A DNA stretch of 64,000 bases from Thunnus maccoyii (Eukaryota; Chordata; Actinopteri; Scombriformes; Scombridae): contig NC_056553.1 in NCBI RefSeq assembly GCF_910596095.1, forward strand, positions 3,530,291-3,594,290, read 5' to 3'. Numbering within the stretch: position 1 is the first letter of the stretch; each line of letters starts with the position of its first letter. Position numbers and translations under genes: made by a program. Below, one piece after another: positions 1-64,000 of this stretch. Under the pieces are notes generated by a model. The model was not told the origin of the DNA, did no database searches, and was given only the letters and a program-made list of their open reading frames with translations.

Positions 1-278
1 TCCAACTCCTTAACTTGGAGAGAAAAAATCCAAACTAACTGGTTCCCAGTGCTCCTGCTGGACGGAGTGTGGATCAGTACTGGTGGGTCATACTGGTGTC
101 TTATAAATCCAGCCTTTCTAGGAGAAAGTGGTGTCAAAGATGCTGTGTTTGAGTTACTGATGCCAATGTTTGAGTAGAAGTGATAATGAAATATGAAACA
201 TCAACCACCAAACTTTGCTGCTGAGCAGACCTGAGCTCGCTCCTCTCTCCTCTCTGCCCTCCGGCTCTCCGTCCTCAG

Positions 279-394
279 GGATCCCCGCCCGCTCCCAGCC
301 TCGGCTCGGGAAACGTGGCAGCGGCTTCCTGTCTGAGGCCGTCCGCTTCCTGAGGATCTGGTTCATGATGACTTCGAGAGGGGAACGTTTCTGA
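279..394 (+). other. Weak candidate terminal exon of an unknown gene
   Basis: A pyrimidine-rich tract ending in CAG at 278 is followed by an open frame that reads ...PRLGKRGSGFLSEAV... and stops with TGA at 392-394. An ATTAAA lies downstream near 534. The segment is GC-rich compared with its flanks. I do not recognise the product, and no matching upstream exon is visible because the window starts here. It could equally be non-coding GC-rich DNA. Confidence 0.15.
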
Positions 395-679
395 CCGCCG
401 CTGCTGCCGTCCCGCCCCCGCTGACCATCTGACCAATGAGAGGCAGAGAAGAAGAATCTCTAAAAGTTTGATTTTCACTGTTTAAAAGAATGTAACTATG
501 TGTCATAATACATATATAATGTATTTAATTTCACCATTAAATCCAGATTAGTCCTTTACAAATGATACAATATTAAAAAATGAGGATTTATTAATGCTTG
601 ACTGATGAAAGGCTCTAAACAATAAGGCCTGTATGATATAACAAGCTTTTAAAATACAACACATTGTTAAAGATGAAAC

Positions 680-1011
680 CAGTGGTTTCCAACCTTTTTG
701 TCTTTTGACGTCTTACAAAAAGCAGTGTGTAGTCGGGGTCACATTTCACATGTCTATGAGTTGTTAACAGCTCCACCAAATAGTGATTTTTCCCTCTAAA
801 CTTCTCACATGCTTTCATTTCAATAAATGTTCAAATGATCCAATATTTCAGCAAAAATCAAAGATTAGAGAAAAAGTCCAAAAACTGAAAACAGATTTGT
901 GTATCAGAACTTTGTTTTTTCTTCTTTCCTCTCCCATTAATCATCTCACGACCCCTCAGATTTATCTGCTGACCCTTTGGAGGGGCCCGACCCCTAGGTT
1001 GGGAACCACTG
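680..1011. mobile_element. hAT-like MITE (332 bp) nested in the composite repeat
   Basis: The ends are inverted: CAGTGGTTTCCAACC on the left and GGTTGGGAACCACTG on the right. It is flanked by an imperfect 8-bp direct repeat (gatgaaac / gactaaac). CAGTGGTT termini and 8-bp duplications are typical of hAT transposons. It has no coding capacity. Identical-length copies lie at 31046-31377 and 43890-44221. Confidence 0.65.
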
Positions 1012-1164
1012 GACTAAACTAGCTAACTGTATGTAAAGTAGTGTAAACTAGCTCCACCTCCAGCAGCTACAACAGTAACATGCTGCTCTAACACTGATGC
1101 TTCACTATTAATAATCTAATGATGTCATATATGATAATATATCAGTCAGAGGGACCAAACCACT

Positions 1165-1305
1165 ACTTTTACTGCAATACTTTAACTACATCAAGCTCAT
1201 AATACTTATGTACTTTTACTGCAATACTTTAACTACATCAAGCTCATAATACTTATGTACTTTTACTGCAATACTTTAACTACATCAAGCTCATAATACT
1301 TATGT
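1165..1305. repeat. 47-bp tandem repeat, 3 units
   Basis: Three consecutive 47-bp units begin 'acttttactgcaatacttt' and end 'aatacttatgt'. The same unit is present five times at 31531-31765 and twice at 44375-44468, so copy number differs between the dispersed copies of the parent repeat. Confidence 0.9.
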
Positions 1306-1799
1306 ACTTTTACTTAAGAAGGATTTTTCTTGCAGGACTTTTACTTGTAATGGAGTATTTTTACTGCAGTAAAGGATCTGAATTCTTCTTCCACCACTGG
1401 TTGATATTAACATTTACATTTTGACATCTTTAAAACTTGATTTAAAGAAGAAATTTAGTCCATTAATGGAATAAAACATGTTTCTTTATAGTTTATGTGA
1501 CAGTTTAAAGTCAGTTAAGGTGGAAAAACTGATGACTGATGAATCTACAGTTGGTATATTTCTTCTACAGAGGAAGTATTAGTTAGTATAAAGATCCATA
1601 TTAATCAATATCACTCGATTCATAGACAACTTCTTCCCTACAGCAGTCAGAACACTTAACACCCGTCTGCCACAAGATCCTTTATACTGGCCTGACTGGA
1701 CTTTGTTCACTGGTTCATCAGTCATTGTACTTTCTGTCTGTTGATATGCTGGAACTGAACTCTACATGTCTTATATATTCACAGCTGTTCTTTCCTTTG

Positions 1800-1875
1800 T
1801 ATCTATCTATCTATGTATCTATGTATCTATCTATCTATCTATGTATCTATCTATGTATCTATCTTTGTATCTATT
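1800..1875. repeat. (ATCT)n / (ATGT)n microsatellite
   Basis: This is a run of interspersed tatc and tatg tetranucleotides. It creates a spurious SIYLCIYLCIY reading frame that should not be taken as coding. Confidence 0.9.
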
Positions 1876-2169
1876 GTTGTACTTTGCTGCAGCAAAACCT
1901 GAGTGACGGTTTCATTTTTACTCCTCAGTAGAAATCATCTCACCTGCAGACTCCATGAGCAGGTTTGAAGAGTTGAGCTCGAAAAAAAAATGATAAAAAT
2001 CAAAGTGTTTTCATCAGTCAGTCCTCGAGGCGATGACCTCACGTTGTCTGAACGTGAAAAAACAAACAAACAAATACGTCACGTGGTCCGATCACCTGCA
2101 CGTGTGCTCTTCTTGTGAAACCTGCATTAATTCACACCTGCAGCTGTTGATATTTCTCTGATTTTAACT

Positions 2170-2285
2170 TTATTTAAATCAGCTCTGACTTCGCTGCGCT
2201 CCCGGTGGTTGAGACACCTGGGTGACGTCATGTCCCGTGCTCGTCAGGTGGATCATCCCGGAAGTGCGACAACACCTTCAGTAAA
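2170..2285. promoter_or_regulatory. GC-rich patch with a perfect CRE
   Basis: A GC-rich patch in AT-rich surroundings contains TGACGTCA (2223-2230), a perfect cAMP-response element, and an ETS-like ccggaagtg at about 2258. It could be a promoter of a gene lying to the left. No transcript can be deduced, so the call rests on motifs alone. Confidence 0.2.
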
Positions 2286-2289
2286 TGTT

Positions 2290-3550
2290 GACATCACTGT
2301 GAAAACTCTTCATGTTTGTTTTAAAACCTTTAAACAACTGTTTCATTCCTGCCATTGTGTTGAATTAAAGTTTATCTTTAATTTTTCTTTTTTAAATATG
2401 AATGAAACGTATTTTCCTTTATTCAGTTTGAGTGAACTTGTCTGCATTTGTGTTTTTATTTATATTTATATTATTTATATTTATATTATTTGGTGTTGAT
2501 GTTCTACATAAATAAACTTTATCATCATTTTTATTCCACTTGTTTATTTTTTACTTTCAGTAAACAGTAAATTTAATAAATGCTGGATGCTCTCAATTAA
2601 CAATTGATGTGACGTCATCAAGATGTGATCGATTCTTCATGTAATTTACAGCATGTTATTGAATGTTTTATTGATTTGCTGAAATAAAATGAAACAGTTG
2701 TTGAGATGATTCAGCAGTTATTGCGTCATCTTCTGCTACAGCTGGTTGATGTTGAAATCAATGTATTTATTGATGAGGATATAATTCTGATTATAGATCA
2801 TCATGATGCAAATGTCTGCGATTTTACATGTGAAATGATCACAGTGTAATAAACTGTTTCTTATGCAACAGAGCTGCAGATCAGGATTATTGTCATTATT
2901 TATTCATCTGCAGATATATTTTTTTGATTAATTGATCAGAAAATAGAAGTTTTCATTAAAACCCAGGAGGCTTCTTCACGTTACCCAAAGATATTAAATT
3001 TAAATCACATAAGACAAAGAAAAGCAGAAAATCTTCACATTAAAGATCCTGAAACACAAGAACTGATTGAAAAATGTAAATAATATTGATTGTGAAAATA
3101 ATTAACTAATGTATAATTCACCTGATAGTTTCAGCTGTTATTCATTACATCAGACAAAGTTCTTCATTTAGGTTTTAATTACTGGAATCATTGATTTCAA
3201 CAGCAGCATTTTTTAATAATATATAGTTTTATCATCATTATATGTTTCAATGCAACAAGATAAACCGTTTAGAATTATTCTACAATCCTAATTAAGACGT
3301 GCGTTTAGTATTTTGGACCTTTCAGACTGAATTTTTAGCTGCAACAAGTTGAACATTGAAGGGAAACTTCACTGATTTTCCACCTCAGCGTCTGTTATTT
3401 CAGGTGTTTTATGTATAAAAAGTCTTATAAACCCTTTTGTGTCTCCAGATAAACTGCCACACTTGAAAAAAAACCTTAAAGAAGTAAACGTTGGTTCCTG
3501 CTTCATCTGTGAAATACTTTTAATAACAAACAAAAAGAACTCTGAACGTT
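2290..3550. other. AT-rich intergenic DNA
   Basis: No gene, RNA or convincing repeat boundary is visible. The stretch at about 3040-3130 resembles decayed pieces of the 'gctgcaactaacgattatt' fish MITE seen elsewhere in the window. The segment lies downstream of the eif2s3 3' end. Confidence 0.5.
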
Positions 3551-3565
3551 TCTTTCAGTTTTTCC

Positions 3566-3954
3566 TTTATTAGATGTGACTGAAATCTGTTGACAGCAGC
3601 ACAGTTTTTATTTGCACTGAATGAATCCTGGTGTGAATTTTCTCCGGAGGATCGTTATGACAGTCTAAAGGGCCTCTTCCTCCTCTCCTCCTCCTCCTCC
3701 TGCTCCTCCAGCTGATCTCCTGGTGTCGCTGCAGAGAGAAGAAGAAGAGCAGAGCAGAGGGAGGAGGAGGAGGAGGAGGAGGAGGCGTCTTCAAACCATC
3801 GACATGTCCCGTTCTGTTTCCTTCCTTCCTCCTCGCAGAAAAAAAATAAAATAAAATTCAAAAACAAAAAACAAAAAAACCCAAAGACGAGTGTGATGGT
3901 TATGATGTCCGGCTGATGGGAGCGTTGCCATGGTTACGTCCCGGTTTGTTCTCC
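3566..3954 (-). other. eif2s3: eif2s3 3' UTR with polyadenylation signals
   Basis: On the minus strand the stop codon at 3955-3957 is followed by about 390 nt with no further exon signal. Two AATAAA signals occur (3607-3612 and 3566-3571 in plus coordinates), which would end the transcript near 3550. The UTR contains a (TCC)n tract and a complementary (GGA)n tract about 50 bp apart, which could fold on each other. Confidence 0.6.
3678..3786. repeat. Facing (TCC)n and (GGA)n tracts
   Basis: A pyrimidine run at 3678-3718 (ctcctcctcc repeats) faces a purine run at 3758-3786 (ggaggaggagg repeats) across about 40 bp. In the eif2s3 3' UTR these could pair as a hairpin. Confidence 0.8.
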
Positions 3955-6900
3955 TCAGTCGTCGTCCACTGTCGGTGTGATGGTCACGCCCCTCCTGATC
4001 TGTCCCCAGCCAATCAGACTGAAAGAGAAACAGCGGTTAGATTAAAGGATTCAGTGTGTAAATAAACTGCATCAATGACTCTGATCAGGATGAGATAAAA
4101 GATAAAAGTCTATAAAAAACATCAGAAAATAGAAATAAAAGCTGATAATTATCTCCTGAAGCCTGACGTGACGTCTGACCAACATGTTCAGTTTACTTTC
4201 ACATGAAACGAAGAAAAGGCGGCAAATCTTCACATGTTAGAAGCTGGAAACATGTTTTTTACTTAAATATCGACTTAATTGATTGACTGATAATTGCAAA
4301 TCAATTAACAGTTTCAGCTTTGCTCCAGTTTACAGGTCTGACACTTCTTTCCCACTGCAGCTCTACAACAACCCATATCAATGAGTGGTGACGCTGACTA
4401 ATCATTACTGATTGATCTGTCCATTATTTTCTTCAATAATTGATCGTTTGGTCAATAAAATGTCAGAACTGGTGAAAGATGCTCGTCTCAGTTTCCCAAA
4501 GCTAAAGCGACGTCTTCAAATGTCTCGTTTTGTGTGATCGACAGTTTAAAAAGACAAAGATCTTCATTTGACAATTACAGACGACTAAATAAACCACAAA
4601 ACGTCCACATTTGAGACGTTGGAACTGAAGATTTTGGCTTTTTTTAATAAATAAACAGACTCTAATTAACGTATTTATTATCTAAATTGTTGAATGAATC
4701 AACTAATCACTGCAGCTCTCTTCCAATGACGGCAAGACTTGAATCTGTGTCACTGTGTTTACTGCAATCAACTTCACAGATTTGTCACTTTGACAACTTC
4801 CTGATTATCGCTCAGGTCGTGTTTTGCATCAGTTATCATCGTCTTCCTCAGTTCTGCTGCTGACAAGATGAACATCACGACGATGTATCACTTCTACAAA
4901 GTTCTGCTTTTGTGGTTAAACAAAATACCTGCTGCAATGTGGAAGAACTTCACTACAACAGAACCAACATTTTCTGACAATTTTCACATCAAAAAGTGAA
5001 AGTGCAACAGTGTTGTTGTTGTTGTTTCAGACTCTGAATGATTTAGAGAGTCAGATCCTCACCGCCAATGTTTCTCCACACGTCGACTCAGAGCGATCTT
5101 CTCTCCGACCTCCGTGCAGACGGGGTTGGTGAGGACGATCTTGGCCAGATCAGCCTTGACGGCGCTGACGCGGCCGCCTGTCGACAACGAGCCGATGTTC
5201 ACCATCAGCACTTCGTTCTTAGACAGTTTCTGGACCTGCAGACACACGAAAAGATCAAATGTGTCGTCATCGGACTGTTCAACCCTTACAGCTCGGACAG
5301 AAGACTACATTTCCCATGACGCATTGCTCACCTTGGCAGCCTTCTTGTCTCCCTCTGTGCGGACTCCCAGCAGCCTCCTGAGCAGGAAGTAGGAGATCTC
5401 CAGCTCAGTGAAGATCTCCGGCAGCTCCCCGACGGCGCCCAGCACCTGACCCACCATACGATCCGCCCGGCACAGTGTCGGGTCGATCTTAGTGCCCACA
5501 CCTGCACACAAACACACACAAACACACATCAGTCAGCATTTCTCCTACATTTGGCAATTTTAATATTAACAATTTCCTGTGAGTGAGGCGTACAGTCGTC
5601 ATGCCAACGACTGTCATGACCTCACGACACCCGGCACTCTGTACGTGAACTTTCCTTTGTTCCACATCTGTAAATCCATTTGAACTCTTCGTAGATCTGA
5701 ACAGATTTCTCAGAGATGTGAGATGAAAAGAATTCTTTGTCAACTATAAATATCACCTCATGGTTGACGAGTTGAAGTTTACATCCATGTTTGTCCAGAC
5801 TTAGATAATATTTGTAGTGAAGAATTTAATAAAATCACCACAGTTTCAAGGTGGGAACCAAGATTAGTGTCTCACCAAATGTGAAATATGGTCACAATCT
5901 TCTGTTCCTGAGTTTTGGTGTTGAAAAGTGTTTTTGCAGAAAATTGTGAAGTTGACCTTTAAAAAGCACTGACATTAAAAAAAAAAAAGATTTTGGGCTG
6001 GCGGGGGTTCTTGTTGTTATAATTACAGGAGAAACACTGATTCAGTAAACGTTGAGTACAGTCTGACCCGGCGGTCTCCATCAGGTTTGGCAGGTTGGTA
6101 ATGTGTTAGTCTTTTCCCTCCTGCCGCAGGAGATAATGGATTAATCCTGGAAGGCTGTTGATGTGGCTCTTTTCTCCTTGTGAAAGTAACACAGACTTGT
6201 ATTTCTCTCTACAGGCTATTTGGACTCGTAGGGAGAGATGAGCCAGTAGGTCGCCTGGCACTCACCCTTCTTATTTAGTGATGTAGAGGGAAATTCTGCT
6301 TAGAGAATTTAATTCATCCTATTCAGTCAGTATGAAGTTTAATTATATAAAATGGTGTAATTCTTGTAACTTTGTGTAACATTAATCATGTCATATTTTT
6401 TGTAATATGTATATTTTCATTTTCGTGCCCTTTGTAAAATGTTCACTTTGAGAAAATGTGAAAATGTGATAGTTAGTCATGTGACTCAGATGTATTTATC
6501 ACAGCTGTGAGTACTCAGCAGTCGTACTGAGTGAACCTGAAGAAGCTACAGGTGAAACGTGCTGTTCGCTCTTAATAAAGTCACAGTAAAGTCGTTACAG
6601 TGTGCGGTGGTTCATTTTGATTTTCACTTTATATGTTCCTGCGACCGACCAGCACCTGACTGGAAACACTGGCTGTGAATGGGGAGTTCTGACCTTTTAA
6701 CACGGAGATTATTCGACCAATGAGAATTCAGACGAGAGCATATCGACCAATTAATCGACCAGGAGACTACAGCCCTAAAACAGACAACATAATGCCTCCA
6801 GATACAGCCGTCGCCAATGTGGAGGCTTAAAAATGATCGATTGTTTTCAATTAAAACCAACTAAGTTTTACTATTAATCGCCTCAGAACAGAAAGGGTTT

Positions 6901-6999
6901 AGTAGAGACATATTGTAGACTTTGAATTTAACAAATCAAGCAGTAAAGTGGAGCCAGAAATGTTTCCTCTGCTATCAGTGTGAGATTATCCAGGAAGTC

Positions 7000-7032
<33 letters not shown>

Positions 7033-7283
7033 GAATGAACATCAGCATCAGATCAGCTGCTTCTCTGTTACCACATCAGTTAAATAAGCTTCACTGACTC
7101 AAGACAAAGACAGAATCACTAGAAAACAACCTTCATCATCTGGTTTATGACATTAAACTTATTAAAATCAGAACTCAAAGAAAATGTGGGACATCTTCAT
7201 ACTGCTGCATCTGACCCGACCAGGCTTGTTATTTCCTGCTCTGATTTAAATCAAGTGCAATTCCTCTGTTAGAGCCATTTGTA

Positions 7284-7316
<33 letters not shown>

Positions 7317-10300
7317 AGGTCATTCCCTGGTTGCCGCAGTAGGTGGCGTATTGGACAACAGCAGATGTAGAAGAAGAGGCGATTACTCCTCAGATGTGCT
7401 GCGTTTAGAGGCTAATCTTTAAGCCTTTTATTGTTTGTTTTCATGCAAGTTATTGGTGTAAGTGTGTGTACAGCAAAGGCTGTATTGGTACACAGCGGTA
7501 AATAAATACATCTTAGGCACAAGTCTGCAGATGTTTGATCTACTACATGGTCTTTACTACATCCTCCTTTAACACATAAACAGACAAATCTAGGTGTACG
7601 GGTGTGAGTGTGTGGACCTACCGATGAGGCCTCCGGGTGCAGCGTACTGCAGGTCGTTGTGCTCGGCGAACAGAGAGACGATCTTGGAGAAGATGGGTTT
7701 ACACATCAGCTTTCCTTCCTGGTCTTTGGACACGATACCCGGTCGCACCTCGATCTCCTGACCCACCTGGAGGTCACACAGACAAGCAGCAGGTTCAGGT
7801 TTTTTTTTTTTAGGTCTGTTGTGGCTCAAATTACAGTTAAACGTTCCTCCTTCACGCTGTTTGGTGCCATCACATGTAAGAAATATTTGCATCGTCTGCA
7901 TCGAGGAGAATGATGTCAGCGGCTTTCAGTATTTGTTGCTTTGAACAAGTCTCACCTTGAGAACACCCTTCAGGATACTTCCTCCTGCAACGCCTCCTTT
8001 CAGGTCATCAACTTCACAGCCGGGTTTGTTCACATCAAAAGATCTGATGACTGAAACACAAGACGATGAAACACATTATCAGACACTATCTCTGTTTCGT
8101 TTTATCTTACTTGTAGAGCATTTTGTTAACTATAACTATAAGGAACTTTACAGACAGGAAACAGGAAACGACGAGGAGGTAAAAGAAGCAGATAAACGAA
8201 GCACACAACAGAAGGAGCCTTTTTCTTCTTACCGATGAGTCTGGGCTCAGAGGTGAAGTCTCTGATGGGCACTGGGATCTTTTTGACGATGTACTCACAA
8301 ACCACCTCGATGTTGTATTTCAGCTGGGCTGAGATAGGAATGATGGGGGCGCCCTCGGCAACCGTGCCTGGAAGAGAAACGTTACACGTGACGTCAGGTG
8401 ATAAAAATAAAAAAAGTGTGTGACCTGAAGAATTTACTCAACATAACTGAATAACAGCTCATTATCACTACCTGTAGGCCTGATAAGCAGTTTAAAGCCT
8501 CTGGAAAGGCAAATCCATGATTGGCTATTAATTATGTAATTTGGGATCTGATGTGCATATAGTAAACAGCTAAAAAGTATAAGAACATAGCCTCTGACAT
8601 ATCCTATGTAATTCTTCAGAAAGTTTCTCTCTTCCCTTGTTACTGGGTTGCAGTTAGGCGGGGCTAAACTAGGGAATTTATTACGTAATAAATACCTGCC
8701 CAATCACATTTAAGAGAAAGATGATTGACGTGGCTATCCGGCCAAGCTGACTTCACAACACTTACTCTTGTCTCCTGCATGCAGTGCACTTTTCTTTGCT
8801 TTTAGCTAGATTGAGAATTCAAATTAGCCTGATATGGTTTGAAAGTTACTGTGTTAAGCTAACTAGCAGACTCAGGTACACCACCCAAATCTGTATTAAT
8901 CACGGAGTGGATAATTAGCTCAAAAGTGTAGCAAAGTAAAGCTAATGCTAACTGTTTCATGTTAGTGAATGAAAGATGCTAAAACACTTAGCTTAGTAGT
9001 CTGGAAGGTATAGTTCAATAAAAACAGATATGTGTGGTCTACTCTAGTCTGCTAGTTAGCCGATTAGTCAAGATAACTAGTAGACCACTGAGGTAATTGA
9101 TAATAAGCTCAAAAGTTTTGAATAGAAAAGCTAATGCTAACCGTTTCATGTATGTGAATGGAAGATGCTAAAACGATTAGCATCATACTCTGGGAGGTAT
9201 AGTTAAATAAAAACACAGATTTGGGTGGTTTAACCTGCTTTGCTAGTTAGTCGATTAGTCAAGTTTTCTAACCAAGTAGTGTCCATTTGATAGATTTGGT
9301 AATTTATTCCATATCAGCAAAACATTTTAGTGAATGAATAGAAAATAAAACGGTACTTGAGCTGAAAGTGAGCTGTCAATCAAACGTGATCTGGACACGC
9401 CCACACAGTCCTGAGAAATGCTTTGAGCAGCCAAATGAGCTGTTTCTGAGCTAAGTCTTCTAATAGTTATGAATGTTTATTTTCATTCAGATTTTTGTGG
9501 ATGCTTAATGAGACACTCAACTTTGATATCATATATGCATTTTTATGATTTCAAGCCACGTTTCCAGAGGTTTTAAAAGAGCAAACATATGATAAAAACA
9601 AATGTTGAGAGGGTTACGAAGGAAACTTGATGTGATGTGTCTTTTTTGAGGGACTCTTAAAGTGAGCCGGGTTCTTGTCTCACCCTGCACGAAGGCGAGG
9701 ATCTGCTCGTACTGCTCTTTGGCCTGGCTCTCCTTCACCAGGTCGATCTTGTTCTGCAGGATGAGGATGTGCTTCAGCTTCATGATCTCTATGGCTGCCA
9801 GATGCTCGGACGTCTGAGGCTGAGGACACGACTCGTTACCCGCTGGAAGACAAGAGGCAAGAGCAAAAAAAATCAGGACATGCTTCACCCTCCTTCACAG
9901 TCTGACAAACAGGAGACAGTTAGAAGTAAAGACCTGTTGGATAAAAACAATCTCACCAATTAGCAGGAGGGCTGCGTCCATGACGGCAGCTCCGTTCAAC
10001 ATGGTTGCCATCAAAATGTCGTGACCAGGACAGTCCACAAACGACACGTGTCTGGGAGAAAGAAGAAGATAAAAGCCACTTTTTTGAATAAAGAGTTCAC
10101 AGATGTCACCATTTTACAGTCAAACTTGAAACGCTTCTCCTCTCACGTCTTACCTGACCAGTTTGAAGTTGCCTCTGGTTCCTGGGATGTCTGTGGGAAA
10201 CTCATCGGGAGTGCTGCTGCCACATGACCTGTAGCACTCTGGTCTGGGACAGCTGGGGTCATCCAGCTTATAGATCTACAGCAAAAACACGAAAAAAAGT

Positions 10301-12643
10301 GATTATTAGCTTCTGCAAATGAGCGTCTGTGTCGAGTGACTATTATCAACACATTCACGCTAATGGGAGAGTTACAAAATGTGGATAAAACGACGAAGAA
10401 AACTCCCTTCAAGCCGTCAGAGTTGATGTATTATTAGCTAAAGCTGCAACCATCTATGTTAATAACTGATTAATTGTTTTGAGTAAAAAGAAGAAAAAAA
10501 AAAGCTAAAATTCTCTGGTTCCAGCTTCTTAAATGTGAATATTTTCTGGTTTATTTGTCTTCTATGATGATAAACTGAATATTTTTGGGTTGTGGACTGT
10601 TGGTCGTGATAAAACAAAATATTTTAGTTTACATCTTGGGCTTTGGGAGACATTGATTGACATTTTTCACCATTTTCTGACATTTTAAAGACCAATTAAT
10701 CAGGAAAATAATCATTAGCAGCCCTATTGTTAGCAGTCTTGAATTTGCTCTGGTTGTTTTCTGTCTTGTTTGGAGATGAATTTAAGGATGAATCTAAGAC
10801 AGACATCTTTTAAAATGGTATGAAAATATCTCTATTCATTATGCATACACGAAAAACTGTTCAAATTTTAACTGAAGGGCTTGAAAATCATACTGGCACT
10901 GCCCTTCAAATGAAACAATCAAGCAGAGGTCAGGTATGTCCTCTAGCTTCACCTACCTTAGCGTTAGCATATCCGAGCTTGATGGTGATGTTCCTCTCCA
11001 GCTCGTTCTTAAACCTGACAGTGTGAACACCAGAAATGGCCTTCACTACTGTGGACTTTCCGTGAGCCACATGACCGATGGTGCCTGCGAGAGAGAGAGA
11101 GAAGAGGACAAAAGTTACAACAGGTGGTCCTCGTCTGTCATGTCCAGTGATAACAGACACCGAATGTTTTCCATACCGATATTGATGGTGGCCTGTCTGC
11201 TGATGATCTCTTGAGACAGAGGTGTCAGAGTGGTCACATCCTGTCAAGAGAACAACACACATCAGTCTCACTGTACACTGAAAAACAACACGATATTTGA
11301 CAGGTTTTCACTGTGAGCGGCGCAGCGCTCGCTTTAATCCTGGAGGTGAATAGAAACAAAAGGGAGGCAGCACAGAGACGGACGTTCAAACACCGGAAAC
11401 AAACTCATCAGCTGGACATTCACTGGGCAGCGGGCCAGTGTGTTAGTATGTCATCTAAATATTTAGCTAACTGATAAAAATAGGACAAATTACAGCTATT
11501 GTTGTATCTTTTACTACCAGACATGAGATTTACACATCAGAAAACAGATTGAGAACTTTATTCATACCAAAAGGAAATGAAAGTGTTACACCAGCTACTT
11601 GACATAAATCAAAATACAAAAACAATGAGGTAGATAAAAGAAACAAATACAAGTAAAGTCTAAATTATATACAATAACTAAATAGACAAGAGGTGTAATC
11701 ATAACTATAATACACTACTTGTTGAGTAAACACTGTTCAATGATGTTAATATGCTACAATATAGTATAATGTAAAAAAAATACACTAGTTTTAAATGAGC
11801 ACACTGAAACTTAGCAACAGTTGATAAACTGATAAAATAAGGAAACATTTTGTCCCATCATCATCATCATCATCATCATTTACCTCACTGATTAAAATGA
11901 AAACTAATATAAAAAGGTAGGTAGGCCATGATCCATAACTGGTGAACATCATTAAGAACAGTTCCGACCAATATCATTATATCAATATATATCAACTGTC
12001 GATATAAGAGATTAAAGCCAATAAAATGTGGGATCTTTCTGGACGCGTCCCATTGATATTTTATTGATTTTACTCAGCGGTGAAAGAAAGACTCAGATCC
12101 TTAAGTAAAAGTACCAATACAGCAATGTAGTGGAAGTAGCATCAAATGGAAATACTCCAGTAAAGTATAAGTACCTCAAAATTAGTACTTGAGTAAATTT
12201 ACTTAGTTACTTTCCACCATTGCTTTTACTTAATGTATGAATGTTGCTAACGTTTAGCTTAACCATTTTGTAAACGTTATTATTGACTTATAACACAGAT
12301 AACAACCGCTACGGTGTTATAAACACATATTAGACATTTAAACGTGTTTAAATGTGTTTAAATGTAGATAAATTGAGTATAATCCTGGTTGGAAGTGAAG
12401 CGGGTGTCCGGCTCCTCCGGGCCCGCAGTCATGTGCCGGGTGGCGGCGGCGCAACACCGGCGACCGTTAACGTCAAGAAAACGCCTTTAATTTCCCCAAT
12501 TTCGGCAACACGACCGAGCGACAGCCACCGACATAAAATTACGAAGCCGTAAAATCAGTTAAACGGACACTTACCAGAGAACTAAGGTCTTGTTTGGACA
12601 GGTGAGGCTGACCAAGCGTTGTACCAGACTCGTCGCCCGCCAT
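3955..12643 (-). CDS. eif2s3: Translation initiation factor eIF2 subunit gamma, complete, 12 exons
   Basis: eIF2 gamma is the GTPase core of eIF2, which delivers initiator Met-tRNA to the 40S ribosome in the cytosol. Coding exons on minus: 12643-12575, 11240-11177, 11084-10957, 10275-10154, 10051-9957, 9842-9684, 8367-8233, 8050-7956, 7766-7622, 5501-5332, 5235-5063 and 4018-3955. All have GT..AG borders and matching phases. The total is 1419 nt, giving 472 aa, the usual vertebrate length. Visible motifs are the P loop GHVAHGKST (48-56), a zinc knuckle with C96, C101 and C105, DCPGH (134-138), NKID (190-193) and SAQ (225-227). The protein starts [15 protein letters not shown] and ends in TVDDD. 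The gene is intact, with no stops or frameshifts. Its introns carry hAT and MITE copies. I am very sure of the identity. Confidence 0.98.
5985..6776 (-). mobile_element. Non-autonomous hAT copy in an eif2s3 intron, interrupted
   Basis: It matches the outer element of 53126-54513 in reverse orientation: 'ggcgggggttc' at 5999 and the terminal 'ctacagcccta' ending at 6776. About 520 bp of unrelated sequence (about 6118-6640), ending in 'gaagctacaggtgaaacg', interrupts it. The end opposite 6776 is missing. No transposase frame is present. Confidence 0.6.
7000..7032. repeat. (CAA)n microsatellite
   Basis: About eleven CAA units lie in the long eif2s3 intron between exons 9 and 10. Confidence 0.9.
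7285..7314. repeat. (GT)n microsatellite
   Basis: About fifteen GT units lie in the eif2s3 intron between exons 9 and 10. Confidence 0.9.
8885..9262. repeat. Diverged tandem duplication, ~190-bp period
   Basis: Two units in the eif2s3 intron between exons 6 and 7 share the ordered blocks 'gctaatgctaac(t/c)gttt' (8941 and 9130), 'gaggtatagtt'-like text, and 'gctagttag(c/t)cgattagt' (9050 and 9241). The flank from 8760 contains related 'gctaactagcag' text. Confidence 0.7.
10441..10728. mobile_element. MITE of the 'gctgcaac...taatcgatt' fish family
   Basis: It starts 'aaagctgcaaccatc', ends 'attagcagcccta' and includes 'taatcagg' and 'gactgttgg' blocks shared with 46680-46980, 58350-58955 and 61300-61680. 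It is non-coding and lies in the eif2s3 intron between exons 3 and 4. Confidence 0.6.
11856..11879. repeat. (CAT)n microsatellite
   Basis: About eight CAT/ATC units lie in eif2s3 intron 1. Intron 1 (11241-12574) otherwise holds AT-rich DNA and a MITE fragment. Confidence 0.9.
12079..12235. mobile_element. Fragment of the 'agtacttgagtaaatttac' MITE
   Basis: The segment runs from 'gtgaaagaaagactcagatcc' to 'ttactttccaccattg' and has inverted 'agtaaaagtac / gtacttgagtaa' text. The same family makes the outer part of the composite repeats and starts again at 63937. Confidence 0.6.
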
Positions 12644-12860
12644 CTTGACTGAAAAAGGAATGAAGGAGGCAGCTCCGGCGAATGCCTGAATAACCGAACA
12701 AACCAGCCGTTTCTCTTTTCCCTACAGATAGTTATTTGATTAAAAGTTTCCTTTTAGGAGTGATAGTAGGAAATATCTTATGTCTAGAACAATACGTATG
12801 GTACACATTTATTTCCGCTGATAAATGACAGAGACGTCATCCAAGGCTTTCGACAAGAGT
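12390..12860 (-). promoter_or_regulatory. eif2s3: eif2s3 promoter and CpG-rich first exon region
   Basis: The start codon lies at 12643-12641 on minus. The first 150 bp of intron 1 (12400-12545) is unusually GC- and CpG-rich (ggtggcggcggcgc), as expected of a housekeeping CpG island spanning exon 1. The transcription start probably lies within about 100-200 bp upstream of 12643. No TATA box is apparent there. Confidence 0.45.
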
Positions 12861-13058
12861 CAGCGGGGTCCTTTCACAACGGCTGATGCAATTTATTTTT
12901 TATACTGTAAAACAGTTAATGCGATGACAACAAGTTGCTGTTGTTTATGTGTTGTTAACAAATGTTTATCATTGAAGGGGAAATGTCTTCACTAACGTTT
13001 TCTCACTCTAACAAAGAAGGATATTCTTATACATGTGTAATGGTCCGTCGTCGTTTGG

Positions 13059-13073
13059 TGACGTCATATAAGG
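13059..13073. promoter_or_regulatory. CRE directly abutting a TATA-like motif
   Basis: TGACGTCA at 13059-13066 is followed directly by TATAAGG at 13067-13073. This lies about 415 bp upstream of the eif2s3 start, in the plus-strand promoter orientation. No downstream plus-strand gene starts here, only a LINE. Confidence 0.25.
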
Positions 13074-13185
13074 GCGTATCCGTGGGTTTGTAGTCCTTTT
13101 GTGTGGGTGTGTAGTCTTTTTTTTGCAATATATCTTTATTATTTTTCCATTTCATGAAACTGTAGATATTATAAGCAATGCGGTC

Positions 13186-13536
13186 AACAAAGGCAAGGCA
13201 AGTTTATTTGTATAGCACATTTCATCACCCCAACAAGGCAATTCAAAGTGCTTTACATAGAGCATAAAAGGCATTAAAACAGAATATAAAAGCAACACAA
13301 GTAAAAAGACATATAAAAACAATTAAAAAGTGTTAAATTTGGTAATAAAAAGAAGCTAAAAAGGGAATAAGACAGATAAAACAAGAGAATAAAAGTAACA
13401 GTGCAGTGTAAAATATTAACCCTTAATGTGGTTTAATGAAAGGCAGCAGCAAACTGAAAAGTATTCAGCTGCGATTTAAAAGAACTGAGAGTCACAGCAG
13501 ATCTACAGTTTTCTGGGAGTTTGTTCCATGTATTCC
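13186..13536 (+). repeat. Fish 'tttatttgtatagcac' repeat
   Basis: It contains the common block 'gtttatttgtatagcacat', then 'caattcaaagtgctttaca', and an A-rich middle. A related piece lies at 52738-52950. The LINE reading frame starts abruptly after about 13536, so the two repeats are joined, by insertion or as a chimeric element. Confidence 0.6.
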
Positions 13537-15330
13537 TATAGATCTCAGTAGTAATGACTTTATGAGCTTCTTTAATGATAAAATTCTAACTATTAGAGAC
13601 AAAATTAACCACCTCCTGCCCTCAACAGGCACCGTTTTCTCCCCAAACACAGGCACCTTAGAAACAGCTGTAAATCCTGACATACATTTGGACTGTTTTT
13701 CTCCAGTTGACTTTTCTTAACTAACTTCAATGATTTGTTCAGCTAAACCATCAACCTGTCTCTTAGACCCCATCCCAACTATGTTGCTTAAGGAAGCCTT
13801 ACCCTTAGTGAGCACTTCTTTACTAGATATGATCAATCTGTCTTTAGTAACAGGCTATGTACCACAGTCCTTTAAAGTAGCTGTAATTAAACCTCTTCTT
13901 AAGAAGCCTAGTCTTGATTCAGGCATTTTAGCCAATTATAGACCTATATCTAACCTTCCATTTCTCTCTAAGATCCTTGAGAAAGCAGTCTCTAATCAGT
14001 TATGTGACTTTCTACATAACAATAGTTTATTTGAGGATTTTCAGTCAGGATTTAGAAGCATCATAGCACAGAGACAGCACTGGTGAAAGTCACAAATGAC
14101 CTCCTAACTGCATCAGACAAAGGATTTGTCTCTGTACTTGTCCTGTTAGATCTTAGTGCCGCATTCGACACAATTGACCATCAGTTCCTTTTGCAGAGAC
14201 TGGAACATTTAATTGGCATTAAAGGAACTGCATTAAACTGGTTTAAGTCCTATTTATCAAACCGATTTCAGTTTGTACATGTTAATGATGAATCCTCCGT
14301 GAAGGCAAGGGTTAGACACAGAGTTCCACAAGGTTCTGTACTTGGACCAATTCTATTCACCTTATATATGCTTCCTTTAGGTAATATTATTAGGAAACAC
14401 TCCATAAATTTTCATTGTTATGCAGATGATACCCAATTATATTTATCAATGAAGCCTGATGAAACCAATCAGTTAAACAAACTCCAAGCATGCCTTAACG
14501 ACATAAAGACCTGGATGACCTGCAATTTTCTACTACTAAATTCAGATAAAACTGAAGTTATTGTGCTTGGCCCTAAACACCTTAGAAACACATTATCTAA
14601 TGATATAGCTACCCTGGATGGCATTACCCTGGCCTCCAGCACCACCGTAAGGAATCTGGGAGTTATCTTTGATCAGGATATGTCCTTTAACTCCCACATA
14701 AATCAAATCTCAAGGACTGCCTTTTTTCACTTACGTAATATCACAAAAATCAGGCACATCCTGTCCCTAAAAGATGCAGAAAAACTAGTCCACGCATTTG
14801 TTACCTCGAGGCTGGATTATTGCAATTCCTTATTATCAGGCTGCCCTAACAAGTCTCTAAAGACTCTCCAGCTGGTCCAGAATGCAGCTGCACGTGTATT
14901 GACTAAAACTAGAAAAAGAGATCACATTTCTCCCATTTTAGCTTCGCTACATTGGCTTCCTGTAAAATCTAGAAAAGAATTTAAAATCCTTCTCCTAACT
15001 TACAAAGCCCTTAATGGTCAGGCATCATCAGATCTCGAAGAGCTCATAGTACCGTATTATCCCACTAGAACACTGCGCTCCCAGTATGCAGGCTTACTGG
15101 TGGTTCCTACAGTCTTTAAAAGTAGAATGGGAGGCAGAGCCTTCAGCTATCAGGCTCCTCTCTTGTGGAACCATCTTCCAGATTCGGTCCGGGGTGCAGA
15201 CACCCTCTCTACATTTAAGAGTAGGCTTAAAACTTTCCGTTTTGATAAAGCTTATAGTTAGGGCCGACCAGGCTCACCTTGGATCAGCCCTTAGTTATGC
15301 TGCTATTGTTATGTTTTAGGTTTTTGGTGT
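13537..15330 (+). mobile_element. 5'-truncated L2-like LINE with reverse transcriptase
   Basis: This is a non-LTR retrotransposon reverse transcriptase of the L2/CR1 type. The plus-strand translation shows the thumb and finger blocks LLKKPSLDSGILANYRPISN and [13 protein letters not shown], the [13 protein letters not shown] motif, the catalytic YADDTQLY box, and the C-terminal [13 protein letters not shown] block, ending at 15261. The last 392 codons (14083-15261) are open. Upstream there is an in-frame stop at about 13718 and a frameshift near 14060, so it is dead. The endonuclease is absent. It lies between eif2s3 and the HHLA2-like genes. Confidence 0.9.
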
Positions 15331-16390
15331 TTGTATCCCAGAAATGCAGAGACAGAGGTGAGGACAGTTCTTGGGGTGTTTATTGAAAGAATAATGTCTC
15401 AAAGGGAAAAAAGGCAAGTGGCTGGAGGTGGTGGTTGAGGGCTGGCTAGCAGGCGTTGCAGGTGAGGTGGCAAAAGACCAGGAGATCCACCGAGGCTGAG
15501 CAACAGAAAAACAGTAGCACTGGAAACTGCAGACGAAGCACTGGAAAACTATGCACAAGGGGAAAAAACTCAATAAAGCTCAGGTAGGTCACAAGAAGTT
15601 CTGGAGAATATAGAAATCATCAGGGACTCATAGTTACAGACTGCAACGGGATAATCTGGCACAAGAGTAGTGTCTTGACCAGAGTTTTATGGCAGGGGTG
15701 ATTACTGATGACACACACTAGTTGTGCCTCGTAGAGAAGGCCCACACTCTGCCAGGGAGAAAGAAGAGAACGAGGGAGGAGGAAAAAGAAAAACCAAAAC
15801 AACTCCGAACACCAAAAAAAACCCCATTTTGATGGGAAATGACCCAACCAGCAGCTAACGGGACCGTATGACATCTGTAGGTATGTTTGCATGCTGTTCA
15901 ATGCTGCAGGAACATACGTGTGTTCATGTTTGTAAGTTATTATCAAGTTTTGATGAAGTTTCATTCACTACCATGTTAGGGAGGAAGGTATCATGCCTCA
16001 TATTGCAATTTGATTTAACAATTGAGCTTTGAATGTTTTATATATTTGAAGATTTTATTTAAACATCTTAATCATATATCTTAAACATATTTAGACATCA
16101 AGAGTTCCTTGCTGTAGGTGTTTTACAGAATATATGGAAAGCTTTATTTCTTAGACTGACTCTGAGGTAAAGAAAATAACTCGGTGCTCAGTCTGTTTCA
16201 CCTCAAAAACCCTGAGCTCGCTGGCACAGCAGAGTATGGCAAGCCGTTTTAACATTTAATACCTAGACTTGATATTTATAGCAGATATCTGTAATTCAAT
16301 TCTTCCTAGTTAAAATGAATATTTCAGATAAAACCATTAAGTGCAACTTAGCAAATTTTAGACATATTAGAAACTGTCTCTCTTTGGACG
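15331..16390. repeat. Unidentified, probably repetitive intergenic DNA
   Basis: The part from 15340 to 15800 reads like a fish dispersed repeat ('gggtgtttattgaaagaat', 'gggataatctggcacaagag'). There is no supported exon in either strand. The part from 15960 to 16390 is AT-rich with nothing recognisable. Confidence 0.4.
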
Positions 16391-16394
16391 CAGC

Positions 16395-16800
16395 CAAGAT
16401 ATTTATGCAGCTATGATTCTTTCCCATATGACTCATTGCACCACATGTTGGGAACAGGCTGGAGAAACAGCCTTAAAACCTCTTGTGTCCTTATACAAAA
16501 TCTAAAAACTCCCCCTCCTCCACTATGTGACTCTGTGTTCACGCGCTCAGTAAGTTCTATTACATCCTCCAGAATATCCTCTATACAAGATTGTATCATT
16601 TTGTCGCACTGCATTCGGGCAGTCAGCTTTCTCTGTGAAAGCCACAACTCAGTGGAAAGTCAGTCCTGCCTGATGATATGAAGAACTGTAGTTCAAACAA
16701 TACATTTGAGGCCAAATTAAAAAATCTACTAAAGACCAATCAGCTGTGTGACCACTGACTTTAAACTCCATCTATGGACCTCTCATTAGTGCAGGTAGGT
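16395..16800 (+). mobile_element. LINE C-terminal fragment, decayed
   Basis: A broken plus-strand frame reads MTHCTTCWEQAGETALKPLVSLYK, similar to the thumb/C-terminal block of fish LINE reverse transcriptases. About 200 bp further on an 'FEAKLKNLLKTNQLCDH'-like tail follows. The middle is lost or scrambled. The family was assigned from recall only. Confidence 0.4.
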
Positions 16801-16964
16801 ATTGCTTTTAATTTGACAAGTTTACATTATTAATTTCTAGTTGACATGGTGTGTGTATGTGATGTGCTGTTGTGTATAGCTTTGTATTTTGTATGGTGTG
16901 TTCTGTGTGTTTTTTGCTTTGTACTGTTTGTTGTTGTATCTTTTTATTGTGGGGGACTACGGAT

Positions 16965-17335
16965 GTAAATTAGCTTTGAGCTATCTCCAGTGCAGAGCAT
17001 CTTTAATGTTTTTGCTCAGCAGTGGTTTTCGTCTTTGAACGCTGCCATGCAGGCTATTTTTGCCCAGTCTCTTTCTTATGGTGGAGTCATGAACACTAAC
17101 CTCAACTGAGGCAAGTGAGGCCTGCAGTTCTTTGGATGTATTTTGGTCGGCCACTCCTAGGAAGGTTCACCACTGTTCCATGATTTCACCATTTGTGGAT
17201 AATGGCTCTCACTGTGGTTCGCTGGAGTCCCAAAGCTTTAGAAATGACTTTATAACCTTTTCCAGACTGATAGATCTCAATTACTTTCTTTCTCATTTGT
17301 TCCTGAATTTCTTTGGCTCTCGGCATGATGTCTAG
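16965..17335 (-). mobile_element. Tc1-like transposase N-terminal fragment
   Basis: The minus strand from about 17328 reads MPRAKEIQEQMRKKVIEIYQ, then an HTH region (ISKALGLQRTTVRAIIHKW) and the NLPRSGRPTK linker. These are the paired DNA-binding domains of Tc1 transposases. Stops and frameshifts follow, and the DDE catalytic domain and the inverted repeats are missing, so it is a dead fragment. The I-clade LINE begins about 60 bp to its right. Confidence 0.85.
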
Positions 17336-17399
17336 CTTTTGAGGATCTTTTGGTCTACTTCACTTCTTCTTTCTTCTTCTTTTTTTTTTAATGGCGGGT

Positions 17400-19760
17400 G
17401 GCAACCAGCGTAAAGGTGCATTACTGCCACCCACTATGTTGGAGTGTGAACCAGAGTTATCTACCTCTATAAACAAATCAGAAAAAAGAAAAAAACAAAC
17501 AAACCAAAAGGAAGATGTCCTGAATACTAAATTCTGTTGATCAATCCAGTTTCTTTCAAGTAGTGGAATAAACTACCTAACCCAATTGTAAATACACTTT
17601 TCAAACTCAATTCTTCCCCTCCAATCTTCCTGATTTCTCTCTTTAATACTTCTCGCTCTCGAGAATACTTATTGCAGTGCAAAATGACATGTTCCACTGA
17701 CTCCTCTATTTGACATAGGTCACATAATCCTGAGGGATGTTTGTTTAATGCACTGTTTTATTTAGTCTGGTGTGTCCTACCCTCAGCCTTGTTAAGATGT
17801 TCTCCTCTTTGGTGCTTCTTTTAGCTGACCTCGCTGGGCCCACTTCTCTCTGTACTGCATAGAGGTGTCGTCCTGTATTTGTTGTATCGCATCTGTGCTG
17901 CCACTCTTTAATGATGTTTCTTTTGATTATTCCTTTTGCTTCCGATTTACTGAGTGAAATTTCTATGATCCCCTCATGCTTCAGTGCCTGTTTTGCTAAT
18001 GTATCCACCATTTCATTGCCCTTAATCCCTCTGTGTGCTGATACCCACATAAATGTTATCAAAATATTCATATTTTTAAATCTGTACAGAGTTTCATGTA
18101 TCTCATTAACTATATCCTGCCTACTGTGAGATGTAAATGACTGTAATGACATTAATGCAGAACATGAATCTGTGCAAAGAATAACCTTTTTAATTTGCAA
18201 CTCTTCTATCCACTGTAATGCTGTTGCAATTGCTATAATCTCAGCTGTAGAAACTGACAAATGATGTGACGTTCTTCTTTTCACAGAAACTTTTAAGGTT
18301 AGTATACGCAAAGCAAAGCATGTGCTCTGTGTGTTAGGATCCTTGGATCCATCTGTGTATACTGGTATGAATGTTTGATGTAATGTTTGTAATCTTCAAC
18401 CAAAACTGCAATATTTCCAAAATCTTTATGTACCTGCACTTTTTTTTTTATATCCATAATCTAATACTGCTCTAATCAGAGCAACATAGATATTTTTAAT
18501 CGCAGATCTGCTTGCTTCCCATTCTGATCCTGTTAAACATCTCATCACATTTAGTATCTTTTTACACTTGGTTGTTATCTTGTGAATATGTTCATTCCAT
18601 GTTAACTTTTCATCAAACCACACACCCAAAAATCTAAAGACTTTCACTTGCTCTATTCTTTGTCTGTATATCTTTATCTGTGTGCCAACACCTCTCTTTT
18701 TAGTGAACATTAATGTTTTGTTTTTTTCAACTGAAAACTTAAACCCCCAAGAGTATGACCATTTTTCTACCATGTTAACTGCCAGTTGCATTTTATTTAT
18801 AATATGATCTATATTCTTTCCTCTTTTCCACAAAGCTCCATCATCAGCAAACAATGATCGTCCAATATCATCCTGAACTTGAGAAAATACATCATTTATC
18901 ATGATGGAAAAGAGTACTGGGCTAATAACACTTCCCTGAGGGGTACCATTATCTACCATATCTTCCTTATAAGGCTGTCCCAATTCTGACGTCCATATCT
19001 CTACAGTTACATATTCTTGCTCATTTCCTGTACTCACCTCTCTAAATGAAATATTTTCTCTAATAAATGTTGCACATCCTCCTCCTACTCCATCCCCCCT
19101 ATCATACCTAACAAGTATATCCTACTATTTTTAAGTCCAAATTTGGTCTCAACCATATTTCCTGTACACAAATGTGTACAGGATGTTTGGTTTACTGGGT
19201 TGATCATCAACATACTTATTAAATTCCTGTCCATTGGTCAACAAACTTCTTGCATTCCACTGTAGCAGGATGACCATGATTAGTACTATCCAACCCATGA
19301 CTGTTCCTGGCTTGCTTGAATACTGAGATCTTTTTTTACCTCCTCCCAAGTCAGTCCACTGATATCTAGATGATGAGCTGCTGCCTTCACAATTATTTGT
19401 ATTCTCTCCGTTTTGGATCTGACTTCCATTGTGGCATTTACTACCCCTGCTATGAATGTGACTAACTGCTTTAAATCAACCTTTACTTTTCCCTCACTTT
19501 CCTGATCTGTTTCTTTTATGGTCCCTGTACCTGTTCTGTTTCTCTCACTATTTCCTCCTCTCTGACTCACCATCTTCACAGCCTCTGCATATGTAATCTT
19601 ATTCTGAACTCTTACCTGCTGTATTTCTCTTTCCCTTTTCACCACTTCACATCCCCCATAAGACACACTGTGATTGCCACCACAGTTACAGCACTTTGGT
19701 TGTTCATGATCACATTACCCCTCTGCTGCATGAACACACATCATCTGTACACTTTCCAAC
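17400..19760 (-). mobile_element. I-clade (Nimb-like) LINE with RNase H, internally deleted
   Basis: Read on minus from 19760: a CCHC knuckle (KCCNCGGNHS...) and the tail of ORF1 (to about 19330), the very start of an APE endonuclease (LLQWNARSLLTNGQEF, about 19260), then a jump to reverse transcriptase (GTPQGSVISPVLF and the catalytic FADD box, 19037-18426), then RNase H (SVSTAEIIAIATAL, TDSCSA, HRGIKGNEMVDTLAK, 18311-17745) and a C-terminal cysteine block (CDLCQIEESVEHVILHC). RNase H after the reverse transcriptase marks the I clade. Most of the endonuclease and part of the reverse transcriptase are deleted, and frames are broken. Confidence 0.88.
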
Positions 19761-19919
19761 ATACAGCCAATCATAATGTGTGACATCATCTGTATCGGAC
19801 CCCGAGCCGATCTGTTTTTTTAAAATAATTTTATGTTATTTTATAAACCCCCAGAGAAAGACACCTGTCCAGGAGGGGTTCCTTGATGTTTATTGTCTCC
19901 GTACACTGTGTTACTGCAG

Positions 19920-19985
19920 ATCCCAGTAAAGACTCCCAAAGAGAGAGCCGTCATTATGCTGCGGTTTTGTGACTGTTACAGCAGG
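19920..19985 (+). other. 5' UTR of HHLA2-like gene 1
   Basis: A CAG at 19917-19919 could be an acceptor, making 19920-20052 the first coding exon with a 66-nt leader. An in-frame upstream ATG at 19956 exists. The ATG at 19986 (context agcaggATGTCTGG) is preferred because the same context and start are conserved in gene 2. Confidence 0.4.
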
Positions 19986-22900
19986 ATGTCTGGCATCAAG
20001 AGTATCTTTCTGGTGGTCATGACCTTTCTGCTTTCTCCTCCTGCCAGAGGAGGTGAGTATGTGTCTGATCTTTTTCCAGTCTAAAACTAAATTGCAGATA
20101 TTTTTAAACTTAGTACAATGTGTTGTCATGGTTGCTTTTACCTGAGAAAGGGTAAAAAGAGAAGGTAGAGAGGAGTGAACTATGGATGTATAAAGAGAAC
20201 TGGATACAGGAACAATGCTGGACTTTGAAGCCAATTTGACATAGTGGCCGAACCGTGTAATTATTACGTCACGTGATGCTATTGGGCCCAAACAGACTTT
20301 TTCTTATAGACTTACATTGTGAGAAAGACTTCCGTAAATCAGTGGATACATTTTTTTGAGTATCACAACCCCCCCGAAATGTCTCGGTTCTCTTTATACA
20401 TCCATGTTATGTGCCCCTCATGGATGTATAAAGAGAACTGGATACAGTGTCGGAGGCGGGGCCCTGCTCATTCCTATGAAAGTTGCTCAGTGGCTCATGG
20501 GCCCAGTAGCATCACGTGATGTTTTGCCACTATGTAAATTTGGCTTCACAGCTTGGCGCTGTTCCTGGGGGCTTGAAGCCAAATCAAATTGTGCTGTTCT
20601 GGAAGACATTTAGTTCCACATGTCACACAGTCATCTTCAGCTGAATGAAAACAAATATATCAGATCAAGTTTCTCTGATTGTGACTTATATGGTCAAACA
20701 ACTTATTGATCAGATTTTTACAGAGAGCTCACTTGGATTCAACTGTTTTCTCTGAACTGAACCTTGACGACGTCTCCATGTGATGTTTTACAGATGTTGA
20801 GGTCTCCTGTGTTTTCATGGAAAGCTGCATCTTGCCGTGCAGATTTCAAGCTGGTGTTGACGTCGTCATCCACTGGATTCACGAGACAGCAGGAAAGGTT
20901 CCGGTCCACTCTTACTACTACAACCAAGACCAGCTCTTTCACCAGAACCAGCGCTTCAGAGACAGGACATCGCTGTTCAATGACCAGATCTCCAGAGGAA
21001 ACGCCTCGCTTCGGCTGACAGGGGTGGAGTTTCAAGACCAGGGCAGATATAAATGTTACACCAGCACCATCACCGGAAACAAGGAGACATTTATCAACCT
21101 AAAAGTGGACGGTACGGGAACTCATAGTATTTCCAGAAAATAAGAATAAGAAATACTATTAGCAGTGCATTTCATCATATTAGAATTACATGAAATCAAC
21201 TGATTGTTCATCATTAACATTAACATATTGATGCGTTAGTCATCATGTGTACTACAGTGTAATCCCATAAACCACGAGTAATAGTTGAATAGTAGTGGGG
21301 ATACTCACGCCAAATTGTTTTACTATGTACATATAGCTTTTTGTACTATTCCTCTTTGCAATATTTAAAGTGGCTGTAATCAATATTTTTTTATAATAAC
21401 AATGTTTAAAATGACAGTAGTGTAACGTGAGAGGCATCGCTCATGGTGATGAAACTTTACAGAGCTTTATAGTGAGTTTCAGCTCATTGTTTATCTGTCC
21501 GGCTGCAACTTTACTGTTCTGGTTCACTCTCAGAGCTCTCATAGCGTCGTTTTCAGAGAAAAAGCTGTAAAAAGCCGCTGTACACTACCTGCTCAGCACC
21601 AAACAGCAAACAGACACAGTTAGCTGTAGACTAGCTGGTGAACATAGTGGAGCATTTAGCAGCTAAAGAGCCAGATATTTCCCTCAGGAGTTGGTAGAGA
21701 GTAAAAACAGAGCTAAAAGAGAGTGAATATTGGACTCACCAGATTACGCTGCCCCCTAGTGGCCAAAAAAAATCTGTAAATGCAGGTTTAAACTGATCCG
21801 CTGACAAAGTAGTGTTTCCTACAGTGTTTCCTATCTCCTTCGGTTCTGAATCGATTTCCAAATGTCAAAAATCGATTATCTAAATGTTAGGTAATTTTAG
21901 TCATATCAAGTGGATATCTGCCACATTTACAGTCTTTTTAGCATCAAATTCCCTCTTTGTGTTTCCTCGGACAGTGTTTCCCTGTTGAGCTGCAGGTGGA
22001 AGTATAGTAACAAAAAGAGGGACTTTGGCACTAAAAAGACTGTAATGTTGAAAGATATCTACTTGATTTGACTCATTTGGATGCTGAAGCTTCATATCAG
22101 CTTCAGATGAAAAAAAATTTGTTGGCTCAGTTTTCTCCTTGGCTCAGCTAGTTTTAATCTGCGTTGATTTGTCGGCCTCTGAAAGCACTGAAAATGCACT
22201 TTCATTCAATTCAAAACTTGAACTGAATTGGCTTCCTCTCCCCCCCTCCCCACCATACACCCATTTTGGTCTTTTCTAGGGGGGACCAGCAGGTCAACAG
22301 TAAATGCCACATAGAAATGATATACATCATCTGAAAGCTGGGAGCCTGAAGATTAATTTGAGATGCAGCTGGGTTGATATCATTTGTAACAAAGAGTTAG
22401 TGCAAATTAATGAAAGTGAAATTGAATTGAAAGTTGAATTGATGAAAGTGGTCAAAATCCCTCCAAAATACCACATTTAGACATCCAGACCTTGAGGAAC
22501 AAGGAAAAAGGAAAAGTTTGTGCTGTAATTTGGTATCAAAAACTTTTGACATTTGGAGATTTCTGTAACAATTGCATTTTTCGGCGATTGGATGGCACGC
22601 ACTTCTGCTCTGGAAATTGCTCAGAAACTCCCTTATTGTCAATAAACCTAGTTTAGTGTGTTATTTAGCCCCCTTCCCAATAAGCTAGCATGACATGGTT
22701 GGTACCGACTATTGACACATGCAGCTAGATTTAGGAACATTTCTGTCTTGCGCCTTTTCACACATAACATGGCAATGCCAGAATAGATGGAGCAAGGGAC
22801 TGCCTTGCCATACTGGCATTTTCCCTGAAATGTTACGAGGTCTTGAAGTGGGAAATTGGCGGTACAGATTTCCCTGAATATTGATCCCTGTGCCCATTCA

Positions 22901-24933
22901 CACATGACCCCATGCAGGAAATGTTGCTGAACATTTCAGAGATGGACTGCATGTGTGAAAGGGGCTTAGCTTCTAAAGCTGAGCTGAGCCTTCTACAACC
23001 TCAGAAAGACAGTAATATCGGCCAAGGCCTTGTGGAGTTTTAAGATGTTTAATTACATATCTTTCCCTACTCCCTATTCATTTGTGGTTTCAATATAATT
23101 ACTCAATAAAGTTTGGTAATCAAAATACTTTAAGGAATGAAAACTTTGAAAGTACAAATGTCATCTGATCGTAAAGCTACAGCTTTAAGGCACTTCATGG
23201 TTATAGAGGGAGGTAAAGAAGGGAAGGAAATCAAATTTTGTGGCATCACTCAACCCTACCGCTCAGTTCTCCTTCTTTACCACTTCAAAAACATGTTGCT
23301 ATAAAGTGAATCTTTGGGTTTTTTTGTGTATTTCCAGCTCCAGTCCATAAAGTCAACATTCAGCAGGTAGAAAACAAGATCACCTGCAGATCAGACGGGA
23401 TCTACCCTGAGCCTGAGCTCACCTGGTCCACCAGTCCTCCATCCAACATGACTCTCCAGAACAAAACTGAAGTCCAGCAGACTGAGCAGCAGCTCTACAA
23501 CATCATCAGTTCTCTGATACTTTCAGACAGTGCTGGTGATCTGACCTACATCTGCACCGTCAGCACTCAGACAAGCAGCAGCAGAGCCTCACTGAAGACA
23601 CTACGTAAGTATCAATTGTGTAAACATACAGTATATCTATTATTGTGTTCCAGCTGTTCAACTTTCAGCTTCTTTTGGGGTAATAATAAAGTTACATTGC
23701 ATTCATTAAGCAGACACTTCAATCCAAAGCAACTTACATTTAGGGAGCAATTTGAGGTTGAAGGGGACATATGCTGTTCTCACTAAAAGTTGTTGCAAGC
23801 AACGTATTTTTCAGCTGTACAGCCAGCTTAACATTATATTCTCCAGCATTGCATCCTCCAAGGATCAGACAGGGTGATGTGTTTGGCAGGATTTAATTGA
23901 GGAAAATATGTAATTTGTAAAACTGAAAAAGAATACAAAATACAAACAAGTAAGTACTCTTTTAAGTACTACATAATATCTCTAGTACACCAATAGAGAA
24001 AAGATTACTGACATAAACCCATGTGAACAGGTGCTTAAAAATATGTCAATATGTGTAATAAAGGATGAAAATACAACAGTAAATGTCATTTACCAGAGCA
24101 CCAATGCTTTAACCACTAACACTAATACATCCATATGTAGTTGACTATAAAGTAACCATCATCAAAAATACTGCACTTAAACCCGAGAAATAGTAACATG
24201 TCAATATAACCAGAAATAGTAGATGACTTATGGATGAAGCTGTTTCTGTGGACTTTAAGGCACAGGATTAAGAAGACTGTTACACTGTGATGCTCAATCC
24301 ATGAGCACAGGGGCAAAAAGAACTTCCTGAACTCTGCTTCCTGTTTACTATTCCCTCACTTCTTTTTCAAAACAGTTATTGGGAATCACCACTAGGTGGT
24401 ACTAAAGAACATACAAAAGAAACCAATACACTGATTCCAATACAGGACATGTCATGCTTTTTGTGATTTTCAAAATTAGGTTGACACTTTCCTTGTATTA
24501 AATGTGCATCTTAATTTCATTGCAATTTTCTGTTTTGTGTGTTTTTATATTATTTCAATTTAGCCCCAATCACCGGTTCAGTCACTAAAACAACAATCCG
24601 CTGTCCTCCCTCAAACATTTCCCTAACGGACCTCGTCTGGAGATTTAACCACAGTCAGACCATCCTGAACAGGACCGGGGCTGAGGTCAGCTGCACAGAG
24701 GAGTGGAGGCCGCAGGTGAAGGATGTGTCCGAGTCAGGCGACCTCACGCTTGAGGACTTGTCTTCAAATCAGGAGGGGATATACACGTGTGAACGCAGTA
24801 ATAATGAGGAGACATGCGTAACCAGTATCTTCTTGAGGATAGAGAATAGTCAAGGTAAGGTAGCATGAAGTAGGAATGTTCAGTCTATCTGAACAAGAGC
24901 TGTTATTACCTGTGATACTGTATATTACTTATA

Positions 24934-25003
<70 letters not shown>

Positions 25004-28000
25004 TATATATAATACTTAATACTACTACATGACTCACTGTATCAGACAGTTCCAGTTATTCGCTGTGCCGAAGTGTGTCATGGAATCATAAACTGTCGAT
25101 TCCAGACATGTTTCACACTCTCAAAAGAATCAAAAACATTTTTTTTATTAGATTTTTGGCCCACTGGAACACAGAAAGTTATCAAGTCACAATGTTGGTG
25201 TCATTCATGAAAAGCAAAAAGCAACATTTTCTTAAGAAAATCAGACACAAAGCAGATAAAGCGAGAGTAACTTCCACTAAGGGGTTGCAGTTTAAGTGTA
25301 CACTATATTTAGAATATTTTCACTGCTTTACCTTGCCGTCAGACAGCCCTTTCCTTTGGCACTACATTTTCTCAACCTTAGAACTTTCAATTAGCACAAA
25401 GAAACTTTCCACTTTCAGCGGTGAAAATGCTTGTGAAAACAAACTCTGCACAAACATTGTTGTGGCCATTTGTTCAAAAGGCAAAAAAGGACAAATCAAG
25501 AGTTCCTTCAAAAATATCAAAATTCAAGAAAAATCAAAAAAGGGCCACAAATGCACCAGGTTAGTTAGGCTTACTCAGACAGTCAAAGAATCCATTTTCC
25601 AGGCCAAAAGCTCAGTTCAGAGGGTTTATTTTCGGCTTTCAACACGAAACAAACATGTTAAAAAATCATGCTGCCTCTCTGCTTTGTCCTGCTGGTAAAA
25701 AAAAAACAACCATTTCCCCTTCCCGGTGCATTTCCTGCCTCTAACACCTGGCTACCTATATCACCTACTGTCTGATGCCCCTTGTGTTTACTCACAAAAC
25801 AAAATAAATAAAAATAAACAACATAAACAAAAAAAAAAAATAATCTAATCAAACTAATGAAATAGCTCCTTCAAACATCATTCTGCACAGAGAAGGTCAA
25901 ATATATAGGACCAAGAAGAAAAACACAGTTTTGAGAAGAGGGAGACTTTACATTATTAAGTAAGAAACAACTGGAAGTAAACAAGTGCATAATAAATACC
26001 ATAAACAACAAGAAAGTAGTGCAACAATTATCAAAGTGCTAAAAGGTTAAAGTGGCTCAAGTGTTGAGGTGTTTCTTTTAAAATGTGTACCCACCTCCGT
26101 GCTCAAAAATGCACTTGACTGTATTGGGCCATGCCTGGTTTCCGTCATAAACAGCTCCTTGCAATCTGGCTGTGTCCCAGCATACTTCAAACATGCAGTT
26201 GTTCAGCCCCTCCTGAAAAAAACGAACCTTGATCCATACAGTCTCCATAATTATAGGCCTATTTCCAAGCTGCCTTTTATTTCTAAAATTTTAGAGAAGT
26301 TTGTCGCCAAACAGCTCACTGCTGTCTTGACTGCACACAACATTTTTGATAAGTTTCAATCAGGTTTCCTTCAGAAGCATTTCACCGAAACTGCTCTTCT
26401 CAGAGTTTCCAATGATATATTGATGTCATCAGATGTGGGTGAGTGCTCCATTTTAGTGCTGCTGGATCTTAGCACAGCTTTTGACACTGTTGATCACAGA
26501 ATAATGACTGAAAGGCTCTCTTTCCCATTACGTCGGGAAGACGTAATGGGAAAGAGTGCACAGTAAACTCGGCAGCCACACATTTCTCTGTTCTGTATTT
26601 CTCTGTTTTGTGTCTTCAGGTTATACTAACCCATTGTTGCTAACTTTGGAGCTAACTCCCTTCACTTTTCCAGCATTTGGGGAAAAACAGACATGACTTT
26701 TTAGCATTTATTAACTGACACATTGTAGTCTGTACTGTACATTTACTGCCAGACTGACAACTTACTACTAACCTTTTCCTCTGCTCCGCTCATATCCACC
26801 GTCACTTCTCTGTCCCTCGCTCTTTCCCGCTCGCTACGCAAACATACTCCTTAACGGAGCCGCGCGACCAGTGGTTTCCCCGGCAACGACACAGAGGTTG
26901 ACTCACGTACCGGAACAGCGCTGCTCAGAGACTCCCAAACGCTGTCGATTTCAAATCAAAATCAAATATTAAATATTTTTTTTGACCTGGCGGGGGTTCT
27001 CGTTGTGTCATTATGGAGAAACACAGATTCAGTAAACGTTCAGTAACCGTTGAGAACAGTTTGACCCAGCAGTCTCTGTTAGGTTGGGCGAGTTCAAAGT
27101 TTTGAAAACAACGGGGGTGTTTTGAATACACCCCCGTTGTTTTCATATCGACCAACTAGTCGACCAGCAGACTACAGCCCTAGTCTCAATATTTAGCTGC
27201 TGTCGCTGATTGAAATGACAGACATGAACTAGCAGCAGATCAGATCAGCTGTAGCTAATTAACATTAATTAAAGTTTATCTGTTAATGTGTCTGCAGCTG
27301 CTGTCTGGATTCAGACAAAGATTGTTTGTGAGTGAAAAGACAAAAATCACTCTGTAACAAACTGTACGACCACCAGATGAATGATACAAGAGGATTCAGA
27401 TTCAATTATTGGATTTGATACTGTATTTAAAACTGAAAGGATTTAATAAAATGCATTAATGGAAAATAGATGAAATGACTTTTACCTGGAAACAATGAAA
27501 ACATGTTAATACATGTCACAAGTGAACATTTTGATGCAACAGTATTTGTTGTTACACTTGTGGAAGTTTGGTTTGTAGGAAGTTCAATTAAAACTCTTTC
27601 TCTGTTTCAGATAGTTCAACTAACGTGGCAGGAATTGCAATTCCAGTTGTGGTTGGAGCCATTTTGTTTGTAGTATTAATGTTCCTGGGAGTACGCTGTG
27701 CCACAAATCAGACAGCAGCAAGAGACCCAGAGAACCCAGAACCACCCGAAGGTATCTTAGAGTAAGTATATCCTCTGTACTGAATACAAAAACACTGCTG
27801 CACTATAATGAACTCTGTATGAGCTGCGATTATGTTTAAGCAGAATATTGTATTTAATTTTATTACTAAAATAATGTCTAGTTTGATTTCCTCAAATCAT
27901 TTTAGTTCATATCATGCTGTAATTCATTTATTCAATCAACAACTTTTGCAGATGTTGCTGTATGACTGATGATTTGTGATACAAGTTGTGTTTATTATTT

Positions 28001-28544
28001 ATCATCTTCTGCCCATTGTTTTCACTGGTTTTATTGTTTTTATTGGTGAATCAAAGACACATTTCTGCCCTAATATTAATCATAATAATAACAATAATAA
28101 TAAACAATAAACTTTTTTATTTATTCAGCTGTTTTCTTAACAAAGTTACAAAGTGTTTCACAGAAAAAGAAGAAAGAATTAAAAAACAGTAATTACAGAA
28201 ATGAAAAACAAACAGATCATAAAACAACAGGAAATAAAATGAAGTTACATAAAAATATAAATTGACAAGACTGGGATGATAAAACATAGCAACACATTAA
28301 ATATTCATAAAGTCTTACCTTTATGAATTAATTAAGTTGTTCAGTTCAAATCAAACTTTAAATTAATTTCTGTCTCAGCTTAAAAGATGAATCAGTTGTG
28401 ATGATGATTCAAACTCAGGATAAATATATTGGAGATGACTTTAGGTTTGATCTTGATGTGTTTCAGCACTGATTTTTATTCTATTTTGTTTTCAGTTCAC
28501 CAGAGGAGATTCCATTGAACGAGAGAGAAAATGGGGGAGAATAA
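19986..28544 (+). CDS. hhla2: HHLA2-like B7-family Ig ligand, gene 1
   Basis: A type I membrane protein probably acting as a T-cell co-signalling ligand. Coding exons: 19986-20052 (signal peptide MSGIKSIFLVVMTFLL), 20794-21111 (IgV), 23338-23604 (IgC), 24564-24854 (V-like Ig), 27611-27761 (transmembrane, ending TAARDPENPEPPEG) and 28496-28544 (tail, ends NERENGGE). All Ig junctions are phase 1, as in the Ig superfamily; the total is 1143 nt, 380 aa. HHLA2-type features are the V-C-V order, VIHW, VHSYYY, RTSLF and GNASL in domain 1, and YPEPELTW in domain 2. Several N-glycosylation sites are visible (for example NHS, NRT). The gene is intact. Introns hold LINE, hAT and MITE insertions. B7 family is near certain; the HHLA2 assignment is from recalled motif similarity. 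Confidence 0.82.
20181..20406. mobile_element. MITE with 'atggatgtataaagaga' ends
   Basis: The left end tatggatgtataaagagaa is inverted at the right end (tctctttatacatccatg). It lies in intron 1 of HHLA2-like gene 1. Its internal text matches the left half of the longer element at 53214-53717. Confidence 0.7.
20419..20590. mobile_element. Half copy of the same MITE family
   Basis: It starts with catggatgtataaagagaa only 12 bp after the previous copy and continues with 'tgtcggaggcggggcc'. That text matches the inverted right half of the 53214-53717 element. The far end is missing. Confidence 0.6.
21430..22100. repeat. Interspersed repeats in intron 2 of HHLA2-like gene 1
   Basis: The part 21430-21760 resembles a common teleost repeat ('gtggagcatttagcagctaa', 'cctcaggagttggtagaga'). 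The part 21893-22100 is a reverse-orientation copy of the middle of the MITE at 61843-62405; both read KVPLFVTILPPAAQQGNTV in a shadow frame. The rest of the intron to 23337 shows nothing recognisable. Confidence 0.6.
23685..23765 (+). repeat. Fragment of the 'aagcaacttaca' fish repeat
   Basis: It contains 'cattaagcagacacttcaat' followed by 'ccaaagcaacttacattta', a block common in teleost introns. It lies in intron 3 of HHLA2-like gene 1. The rest of the intron to 24563 is unremarkable. Confidence 0.45.
24938..24996. repeat. (TA)n microsatellite
   Basis: About 30 TA units lie in intron 4 of HHLA2-like gene 1. The copy-2 intron lacks this tract. Confidence 0.95.
26083..26516 (+). mobile_element. 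LINE (L2-like) reverse transcriptase fragment
   Basis: The plus frame reads CVPAYFKHAVVQPLLKK, then YRPISKLPFISKILEKFV, and then ILVLLDLSTAFDTVDHR, where it stops matching. These are the first reverse transcriptase blocks of an L2-like LINE. The catalytic half is missing, so this is a 3'-truncated piece, unlike the usual 5' truncation. The paralogous intron of gene 2 reads 'gaggtgttccttttaaaatt' at the equivalent site, without the LINE. Confidence 0.8.
26556..27182 (-). mobile_element. Truncated hAT copy
   Basis: It is the reverse-orientation equivalent of 53126-54440. Shared text includes 'agtgcacagtaaactc', 'gcgggggttctcgttgt' and the terminal 'ctacagcccta' at its right end. It lacks the far terminus and the nested MITE seen in the klhl15 copy. 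It lies in intron 4 of HHLA2-like gene 1, next to the LINE fragment. Confidence 0.65.
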
Positions 28545-28545
28545 A
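28540..28545 (+). terminator. Poly(A) signal overlapping the exon 6a stop codon
   Basis: AATAAA spans the last coding bases and the TAA of exon 6a. A second AATAAA lies at 28623-28628. Both could end the short-tail transcript of HHLA2-like gene 1. Confidence 0.4.
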
Positions 28546-29212
28546 GATGAAGGAAAATATATCCATCTGCTCCGTTGCAATGAAGCCTCCGATCACACGG
28601 TGCTGCTCTGAAGAGTGACTGTAATAAATTATTGTGAACAAACTGACACATGAATGTAAAAATGTACAGGAAGTGGAAACTCTGGACAAAGAGACGCTTA
28701 CTGCATTCAGACTGAAAATAAGTCCTGCATTAAAAAATGCAACGGGCCGTGTTGATTAAATATCCCCTCCATGTTTTAAGATGAATATAAAATACTCTAC
28801 TTTGAATAATGATTTCTGTCCAATATGATAACAACATCAACAAGTGAATTCATCATGTTACTAAAGTTATCAGTCTTGTATTTAAATTAAAATAGATACG
28901 TTTTGGACATTATTACATGTTAATTTAAGTCAGTGTAAGCTACAAAACAAGGTCATAAACTCAGCATAACTGTAGCTCTGAACCACTGTGTGAAACAGTT
29001 TTGTCTAATTGGAGGTTGTGGGGTAAAATGTGCCAGTGATGTTGGAGCAAGTTGAGTCAATGAGTCAATTTAAGTATTTAAGTATTATTTTCTGATATTC
29101 TAGAGACACTGTTCATGTTTGATCCCCGTTACAAGTATTACAATGTTGATGAATAAATACCTAATTGTTGACTAATGTTAAGTTTAAGCCAAATACAAAC
29201 ATGCTGTACATA

Positions 29213-29774
29213 CAGACGGGTGACAAATTAAAGGAAAAATCAACATAAAGTGTTTTAGTAAGGTGTTGGACCACCAGAACAGCTTCAATACACCTTGTTA
29301 TTGACTCTACAAGTCTCTGAACTGGAGGGAGGAACAACATTCTTCCAAAAAGATATTCCCTCATTTGGTGTTGTGATGATGGTGGTGGAGAGCGCTGTCT
29401 AACACGTCAGTCCTAAATCTCTCATAGGTTCAACTGGGTTGAGATCTGGTGACTGTGAAGGTCATAGCATCTGATTCACATCATTTAATACTCATCAAAC
29501 CATCAGTGACCCCTCGTGTCCTGTGAATTGGGACATTGTCATCCTGGAAGAGACCACTCCCATCAGGATAGAAATGTTTCATCATAGGATGAAGCTGATC
29601 ACTCACAACTACTTTGTATTGATTAGCAGTGATTCTTCCCTCTAAGAGGACAAGTGGACCCAAACCATGTCAGCAAAATGCCCCCAAAGCATATCAGAGC
29701 CCCCAGATCCCCTCACTGTAGGGGTCAAACATTCAGACCTGGACCAGTTTTTCCTTTAATTTGTCACCTGTCTG
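29213..29774 (-). mobile_element. Deleted Tc1-like transposon, 562 bp
   Basis: It has 27-bp terminal inverted repeats with one mismatch (left end begins CAGACGGGTGACAAATT) and is flanked by TA on both sides, the Tc1/mariner target duplication. The minus strand keeps a piece of transposase, including GLFQDDNVPIHRTRG, the second catalytic Asp region. The N-terminal domain is gone. It sits between the alternative last exons of HHLA2-like gene 1. Confidence 0.9.
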
Positions 29775-30616
29775 TATACAAAAAAGCACATTTACACACA
29801 TATTCTTTCTGTAGTTACAGTAACACTCAAAGATCACAGTTTAATCTTTACTGAAAATGTTTAAGTAACATGTTGAACAACAAGACACAAACATATGGTT
29901 TTACTTAAAGTACAAGTTTTGTCTTTGTTAAACTGATAGCATTAATAAAGTTCAAAATTATCTCAAAATTGTTTGATTTTGTGTCATTTTTGTATCAGTA
30001 TTTTACGGTGGCACTATTTACCTGCAGAATGCTCGTTTTACCCCTACCTTGGGGCAAATTGTGCCATAGGACTAATTTTATTTGATGGCTCATTGTTCTA
30101 AAACCAACTTGTTTTAATTTCCATGGATACACAACAACCTGAGGTATATATAGTAACTATTATTTGAAACAAATACACTTTTATATTTCACTAAAATCAT
30201 CAAATGTAAAAAGTGGCTCATGTTAACTCGTTTATTAGTGCACACATGTGGAGTGCATCTGTGTTTGCAGAAACATGCACACAGAGACTTTTTGGCACTT
30301 CTGTAATGAATCCTGGTAGTGACTGAAACTACTAGTCAGTGAGTGAACCTGGTAACAGCTGCTGCAGCTGCAGAGGATGGACTGTGGTTTACTGTCTGTG
30401 TAGATTATTTATGTTTTTGTACTGTGTAGCAGTGAACAGGTCATTATGATTTCCATGTTTCTTTTTTTTAACTTTGCATTTAATGGGAGAGATCATGTTG
30501 TTGGTGTCAAATCTCCACATGTGATTGTGTTTGATGGCTGTAACTGTTCTGATTTTGAGTTTGAAAACCTTTATGTGTGCTGAAAATGTTGAGCAACAAA
30601 CTTTGTTATCTTTCAG

Positions 30617-30653
30617 CTCGGATAATTATGAGGTTTTTACACAAGAAGACTGA
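30617..30653 (+). CDS. hhla2: Alternative last coding exon (6b) of HHLA2-like gene 1
   Basis: It follows a good acceptor (tttgttatctttcag). Joined to the donor at 27761 the phase fits (GA|C), and the tail becomes ...DSDNYEVFTQED then TGA, adding one tyrosine absent from exon 6a. AATAAA at 30691-30696 follows at a normal distance. An equivalent exon exists in gene 2 at 43461-43497, which supports conservation. Use in transcripts is inferred, not seen. Confidence 0.6.
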
Positions 30654-30690
30654 TATAACTTTTACTCTGTACATTTTTGTAAGACTTCAT

Positions 30691-30696
30691 AATAAA
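30691..30696 (+). terminator. Poly(A) signal of HHLA2-like gene 1, long form
   Basis: AATAAA lies 38 bp after the exon 6b stop and is conserved at 43535-43540 in gene 2. Confidence 0.6.
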
Positions 30697-30845
30697 GGTA
30701 CAATGCAGTGAATTAATGCAGGATGTATCAGTGCTCATTAACAAAGAATCAAATCATTAAGACTTTATGTGATTAGTTAACACTTAATAAATCATCAATT
30801 AATGAATGTTAATTCACTGTTACTTCATACATTAACTGATACAGA

Positions 30846-31765
30846 ACCAGTGCTGGAATATTGAGGTTCTTGTACTTTACTTGAGTATTTCCATGTGAAG
30901 CTACTTTCTACATTTCAGAGGGAAATATTGTACTTTCTACTCCGCTACATTTATTTGACAGCTTTAGTTACTTTTCAGATGAAGATTTGACACAATGGAT
31001 AATATAACAAGCTTTTAAAATACAACACATTGTTAAAGATGAAACCAGTGGTTTCCAACCTTTTTGTCTTTTGACGTCTTACAAAAAGCAGTGTGTAGTC
31101 GGGGTCACATTTCACATGTCTATGAGTTGTTAACAGCTCCACCAAATAGTGATTTTTCCCTCTAAACTTCTCACATGCTTTCATTTCAATAAATGTTCAA
31201 ATGATCCAATATTTCAGCAAAAATCGAAGATGAGAGAAAAAGTCAAAAAACTGAAAACAGATTTGTGTATCAGAACTTTGTTTTTTCTTCTTTCCTCTCC
31301 CATTAATCATCTCACCACCCCTCAGATTTATCTGCTGACCCTTTGGAGGGGCCCGACCCCTAGGTTGGGAACCACTGGACTAAACTAGCTAACTGTATAT
31401 AAAGTAGTGTAAACTAGCTCCACCTCCAGCAGCTACAACAGTAACATGCTGCTCTAACACTGATGCTTCACTATTAATAATCTAATGATGTCATATATAA
31501 TAATATATCAGTCAGAGGGACCAAACCACTACTTTTACTGCAATACTTTAACTACATCAAGCTCATAATACTTATGTACTTTTACTGCAATACTTTAACT
31601 ACATCAAGCTCATAATACTTATGTACTTTTACTGCAATACTTTAACTACATCAAGCTCATAATACTTATGTACTTTTACTGCAATACTTTAACTACATCA
31701 AGCTCATAATACTTATGTACTTTTACTGCAATACTTTAACTACATCAAGCTCATAATACTTACGT
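30846..31765. repeat. Composite interspersed repeat, copy 2
   Basis: It starts 'ccagtgctggaatattgagg' and contains the 332-bp hAT-like MITE at 31046-31377 and five 47-bp units at 31531-31765. Its right end is cut by the pogo-like element that follows about 30 bp later. Confidence 0.75.
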
Positions 31766-31796
31766 GCATCACTTGAGTAAATGTGCTATAGTTATA

Positions 31797-32849
31797 CAGT
31801 GCAAACCGCTCATATGGATCAAAAATCATTCCCATGCAAATGCTGTTTAAATAATTAACTTTTAGTAATCAAATACTCCGCTTACAGTGTTCATCTTGGG
31901 TCTTTTCACAAAACTACGGTAATTCTTTTTTTTTTTCTTTTTTTTTTAAATTACTCTCATGATATCGTATAATATGTATTTAACGGCAGCTGCACCATTA
32001 TTGCCTCGCGGTAACCGATCTGCTTCCGGCTGGTTACCTGAGGTTGGTGCCATAGTACACATTGAAATTATGACGGGAGAAAGAAAGTCCTTTTCACTCA
32101 ATGTAAAAGGTCATCTCCTTAAAGCTTATGAAAAACTGCTAAAAACAAGACAAGGAGATGCAGCAGCGCAACAAGGGTTTGAAACAGCTATTCTGTATTT
32201 TGAAACGATCAATGAAATTCAGTTGTAGCGACTACTGGCAACAACGTAAAAGTCGCTGAGAGGCTGAGGTTGGGCCTTGTTTGCCGTTTGTCCGACACGC
32301 TACCAAAAAGATTCGCTGAGATCAAAACTGTAGGTTTAATAACTTTTATTAATGAAAAAGATCAACTTATTATAACTTGCACAAAATATAGGCTACTCAA
32401 AATAATCACAGCGATCAGGTGTAAAACAGCGTTCAGCAAAAAATACGACGACCCACTCACCCTCTGTCTCTTACCAGCTGGCATGCAGGTGAACAGGTGC
32501 TTAAATTAACTATAGGATACCACCGCCCATATCCATGTGACCTGATTATCAATCCCCGTGATCGTGCAATAATAAACAAACCAAAATAACCCAAAATATA
32601 AAACAAAAGAATTACTACTTTGCAATTAATTCAAACTTGAAATTAATCCATTCATGGCTCCTACATCAGTAAATAGCGAAGTTGCCCATTTCATTACTTT
32701 ATATTCATGTAATAAATATACAAATGTCAATTAGACGGTTATCTGCATGAGAAATAAAGAAAAAGAAAAAAAATCATTTAAAATTATCATCCGCTTATAG
32801 TGATAAATTTGACCGGGACAGACGTGATCACTATAAGCGGTTTCCACTC
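31797..32849 (+). mobile_element. pogo/Tigger-like DNA transposon remnant, ~1.05 kb
   Basis: The left end CAGTGCAAACCGCTCATA and the right end (inverse of GAGTGGAAACCGCTTATA) form imperfect inverted repeats flanked by TA. The plus frame 31959-32228 contains GERKSFSLNVKGHLLKAYEK, which resembles the N-terminal helix-turn-helix of pogo-type transposases. That frame ends soon after, and the catalytic domain is missing. The 32230-32790 interior is unassigned. Confidence 0.65.
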
Positions 32850-33119
32850 TATTCCACCACTGTCTATAATCAATAACGAGCCCACGTCGCGGCCACGCTT
32901 CACTTTGGATGAAAACAAAGCCGGAAAATGCCTGTAACCCTATGGAGGACGAGTGGCAACACCTTGATCATATTATGAGGTGTATATTATGGATGTTTAA
33001 CTTGTCAACTCATGGTTCAAAGTGATCATTAAGTTTAAAATACGAAACAGAGAGTTTGTAGGGGAGTAGTTTCCCTCATGACATAGGCGTTGGTCCTTTT
33101 CACCGCATGAATTGACACC

Positions 33120-33300
33120 AAACAATGGCGTCACGTTTAAATCCCGCCCAATTCCAGCTAGCATCCAATCACAATCAACGTTTCAACCGGTCAAGATTCG
33201 AGTGTCAAAACAATCAAAACACGTCGGGGCGGAGCAAACGTTCGACGATCCGCGGGTTGCGCAGCATTTAGTCCTCCATAGAAACATAATGGTAAGTTAT
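33120..33300 (+). promoter_or_regulatory. Orphan promoter-like patch with ATG|GTAAGT
   Basis: A CpG-rich patch contains a CCAAT box (ccaatcacaatc, 33165), a GC box (ggggcggagc, about 33225) and then an ATG at 33290-33292 directly followed by GTAAGT, as in genes whose first exon codes only Met. No downstream exon is recognised before HHLA2-like gene 2. It may be a dead promoter, an LTR-like remnant or an unannotated gene start. Confidence 0.25.
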
Positions 33301-33759
33301 TATTCGCCACATTAGTTCGTGTTAACGTGTGAAAGAACGTGCTGCAGTCATTGAATTTAGACAAACTTAGGTTTGTCAAACATTAGGCAGCAGTAAGCTA
33401 CTACTATGTACTGTACAGATAACTTCCTGGTTAATGTTGGGTCGCTCGCAACTCACCGTCTAAAAGACACTTCAGTCTGCTCTGTAACCACTGAATCTAA
33501 ATTTCATCTAGGCCTAAATGGTCTTCTCATTAACGCAGCTCGCATATCACACCTTACAATGTAAGACAATGGGGAGGCAATCTCTGAGCATGGACTTTGT
33601 GCCAAACTGGGGCGTCTGTCGTCTAAACTATAAGTCCGACCACTTTCAAACCTGTGTCAATGGATTCGCGACGAAAATTCCTACAAAAAATGTGATTTTT
33701 AATGTAAGATTTGGCCAAAGTCATGAGTCATTTATGAGGATATTTCACAAGAAGAGTAA

Positions 33760-33781
33760 GGGGGGGGGGGGGGGGGGGGGG
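33760..33781. repeat. Poly(G) run of 22
   Basis: Twenty-two consecutive G on plus lie in an intergenic segment with no supported gene. Such runs are unstable and prone to sequencing error, so the exact length is uncertain. Confidence 0.9.
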
Positions 33782-34159
33782 AGACCTGTCTTACAACATC
33801 TGCATGCTTGTGACAGAAGCCCTTGGACTTTGCCACACCCCGAACAGTAAAGGATAGAAAACACATGTAAATTCAAGATTTGTAGGTCAAAGTCTCGTGA
33901 CTCATTTAAAGTTCAAATGAAGTCTGTATCTAAAACTATGTGGAAGCAGTAAATGTTCAAAAAGGTGTGGGTTCACTCACACTCTCCATTCAAATATATG
34001 AGTATTTTCCTGTGTCCAGCTGCAGTTACTTATTGTCTCTACACACCTGACATGATGTTGGATGTTACATTTTTAATAGAATGGCCATTCTATCTTCTTG
34101 GATTTTATTTTGATGTTTTTACACTTCACTTCCTCTTCCTGTCTGTCCACCGCGCTACT

Positions 34160-34577
34160 GTGTGTCCCAAATGAGAAATGAAAAAAGGAATTTGCAAAAA
34201 CCAAAATTGCACGGTCTTTTGGATTTGGTTTTCTGGATTTTCGTTGGAAAACAAAAAAGGAATAGATCACGTGATTTCGTTTTTCGTTTTTGGTTTGAAA
34301 TGAAAAAAAGGAAAAAAAAGCTTGTGACTTGTTTTTGGTTTCAAACGTAAAAATGAATTGACTGAATGTCCGTAGACCTGTGCAATACTCAATCCAAAAA
34401 GGAATTACAATAAAACGAATCAGCGAAAACCAAAAACAGGCCGGGTTTGATTGGTTTTTCGTTATTTGATTCTGACACCAAAAACGTTTTTTTTGTTTTG
34501 AAACAAATAACAGATTTACCGTTTTTTGGTTTTTGAATTATAAATAAATTACGAATTACCTGGACCCCCCCGGGACA
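34160..34577. repeat. Possible transposon, rich in 'ttttcgtttttggttt' text
   Basis: Low-complexity blocks of gaaaacaaaaaagg and ttcgtttttggttt type are bounded by short inverted ends (gtgtgtccc at 34160, gggacacaa at 34572). I do not recognise the family and there is no coding frame. Confidence 0.35.
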
Positions 34578-34580
34578 CAA

Positions 34581-34630
34581 CTGATACGCACTGATACAAA
34601 CTGATAGGAACTGATACGAACTGATAAAAA
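34581..34630. repeat. 10-bp tandem repeat, 5 units
   Basis: Five units of ctgatacgaa-type sequence stand in exact 10-bp register immediately after the preceding repeat's right end. Confidence 0.9.
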
Positions 34631-34849
34631 CTCGTTCAGTGGAGTGATAATGTTCATTAAAACCCTCACACCCGTTATCAAGACCAGACAATAGGTGAAA
34701 TTTAAGAGTAACTTCTTTTTTACTCTCTGTTGTTTAAGTTGTCCTCCACTGTTTTCGTTTAAATCTAATTATATTTCAGAAATTAACAAAGAAACAGTCA
34801 ACATTTGTTTACCCTGTCAACTTGAATCATAAATATTTATGACCATAGA

Positions 34850-34905
34850 AGAGTAATGATTGATTGAAGTCTGTCACACGCGGGCTTCAGCTAGTTAAGT
34901 TAAAG
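34850..34905 (+). other. Probable 5' UTR exon of HHLA2-like gene 2
   Basis: A donor (taaag|GTAAGC at 34905/34906) and an acceptor (ccttttcag at 34976) define a 71-bp intron just upstream of the coding start. The second exon would then be 34977-35080. The 5' limit is not known. Confidence 0.4.
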
Positions 34906-35013
34906 GTAAGCAGTCAGACAATTTGGCTGTTCTTGGTGTGTGTGTCGCTACCATTGTGGATTTCTTTCCTTTTCAGCACACTATGATATCGACAGAAGAA
35001 GTTAACCAGCAGG

Positions 35014-38000
35014 ATGTCTGGGGTCAAGTGTGTCGTGTTTTTGGTGGTCGTTATCTTTCTGTGGAGTTTCATCAGAGGAGGTGAGTGAGGCGTTCACAGC
35101 CTGGATATGTTTAAACTTGGTATGTTGTACTGCATGTATTGTATGTCATAATGAATGAAGACAGATCTACGTTACAACTTAAAAGCTCCAAAAAAGTACA
35201 AAAAAGCCAGTTATAATTTACTCTAATTTTAAAACTTACATGTCACTGTTAATTATTGATTGTTAATAACTAATAACTAACGTGTATCTTTTGGGTTTCA
35301 TATGCACATCTTTATACAAGAAAATATACATTTGACACTAGTGTGTAAGACTGGATTAAAATAACTGGGTAAAGTTAACACTATGTTGTATTGGTGTTAT
35401 ATTGACCCAAACCAAAATGATTTTTACTGTGTAGCCAGTCACACAGTTTAGGTGATATGTGCAAATGTACACATCCAAAGGCCTTCAGCAATAAAATAAT
35501 TACTCACTGCACCTTGAACTCACTACCAAGATGAGTGATAAAATAAGTGATAAAACAAGCACGCTGGTAATCCATGAAGTGTTTTATGTGATTTATTCAT
35601 CTGTTCACTTTCCACTTGTTTACATAATCTGTTTTCACCTTCATATTACTAATTATTGTCACTTTTTTACTATTAGTATCAATATTTCTTTATAATATGT
35701 TTATTTATATATTTGCAGTGTAATATGCATTTGTTATATAAACAAAAATGTTTATCTTTGATCTCATTTTCTTTTTATCTTTATTTATTATATCAGCTGC
35801 TTTGAACTTGAACTTGAGTTAATAAGTCTAGAAAATTTAACAAATGAATACAACAAGCTCATTCTGTAATTCTTTTTTGACATGTCTAATATCTACAAAT
35901 AGATTTCAAGAAATAGAAGAAGATGAAATGGTTGAGATCTTTAACCGGAATCCCACAGCATCTGCCAGGCCACATTCATGTTTTTTTCTCTTAGGTTCTC
36001 TTAGGTTTTTTTTAAAGGGAATTTTTAGATATACAATATATCTTTATCCTTTCTGTTGTTGTTGCACTGCTGTGGGCTGGCAGGAACTGCATTTTGTTTT
36101 TTTGTGTATGCAAATACACAAGAAAATGACAATGAACTAAATCTTGAATCTTGAGAATCTGAATGCTTTGTTTTCCACCACAGTTAATCTGCATGTATAA
36201 CGTACAGAAGCCTGTAGAACAACCTGCAGCTGCAGCTTTGTTTGGTGAAACTTGTGTCACTCTCATCACACAGCATTTCTAGATTTCTGCACACTTTAAA
36301 ATGTTGTTATTTCTTAATTGTGATATGATTTCAGTTTCTTCTTTTATCAGTTATTTTATGTTTTTGTATAAAGCAAATTAATAACTTACATTAAGTATAT
36401 GTATATATGTACAATATATATGTATTGTGTGTATCTCTTCGTTTTTCATGTGAGACCCGTGTATGTGCAGGTTTTTAAATACATTAATACATACATATAC
36501 ACAAAATCTCTAATGAAAAAACTATATTTGTAATTTGCTTCAGTTTAACACTTTAAAGATCATTTTTAGATTATTATTATTATAAGTAGGGTTTTAGTGT
36601 TACCATATTTTATTTAGTTGCTAAACTTTGCCTTTAGACAAGTACCTTTAAGTTTAAGTAACTGTTGTTTTTTTCTCATGTGTTTTATTAAAAGGCACAG
36701 TCCATAATCCACAAAGCTGATTTCACACAACCAAAATTTCAAACTGTAACCAGCTGCTATCACTCCTAAAATCAACTGACAGGCCTCTTGATACATTTGA
36801 TACGTTGAGTTCAGAAAGAAAAAGGAAATATGTTTATTTTTCTACTTTTCTGAAGCAAGTCTCTCAAAAAATGACTTAATTTTGTTATTTCAGTGATTAT
36901 AATTCTAATATGGTCATAAAGCTCACATGGATTTAGCTGCTGTTTCACCTGAACTGAACCTTGCTGGATGTCTGTTTTCCTGATGTGTTGCAGATGTTGA
37001 GGTGTCCTGTATTTTCATGGAAAGCTGCATCTTACCGTGCAGCTTCCAGGCCGATGATAGAGAATTCATCCACTGGTTTAACGTGGAAGTAGTAAATACT
37101 AGAGAAAATGTACACTCATACTATTACGATAAAGACCAGCTCACACAGCAGAACCAACGCTTCAGAGGCAGAACGTCTCTGTTCAGGGACCAGATCTCCA
37201 GAGGAAACGCCTCGCTCCAGCTGACAGGGGTGGAGGTTCAGGACCAGGGCAGATACATGTGCTACACCAGCACCAGTAGCAGACACCAGCAGTCATTTAT
37301 AAACCTCAGAGTGGACGGTATGAGAAACACACAATAATACTTTTTTCTATATTTGCATTTAATTCATTCATTAAAGTGTCAAGAATGTGTCAAATTGGTG
37401 AATGTTTTCTCTGCTTTTAGTTTGGTAGTTTGTTTGGTTCTCAGTCAAACAGAAACCCTGAATTATGTCCCAATTCCATATGAATATTATACATACTGTT
37501 TTATACACACATATTCCATGTGAACAGCACACATACTTTCAGTAAACATGTATCACATTTTTGTATAAATAAATGAGGAAGTGGTACAACACACCTCTGC
37601 TTTGTGCTTTGAGTTCAGAACATGTTTCCTTCAGTCTGTGTACAGCATTGAAAATGTCACCACAGTTAACTGTTATCCTCCACATGACCACTTCAAATGT
37701 ACTTTCATATAAAATAAACTTTTTTCATTTGCTGCATGTTGCAGCTCCAGTACATAAAGTCAACATTCAGCAGGTAGAAAACAGGATCATCTGCAGCTCA
37801 GATGAGATCTATCCTGCACCGAAAATCACCTGGTCCACCGATCCTCCATCCAACGTGATTCACCAGAACAAAACTGAGGTCCAGTTCACTGAGCAGCAGC
37901 TCTACAACGTCAGCAGCTCTCTGATGCTCTCAGACAACGTCACTGATCTGATCTACATCTGCACCGTCAGCACTCACAGAAACAGCAGGAGAGCCACTTT

Positions 38001-40995
38001 GAATAAACCAAGTATAATAAAAAAGACCTGCAGTCACAATAAAACTCCATGTTCTGGTTTAAACAGCTGCCAGAAAACTTTAGTGCTACTTATACACACA
38101 AACAATCACTGTGTCAGTATTGACTAAATTTTTACCATCACAAATCTACTCTAGCTCTTTTTAACCTTACATGTCACTATTTGTTTCTGATTGTTTATGA
38201 TATGTATATCCTCTGCAGTTTGAATGTCATATTCACGTTGTTTTATAAAACAAACAATATATGTGTCAAAGTTTTAAGGTAAAAACTTGAGCTTGTTGAG
38301 TCTTATTCTTGGTCAAAACAACCCATGCACATCAAAATATTACTTAATTACTTTTTCATATTTGTGTTATTTCATTTTAGCTTCTATGAATGGTTCCAGC
38401 AGTGAAACAACAATCTCCTGCACTTCCTCTAACATTCCCCTAACAAGTCTGATCTGGAGATTCAACCACAGTCAGACCATCCTGACTCAGACTGGGGCCG
38501 ACGTCCCGTACACATCTTCAGAGGAGTGGAGCCATCAGGTGATGGATGTGTCTGAGTCAGGCAACCTCAAGCTAAAGGACTTGTCTTCAAAACATGACGG
38601 GATATACACGTGTGAACTTAATAATGCTGAGGAGACGTACATAACAAACACCTTTCTGAGGATTATAGAAGGTAAGATCATGTCACAGTAAATGAAGTGT
38701 AAGTGAGAAAACACTGATTGTATCAGTCATTAATCTATGAACATAAAATCACTGGTTTAATAAAACTGATACTGGTTGTTGAGAGAAGCTGCTAACATGA
38801 ACTAAAACACAAGCAAATACTAACCAGCATAACCAGTCAAGTCTTAATATAAACAGTATAACAAAGACCAGCAGGGATTCAATAAGAAGGGCATCATCTG
38901 GCACCGCATGTGACATTATTACACATTGTTACACATCATACATCATATAAGTTACATACTGGACCAGGATTGGCTCCAGACTAGTTGTGATGTCACAAAT
39001 CCTGCTTGTTGACCCGCCCCTAAATCAGGTTCTCAATGAGCACAGAGAAACTTTCCACTTTCAGCAGATGAATGTGAAAACAAACTCTGCACATACATCA
39101 TTCTGCACAGAGAAGCTCAAACATTCAACTGAAGGAACAAGAAGAAAAACAGTTTTGAGTGGAGGGAGACTTTAAATTATTAAGTAAGAAATGACTGGAA
39201 GTAAACAAGTGAATAATAAATACCATAAAGTGTTGAGGTGTTCCTTTTAAAATTTTAATAACTTTCCAAAGAGGCAAATTATACATTTAAGCCAGACTTG
39301 TATTCATAAGTGTCATGCAGACAGTAGTATAGTAGAGTAGTCTTGGTACAGCAGCTGAGATGTGTCGATCCTTAAAGCAAATGTGACAAAATGCTGCTTG
39401 ATGTGCATCGATGGTAGGAAATAAAACAGTAGTGAATCCAAACACAATGACACGTTGTAATGTGCAACAGCATCTTTTAGTGAAAGTAGGGATGAGTCCT
39501 GATATCCAGTTCCATTTTGGATCCAGTTCTTGGTCGGCAAAACACCAGGATTCTTTATGAGTCTCCTATTAAACCTTTTATCTTTCCTCACTGTTTTTAT
39601 TAGCAAAGAGCACTAAACAACATACAGTATACTGTAGGTAGCAGGCATCTCAATATTTAGCTGAAAGTCGCTGTCACTGATTGAAATGACAGACATGAAC
39701 TAGCAGCAGATCAGATCAGCTGTAGCTAATTAACATTAATTAAAGTTTATCTGTTAATGTGTCTGCAGCTGCTGTCTGGATTCAGACAAAGATTGTTTGT
39801 GAGTGAAAAGACAAAAATCACTCTGTAACAAACTGTACGACCACCAGATGAATGATACAAGAGGATTCAGATTCAATTATTGGATTTGATACTGTATTTA
39901 AAACTGAAAGGATTTAATAAAATGTATTAATGGAAAATAGATGAAATGACTTTTACCTGGAAACAATGAAAACATGTTAATACATGTCACAGGTGAACAT
40001 TTTGATGCAACAGTATTTGTCGTTGCACTTGTGGAAGTTTGGTTTGTAGGAAGTTCAATTAAAACTCTTTCTCTGTTTCAGACAGTTCAACTAAAGAGGC
40101 AGGAATTGTAGGCGGGGTGGTTGGAGCTGTTTTGTGTGTAGCATTAATGGTCCTGGGAGAATACTGTCTTAGAAATCGGACAGCAGCAAGAGACCCAGAG
40201 AAACCAGAACCATCCAACGGTGTCTCAAAGTAAGTATATCCTCTGTACTGAATACAAAAACACTGCTGCACTATAATGAACTCTGTATGAGCTGCGATTA
40301 TGTTTAAGCAGAATATTGTATTTAGTTTTATTACTAAAATCATGTCTAGTTTGATTTCCTCAAATCATTTTAGTTCATATCATGCTGTAATTCATTTATT
40401 CAATCAACAACTTTTGCAGATGTTGCTGTATGACTGATGATTTGTGATACAAGTTGTGTTTATTATTTATCATCTTCTGCCCATTGTTTTCACTGGTTTT
40501 ATTGTTTTTATTGGTGAATCAAAGACACATTTCTGCCCTAATATTAATAATAATAATAACAATAATAATAAACAATAAACTTTTTTATTTATTCAGCTGT
40601 TTTCTTAACAAAGTTACAAAGTGTTTCACAGAAAAAGAAGAAAGAATTAAAAAAACAGTAATTACAGAAATGAAAAACAAACAGATCATAAAACAACAGG
40701 AAATAAAATGAAGTTGCACAAAAATATAAATTGGCAAGACTGGGATGATAAAACATAACAACACATTAAATATTCATAAATTCTTACCTGTTCAGTTCAA
40801 ATCAAGCTTTAAATTAATTTCTGTCTCAGCTTAAAAGATGAATCAGTTGTGATGATGATTCAAACTCAGGATAAATATATTGGAGATGACTTTAGGTTTG
40901 ATCTTGATGTGTTTCAGCACTGATTTTTATTCTATTTTGTTTTCAGTCCAGCAGAGGATATTCTATTGAACGAGAGAGAAAATGGGGGAGAATAA
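35014..40995 (+). CDS. hhla2: HHLA2-like B7-family Ig ligand, gene 2
   Basis: Tandem paralogue of the gene at 19986-28544, with the same six-exon plan. Exons: 35014-35080 (signal peptide, MSGVKCVVFLVVVIFL), 36994-37317 (IgV with FIHW, VHSYYY, RTSLF, GNASL), 37745-38011 (IgC with YPAPKITW), 38381-38671 (third Ig, WRFNHSQTIL), 40082-40229 (transmembrane) and 40947-40995 (tail ending NERENGGE). Phases match throughout; 1146 nt, 381 aa. Exons 1, 3 and 4 have exactly the lengths of gene 1; exon 2 is 6 nt longer and exon 5 is 3 nt shorter. The IgV domains differ most in the C-C' region (...IHWFNVEVVNTREN... against ...IHWIHETAGK...), a likely ligand-contact face. No defects seen. Confidence 0.82.
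35081..36993. other. Intron 1 of HHLA2-like gene 2
   Basis: About 1.9 kb of AT-rich DNA with no recognised element. It shows no visible resemblance to intron 1 of gene 1 except the last ~45 bp before the acceptor ('cctgaactgaaccttg'). Confidence 0.5.
38672..40081. other. Intron 4 of HHLA2-like gene 2
   Basis: The part 39040-39260 matches pieces of gene 1 intron 4 (for example 'gaaactttccactttcagc' and 'ggagggagactttaaatt'). From 39650 onwards the match to 27184-27610 becomes almost perfect. The part 39310-39645 is an unassigned block, possibly a repeat, which replaces the LINE plus hAT block of gene 1. Confidence 0.6.
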
Positions 40996-41530
40996 AGATG
41001 AAGGAAAATATATCCATCTGCTCCGTTGCAATGAAGCCTCCGATCACATGATGCTGCTCTGAAGAGTGACTGTAATAAATGAATGTCGACAAACTGACAC
41101 ATGAATGTAAAAATATACAGGAAGTGGAAACTCTGGACAAAGAGACACTTACTGCATTCAGACTGAAAATAAGTCCTGCATTAAAAAATGCAACGGGCCG
41201 TGTTGATTAAATATCCCCTCCATGTTTTAAGATGAATATAAAATACTCTACTTTGAATAATGATTTCTGTCCAATATGATAACAACATCTTGTTAAAATT
41301 AAAATGACACCTCCTCCACCAGGAATGTCTTTGCCAGATGACGTTGCAGTAAAAGTTGAACCTGGTTCAATAGAAGACTCTGCAGTGTTTTGCTCTCTGT
41401 CAGCACACTGCCGCTGTTCAAATGACTGGGAGATGTGACAATATCTGAAACAGTAGAAATGAGTTACAGAAGAGTATCTGCCATTGTTGAAATGATTTAA
41501 TGATGGTTTGGTCATTTTATAAATATTTAA

Positions 41531-41742
41531 AAACAGAATACTTCAAACAAGAGAAATCCAGGCATTTCAAATGTAAGAAAATGTAACAAACGAGGAAGTA
41601 AATGTTAAAAAGCCTTTATTATAGTGGCTAAATCATCTTTAAAAAGCCACTACAATAAAGGCTTTTTAATATTTCCCTCATTTGTTATATTTTCTTATAT
41701 TTAGAGCACCTGGATTGCTTTCTTGTTTGAAGTTTTCTGTTT
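41531..41742. mobile_element. Near-palindromic hairpin MITE, first copy
   Basis: Arms of about 80-100 bp fold back on each other around 'ctaaatcatctttaaaa'. Examples are 'aaaaagcctttattatagtg' against 'cactacaataaaggcttttt', and 'tacttcaaacaag' against 'cttgtttgaagtt'. There is no coding capacity, and gene 1 has no equivalent. Confidence 0.8.
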
Positions 41743-42522
41743 CTTTTTTCCCGTTTTCCAAGAGCACCAGTCACTTTTTTTAATCTACGTTGGATTATAG
41801 AGCAACCAGTCATCTGTTTTTCCATTTAAAAACAGCAGTTTGAAGTAAACACACACTAATTCTCCTTTTTTCCAACTTTTCACAAGTTATACTTATAGTT
41901 ATATTTCCGTTTGTTCTTTGGTCTCATTCTGTCAAAAGTGAAAGAAGATGCCTTTAACTTTTGTTGATAACACCAAAGCTGCCTTGAATACATTCATATC
42001 TTGTTCATTCATGTTTGACAATCAGCCTGCATCTCAAAGTCCAGTTTTCATTGTGGTTTCCAGGTTTGTTCACTGTAGTGACTGAAACTACTAGTCAGTG
42101 AGTGAACCTGGTAACAGCTGCTGCAGCTGCAGAGGATGGACTGTGGTTTACTGTCTGTGTAGATTATTTATGTTTTTGTACTGTGTAGCAGTGAACAGGT
42201 CATCATGATTTCCATGTTTCTTTTTTTTACATTGCATTTAATGGGAGAGATCATGTTGTTGGTGTCAAATCTCCACATGTGATTGTGTTTGATGGCTGTA
42301 ACTGTTCTGATTTTGAGTTTGAAAACCTTTATGTGTGCTGAAAATGTTGAGCGACAAACTGGTTCAACAGAAGACTCTGCAGTGTTTTGCTCTCTGTCAG
42401 CACACTGCCGCTGTTCAAATGACTGGGAGATGTGACAATATCTGAAACAGTAGAAATGAGTTACAGAAGAGTATCTGCCATTGTTGTAATGATTTAATGA
42501 TGGTTTGGTCATTTTATAAATA

Positions 42523-42735
42523 TTTAAAAACAGAATACTTCAAACAAGAGAAATCCAGGCATTTCAAATGTAAGAAAATGTAACAAACGAGGAAGTAAAT
42601 ATTAAAAAGCCTTTATTATAGTGGCTAAATCATCTTTAAAAAGCCACTACAATAAAGGCTTTTTAATATTTCCCTCATTTGTTACATTTTCTTATATTTA
42701 GAGCACCTGGATTGTTTTCTGTTTCTTTTTTCCCG
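42523..42735. mobile_element. Near-palindromic hairpin MITE, second copy
   Basis: This is the same hairpin in the next ~990-bp unit. A small deletion in its right arm (the 'ttcttgtttgaag' part is lost) makes the outer stem shorter. Confidence 0.8.
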
Positions 42736-43460
42736 TTTTCCAAGAGCACCAGACACTTTTTTTAATCTACGTTGGATTATAGAGCAACCAGTCATCTGTT
42801 TTTCCATTTAAAAACAGCAGTTTGAAGTAAACATACACTAATTCTCCTTTTTTCTTTTTTCCAACTTTTCACAAGTTATACTTTTATTTCCGTTTGTTCT
42901 TTGGTCTCAATCTGTCAAAAGTGAAAGAAGATGCCTTTAACTTTTGTTGATAACACCAAAGCTGCCTTGAATACATTCATATCTTGTTCATTCATGTTTG
43001 ACAATCAGCCTGCATCTCAAAGTCCAGTTTTCATTGTGGTTTCCGGGTTTTGTTCACTGTAGTGACTGAAACTACTAGTCAGTGAGTGAACCTGGTAACA
43101 GCTGCTGCAGCTGCAGAGGATGGACTGTGGTTTACTGTCTGTGTAGATTATTTATGTTTTTGTACTGTGTAGCAGTGAACAGGTCATTATGATTTCCATG
43201 TTTCTTTTTTTTTACATTTCATTTAATGGGAGAGATCATGTTGTTGGTGTCAAATCTCCACATGTGATTGTGTTTGATGGCTGTAACTGTTCTGATTTTG
43301 AGTTTGAAAACCTTTATGTGTGCTGAAAATGTTGACCGACAAACTGGTTCAACAGAAGACTGCAGTGTTTTGCTCTCTGTCAGCACACTGCCGCTGTTCA
43401 AATGACTGGGAGATTTAAGTGTGTTGAAAATGTTGAGCAACAAACTTTGTTATCTTTCAG

Positions 43461-43497
43461 CTCAGATAATTATGAGGTTTTTACACAAGAAGACTGA
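43461..43497 (+). CDS. hhla2: Alternative last coding exon (6b) of HHLA2-like gene 2
   Basis: It follows ttgttatctttcag and encodes, in the phase left by the donor at 40229, the tail ...SDNYEVFTQED then TGA, identical in protein to gene 1 exon 6b. AATAAA follows at 43535-43540. Conservation of frame, acceptor and poly(A) signal in both copies argues that the exon is used. Confidence 0.6.
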
Positions 43498-43686
43498 TAT
43501 AACTTTTACTCTGTACATTTTTGTAAGACTTCATAATAAAGGTACAATGCAGTGAATTAATGCAGGATGTATCAGTGCTCATTAACAAAGAATCAAATCA
43601 TTAAGACTTTATGTGATTAGTTAACACTTAATAAATCATCAATTAATGAATGTTAATTCACTGTTACTTCATACATTAACTGATAC

Positions 43687-44535
43687 AGAACCAGTGCTGG
43701 AATATTGAGGTTCTTGTACTTTACTTGAGTATTTCCATGTGATGCTACTTTCTACATTTCAGAGGGAAATATTGTACTTTCTACTCCACTACATTTATTT
43801 GACAGCTTTAGTTACTTTTCAGATGAAGATTTGACACAATGGATAATATAACAAGCTTTTAAAATACAACACATTGTTAAAGATGAAACCAGTGGTTTCC
43901 AACCTTTTTGTCTTTTGACGTCTTACAAAAAGCAGTGTGTAGTCGGGGTCACATTTCACATGTCTATGAGTTGTTAACAGCTCCACCAAATAGTGATTTT
44001 TCCCTCTAAACTTCTCACATGCTTTCATTTCAATAAATGTTCAAATGATCCAATATTTCAGCAAAAATCGAAGATTAGAGAAAAAGTCCAAAAACTGAAA
44101 ACAGATTTGTGTATCAGAACTTTGTTTTTTCTTCTTTCCTCTCCCATTAATCATCTCACGACCCCTCAGATTTATCTGCTGACCCTTTGGAGGGGCCCGA
44201 CCCCTAGGTTGGGAACCACTGGACTAAACTAGCTAACTGTATATAAAGTAGTGTAAACTAGCTCCACCTCCAGCAGCTACAACAGTAACATGCTGCTCTA
44301 ACACTGATGCTTCACTATTAATAATCTAATGATGTCATATATAATAATATATCAGTCAGAGGGACCAAACCACTACTTTTACTGCAATACTTTAACTACA
44401 TCAAGCTCATAATACTTATGTACTTTTACTGCAATACTTTAACTACATCAAGCTCATAATACTTATATACTTTTATGTTTTATGCAGGACTTTTACTTAT
44501 AATGGTATATTTTTACATTGCTGTATTGGTACTTG
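43687..44535. repeat. Composite interspersed repeat, copy 3
   Basis: It matches copy 2 from 'ccagtgctggaatattgagg' onwards, with the 332-bp MITE at 43890-44221 and only two 47-bp units at 44375-44468. Because copies 2 and 3 lie at the same place relative to exon 6b, they were probably duplicated along with the HHLA2-like gene. Confidence 0.75.
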
Positions 44536-45100
44536 TATTGGTCATCTCCACTCAAAATATGTTTTTCTTCTTGTTCCTACAGTTGGATGTTTGAGATTTT
44601 CTGTGCAAAATGATGTATGTACAGAGTTTGTTTTCACATTTATCTGCTGACAGTGGAAAGTTTCTCTGAGCTCACTGAAGATCTGATATTAAGAGCGTGA
44701 TTTGTAACATCACAAATAGTTTGGAAACCAATTCTGGTCAAGTGTGATGTGAAAACTTGAAGTCTCCTGTGCACAAACACTGAGAATGGATTTCACAGTG
44801 AAGTAGAGACATCTTGTGTCCAGCAGGAAAACTTGAAAGGAAATACATTTACATAATCATAGATTCTGTAGACTAATTTTATGGATTTTAACAAGATAAT
44901 TGAACTTTTTTTTCTGAAAAAACAATTTCAGACACACATAATTATTCAAATTATTTTATAAACATCTTAAACATGTCTGGAGGGGATCTTTATGTGAAAG
45001 AGTATTTCTTCCACCACTGGGGGTTTTAGAGAGCAAATGAAATATTTTGCTTCACGTTTTGAGAGCTGGAAAACAGTAACAGAGTGGAGTGACACATCTT
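44536..45100. other. Intergenic DNA
   Basis: AT-rich, with a short piece near 44630 resembling the intron text 'gtttgttttcacat / agtggaaagtttctctg' of the HHLA2-like genes in reverse. No gene is supported. Confidence 0.4.
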
Positions 45101-45109
45101 GAGTATATA

Positions 45110-45540
45110 CGATCTTTGCTGCAGCGCAACTACGCCCTTCAGTTCCGCCCAAAAGGGAAATGACGCCGGCGCAGAAAATGGCGTCCGCAAAGCTAGTGGA
45201 CCGCTGTGGTTTGTTACCCGTTTAATTCAGCGCCGAGTGGGGGGTCTCTTCGTCTGGCTGCTGGGCGACACTATGGCGGAGCACCGCCGCCGTCCGCTTT
45301 CTTGACTCCGGAATTGAACCCGCAACTTCATGTCCGAAGGAGCCAGAGCTGCCTGGTCGAAGAGGGGTTGTGGGGATTCGCACCGCCGAGGTGAGACGAC
45401 TGGACTTTAGCCGCTAAGCTAAAGCTGTTTCCCCGGGTCGAGCTCAGCTCCGGTCGCCCCGTAGCTCCGGTCACCACCACCGAGAGTCGTGACAGTTAAT
45501 GCGGCCGGTCAGGTAGCGAGCTGCGGAGAGAAATATAACC
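45110..45540 (+). promoter_or_regulatory. klhl15: GC- and CpG-rich zone, candidate klhl15 promoter
   Basis: This is a CpG-rich island with no coding frame of note, upstream of a gene whose first coding exon starts behind a splice acceptor and so needs 5' exons. A minus-strand tRNA-like A box (45417-45407, TAGCTTAGCGG) and B box (45384-45374, GGTGCGAATCC) occur inside, plus another B-like box (45320-45310). The zone may therefore include tRNA-derived repeat sequence. The assignment to klhl15 is inference. Confidence 0.35.
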
Positions 45541-45799
45541 TTTAAATTATATATTAGAGCTCCAGGTGTTTAGCTCACACACCGGAGCTGTCTGTGCAGC
45601 GTTATGTGCAGCCTTTGTTTTGGGACGTTAATCTGAGCGTGCACTGTCTCTGTAGCACACTAACATCTATTATTTTGTTTTTTGTATTGGTTTTAGGGAC
45701 AAATATGGTTTTTCTCTCCCCCTCAACTTTATTGAAAACAGTCAAATTCAAACTGTAAACACAGCCTCACGGTTGTCTGCCTCCACCAACCAGTCAAGT

Positions 45800-46450
45800 T
45801 GCAGTTTACATCCATGTCTGTCCACACTCAGATAATATTTGTAGTGAACACTTTGAAGGAATTTAATAAAAAGGTATTAAGTGTATTTCCCTTCACATGT
45901 TTAGCCAGTAAAGCTGATTGTGATTGAACACAAAGTTGTAGTCATGACAGTAGATGATGCTTCAGAGATGGATGTTGCTGCAAAGAAGCTATAAACTCTA
46001 AAACACGGATAAATGCCTCACACACATCTTCAACCAGGCAGCACAAAACATCTAAACAATCACCACAGTTTCACGATTAGTGTCACTGATTCAGTATGCG
46101 ACCAAATGTGAAATACGGTGACAATCTCCCCTTCTGTTCCTGAGTGATGGCGTTGAATAATAGCCATAATAATCCAGTATGATGTCACAGTGAAGTTGAC
46201 CTTTGACCTTTTTAGGATATAAAATTTCATCACTCATTTTTTATCCTATTGGACATACGTGTGAAACTCTGTCATGATTAGCATATGAATTCTTGTGTTA
46301 TAGTCAAAAACGTGTTTTGTAAGGTCACAGTGACCTTTGACCTTTGACCACCAAATTCTAATCAGTTCATCCTTGAATCCAAGTTGACGTTTGTGCTTCA
46401 TTTGAAGAAATTCCCTCCAGGCGTTCCTCAGAGAATAGGAGAACATAACG
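45800..46450. repeat. Fish repeat with 'ggtcacagtgacctttgacc' text
   Basis: The blocks 'gtttacatccatgt(c/t)tgtcca', 'gataatatttgtagtgaa' and 'ccaaatgtgaaata(c/t)ggt' are shared with 5775-5930 in the eif2s3 intron. The right part holds a perfect palindromic hormone-response-like motif. No coding frame. Confidence 0.6.
46322..46336. promoter_or_regulatory. Perfect estrogen-response-element sequence
   Basis: AGGTCACAGTGACCT matches the palindromic consensus AGGTCAnnnTGACCT exactly. It is followed by two direct TGACC(T) half sites spaced as DR1. It is repeat-borne, and its function is unknown. Confidence 0.5.
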
Positions 46451-46679
46451 CCTCCGGCCATGTTTATCGCCGGCATCGAGGCATAAAAACAATAAAACAT
46501 AAACAAGCATGAAGGACAAAAAGAGGAAACAAATACCGTATAAAACATCTATTCAAAGTCTTTCTACCATCTCAGGAACATCTGTAAACTGCGCCGCTCT
46601 CTGTCAGACACAGAGAAACTCGTCCAGGGTCTGACTGACGCTGCCAGGATCCTGATGAGAGCGTGAAAACACCGACATT

Positions 46680-46980
46680 TAACACAATTAATCGTTTCAG
46701 CCACAAAAATGCCAAATACTAGCTGGTTGCAGCTTCTCAGATATGAGGATTTGCTGCATTTTTTTTAATCTCGTATGACGGTAAATTCAATATTTGTTGG
46801 TTTTTCACTGTTTGTTCATTGAGACGAGACATTTAAAAACATCACTTTGGGTTCTGGAAGCTGTGATGAAGGTTTTTCACCTCTTTTTTGACATTTTATA
46901 GTCTAAACAATCCATTAATAGGGAAAATATTCTGCAGATTAATGTGTAATCACAATGATTGTTCGTTGCCGCCCTAGTAG
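46680..46980. mobile_element. MITE of the 'taatcgtttcagcc' family
   Basis: It runs from 'attaatcgtttcagcc' to 'ttcgttgccgcccta' and shares internal blocks with the copies at 10441-10728 and 61300-61680. Non-coding. Confidence 0.6.
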
Positions 46981-47217
46981 GCAGTTAAACTCATTAGTTT
47001 TAACCCTTCTGAGGAATAAGGAGAAGAAAAGCAACATTTATTGTTTTCTTGGATTAGACTAAGTTAATATAAACTGTGCTGACTGTAAATATTACAGCTG
47101 ATATTTACACTGAAATGTAATAATTTGAGCTTATTAACTGGATATGATTTGTTGTTGTGCTCTCTGCTCCTCCTCCTCCCTCGTCTTATGCATCTCTTTC
47201 TCTTCTTCTTCTGTTAG

Positions 47218-47305
47218 AACCAGGGAAACATAAACACAGGAAATGCGAGCGGCCCCTTAGCGCTCAGCCATCAAAGCCTGTGATTGTACGCCCGGGCTCC
47301 AAAAG
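47218..47305 (+). other. Candidate non-coding 5' exon (klhl15?)
   Basis: A strong pyrimidine tract and acceptor (ttcttcttctgttag) and a donor (ccaaaag|GTACGA) bound 88 bp with higher GC content than its flanks. It lies about 3 kb upstream of the first klhl15 coding exon. One frame is open across it (...HKHRKCERPLSAQ...), but I recognise no protein. Confidence 0.3.
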
Positions 47306-48420
47306 GTACGATCTTCCTTCTCTACATCTACTCCCCATGTTAGACCTAACGTCCATCTGACCCCCTCTGACTCCTCTCTCCCCTCCTCCCGACCATCTGC
47401 TTCATTTCAGTCCTTTTGTATTTTTTTGGGGGATGTGACAGCGGACGACGGGTTAAACGTTAGAGCTGAATAATACTCATGATGCTGAAGTGTCTTTGAG
47501 CAATCGGCTCCTCTGATAATGAGACGTAGACGTTGTGGGCAGCAAATCTTATTCTAAAAAGCATCTGATAAAAATTCAGCTTTGTAGGAAATATCAAACA
47601 TTTTTATTTGTTCACCAACACTTCCTATTAGTTTTTTCCACTTTCTCGTCCTCTCTTAAATAAATACAAAAATGTGTTAATAGCAGAAATATTTAGTTTG
47701 CTTTTTCCTTCCTACCTTTGATATTTCTTTTCATGTACTGCTCTGAGTGGTCATGTTCAGTTGGAAACAGATCTTTCCTTATTTAATTAAAGGATATTTC
47801 CAATTTATCACATCTCGGGTCTTATTTTTAATAGTTTTGTCCATCGTCTCTATCAGTGCTGCTAATAAATAAATGCTGATATGTGGGAACATGATGACGG
47901 AACGAGTCAAGAAACATGAACAATCAGACAGAAGACACAAAGCACTTTATTTGGAGGTCAAATTGAAAGTGAGCACTGTTAATATTTAGGTCATAATCCC
48001 TCATTAAACAGGAAAACTGTGGTCACACAACTACAGAAACTCCAGTGGATCTATGATGGATGTTTACAACAGACAATTTGGATAATCATTTCTTTTGTTT
48101 GACTTACATGGAGGTTTTATTTCTCAGATGTTGCCATTAACTCGATGAGTAAAATCTTATTATTAGCAACAGAAATGATGGACAAAAGTACAGAAATAAG
48201 ACCGAAGTTGTGAGAAACTGAAATAATCTTTTAAACGTGAATCAATTAAAGCTGCAACTAACATTAATTTCATTTAACCTTCATTTTCATCTTTAGAATA
48301 AGCAAGTTTGAAGCCATATTGGATTTTCTTGCTGTTATTGTTTTATTTTGCCACATTTTAGTCAACAGCTGGTATTTAAACATAAGAAGTGAATTGACTC
48401 GTTTGTGTTGAAATACACAA
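47306..48420. other. Intergenic or intronic DNA upstream of klhl15
   Basis: No feature can be supported. It is AT-rich and free of obvious repeats on reading. Confidence 0.4.
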
Positions 48421-48423
48421 TAA

Positions 48424-48500
48424 GGCCAAAAGTATGTGGACATGAGCTGTTCATCAATCACATATGGTTGTAATGTTCAGGTGTCCACATACTTTTGGCC
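48424..48500. mobile_element. Tc1-type mini-palindrome, 77 bp
   Basis: Perfect 19-bp inverted ends (GGCCAAAAGTATGTGGACA) surround a 39-bp centre. The sequence is a common teleost Tc1-derived MITE terminus. Confidence 0.85.
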
Positions 48501-48628
48501 ATGTGGTGTATCATTAAAGATTTTTAACATCTGCAGAAGTCCATGTGTGGATTTTTTTTTTTTTTTAATAATTCTGCAGACGTTCGTGCTTTTAATGTGG
48601 CGGTTGTGTGTTGACTTTGTCGTCCAGG

Positions 48629-48738
48629 TGATTGACGCTCAGAAAAAGGGACTTTGTTAGCATCTACTGGACACAAGGGGCACTGTCCTCTGATTGGCTC
48701 GGACAACCCCCTCTGACATGCCCGTGGCCAATCAGAGG
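48629..48738 (+). promoter_or_regulatory. CCAAT-box palindrome with exon-like borders
   Basis: cctctgattggc (48687-48698) is perfectly inverted at gccaatcagagg (48727-48738), giving two facing CCAAT boxes 28 bp apart. The segment also has an acceptor-like cgtccag at 48622-48628 and a good donor (cagag|GTGAGTG at 48737). It may be an alternative promoter or 5' exon of klhl15. Confidence 0.3.
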
Positions 48739-49531
48739 TGAGTGTGCTGTGTGTGTGTGTGTTTGTGTTTTCATTTCCATTCTTAATGAGCGACTGTGAG
48801 TTTGTGCGAAGATGACGACGATGTGAGTGTTTTTTTTTTTTTTACTCTGTCGTGTGTTTAAATTAAAGTTCTGTGTGTTCATGTTCACACTCGGGATTTT
48901 GATCAGATTCGGCTTTTCAATAAGTTTCTGGCGATCAGGAAATCCATCAGCATGAGTTTCAGTGATGATTTGACCACATTAACATACTGTAGTCAAAGGC
49001 AACGTAGTTTAGAGCATTTAAAAATCAATAAAAGACGTATATGGTATATGATGCAAGAGTTGAACTGCAGCCTGTTTAAATTGCAGACATATAAAGTCGG
49101 GCAACAGTATGGATTTATTAGAATAATGAGACAGGAAGTACACATGCAGTTCTGTTTAAATAAAAAAAAAAAAACGTGAATAAAAGAAATTCACTATGAA
49201 ATAACTGACATCTCTTCTTCAAAAGGATCAGCTGATTTCTTAATTTCTCATTAAATATAAGAAACTAATAAATAAACAAGAATAGATTAACAAATGAAAC
49301 TATTTAAGATTTGAATTATTCTCATCTTCAACACAATCGGCTTATTATAGGCTACTGTATTTCTATTTAAACATAAAGTAAATTCATCTTAAGTGTAAAC
49401 AAATAAATAAACAAATGAAACACTTGCAAATGTTAGTCCTGTGCATTTTTGTCAGCTTCTATCTGTTTCTTCCTGTTATTGCAGAATAACAGGAAGAATC
49501 TCAGAGGGCAACTCTGGTCCATGTTGTTACG

Positions 49532-49534
<3 letters not shown>

Positions 49535-49591
<57 letters not shown>

Positions 49592-49742
49592 CATGCAGAA
49601 GACTTTGGGATGAAATGACACACTACAGTAGACGTGATTTCCTCTCTCTATTTATTTTATTTTTATTTTTTTTCCCACCGTCCTGACTGACTGTGTTGCA
49701 GTGGAGCAGGGTATTTCTCCAGCGTGTGTCAGCGCTGAAACG

Positions 49743-49774
<32 letters not shown>
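49535..49774. repeat. (GT)n at 49535-49590 and (CA)n at 49747-49774
   Basis: These are two complementary dinucleotide arrays about 155 bp apart. They could pair in a single strand. No gene lies between them. Confidence 0.9.
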
Positions 49775-49780
<6 letters not shown>

Positions 49781-50242
49781 GTTTGGCTGTGAAAAGAGGA
49801 ACGGCTTGTTAGGATGCAGCAGCTGAAGTGCTGAGCTTTTAATGCTGAACGTCCTATTGAATGTCCTTCCAGTTCCAGATTTACTGTTTCCAGCAGCACT
49901 CGCACAAACACAATCTTTTCCTTGGAGAGACTCGCAGTGTTTTTGCCTGCTGAGGTCTTTTTTTTTTTTGTTTTTTTAAAATAGTTTTTAATTCTTGTGC
50001 ATCCCTGCTTTATGTTTGCTTTAGACAGCTGCACTTAAGTTCAGTAGTTTTGACCTTTATGGATCTGGTTTCTGTGCAGATCATCCTGGTCCAAAACGCA
50101 TCTGGACTTTAGCTCTTAAAGAAATCAAGAAGTTTCCAGTTGCCTTTTTCACTTTTCACTCCTAGTTATAGATCTGTTATCTAACGCTCCCGTGTCTCTG
50201 CCCCTCCTGCTCCTCGCTCTCCTTCATGCCCTCAGGTGTGTT

Positions 50243-51633
50243 ATGTCGGGGGCGGATGTGGAGGTGTACCTGTCCCAGGTGCACGATGGGAGCGTGTCGT
50301 CGGGCTTCCGGGCGCTGTACGAGGAGCGTCTGCTGCTGGATGTCACGCTGTTGATAGAGGAGCACCACTTCCAGGTACACAAAAAGCAGACACACACACG
50401 CATGTATGTTACTTTAAACGAGACATATCATGCACATTTCCCCTATATTTATATTCTCTACTGGAAATCTTTGCATGATTTCCAGTTAAACTCCTTATTT
50501 ATCTTCTACTGGTCCTTTATGCAGCCCCTCAGTTCAGCCTCTGTCTGAAACAGGCAGTTTTAGCTCCTGTCTCTTTAAGGCCCGCCTCCTGATGAGCCCA
50601 CACTGTTCTGATTGGTCAGCTTCAGGAAGCTTCCTCCGGCTCCGGAGGCTACGTAAACAAACTATAGTAGCAGGATTTCACTTCTTTTTCTCCTTCTTTA
50701 CTCCGAATGTCAACTTCTCAAATCCATCCGTACATGTTGGAGCCAAAATCTGATCCAGAATATGAAAGTGGACAACACATAGAAAAACCTTAACAACCTC
50801 CTTAGCAACAAAGTCAGCTTGTTGGCAGTTTTTACATATATTTACCTGTTTAATATTCGACATCATTACAATATATAAATAACAAAAAAAAGCATGATAT
50901 GTCCCCTTTAAATGATTCGCAGCCCTCAAACAGGAGCGTAAACTACATATCACAGTCCTACATTGTCTTACTGAACATTTCCTAAAACGTTTTAAAGTAA
51001 GTTATTAATATAGCAAAACAAAAAGCTACAAAGTGTTTCACTTTAAAAGCATCAAACATGCATGATAGTAACAACAAGATTTATATTTACAAAACGGAAA
51101 TAATATCAACAAAATAAACTTTACAAAACAGCAAACAGCAGTTTAAAGAAGCGAGTGAATCTGTATACAGTGTGTATAAAGTTACAGTTGAGCTGAATAA
51201 TCTGACGCTCGGTCTCCCTTCATCTTAAGTCGACCTCTGGGAGCATCAGCAGACTCTGTTTAGCTGATCTGAGAGACTTTAAGTGACTATAAAGACACAA
51301 CAGTTCAGAGATGAACTGACGGGCTTCATCATGTAGAGCCTGATGAGTAACTCTAAACTCTACTGTTGCCGCCGCCGCTGCTGTCATTTTGTAAACGTGT
51401 GTCCATCTACTGTTCTCGCTCCTCCTGCAGGCCCACAAGGCGCTGCTAGCCACCCAGAGCGACTACTTCCGGGTCATGTTCACAGCTGACATGAGGGAGA
51501 GGGACCAGGACAAGATCCACATGAAGGGACTGACAGCAGCAGGGTTCGGCCACATTCTCCGATTCATGTACTATGGCTCGCTGGAGCTCAGCATGCCCAC
51601 CGTCCAAGAGATCCTACAGGTAACGCCAAACGC

Positions 51634-51685
<52 letters not shown>

Positions 51686-54600
51686 ACGATGGTTCTTTGT
51701 TCATGTAACATAAAGTACTTGTGCTACAATTTGAGCCAAGACTGATCAAAAAGAAGTTGTCCAGAATCTGTATTTTCCACTTCTTCATTATCACAACATT
51801 CTCTCCGTCAAACCTCTACTGTTTCCTCCTCCTCCTCCTCCTCTTCCTCCTCCTCTCTCTTCCTGTGGCGTCAGGCGGCCATGTACGTCCAGCTCACGGA
51901 GGCGGTGGAGTTCTGCTGCTCCTTCCTGCTGGCCAAGATCTGTCTGGAGAACTGCGCCGAGGTCATGCGCCTCCTGGAGGACTTCAGCGTGGGGGTGGAG
52001 GGCGTCCAGGAGCAACTCGATAACTTCCTACTTGATAACTTTGTCCCTCTCATGAGCCGACCCGACTTCCTGTCCTACCTCAGCCTCGAGAGACTGCAGG
52101 TTCAAATCACTAACAAATCACTAACTGTATACTTTACATTACATCCTGTTGCTTTTCTTAGAAATGTGGATGTTACTTCTGTTCCAGGTTTCCACTGATT
52201 TGCTTTTCTTTCCGTACAACGTGCAAATCTATTAGCAGACTCTTTTAGCAGAAACTTTCCTTTATGCATGTTGTGTAATTGATACCAAGTTTACATCCCA
52301 AACTCTAAAACTCTTTGAGATGCATTCAGTAAACATAATTTGTAGCTAAGGAGATACCAATGCAATAATGTGAGATTAAGAAGTTCATCATCAAGGCTGC
52401 TTTATACTCTTCAGTTTTCAATTTTTTCATTTTTACAGTTTGTTTTCCATAAATACTTTAATCTCTCTGACCGTACAACTGCTCACTATGAACAGCTGAC
52501 AGGAAAAACCTAGCGCTTACATCCCTGTGTCACTTTTCTTCCCATTAATCTCCATAAAAGCATCAGCGTGTTCTGAACTGCCTCCCCTCTTTGTCAGCAA
52601 AAAACACGACACCTCGGGATCATTTTAACTGTGAAGCAGCTGCAGAGAACGTTTAACATGTATCAGTACAGCAAAAAGTATTTGGATGTGTTTTGTTGGT
52701 GATCAGTGTGAAGCAAAGATTGTAATTTAACAGCATTTAGCAAGCAAGCAAAGTTTATTTATATAGCACCTTTCACAAACACCAGTTACAAAGTGCTTCA
52801 TAGTCAAAGAAATAAAATAAAATCAGAATAAAGAAAAGCAAAGACACCAGATAAAATACACAAGTAGAGCAGATGAAATGGACAAATTAAGATAAAACAG
52901 CACATACTACCCAAATGCTTGTCTGAACAAATGGGTTTTTAGCATTTAGAGCAGATCAAAAAACAGTGTAGCTCCTGTCAGTAGAAGTAGAGCTAAACAG
53001 CTACTGTTTTTTTATTCCTGTTAATAATCTGACTCCAGTTTTGACGTGGTCTTGCCCCACATCCGACTCCTAAACTTTGCTGGTCACCAGCACTAGATAA
53101 TACTGCACACAAACCAGATAGTCTTTAGGGCTGTAGTCTCCTGGTCGACTAGTTGGTCGATATGCTCTCGTCCGATTAAATTCTCATTGGTCGAATAATC
53201 TCTGTGTTACTTTCATGGATGTATAAAGAGAACTGGATACAGGAAGAGCCCAGGCTTTGAAGCAAATTTGACATAGCGGCCAAACCGTGTAATTACAACG
53301 TCACGTGATGCACACTGGCCCAAAAAGACTTTTTCCCATAGAGTTACATTGTGAAAGAGACGTCTGTAAATCAGTAGATACATTTTTCTGAGCGTCACAA
53401 CCCCCGTGAAATGACTTGTCTCACTATCAGAATGAAATCTGTTTGGTCCGATCACATTTCAAAAGCCTAGAAGAGCCGCATAATTGAATTGTTTTATCCC
53501 TATTCAAGTTAGCCAGAGGGCTAAACCGGAAGTAGCCCACTCGGCCAGCGGAAGTCACTAGTGCGCATGCTCCATGGGCCACACAATGCGGAAGATCCGG
53601 GTACTTTCATACCGGGAAGTCGATTTTTTTTGGCTTCATGCGCCACTGAGCAACTTTCATAAGAATGAACGTGGCCCCGCCTCCGATGCTGTATCCAGTC
53701 CTCTTTATACATCCATGCCCGCTTTGAGCTTCAAAACCGCTCCTCCGAAACCAACGGGTGACGTCACGGTAACTACGTCAATATTTTTATACAGTCTACG
53801 CAAATTACCTGTGAAAACGGGGGTGTATTCAAAACACCCCCGTTGTTTTCATAACTTTGAACTCGCCCAAACTAATGGAGACTGCTCAACGTACTCAACG
53901 TTAGGCGTTTACTAAATGTACTGAACGTTTGCTGAATCAGTGTTTCTTCTACAATTGTAACAACGAGAACCCCCGCCAGGCCAAAAACATATTTTTTAAT
54001 ACCAGAATTAACGCCAAATATCCATTCATTTGGAAATATTAAGCGTTTGGGAGTCTCTGTGTTCGGTACGTTAGTCTACCTGTGTGCCGTTGCCTGGGAA
54101 ACTATTGGTAGCGTAACTCTGTTAAATAGTACGTCATTGCGTAGTATGTTTGCGTAGCGAGCGGGAACGAGCGATCGGCAGAGAGGTGACGGTTGATGGG
54201 GAGGAGCAGAGGTAAAGGTTAGCGGTAAGTTGTCTGGCAGTAAATGTACAGTACGAACTACAGTATGTCAGTTAATAAATACTAAAAAGTCACTTCTGTT
54301 GTTTCCCCAAGTGCTGGAAAAGTGAAGGAGGTTAGCTCCAAAGTTAGCAACGATTGGTTAGCATAACCTGAAGACCCAAAACAGAGAAATACAGAACAGA
54401 GAAATGTGTGGCTGCTGAGTTTACTGTGCACTCTGTCCCGCGACTAATCGATTAGTTGAAGATTATGTATGATTTTAGGCGACCAAGATTTTCTTTGGTT
54501 GATTACAGCCCTAATAGTCTTGAAGTAAATTGAAAAAAAAGTGACGGAAACTGTTGAATCAGTCTTTAAGGTGCAGATGTTGTCATTGCTTTTGTCCACT

Positions 54601-56475
54601 AATCGATCACAAATGTACTAAATCAGTCTTCGTCTCTCTGAACCAGGCGTACCTGAACAGCGATGCTCTGAGTCGCTTCCCAGAAATTGAACTATACGAA
54701 GCCGTGCAGGCGTGGCTGCGACATGACCGGCGGCGCTGGAGACACACGGACACCATCGTCCAGTCCATCCGCTTCTGCCTCATGACTCCTGCCAACATCT
54801 TTGAGAAGGTGAGCGCAGTTTCCTCTGTAGATGTAGCAGACTGACAGTGTAAATCTGCCTTTTTAAACAACCATCACACCTTCAAAACACATTAAGAATT
54901 TCAATTACTTTAGTGGAATCGATTCCCTCCTCTTCCTCCTCCTCACAGGTGAAGACATCAGAGTTCTACCGCTACTCCAGACAGCTTAGGCAGGAGGTGG
55001 ACCAGGCGCTCAGCTACTTCCATGATGTCAACCAGCAGCCTCTGGTGGAGACGCGCTCCAACCGCATCCGCTCCGTCCGCCCGCAGACCGCCGTCTTCAG
55101 GGGAATGATCGGTCACAGCATGGTCAACAGCAAGATCCTGCTGCTGCAGCGGCCCAAGGTGTCTGGTTGTTTGTCTGCCTGCAAAGGGGCACACGTGGCT
55201 GTTAGGTTGCATATATGTACAGATGTTGGAGAAAAGTTTGTCAGAGAACATCTGTGATCTAATCAGTTTATATAATCTGAAATCAATTTGTGGTGTTCTG
55301 ATCCCTCAGGTGTGGTGGGAGCTGGAGGGACCTCAGGTGCCGCTGCGGCCGGACTGCCTGGCGATCATCAACAACTTTGCCTTCCTGCTGGGCGGAGAAG
55401 AGCTGGGGCCCGACGGAGAGTTTCACGCCTCCTCCAAGGTCTACCGCTACGACCCTCGTCAGAACTCCTGGCTACGCATGGCTGACATGTCTGTGCCGAG
55501 GTTAGAGGAGCCCGAAGCCCTGCTGTTTGTTGTTTACTTGGACCGGTGTTGTTATTGCTTCTTGAGATCTCTTTGTTTTTTTATTTTTTGGATTTATTGT
55601 CACATTATGCTAATTTCAAGGTGATTTTTGCAGATGCTCACAGACTTTCCTTTAATGAATTATTTATTGATCGATGCATATTCATGGTATTTGTATTTTG
55701 CAGGTCAGAGTTTGCCGTGGGCGTCATCGGCAAGTTTATTTATGCGGTGGCGGGCCGCACGCGAGACGAGACCTTCTATTCCACAGAGCGCTACGACATC
55801 ACGGAGGACCGCTGGGAGTTTGTGGACCCGTATCCTGTAAACAAATACGGTCACGAGGGAACGGTCCTCAACGGTAAACTGTACATCACTGGCGGTATCA
55901 CCTCCTCGTCCACCTCTAAACAGGTGTGTGTGTTCGATCCGGGGCGGGAAGCGGGAGGTGGTGGGGGAGGAGGAGGAGGAGGAGGGAGCTCGGGCGGGTC
56001 GGACGCACACAGGACACGCGCCGGCCGAGGCCCGCTGCTGCCCGGCACGCACGCCAGCTGCTGGGAGAACAAATCCAAAATGAACTACGCCCGTTGCTTC
56101 CACAAGATGATCTCTCACAACGGGAAGCTGTACGTGTTCGGAGGGGTGTGCGTGATCCTGCGGGCTTCCTTCGAGTCGCAGGGCTGCCCGTCCACCGAGG
56201 TGTACGACCCGGATACAGACGAGTGGACCATCCTCGCCTCCATGCCCATCGGGCGCAGCGGCCACGGGGTGGCAGTGCTGGACAGACAGATCATGGTGCT
56301 GGGCGGCCTGTGTTACAACGGCCACTACAGTGACTCCATCCTCACCTTCGACCCCGACGAAAACAAGTGGAAGGAGGACGAGTATCCCAGGATGCCTTGC
56401 AAACTGGACGGTCTGCAGGTGTGCAGTCTGCACTTCCCAGAGTATGTGCTAGAGCACGTGAGACGCTGCAGCTGA
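50243..56475 (+). CDS. klhl15: Kelch-like protein 15, complete coding region, 7 exons
   Basis: KLHL15 is a substrate adaptor of CUL3 E3 ubiquitin ligases. Exons: 50243-50374, 51431-51619, 51875-52099, 54647-54808, 54949-55158, 55310-55500 and 55704-56475; 1881 nt, 626 aa. Phases fit at every junction. The BTB domain is in exons 1-2 (LLLDVTLLIEEHHFQ, HKALLATQSDYFRVMF), the BACK domain in exons 3-4 (ENCAEVMRLLEDF, FPEIELYEAVQAWL), and kelch blades in exons 6-7 (FLLGGEELGPDGEF, YITGGITSSS, VFGGVCVIL, MVLGGLCYNG). The human protein is 604 aa; the extra length is a glycine-rich insert at residues about 449-486 between kelch repeats. The start sits 8 nt after an acceptor CAG (50233-50235), so upstream non-coding exons must exist. 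Introns contain a MITE and a 1.39-kb hAT with a nested element. Confidence 0.97.
50412..50910. mobile_element. MITE in klhl15 intron 1
   Basis: The ends are inverted: 'ttaaacgagacatatcatgc' on the left and 'gcatgatatgtccccttta' on the right. Internal text ('ttaaggcccgcctcctgatg') is a common fish repeat. Non-coding. Confidence 0.75.
51639..51683. repeat. klhl15: (CA)n microsatellite at a klhl15 donor site
   Basis: The array starts only about 20 bp after the exon 2 donor (51619). Its position close to a splice site could modulate splicing. Confidence 0.9.
52738..52950 (+). repeat. Fish 'gtttatttatatagcacctt' repeat
   Basis: It has the same block order as 13186-13320 ('tatagcacctttcac', 'acaaagtgcttcatag', A-rich). 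It lies in klhl15 intron 3. Confidence 0.6.
53126..54513. mobile_element. Non-autonomous hAT transposon, complete, 1388 bp
   Basis: The ends are inverted (TAGGGCTGTA... / ...TACAGCCCTA) and flanked by a perfect 8-bp direct repeat, atagtctt (53118-53125 and 54514-54521). That is the hAT target-site signature. No transposase frame exists. Reverse copies lie at 5985-6776 and 26556-27182. It sits in klhl15 intron 3, 133 bp before exon 4, and contains a second transposon. Confidence 0.9.
53214..53717. mobile_element. MITE nested inside the hAT element, 504 bp
   Basis: The ends catggatgtataaagaga / ctctttatacatccatg are inverted. Partial copies lie at 20181-20406 and 20419-20590. The hAT copies elsewhere in the window lack it, which shows it inserted after the hAT element. 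Confidence 0.8.
55954..55986 (+). repeat. klhl15: Poly-glycine (GGN)11 tract in klhl15
   Basis: Eleven glycine codons, mostly GGA, lie in frame in exon 7 between two kelch repeats, followed by SSGGS. The tract is probably unstable and polymorphic. Confidence 0.9.
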
Positions 56476-57528
56476 GGTCTGCTCCACACCGAGCCTCCTT
56501 TTTTATTAGAAACTGGAATGCACTGCTCTGGACCGGAGTCTCCAGGTGTTTACAGCTGGGAGACTGCTGACGAGCAGGCTTTTAAACTAGAGACCAGCAC
56601 TTACCTAAGGTGAGGGAAAAGATGGCCGACACGCCGGGGCCATAGAGTCGCTGTTCTTAATGAAGGCGGTCGGGAGCGTGGCGTGCAGGGAGACGCCACA
56701 TGTTAACGGTCAGCTTGAACATTTTCAGATTTAGCTTTCTCAGAAAATTTAAGAAAAATATCTGTTGGGGGGCGGGGGCGGGGGGGGGGGACGAAAAAAA
56801 AGGTTTCCTTCTGCTGGTTTATGTTTGGACTGTGGTCAGTTTCCTATTCTACTACTGACCTACTGTATTTAGGCTGTCCAGTCAGGCTCGCTGCAGAAAC
56901 GCACTGGAAGCATCAGATTCATGCAATTACAAATAAAACCTTTTATTTATTTTATGCACACTAGAAGCACAAAGTGGCTGTTACAAACCTCTATAACAAA
57001 TCTGGTCTGAATTAGGTTTCTTTGCTGGTTTCATAGCAGCCTATTTAAAGGCAAACAAACATCATATATATCTTAAATCAAGTTACTCTTGCTTAGTAGA
57101 AGCTAAGATACGACCAAGACTATTTAACACAAATAAATAACGCCCTGTACGAAGCATACAATCAGGTGTTTAAGCTAAATATTAACACTATATCGTATAG
57201 TGTAGCTAATTTTATAGTGTGTCTGCAAATAAAACGAAGCAGACTATAGAGAAAGGAGACCAGTAAACAGATACTATGATCATGGTGTTTGGGGGGGAAA
57301 AAAAAATACAGACACCAGCGCTAAGTGACGACGCTTCAATCTGCTACCAGCTGTAAACTGTCAGATTTATAAATTCATAAATTCAGTTTTGGCTTCCAGT
57401 GCGTTCCAGCTTTTAGTCCTAATTCTGCTCTTTACTCCCAGATATCCACCATACTGTTCATATATGTTCATATATCATCACCGTGTTTCTCTGTGTCCCT
57501 TCTCCTTCCTCTGCGTCTTGGTTTGAGA

Positions 57529-57531
<3 letters not shown>

Positions 57532-57585
<54 letters not shown>
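57532..57585. repeat. (GT)n(GA)n microsatellite
   Basis: About 19 GT units are followed by about 7 GA units, downstream of klhl15. Confidence 0.95.
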
Positions 57586-58011
57586 TTGATTACAAGATTT
57601 AGAGGAAAAAAAAACACAACACTACATGGTACATGAGGGCTCATTCTTCATTCAGTAACGCTGACGACGGTGATGATGTCATATGACGGTAGTGACGGGG
57701 GATTTGTATACCGCAAAGGGGTCAAAGGATGTTAGGGGGTTTGTTTTTTTTGTTTTTGTTTTTTTTTTTTAGGGGGGGAGATGATGTTTAGGAAAGAAAG
57801 AAAGATCTTCCTCTCAGAGCAGCTTGTATCCGTCTAGTCACTGGCAGTGCTTTACTTACTCTCGTCTACATTCCCTGCACTTTATCGGTTCTTATTGTGG
57901 CTCTCGGGTGTAAATGCACAGTTTACCAGTGAACCTTCCAAGCAGCTGTACAGTTACCACAAGCTGTAACGTTGCAGACATTAAAGGATAAGGTTCACCT
58001 GATTTTCTATA

Positions 58012-59180
58012 ATTTTTTTTTATTGTCATCAAATCTCATGTTTGGATCCAACAATGAACTGATCTACTGACAACTATTGTGTTTGTATCAAAGCCTGATA
58101 TAAAACAGTGAGTCACGCCGCTGCACTGGGTCACATGTTCCTTCATCATGAAGAGTTTGGTCACGTTAGTTTGTTTAGAAACGGCTCCAGAGACTAATAA
58201 CAGCATCATGTTTTCAGTCTCCAGAGAGTAGTTCTGTGTAATGTAGGAACGTGGTTCTGTTGACAGCTTCACTAGCTTGTTGTGCTTCATATCAACGACC
58301 TCTTGACCTCTTCAGTACAAAGGTATGAGGTTGTGACATGTAGCACAACACAGTAGAGCTGCAACCAACGATTATTTTCTCAATTAATCGATTAGTTGTT
58401 TATTCCATAAAATTTAGGGATGCGACGGATCACAAAACTCACGGGTTCGGATCGGATCACTGTTTTGAATCGTGGATCAGATCAATTTTTCGGATCAGTA
58501 AAAAAAAAAAAGGAGACAAATATAACTTTGCTCGCCATTTATTGTGTAAAACACTTAAAGCAAGGAACTTCTGCCCATGGGATTAAATCAAAACAACATT
58601 CGAGATGTCAAATGTTTAAATAAAATCTTAAAATATATAAAATATTCAATACTCAATTGTTAAATTAAGCGGCATACGGATCACGGATCAACTATGCTCC
58701 GTTACACCACTAATAAAATGTCAAAAAATTATGATCACTGTTTCCCAGCGACAAACGTGACACCTTCAAAACAGTCCACAACCCAAATACATTCAGTTTA
58801 CTGTCATAGAAGACTAACGACATCAGAGAATATTCACATTTAAGAAGCTGCAATCAGAAAATGTGAATGTTTTATCTTAAAAAAATGACTAATCAATCAA
58901 AATAGTTGCTGATTAATTTAATAGTTGGCAACTAATCTATTAAAATGCAGCTCTACAACACAGAACTACTCTCTGGAGACTGAAAACATGATGCTGTTAT
59001 TAGTCTTTAAACAAACTAACGTGACCAAACTCTTCATGATGAAGGAACATGTGACCCAGCGCAGCGATGTGACTCACTGATGTGTTTTATATCAGGCTTT
59101 GATACAAACACAATACTTGTTAGTAGATCAGTTCATTGTTGGATCCAAACATCAGATTTGATGAAAATAAGAAAAATATA
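58012..59180. repeat. Large inverted repeat, arms ~230 bp
   Basis: The left arm (about 58012-58240) and right arm (about 58957-59180) are near-perfect reverse complements. For example 'gtttggatccaacaatgaac' occurs at about 58040 and its complement near 59130, and 'catcatgttttcagtctcc' is inverted at about 58980. The 715-bp spacer holds a MITE with another element inside it. Confidence 0.85.
58350..58955. mobile_element. MITE split by a nested element (58414-58692)
   Basis: The outer MITE runs from 'agctgcaaccaacgattatt' to 'caactaatctatt', the same family as at 10441 and 61300. It is interrupted by a 279-bp piece that starts TAGGGATGCGACGGATCA and ends with the inverse of TAGTGGTGTAACGGAGCA. 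The piece is flanked by near-identical ataaaat direct repeats, a hAT-like signature. Confidence 0.6.
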
Positions 59181-60826
59181 GAAAAATAACCTTATCATTT
59201 AAACAGCGTCTGAAATGAACCTTCTGGCTGTCGTTTCACGGTGAAATAAAAATAAAATGTGCAGCTAGCTTTTCCACATGAATTGGTCCACTCATTTCAC
59301 GTTTGTCATGTATAAAAAACCAGGTTTTGTGTATTTCAATTTAAACTTTTATACAAACAACAAAGCTCAGTATAACTAAGGCTTCCAGCTGTGAATGACT
59401 CAAAAAAAATTACCAGCCAGTGTTTGTCCACCAAAGGTAAATTTTACCAGCATTTGGCAGCCGGTTGTGTTGATTTCAGACACTGAAATGTCACCAGAAG
59501 CTCTTCAAGTCTTATCAGTTTATTCAGTAGATGGAATATTTTTCTGTTGTCGTGCTGCACATCGAAGCAGTCCAGCGCCTTGATCCTGCAGCCCAGCAAG
59601 CCCTGCTCAGAGACCAGCTCCATGTGTCTGACCTCGTCCTTCCCACTTATTTATTTCTCCTTTTTTTTATTTTTATTTTTTATTTCCATGAGCCAACTGT
59701 GAAAAGGGCTAGAGCACATACTGATGCAGTTCTGTCTGTCTGTCAGCCGACTATTTAAGTTATTTATTTTCTGAGGTATTGCTTTCACTGAGCTATGCAG
59801 TAACAGTAATAGGATTATTTATTATGACAAATGACATTGTGAAATTGTGTTGTTTTTACAAATTGTCTTCTTCTCTCTTTGTTTCATCCTCTGCCTCTGT
59901 CTGTCCTCTCCACCTCAGCAGCAGCACTGCATGTGGCTAATGCAAGGATGCTTCGAGAACAGTCTTTCTTCCAGTGTAAACTGACCAGATTGCCAAGAAG
60001 TAGGGGTTTAATAAAAAAAATCAGCAAACGCATAGTGGAAATATAAAAGAAAATTACATAGATCTTGCAGATTAACAGGCACATTTTAAAGGAGAATACT
60101 GGTGTCTTTTTTTTTTAAAGTTGCATCTCAGCCTACAATGACTTTTCATGTCCCCGTATGCAAACGTTACCAGATGTTTCCTCGTTTCTTAAACTTGTTT
60201 GTAGGTGGCATGTCTGTGAGGGATCAAACTCCAGTATTATCCTTTAATTCACTGTTTGTTGTACCGGCGATGTCCCTTTTTATCCAAACACAACCTGAGC
60301 TTACAGTGTTCATGCGATGCAACGTGGGTTTGTCTCTTTTTTTTTTTTTTGGAGGGAGGGGGGGCGGGGGGTCTTTAACACTTTGTGGCACTGGTAGATA
60401 CGACTTCACTGTCATAACGGAGATATAAATGCATCCATAAAAAGCCAAAAAAAACCTGGTCAGCAGACGCTAAATGATAATACAGAACACTAAAGGGATT
60501 TTTTTTTTTTTCAAGCTGTATTTCATATTTTTTAAACATTTTTATTGTTGTTTAAATGTATTAGATCGGTTCACATTTTGCAGGTTCAACATTTCACATT
60601 CTTCTTTTGTTCATAAAATGTTTTTTTTTCCCATTTATGCACCTTTTTTACTGTTTTTTCTGTCTTTTTTCTTTATTTTTACACGTCTGCTACCTTTTTA
60701 AAAATGGTGTCACACATGTTTGACACAGCAGTGATCACAGTGTCAGAGGCAGGTCTGGCTGGGAAACGGGCCTCTAACTCCACGTCCCTTTACGTCTCTT
60801 CTGTGTCGCTGCGCTTCTGCGGCTGA

Positions 60827-60923
60827 CATCATCATCATCATCATCATCATCACATCCCGCCACTCTGCAGTCTTCTCGCTGCTCCTCCTCCTCCTCCTCC
60901 TCCTCCTCCTCCTCCTCCTCCTC
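60827..60923. repeat. (CAT)n and (CTC)n microsatellites
   Basis: Nine CAT units (60827-60853) and about 14 CTC units (60881-60923) lie downstream of klhl15. Confidence 0.95.
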
Positions 60924-61299
60924 TCATGTTGCTGTTTTAAAAGAAGAAATTGTGTAAACGATAAAAGTACTACTGTCCTGATTTGAGGCACATTCAGTCA
61001 TAGCGCAGCATCCTTTAGTCCACCAGTCTTCAGTCTGTCAGTAGGAAAACAGAATAGAGGATTTAAAAAAAAAAAAAACATACCTTGCTACTACGACTGT
61101 ATCCGAAAAAGAAAGTAAAAATCAGATTAACATATCTTATAATCTGAGTAGAAACTCTTTGGAAACGATTTGTAACTTCTTTCCAGAAATAAATGTTCAT
61201 ATTGGTCGACTTTCAGCTGGATTCCTGCGTGCTTTTGTATCTGTGTGTGTGTGTGAGAGAGAGAGAAGAAATTCTATGAACTAACAGTTACAGGACATT

Positions 61300-61680
61300 T
61301 TTGAGACTAATTGATTAGTTAATTGGAAAATATGTTCAAAAGTTGTACCAGTATTCTTCATGTAGAAGGTAAACATATCTGTTAAAGACTAAAGCATGTG
61401 TGTGAATTATTAAGTTTTTAATAATTAGTAACATTTTTGAGTTAGTTTATAAATTGACAGAAAAATGTCACTATTTCCCACAACCCAACATGACATCTTC
61501 AAACTGCTTGTTGTTCTTTTGACAGTCCAAAACCAAATATGTTCAGTTTGTAATAAAAAAAGAAAATCAGTAAATCTTCACAACCGAGAAGCTGGAACCA
61601 GTGAATATTTAGCATTTTTGTATTGCTTTATAAATTACAAAATAGTTTTGATTCATTTTGTCTTTCTACTAATTGTCGGC
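61300..61680. mobile_element. MITE of the 'gctgcaac' family
   Basis: It contains 'gactaattgattagttaatt', 'aaaactgcttgttg'-like and 'agaagctggaaccagtgaat' blocks shared with 10441-10728. Boundaries are approximate. Confidence 0.45.
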
Positions 61681-61842
61681 ACTGGTAACGACAGAGATGT
61701 GATATTCATTTGCAGTAATGATGAATGTTTAATTGCTCATATAAAACGACTGATAAACCAGGACCCCATAAGGAATAATTACAGGACCTCCCAAACATAC
61801 TGCAATATAAAAATAATGCTATAAAGTACTTAAAGGACAGTT

Positions 61843-62405
61843 CAGTCAGGAGCCCAAATGAACAGTGAAACATGTTTTTCTTGCTGTAATCATTCCTCCT
61901 GTTCATACTGACCATTAGAAGATCCCTTCATAATGCACTTACAATGGAAGTGATGGGGGACAAAATCCACAGTCCTCCTTCTGTGCAAAAATGTATTTAA
62001 AAGTTTATCTGAAGCTAATATGAAGCTTCAGCGTCCAAATGAGTCAAATCAAGTAGATATCTTTCAACGTTACAGTCTTTTTAGTGCCAAAGTTCCTCTT
62101 TTTGTTACTATACTTCCACCTGCAGCTCAACAGGGAAACACTGTCCGAGGAAACACAAAGAGGGAATTTGATGCTAAAAAGACTGTAAATGTGTCAGATA
62201 TCCACTTGATATGACTAACTCAGACTGCTGAAGCCTCATATAAGCTTCACATCAACTTTTAAATGACTGTGTGGACACACTGTGGATTTTGGCCTCCATC
62301 ACTCACACTGAAAGCACATTTGAAGGATCTTTTAATATCCAGTATGAACAGGAGGAATGATTACAGTGAGGAAAACCTTTCACTGTTCATATGGACACCT
62401 GACTG
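61843..62405. mobile_element. MITE with long (~65-bp) terminal inverted repeats, 563 bp
   Basis: The left end starts cagtcaggagcccaaatg and includes 'gtaatcattcctcctgttca'. The right end is its reverse complement with few differences (tgaacaggaggaatgattac ... cacctgactg). An internal piece recurs inverted at 21893-22100. Non-coding. Confidence 0.8.
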
Positions 62406-63190
62406 CTGGTTTAAAACACACTTGATTTTTTTATCACCAGATGTTGTGTCACAGACTAGTTTAAAGACTCATTATATAAGTTTTATGCTTATATGTTGCA
62501 AATTTGGGAACATGTAGTGTTCTAGCACAGAAAAAGTGCACACAGAGAGGAAAAAATACAGGATTAATAAGGACTGAGCAGCTAATTATTTGCCCCAAGG
62601 ACTCATAACAATGGGTATACAATATAACAATATTAAAAGCTGGTTAACTGGGCAACAACGGGTGCAATATAAATGTAAATCAATATGATTTATTTATTTA
62701 TTTCAATTCATTTCAGAATATAATCGACTGGTAACAGATGTCGTGTTTCCCATCAGTAAGTGAGGGCTCATACAGCTGATTTTAATACTCATTTGTCTTA
62801 AAATGACTCATATGTTCTGTGCACTTCGAGACAAGAGACATACTTTATTAGTTATCCACCAGTATATCCTTCTACTGCTTCATTTATGGCTGATTGAAAG
62901 TCTGTTGTTGTTGTTGTTGCCTTAGAAACAAATGTGAGACCGACACCTGTTTGTGTTTGTGAAGAACAAATCTGTTATGATTGAAGTTGTGGAATTAAAA
63001 CAGTAGGAATTCACACATTAAAAATTAAATTTCTGGTAGTTTAATTAGACTTCATTTCAGTACTATGTACTGTTCAAATAGCATGTCACAACCGCAGTAT
63101 TAATACCTCTCAGTATTAGAATTAACAAGCTTATTTTCTCTTAATCAACACTAGATTAATGAAAAATTATGTAAAAGTTTTAATGTAAAC
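62406..63190. other. Intergenic DNA before apoo
   Basis: AT-rich with a short (TTG)n at 62903-62919. A fragment of a 'gagggccggattt...cacgggcc' repeat lies at 63190-63270. No gene is supported. Confidence 0.5.
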
Positions 63191-63301
63191 TATGAAGGTC
63201 CAGACTTTCATTGAGGGGCCCAATATTTTTGCTGGAGGGCCGGATTTAGTCCACGGGCCACTATTTGCCTTAACTAAATGTTTTGACAGCTGAATACACA
63301 A

Positions 63302-63312
63302 TGCGCATGCGC
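63302..63312. promoter_or_regulatory. apoo: NRF1 binding site in the apoo promoter
   Basis: TGCGCATGCGC is a perfect palindromic NRF1 consensus, about 50 bp upstream of the apoo ATG. NRF1 drives many nuclear genes for mitochondrial proteins, which fits apoo. The downstream 'ctctctccgg' may mark the start site. Confidence 0.6.
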
Positions 63313-63360
63313 TTACTCTCTCCGGCTTGCCGTAGAAAGGCGAAAGTCCTCTAGATGAGA

Positions 63361-63832
63361 ATGTCATACGTGAAGCTGGTAAATATTTGCTTAACGTTTT
63401 TACTTTTTTACACCTTAAAAATATTGTAGTTTTTAAGCAGTAGCTGTCATTTAATAAAGAAAATTGTTATAGTTTTTCTCACAGCACTATAACAGCGAAG
63501 AAATGTTTATTAGTTAGCTATCAGCTACCGTTAGCGTCAGTTAAACAGTCGAAGGGTCTTTTTCTCTAATTATTTAACATTACAAGACGTTAAACGCCAC
63601 ATTTATATTCCCGACTTACTCTGAAGTGTCTGAATATGTGTTTTAAGATGTTTTAATCGACAGCACAGCCTCATTTCTAGCTTTATCCTTCCTCCCCGAT
63701 GTGTGTGTTTTGCCGCTCCGCCGCCAGGTGTCGCTGTGCGCCGCTGCTCCCGGGCTGACGGGCCTGCTGAGCGGCTCCGTGCTGGCGGCCAGTGAGGGGA
63801 AGAAGAAGAGTTCACAGCTGAGCATCGATGAG
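63361..63832 (+). CDS. apoo: MICOS subunit MIC26 / apolipoprotein O, first two coding exons (partial)
   Basis: MIC26 is a mitochondrial inner-membrane protein of the MICOS complex that shapes cristae. Exon 1 (63361-63378) encodes MSYVKL. After a 349-bp intron (GTAAAT..CAG), exon 2 (63728-63832) encodes [20 protein letters not shown], then [15 protein letters not shown], ending at GAG|GTGAGT. The total is 41 residues, phase 0, and the gene continues past the window. The hydrophobic N-terminus, Lys-rich turn and ...SIDE exon end fit APOO family N-termini, and klhl15-apoo adjacency is known in vertebrates. It could be either teleost apoo copy. The remaining exons are not visible. Confidence 0.75.
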
Positions 63833-63936
63833 GTGAGTTAATCAATAACTGACTGACAGGAGCAGTATGTGCTCATTGTCACTGTGTCATCACTTTGACC
63901 TGTTTCCCTCTGTACTTATACACTGTTTATTTACAG

Positions 63937-64000
63937 TGGTGGAAAGTAAACATTTACATAAGTACAATGTTGAGGTATTTGTACTTTGAGTATTTCCATG
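63937..64000. mobile_element. Start of an 'agtacttgag' MITE, cut by the window end
   Basis: 'cagtggtggaaagtaaac' followed by 'tatttgtactttgagtattt' matches the outer repeat of the composite elements. It lies in apoo intron 2 and continues beyond the window. Confidence 0.6.

Follow-up and report, generated by a model that had tools for sequence, protein, structure and literature searches.

The locus studied here raises the question of whether one gene for a B7-type membrane ligand can end in either of two cytoplasmic tails, one with a tyrosine and one without. The gene (gene 1) lies in a 64,000-nucleotide stretch of the Thunnus maccoyii genome, referred to below as the window, and a preliminary description had proposed that its transmembrane (TM) exon is followed by two alternative last exons.

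Two candidate terminal exons in gene 1

The features of gene 1, numbered by position in the window, are as follows:

19956..20052, + strand, leader exon (signal peptide), ending in phase 1, in the open spliced frame
20794..21111, + strand, V-set exon (Pfam V-set, 4.3e-10), in the open spliced frame
23338..23604, + strand, C-set exon (Pfam C2-set_3, 2e-08)
24564..24854, + strand, third Ig exon (Pfam ig, 3.9e-05)
27611..27761, + strand, transmembrane and juxtamembrane tail exon, entered in phase 1 and left in phase 2
28496..28544, + strand, near last exon, tail D-SPEEIPLNERENGGE-stop, with a likely homologue in g6 and g7
28623..28628, + strand, AATAAA of the near exon
30617..30653, + strand, candidate far last exon, tail D-SDNYEVFTQED-stop, the exon-encoded peptide being identical in 4/4 copies
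30691..30696, + strand, AATAAA of the far exon

These exons follow the HHLA2/B7H7 layout of a leader, three Ig domains (V-C-V), a transmembrane segment and a short tail. The V-set and C-set domains both exceed their Pfam cut-offs, and the third domain scores 24.3 as Pfam 'ig' (cut-off 21.8) and 18.8 as V-set, under the cut-off of 26. Among the best 60 of 335 matches to solved structures, the closest were CD276 (2.4e-26) and PD-L1 (2.4e-19), and none of these 60 was an HHLA2 structure. Its predicted product marks gene 1 as an intact membrane ligand of the B7 type (HHLA2-like) with three Ig domains.

The borders of the TM exon read tttcag/ATAGTTCA at its start and TTAGA/gtaagt at its end (slashes mark exon borders), while the acceptors of the near and far exons read ttttgttttcag/T and ttatctttcag/C, respectively. 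The coordinates, the phase 2 of the TM exon, the compatibility of both last exons with it and the AATAAA behind each of them could all be confirmed as first described, and so could the tyrosine contrast, the near tail being devoid of this residue and the far tail having one. Layout, phases, poly(A) signals and open frames can be read directly from the DNA: the spliced frame stays open both ways, giving 390 aa with the near exon and 386 aa with the far exon, and a single donor faces two phase-compatible acceptors, with no good donor to join the near to the far exon and with a separate stop and a separate poly(A) signal for each. Splicing of the near exon to the far exon in series is unlikely, since the 250 bases that begin with the near exon contain no good donor (best GT score -1.3, with rough weights). 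The two acceptors scored 6.0 (near) versus 2.1 (far) on a rough matrix, whose weights are not those of MaxEnt.

The exon pair in four paralogues

The order TM exon, near exon, far exon was observed in all four copies found with a near exon of this subtype, two of them in the window (genes 1 and 2) and two at C21:3.958-3.987 Mb (g3 and g4). The corresponding exons of gene 2 are:

40082..40229, + strand, transmembrane exon, left in phase 2
40947..40995, + strand, near last exon, tail N-PAEDILLNERENGGE-stop
43461..43497, + strand, candidate far last exon, tail N-SDNYEVFTQED-stop

A DNA search with 301 bases around the far exon covered this exon at no fewer than these four genomic places, a lower bound given that it returned 42 matches with 40 of 93 candidates scored. 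The remaining matches contain only a repeat located after the stop codon, save for one partial match of 43 bases in gene 2, which stops short of the exon; most of the other genome matches start at query position 142 or beyond (about window position 30701 on), and one starts at 115. A dispersed-repeat origin was not seen for the exon itself, the repeat starting in most cases some 50 nt downstream of the stop codon.

Recurrence of the pair, with an identical far peptide, makes two alternative last exons a fair reading for the subtype that has the near exon, and g3 is the copy that departs from it. Its far acceptor is damaged (ttatcagtcag, score -3.2), and splicing to an additional AG, located 4 nt upstream, would yield NQLR-stop, without a tyrosine; the g3 TM exon, shared by both forms, already provides a tail tyrosine (QTYQTEKG) ahead of either last exon. 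The same order in all four copies also argues against the far exon belonging to another transcript, such as that of a separate, unannotated gene or a non-coding RNA whose end lies near 30696. That assignment would suit its position 2.1 kb beyond the near exon and the open frame that enters it from upstream (an ORF that starts at 30560 and is unbroken in the 3 copies compared); no other coding exon was recognised between the two last exons in the ORF list and a TM scan, made with no gene predictor, and we consider this origin very improbable.

The far coding part varies at one of its 37 sites among the four copies (TCG/TCA, synonymous), as compared with 8/49 sites in the near exon (Fisher one-sided P = 0.04). 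Set against its own flanks (18/205 sites; a 165-base 3' flank was used, staying inside the homology of g3 and g4), the difference is not significant (P = 0.18). Genes 1 and 2 share 99% identity over the block from 30570, and the four copies are young and homogenised, hence not independent witnesses; their conservation lends the far exon modest support.

Outside this group, the relatives g6 and g7 have last exons in the same phase 2, encoding EGIPLKEDK (g6) and EGIKEDK (g7) versus EEIPLNERE in gene 1, a comparison that used the last exon and only the end of the middle tail exon. An intron stretch of 65 bases, about 90-155 bases before these last exons, matches gene 1 at 80% identity, and a homologue of the near exon is likely in both genes; for the far exon, no match was detected at either of them. 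These data bear on whether the far exon could instead supply the principal tail, in all tissues or in some, with the near exon as the minor form. No other coding piece of the TM/tail module is indeed as constant as the far peptide, and the near tail varies, yet the near exon comes first, has the higher-scoring acceptor and has a likely counterpart serving as the last exon in g6 and g7, so that a dominant far exon is improbable.

Chance expectation and possible use of the far exon

We estimated how often such an exon arises by chance from 408 kb (both strands of the window and both strands of 140 kb of C21), retaining sites with an acceptor scoring at least as high as the far acceptor, a phase-2 ORF of 8-40 codons and an AATAAA within 90 nt. 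The filter was passed by 75 sites, a density that predicts 0.40 for the 2.15 kb downstream of the near exon. Six of these sites belong to the gene family itself, as near or far exons, and the other 69 correspond to 0.36 per 2.15 kb. With 0.36-0.40 such sites expected by chance, phase, ORF and AATAAA are by themselves not significant for the far exon. Around gene 1, four candidate terminal exons passed (28129, 28496, 29821 and 30617). The decoy at 28129, in the intron before the near exon, is intact in only one of the four copies, and the stretch surrounding the decoy at 29821 had no blastn match in the gene 2, g3 or g4 neighbourhoods.

Intactness across copies separates real from decoy exons poorly: in the TM-near block, of the 30 in-phase ORFs that follow any AG, the near exon included, 10 are unbroken in each of the four copies. 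Among 41 decoy ORFs, however, only 2 are as frozen as the far exon in all copies compared; this set of 41 excludes the near and far exons, was subjected to no acceptor or AATAAA filter and, for the far block, was counted without gene 2, whose upstream part is rearranged. The product of chance ORF and frozen state is about 0.02, a figure obtained post hoc.

The same data allow for the near exon alone being used, the far exon then being a chance in-phase non-coding ORF copied with the 3' end in a recent duplication and gene conversion. The chance expectation, the non-significant comparison with the flanks, the damaged g3 acceptor, the failure to detect the far exon in g6 and g7 and its repeat-rich flanks all favour this explanation, to which we assign slightly less than an even chance. 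It is opposed by the scarcity of equally frozen decoys, with the post hoc product above, and by the lack of any amino-acid change in the far exon across four copies, in which sites vary in the near exon and, at 49/148, in the TM exon.

We infer that both terminal exons are used, in a mutually exclusive manner and with the far exon in a minority of transcripts, a reading that we hold to be evenly balanced between true and false. On the DNA evidence, real use of the far exon is about a coin toss, and such use would probably be minor. The last intron of gene 1 would end at either exon. The near exon would be the ancestral default tail, as its first position, stronger acceptor and likely homologue in g6 and g7 suggest; the far exon, found only in the g1-g4 tail module, would be a younger addition or would have been lost in g6 and g7. 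It would be chosen upon skipping of the near acceptor or of its poly(A) site, and the protein would then end in SDNYEVFTQED.

Between copies, divergence is much higher in the TM exon than in its introns (49/148 versus 20/476 sites; for genes 1 and 2, two counts of upstream intron differences gave 5/427 and 7/420), a pattern that suggests selection on the TM/tail module against a background of gene conversion. A divergence so far beyond that of the adjoining introns is unexpected for the TM/tail exon of a ligand family.

The far-tail tyrosine and known tail switches

Tyrosine sorting signals recognised by AP-2 follow the YxxPhi consensus (Y-x-x-bulky hydrophobic), to which YEVF in the predicted cytoplasmic far tail conforms. 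Alternative splicing provides mouse CD80 (B7-1) with two possible cytoplasmic tails; it resembles gene 1 as a B7-family ligand with an alternative cytoplasmic exon, and differs in that we know of neither a tyrosine switch nor a paralogue family for it. At the immunoglobulin heavy chain locus, an early poly(A) site competes with a later terminal exon (secreted versus membrane form); that choice sets membrane anchorage, whereas both gene 1 forms would be anchored.

ITIM and ITSM motifs read (S/I/V/L)xYxx(I/V/L) or TxYxx(V/I) (PMC12151841 and PMC5856374), and the far tail, SDNYEVF, was rejected as either, having D at -2 and F at +3. It had been suggested that the tyrosine may control reverse signalling or trafficking. 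Trafficking is the likelier half, because YEVF fits YxxPhi better than ITIM, and the presence of a tyrosine is all that speaks for reverse signalling. YEVF would thus be a putative trafficking signal, and the likeliest effect of the far tail would be faster internalisation through it as a YxxPhi-type AP-2 signal.

Tyrosine-tail switching by splicing is already known in immunoglobulin-family genes: CEACAM1 is likewise an immunoglobulin-family membrane protein of an expanding, fast-evolving family, in which splicing sets the tyrosine motifs of the tail (PMC5856374). Of its equine paralogues, one encodes a short tail in which a tyrosine sorting signal is predicted, and in three the TM domain is interrupted by a stop (same source). 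CEACAM1 differs in including or skipping exon 7 (PMC2490704), while in gene 1 the alternatives would be two terminal exons, each followed by its own poly(A) signal, and in carrying ITIM/ITSM motifs, while the far motif of gene 1 is not an ITIM. Bovine CEACAM32 offers a second likeness, its paralogues having similar introns and differing coding exons, which its authors interpret as selection that guards the protein against conversion; its protected exons encode Ig domains, whereas the strongest effect in the gene 1 family falls on the TM/tail exon, although CEACAM32 has also coopted a unique TM exon (PMC7042247). For alternative tails in fish HHLA2 genes, no description was found in titles and abstract openings, which does not in itself prove absence.

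Tentatively, and with doubt prevailing over belief, the observations may be joined as follows: in this young fish B7-type subfamily, selection would keep or diverge the TM/tail module more than the ectodomain, conversion would hold the 3' introns nearly identical, gene 1 would apparently have acquired the entire module, joined to an ectodomain of the g6/g7 type, and the TM exon and near tail would diverge strongly while the far tyrosine tail stays constant as a shared, splice-selected trafficking option. If so, this ligand family would vary inside as much as outside. With the far acceptor damaged in one of them, the four paralogues offer a natural comparison. Should the far exon be used, a fish B7-type ligand could alternate between tails with and without a tyrosine, which would bear on whether B7-type ligands are passive or regulated on the presenting cell.

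Structure of gene 1 and its candidate last exons

Within the genome searched (782 Mb, 54 contigs), gene 1, a three-Ig gene with one paralogue (gene 2) in the window, is predicted to encode an intact membrane protein from the following exons:

19956-20052, leader exon
20794-21111, V exon
23338-23604, C exon
24564-24854, third Ig exon
27611-27761, transmembrane (TM) exon, followed by either last exon
28496-28544, near last exon
30617-30653, far last exon (candidate)

Pfam supported the V-set and C-set domains and, weakly, the third Ig domain. As the best solved relatives, among the best 60 of 335 matches listed, are CD276 and PD-L1, the label "HHLA2-like" reflects the three-Ig layout rather than proven orthology; B7H7/HHLA2 genes are known in teleosts (PMC11599192). 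Retroelement fragments with reverse transcriptase and RNase H domains are present at 14056-15258, 17745-18395 (- strand) and 26051-26566, and + strand ORFs with BTB and Kelch domains at 51395-56475 probably represent a BTB-Kelch gene adjoining the cluster.

Re-reading of the sequence bore out the coordinates of the TM, near and far exons in the preliminary description, as well as the phases and polyadenylation signals. The TM exon terminates in GA (phase 2); the first base of the near exon, T, completes an Asp followed by SPEEIPLNERENGGE, while that of the far exon, C, completes an Asp followed by SDNYEVFTQED, with AATAAA at 28623 and 30691, respectively. The layout of two alternative last exons thus stands, and its proposed interpretation is plausible, though unproven. 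Between the two exons, 29210-29777 is bounded by inverted 30-base ends (96.7% identical) and is probably a DNA transposon, partly matched elsewhere on the same chromosome (C21), with no match seen in gene 2.

Chance expectation and conservation among paralogues

Using rough weights, the far acceptor scored 2.1 and the near one 6.0, the remaining acceptors of gene 1 ranging from 0.4 to 6.7. A scan of four strands (408 kb in all) gave 75 sites (18, 12, 24 and 21 per strand) that combine an acceptor at least as strong as the far one, a phase-2 ORF of 8-40 codons and an AATAAA within 90 nt. This corresponds to 0.40 expected per 2.15 kb, or 0.36 (69 sites) once the six near and far exons of the gene 1 family are removed. 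Two further such sites lie near gene 1 (28129 and 29821). On these counts, the layout of phase, acceptor and AATAAA is by itself not evidence of an exon.

The TM-near-far set also occurs in gene 2 and in two related genes, g3 and g4 (C21:3.958-3.987 Mb, opposite strand), and all four copies keep an open frame running from the V exon into either tail, the leader exon having been located in gene 1 only. The far peptide is identical in all four, apart from the split first residue (Asp in gene 1, Asn in the other three); only 1 of its 37 sites varies, synonymously, versus 8 of 49, mainly non-synonymous, in the near exon (p = 0.04) and 18 of 205 in its own flanks (p = 0.18). Decoy ORFs show that being intact in all copies is a weak criterion: 10 of 30 in-phase ORFs of the TM-near block, near exon included, were intact in all four copies, as were 10 of 13 in the far block, far exon included, in the three copies compared (gene 2 left out). 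Amino-acid identity in all copies compared was found for 2 of 41 decoys (near and far exons left out), giving 0.40 x 2/41, or about 0.02, for the far exon by chance, a post hoc product on related copies.

Against the far exon, the g3 far acceptor (ttatcagtcag) scores -3.2, and use of an additional AG 4 bases upstream would yield NQLR-stop. In a fifth copy, g5 (C21:3974475-3976260), three V exons lie in tandem and a stop codon interrupts the TM exon; neither last exon was found in the 1.6 kb read past that exon or among the genome-search matches listed. The last exon of the related genes g6 and g7 (3.99-4.02 Mb; middle tail exon placed by eye) is similar to the near exon and shares its phase, and the far exon was not detected in either; the near exon therefore looks ancestral, the far one being either a recent gain or missing from g6 and g7 through loss. 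Overall, we consider the chances about evenly divided as to whether the far exon of gene 1 is a real exon.

Two side observations concern gene 2. The 287-base sequence preceding the far exon of gene 1 (30316-30602) is present twice in gene 2, about 1 kb apart, before its far exon (42075-43345). Its C-exon donor at 38011 reads CAA|gtataa (rough score -4.2), versus CAA|gtaagt (4.7) in g3, g4 and g5.

Divergence of the TM exon and chimerism of gene 1

Between genes 1 and 2, the TM exon (27611-27761 versus 40082-40229) differs at 29 of 147 sites, versus 5 of 427 in the upstream and 9 of 716 in the downstream intron (about 1.2%). Across the four copies, 49 of 148 TM exon sites vary versus 20 of 476 intron sites (p about 6e-19), and g3-g5, the pair whose upstream introns are most alike, gives 6/175 versus 2/513 (p = 0.004), the Fisher p-values being descriptive because gene conversion violates the site independence that such tests assume. 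The excess has the same direction in g3, g4 and g5. Nei-Gojobori counts on the TM exon (changes over sites) were 13/131 non-synonymous and 0/40 synonymous for g4-g5, 25/110 and 3/37 for genes 2 and g3, and 23/110 and 6/37 for genes 1 and 2, the non-synonymous excess being greater among the g2-g5 pairs (g2 being gene 2). For genes 1 and 2, synonymous sites too have diverged (16%) far more than the introns (1.2%), which points to an older exon that escaped conversion and not just to rapid recent change. The ectodomain is also not conserved, the V exon differing by 3-9% among g2-g5. Bovine CEACAM32, with converted introns and spared exons (PMC7042247), offers a parallel.

Gene 1 (19956-28838) itself looks chimeric: its V exon (90.6% and 91.4%) and C exon (96.3% and 91.4%) are nearest g6 and g7 (C21:3.994-4.015 Mb), while the intron before its TM exon is nearest g2-g5 (about 98%).

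Proposed choice of tail

Because RNA polymerase reaches the near acceptor first and this acceptor is also the stronger, one expects the near tail by default, and the far tail would be made only when the near exon is skipped. All GT sites in the first 250 bases counted from the start of the near exon score -1.3 or less (rough weights), so the two exons are more likely alternatives than spliced in series. The far tyrosine does not fit ITIM or ITSM as these motifs are defined in PMC12151841 and PMC5856374. It lies within YEVF, of the YxxPhi form, and we infer that it bears on trafficking rather than signalling. The proposed switch between tyrosine-free and tyrosine-bearing tails would be clean only in some copies, as the shared TM exon of g3 already carries a tail tyrosine. 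A tail switch of this kind is of an already known sort. Equine CEACAM tails were altered by splicing after duplication (PMC5856374), a parallel to the candidate tail change by splicing in these duplicated genes.
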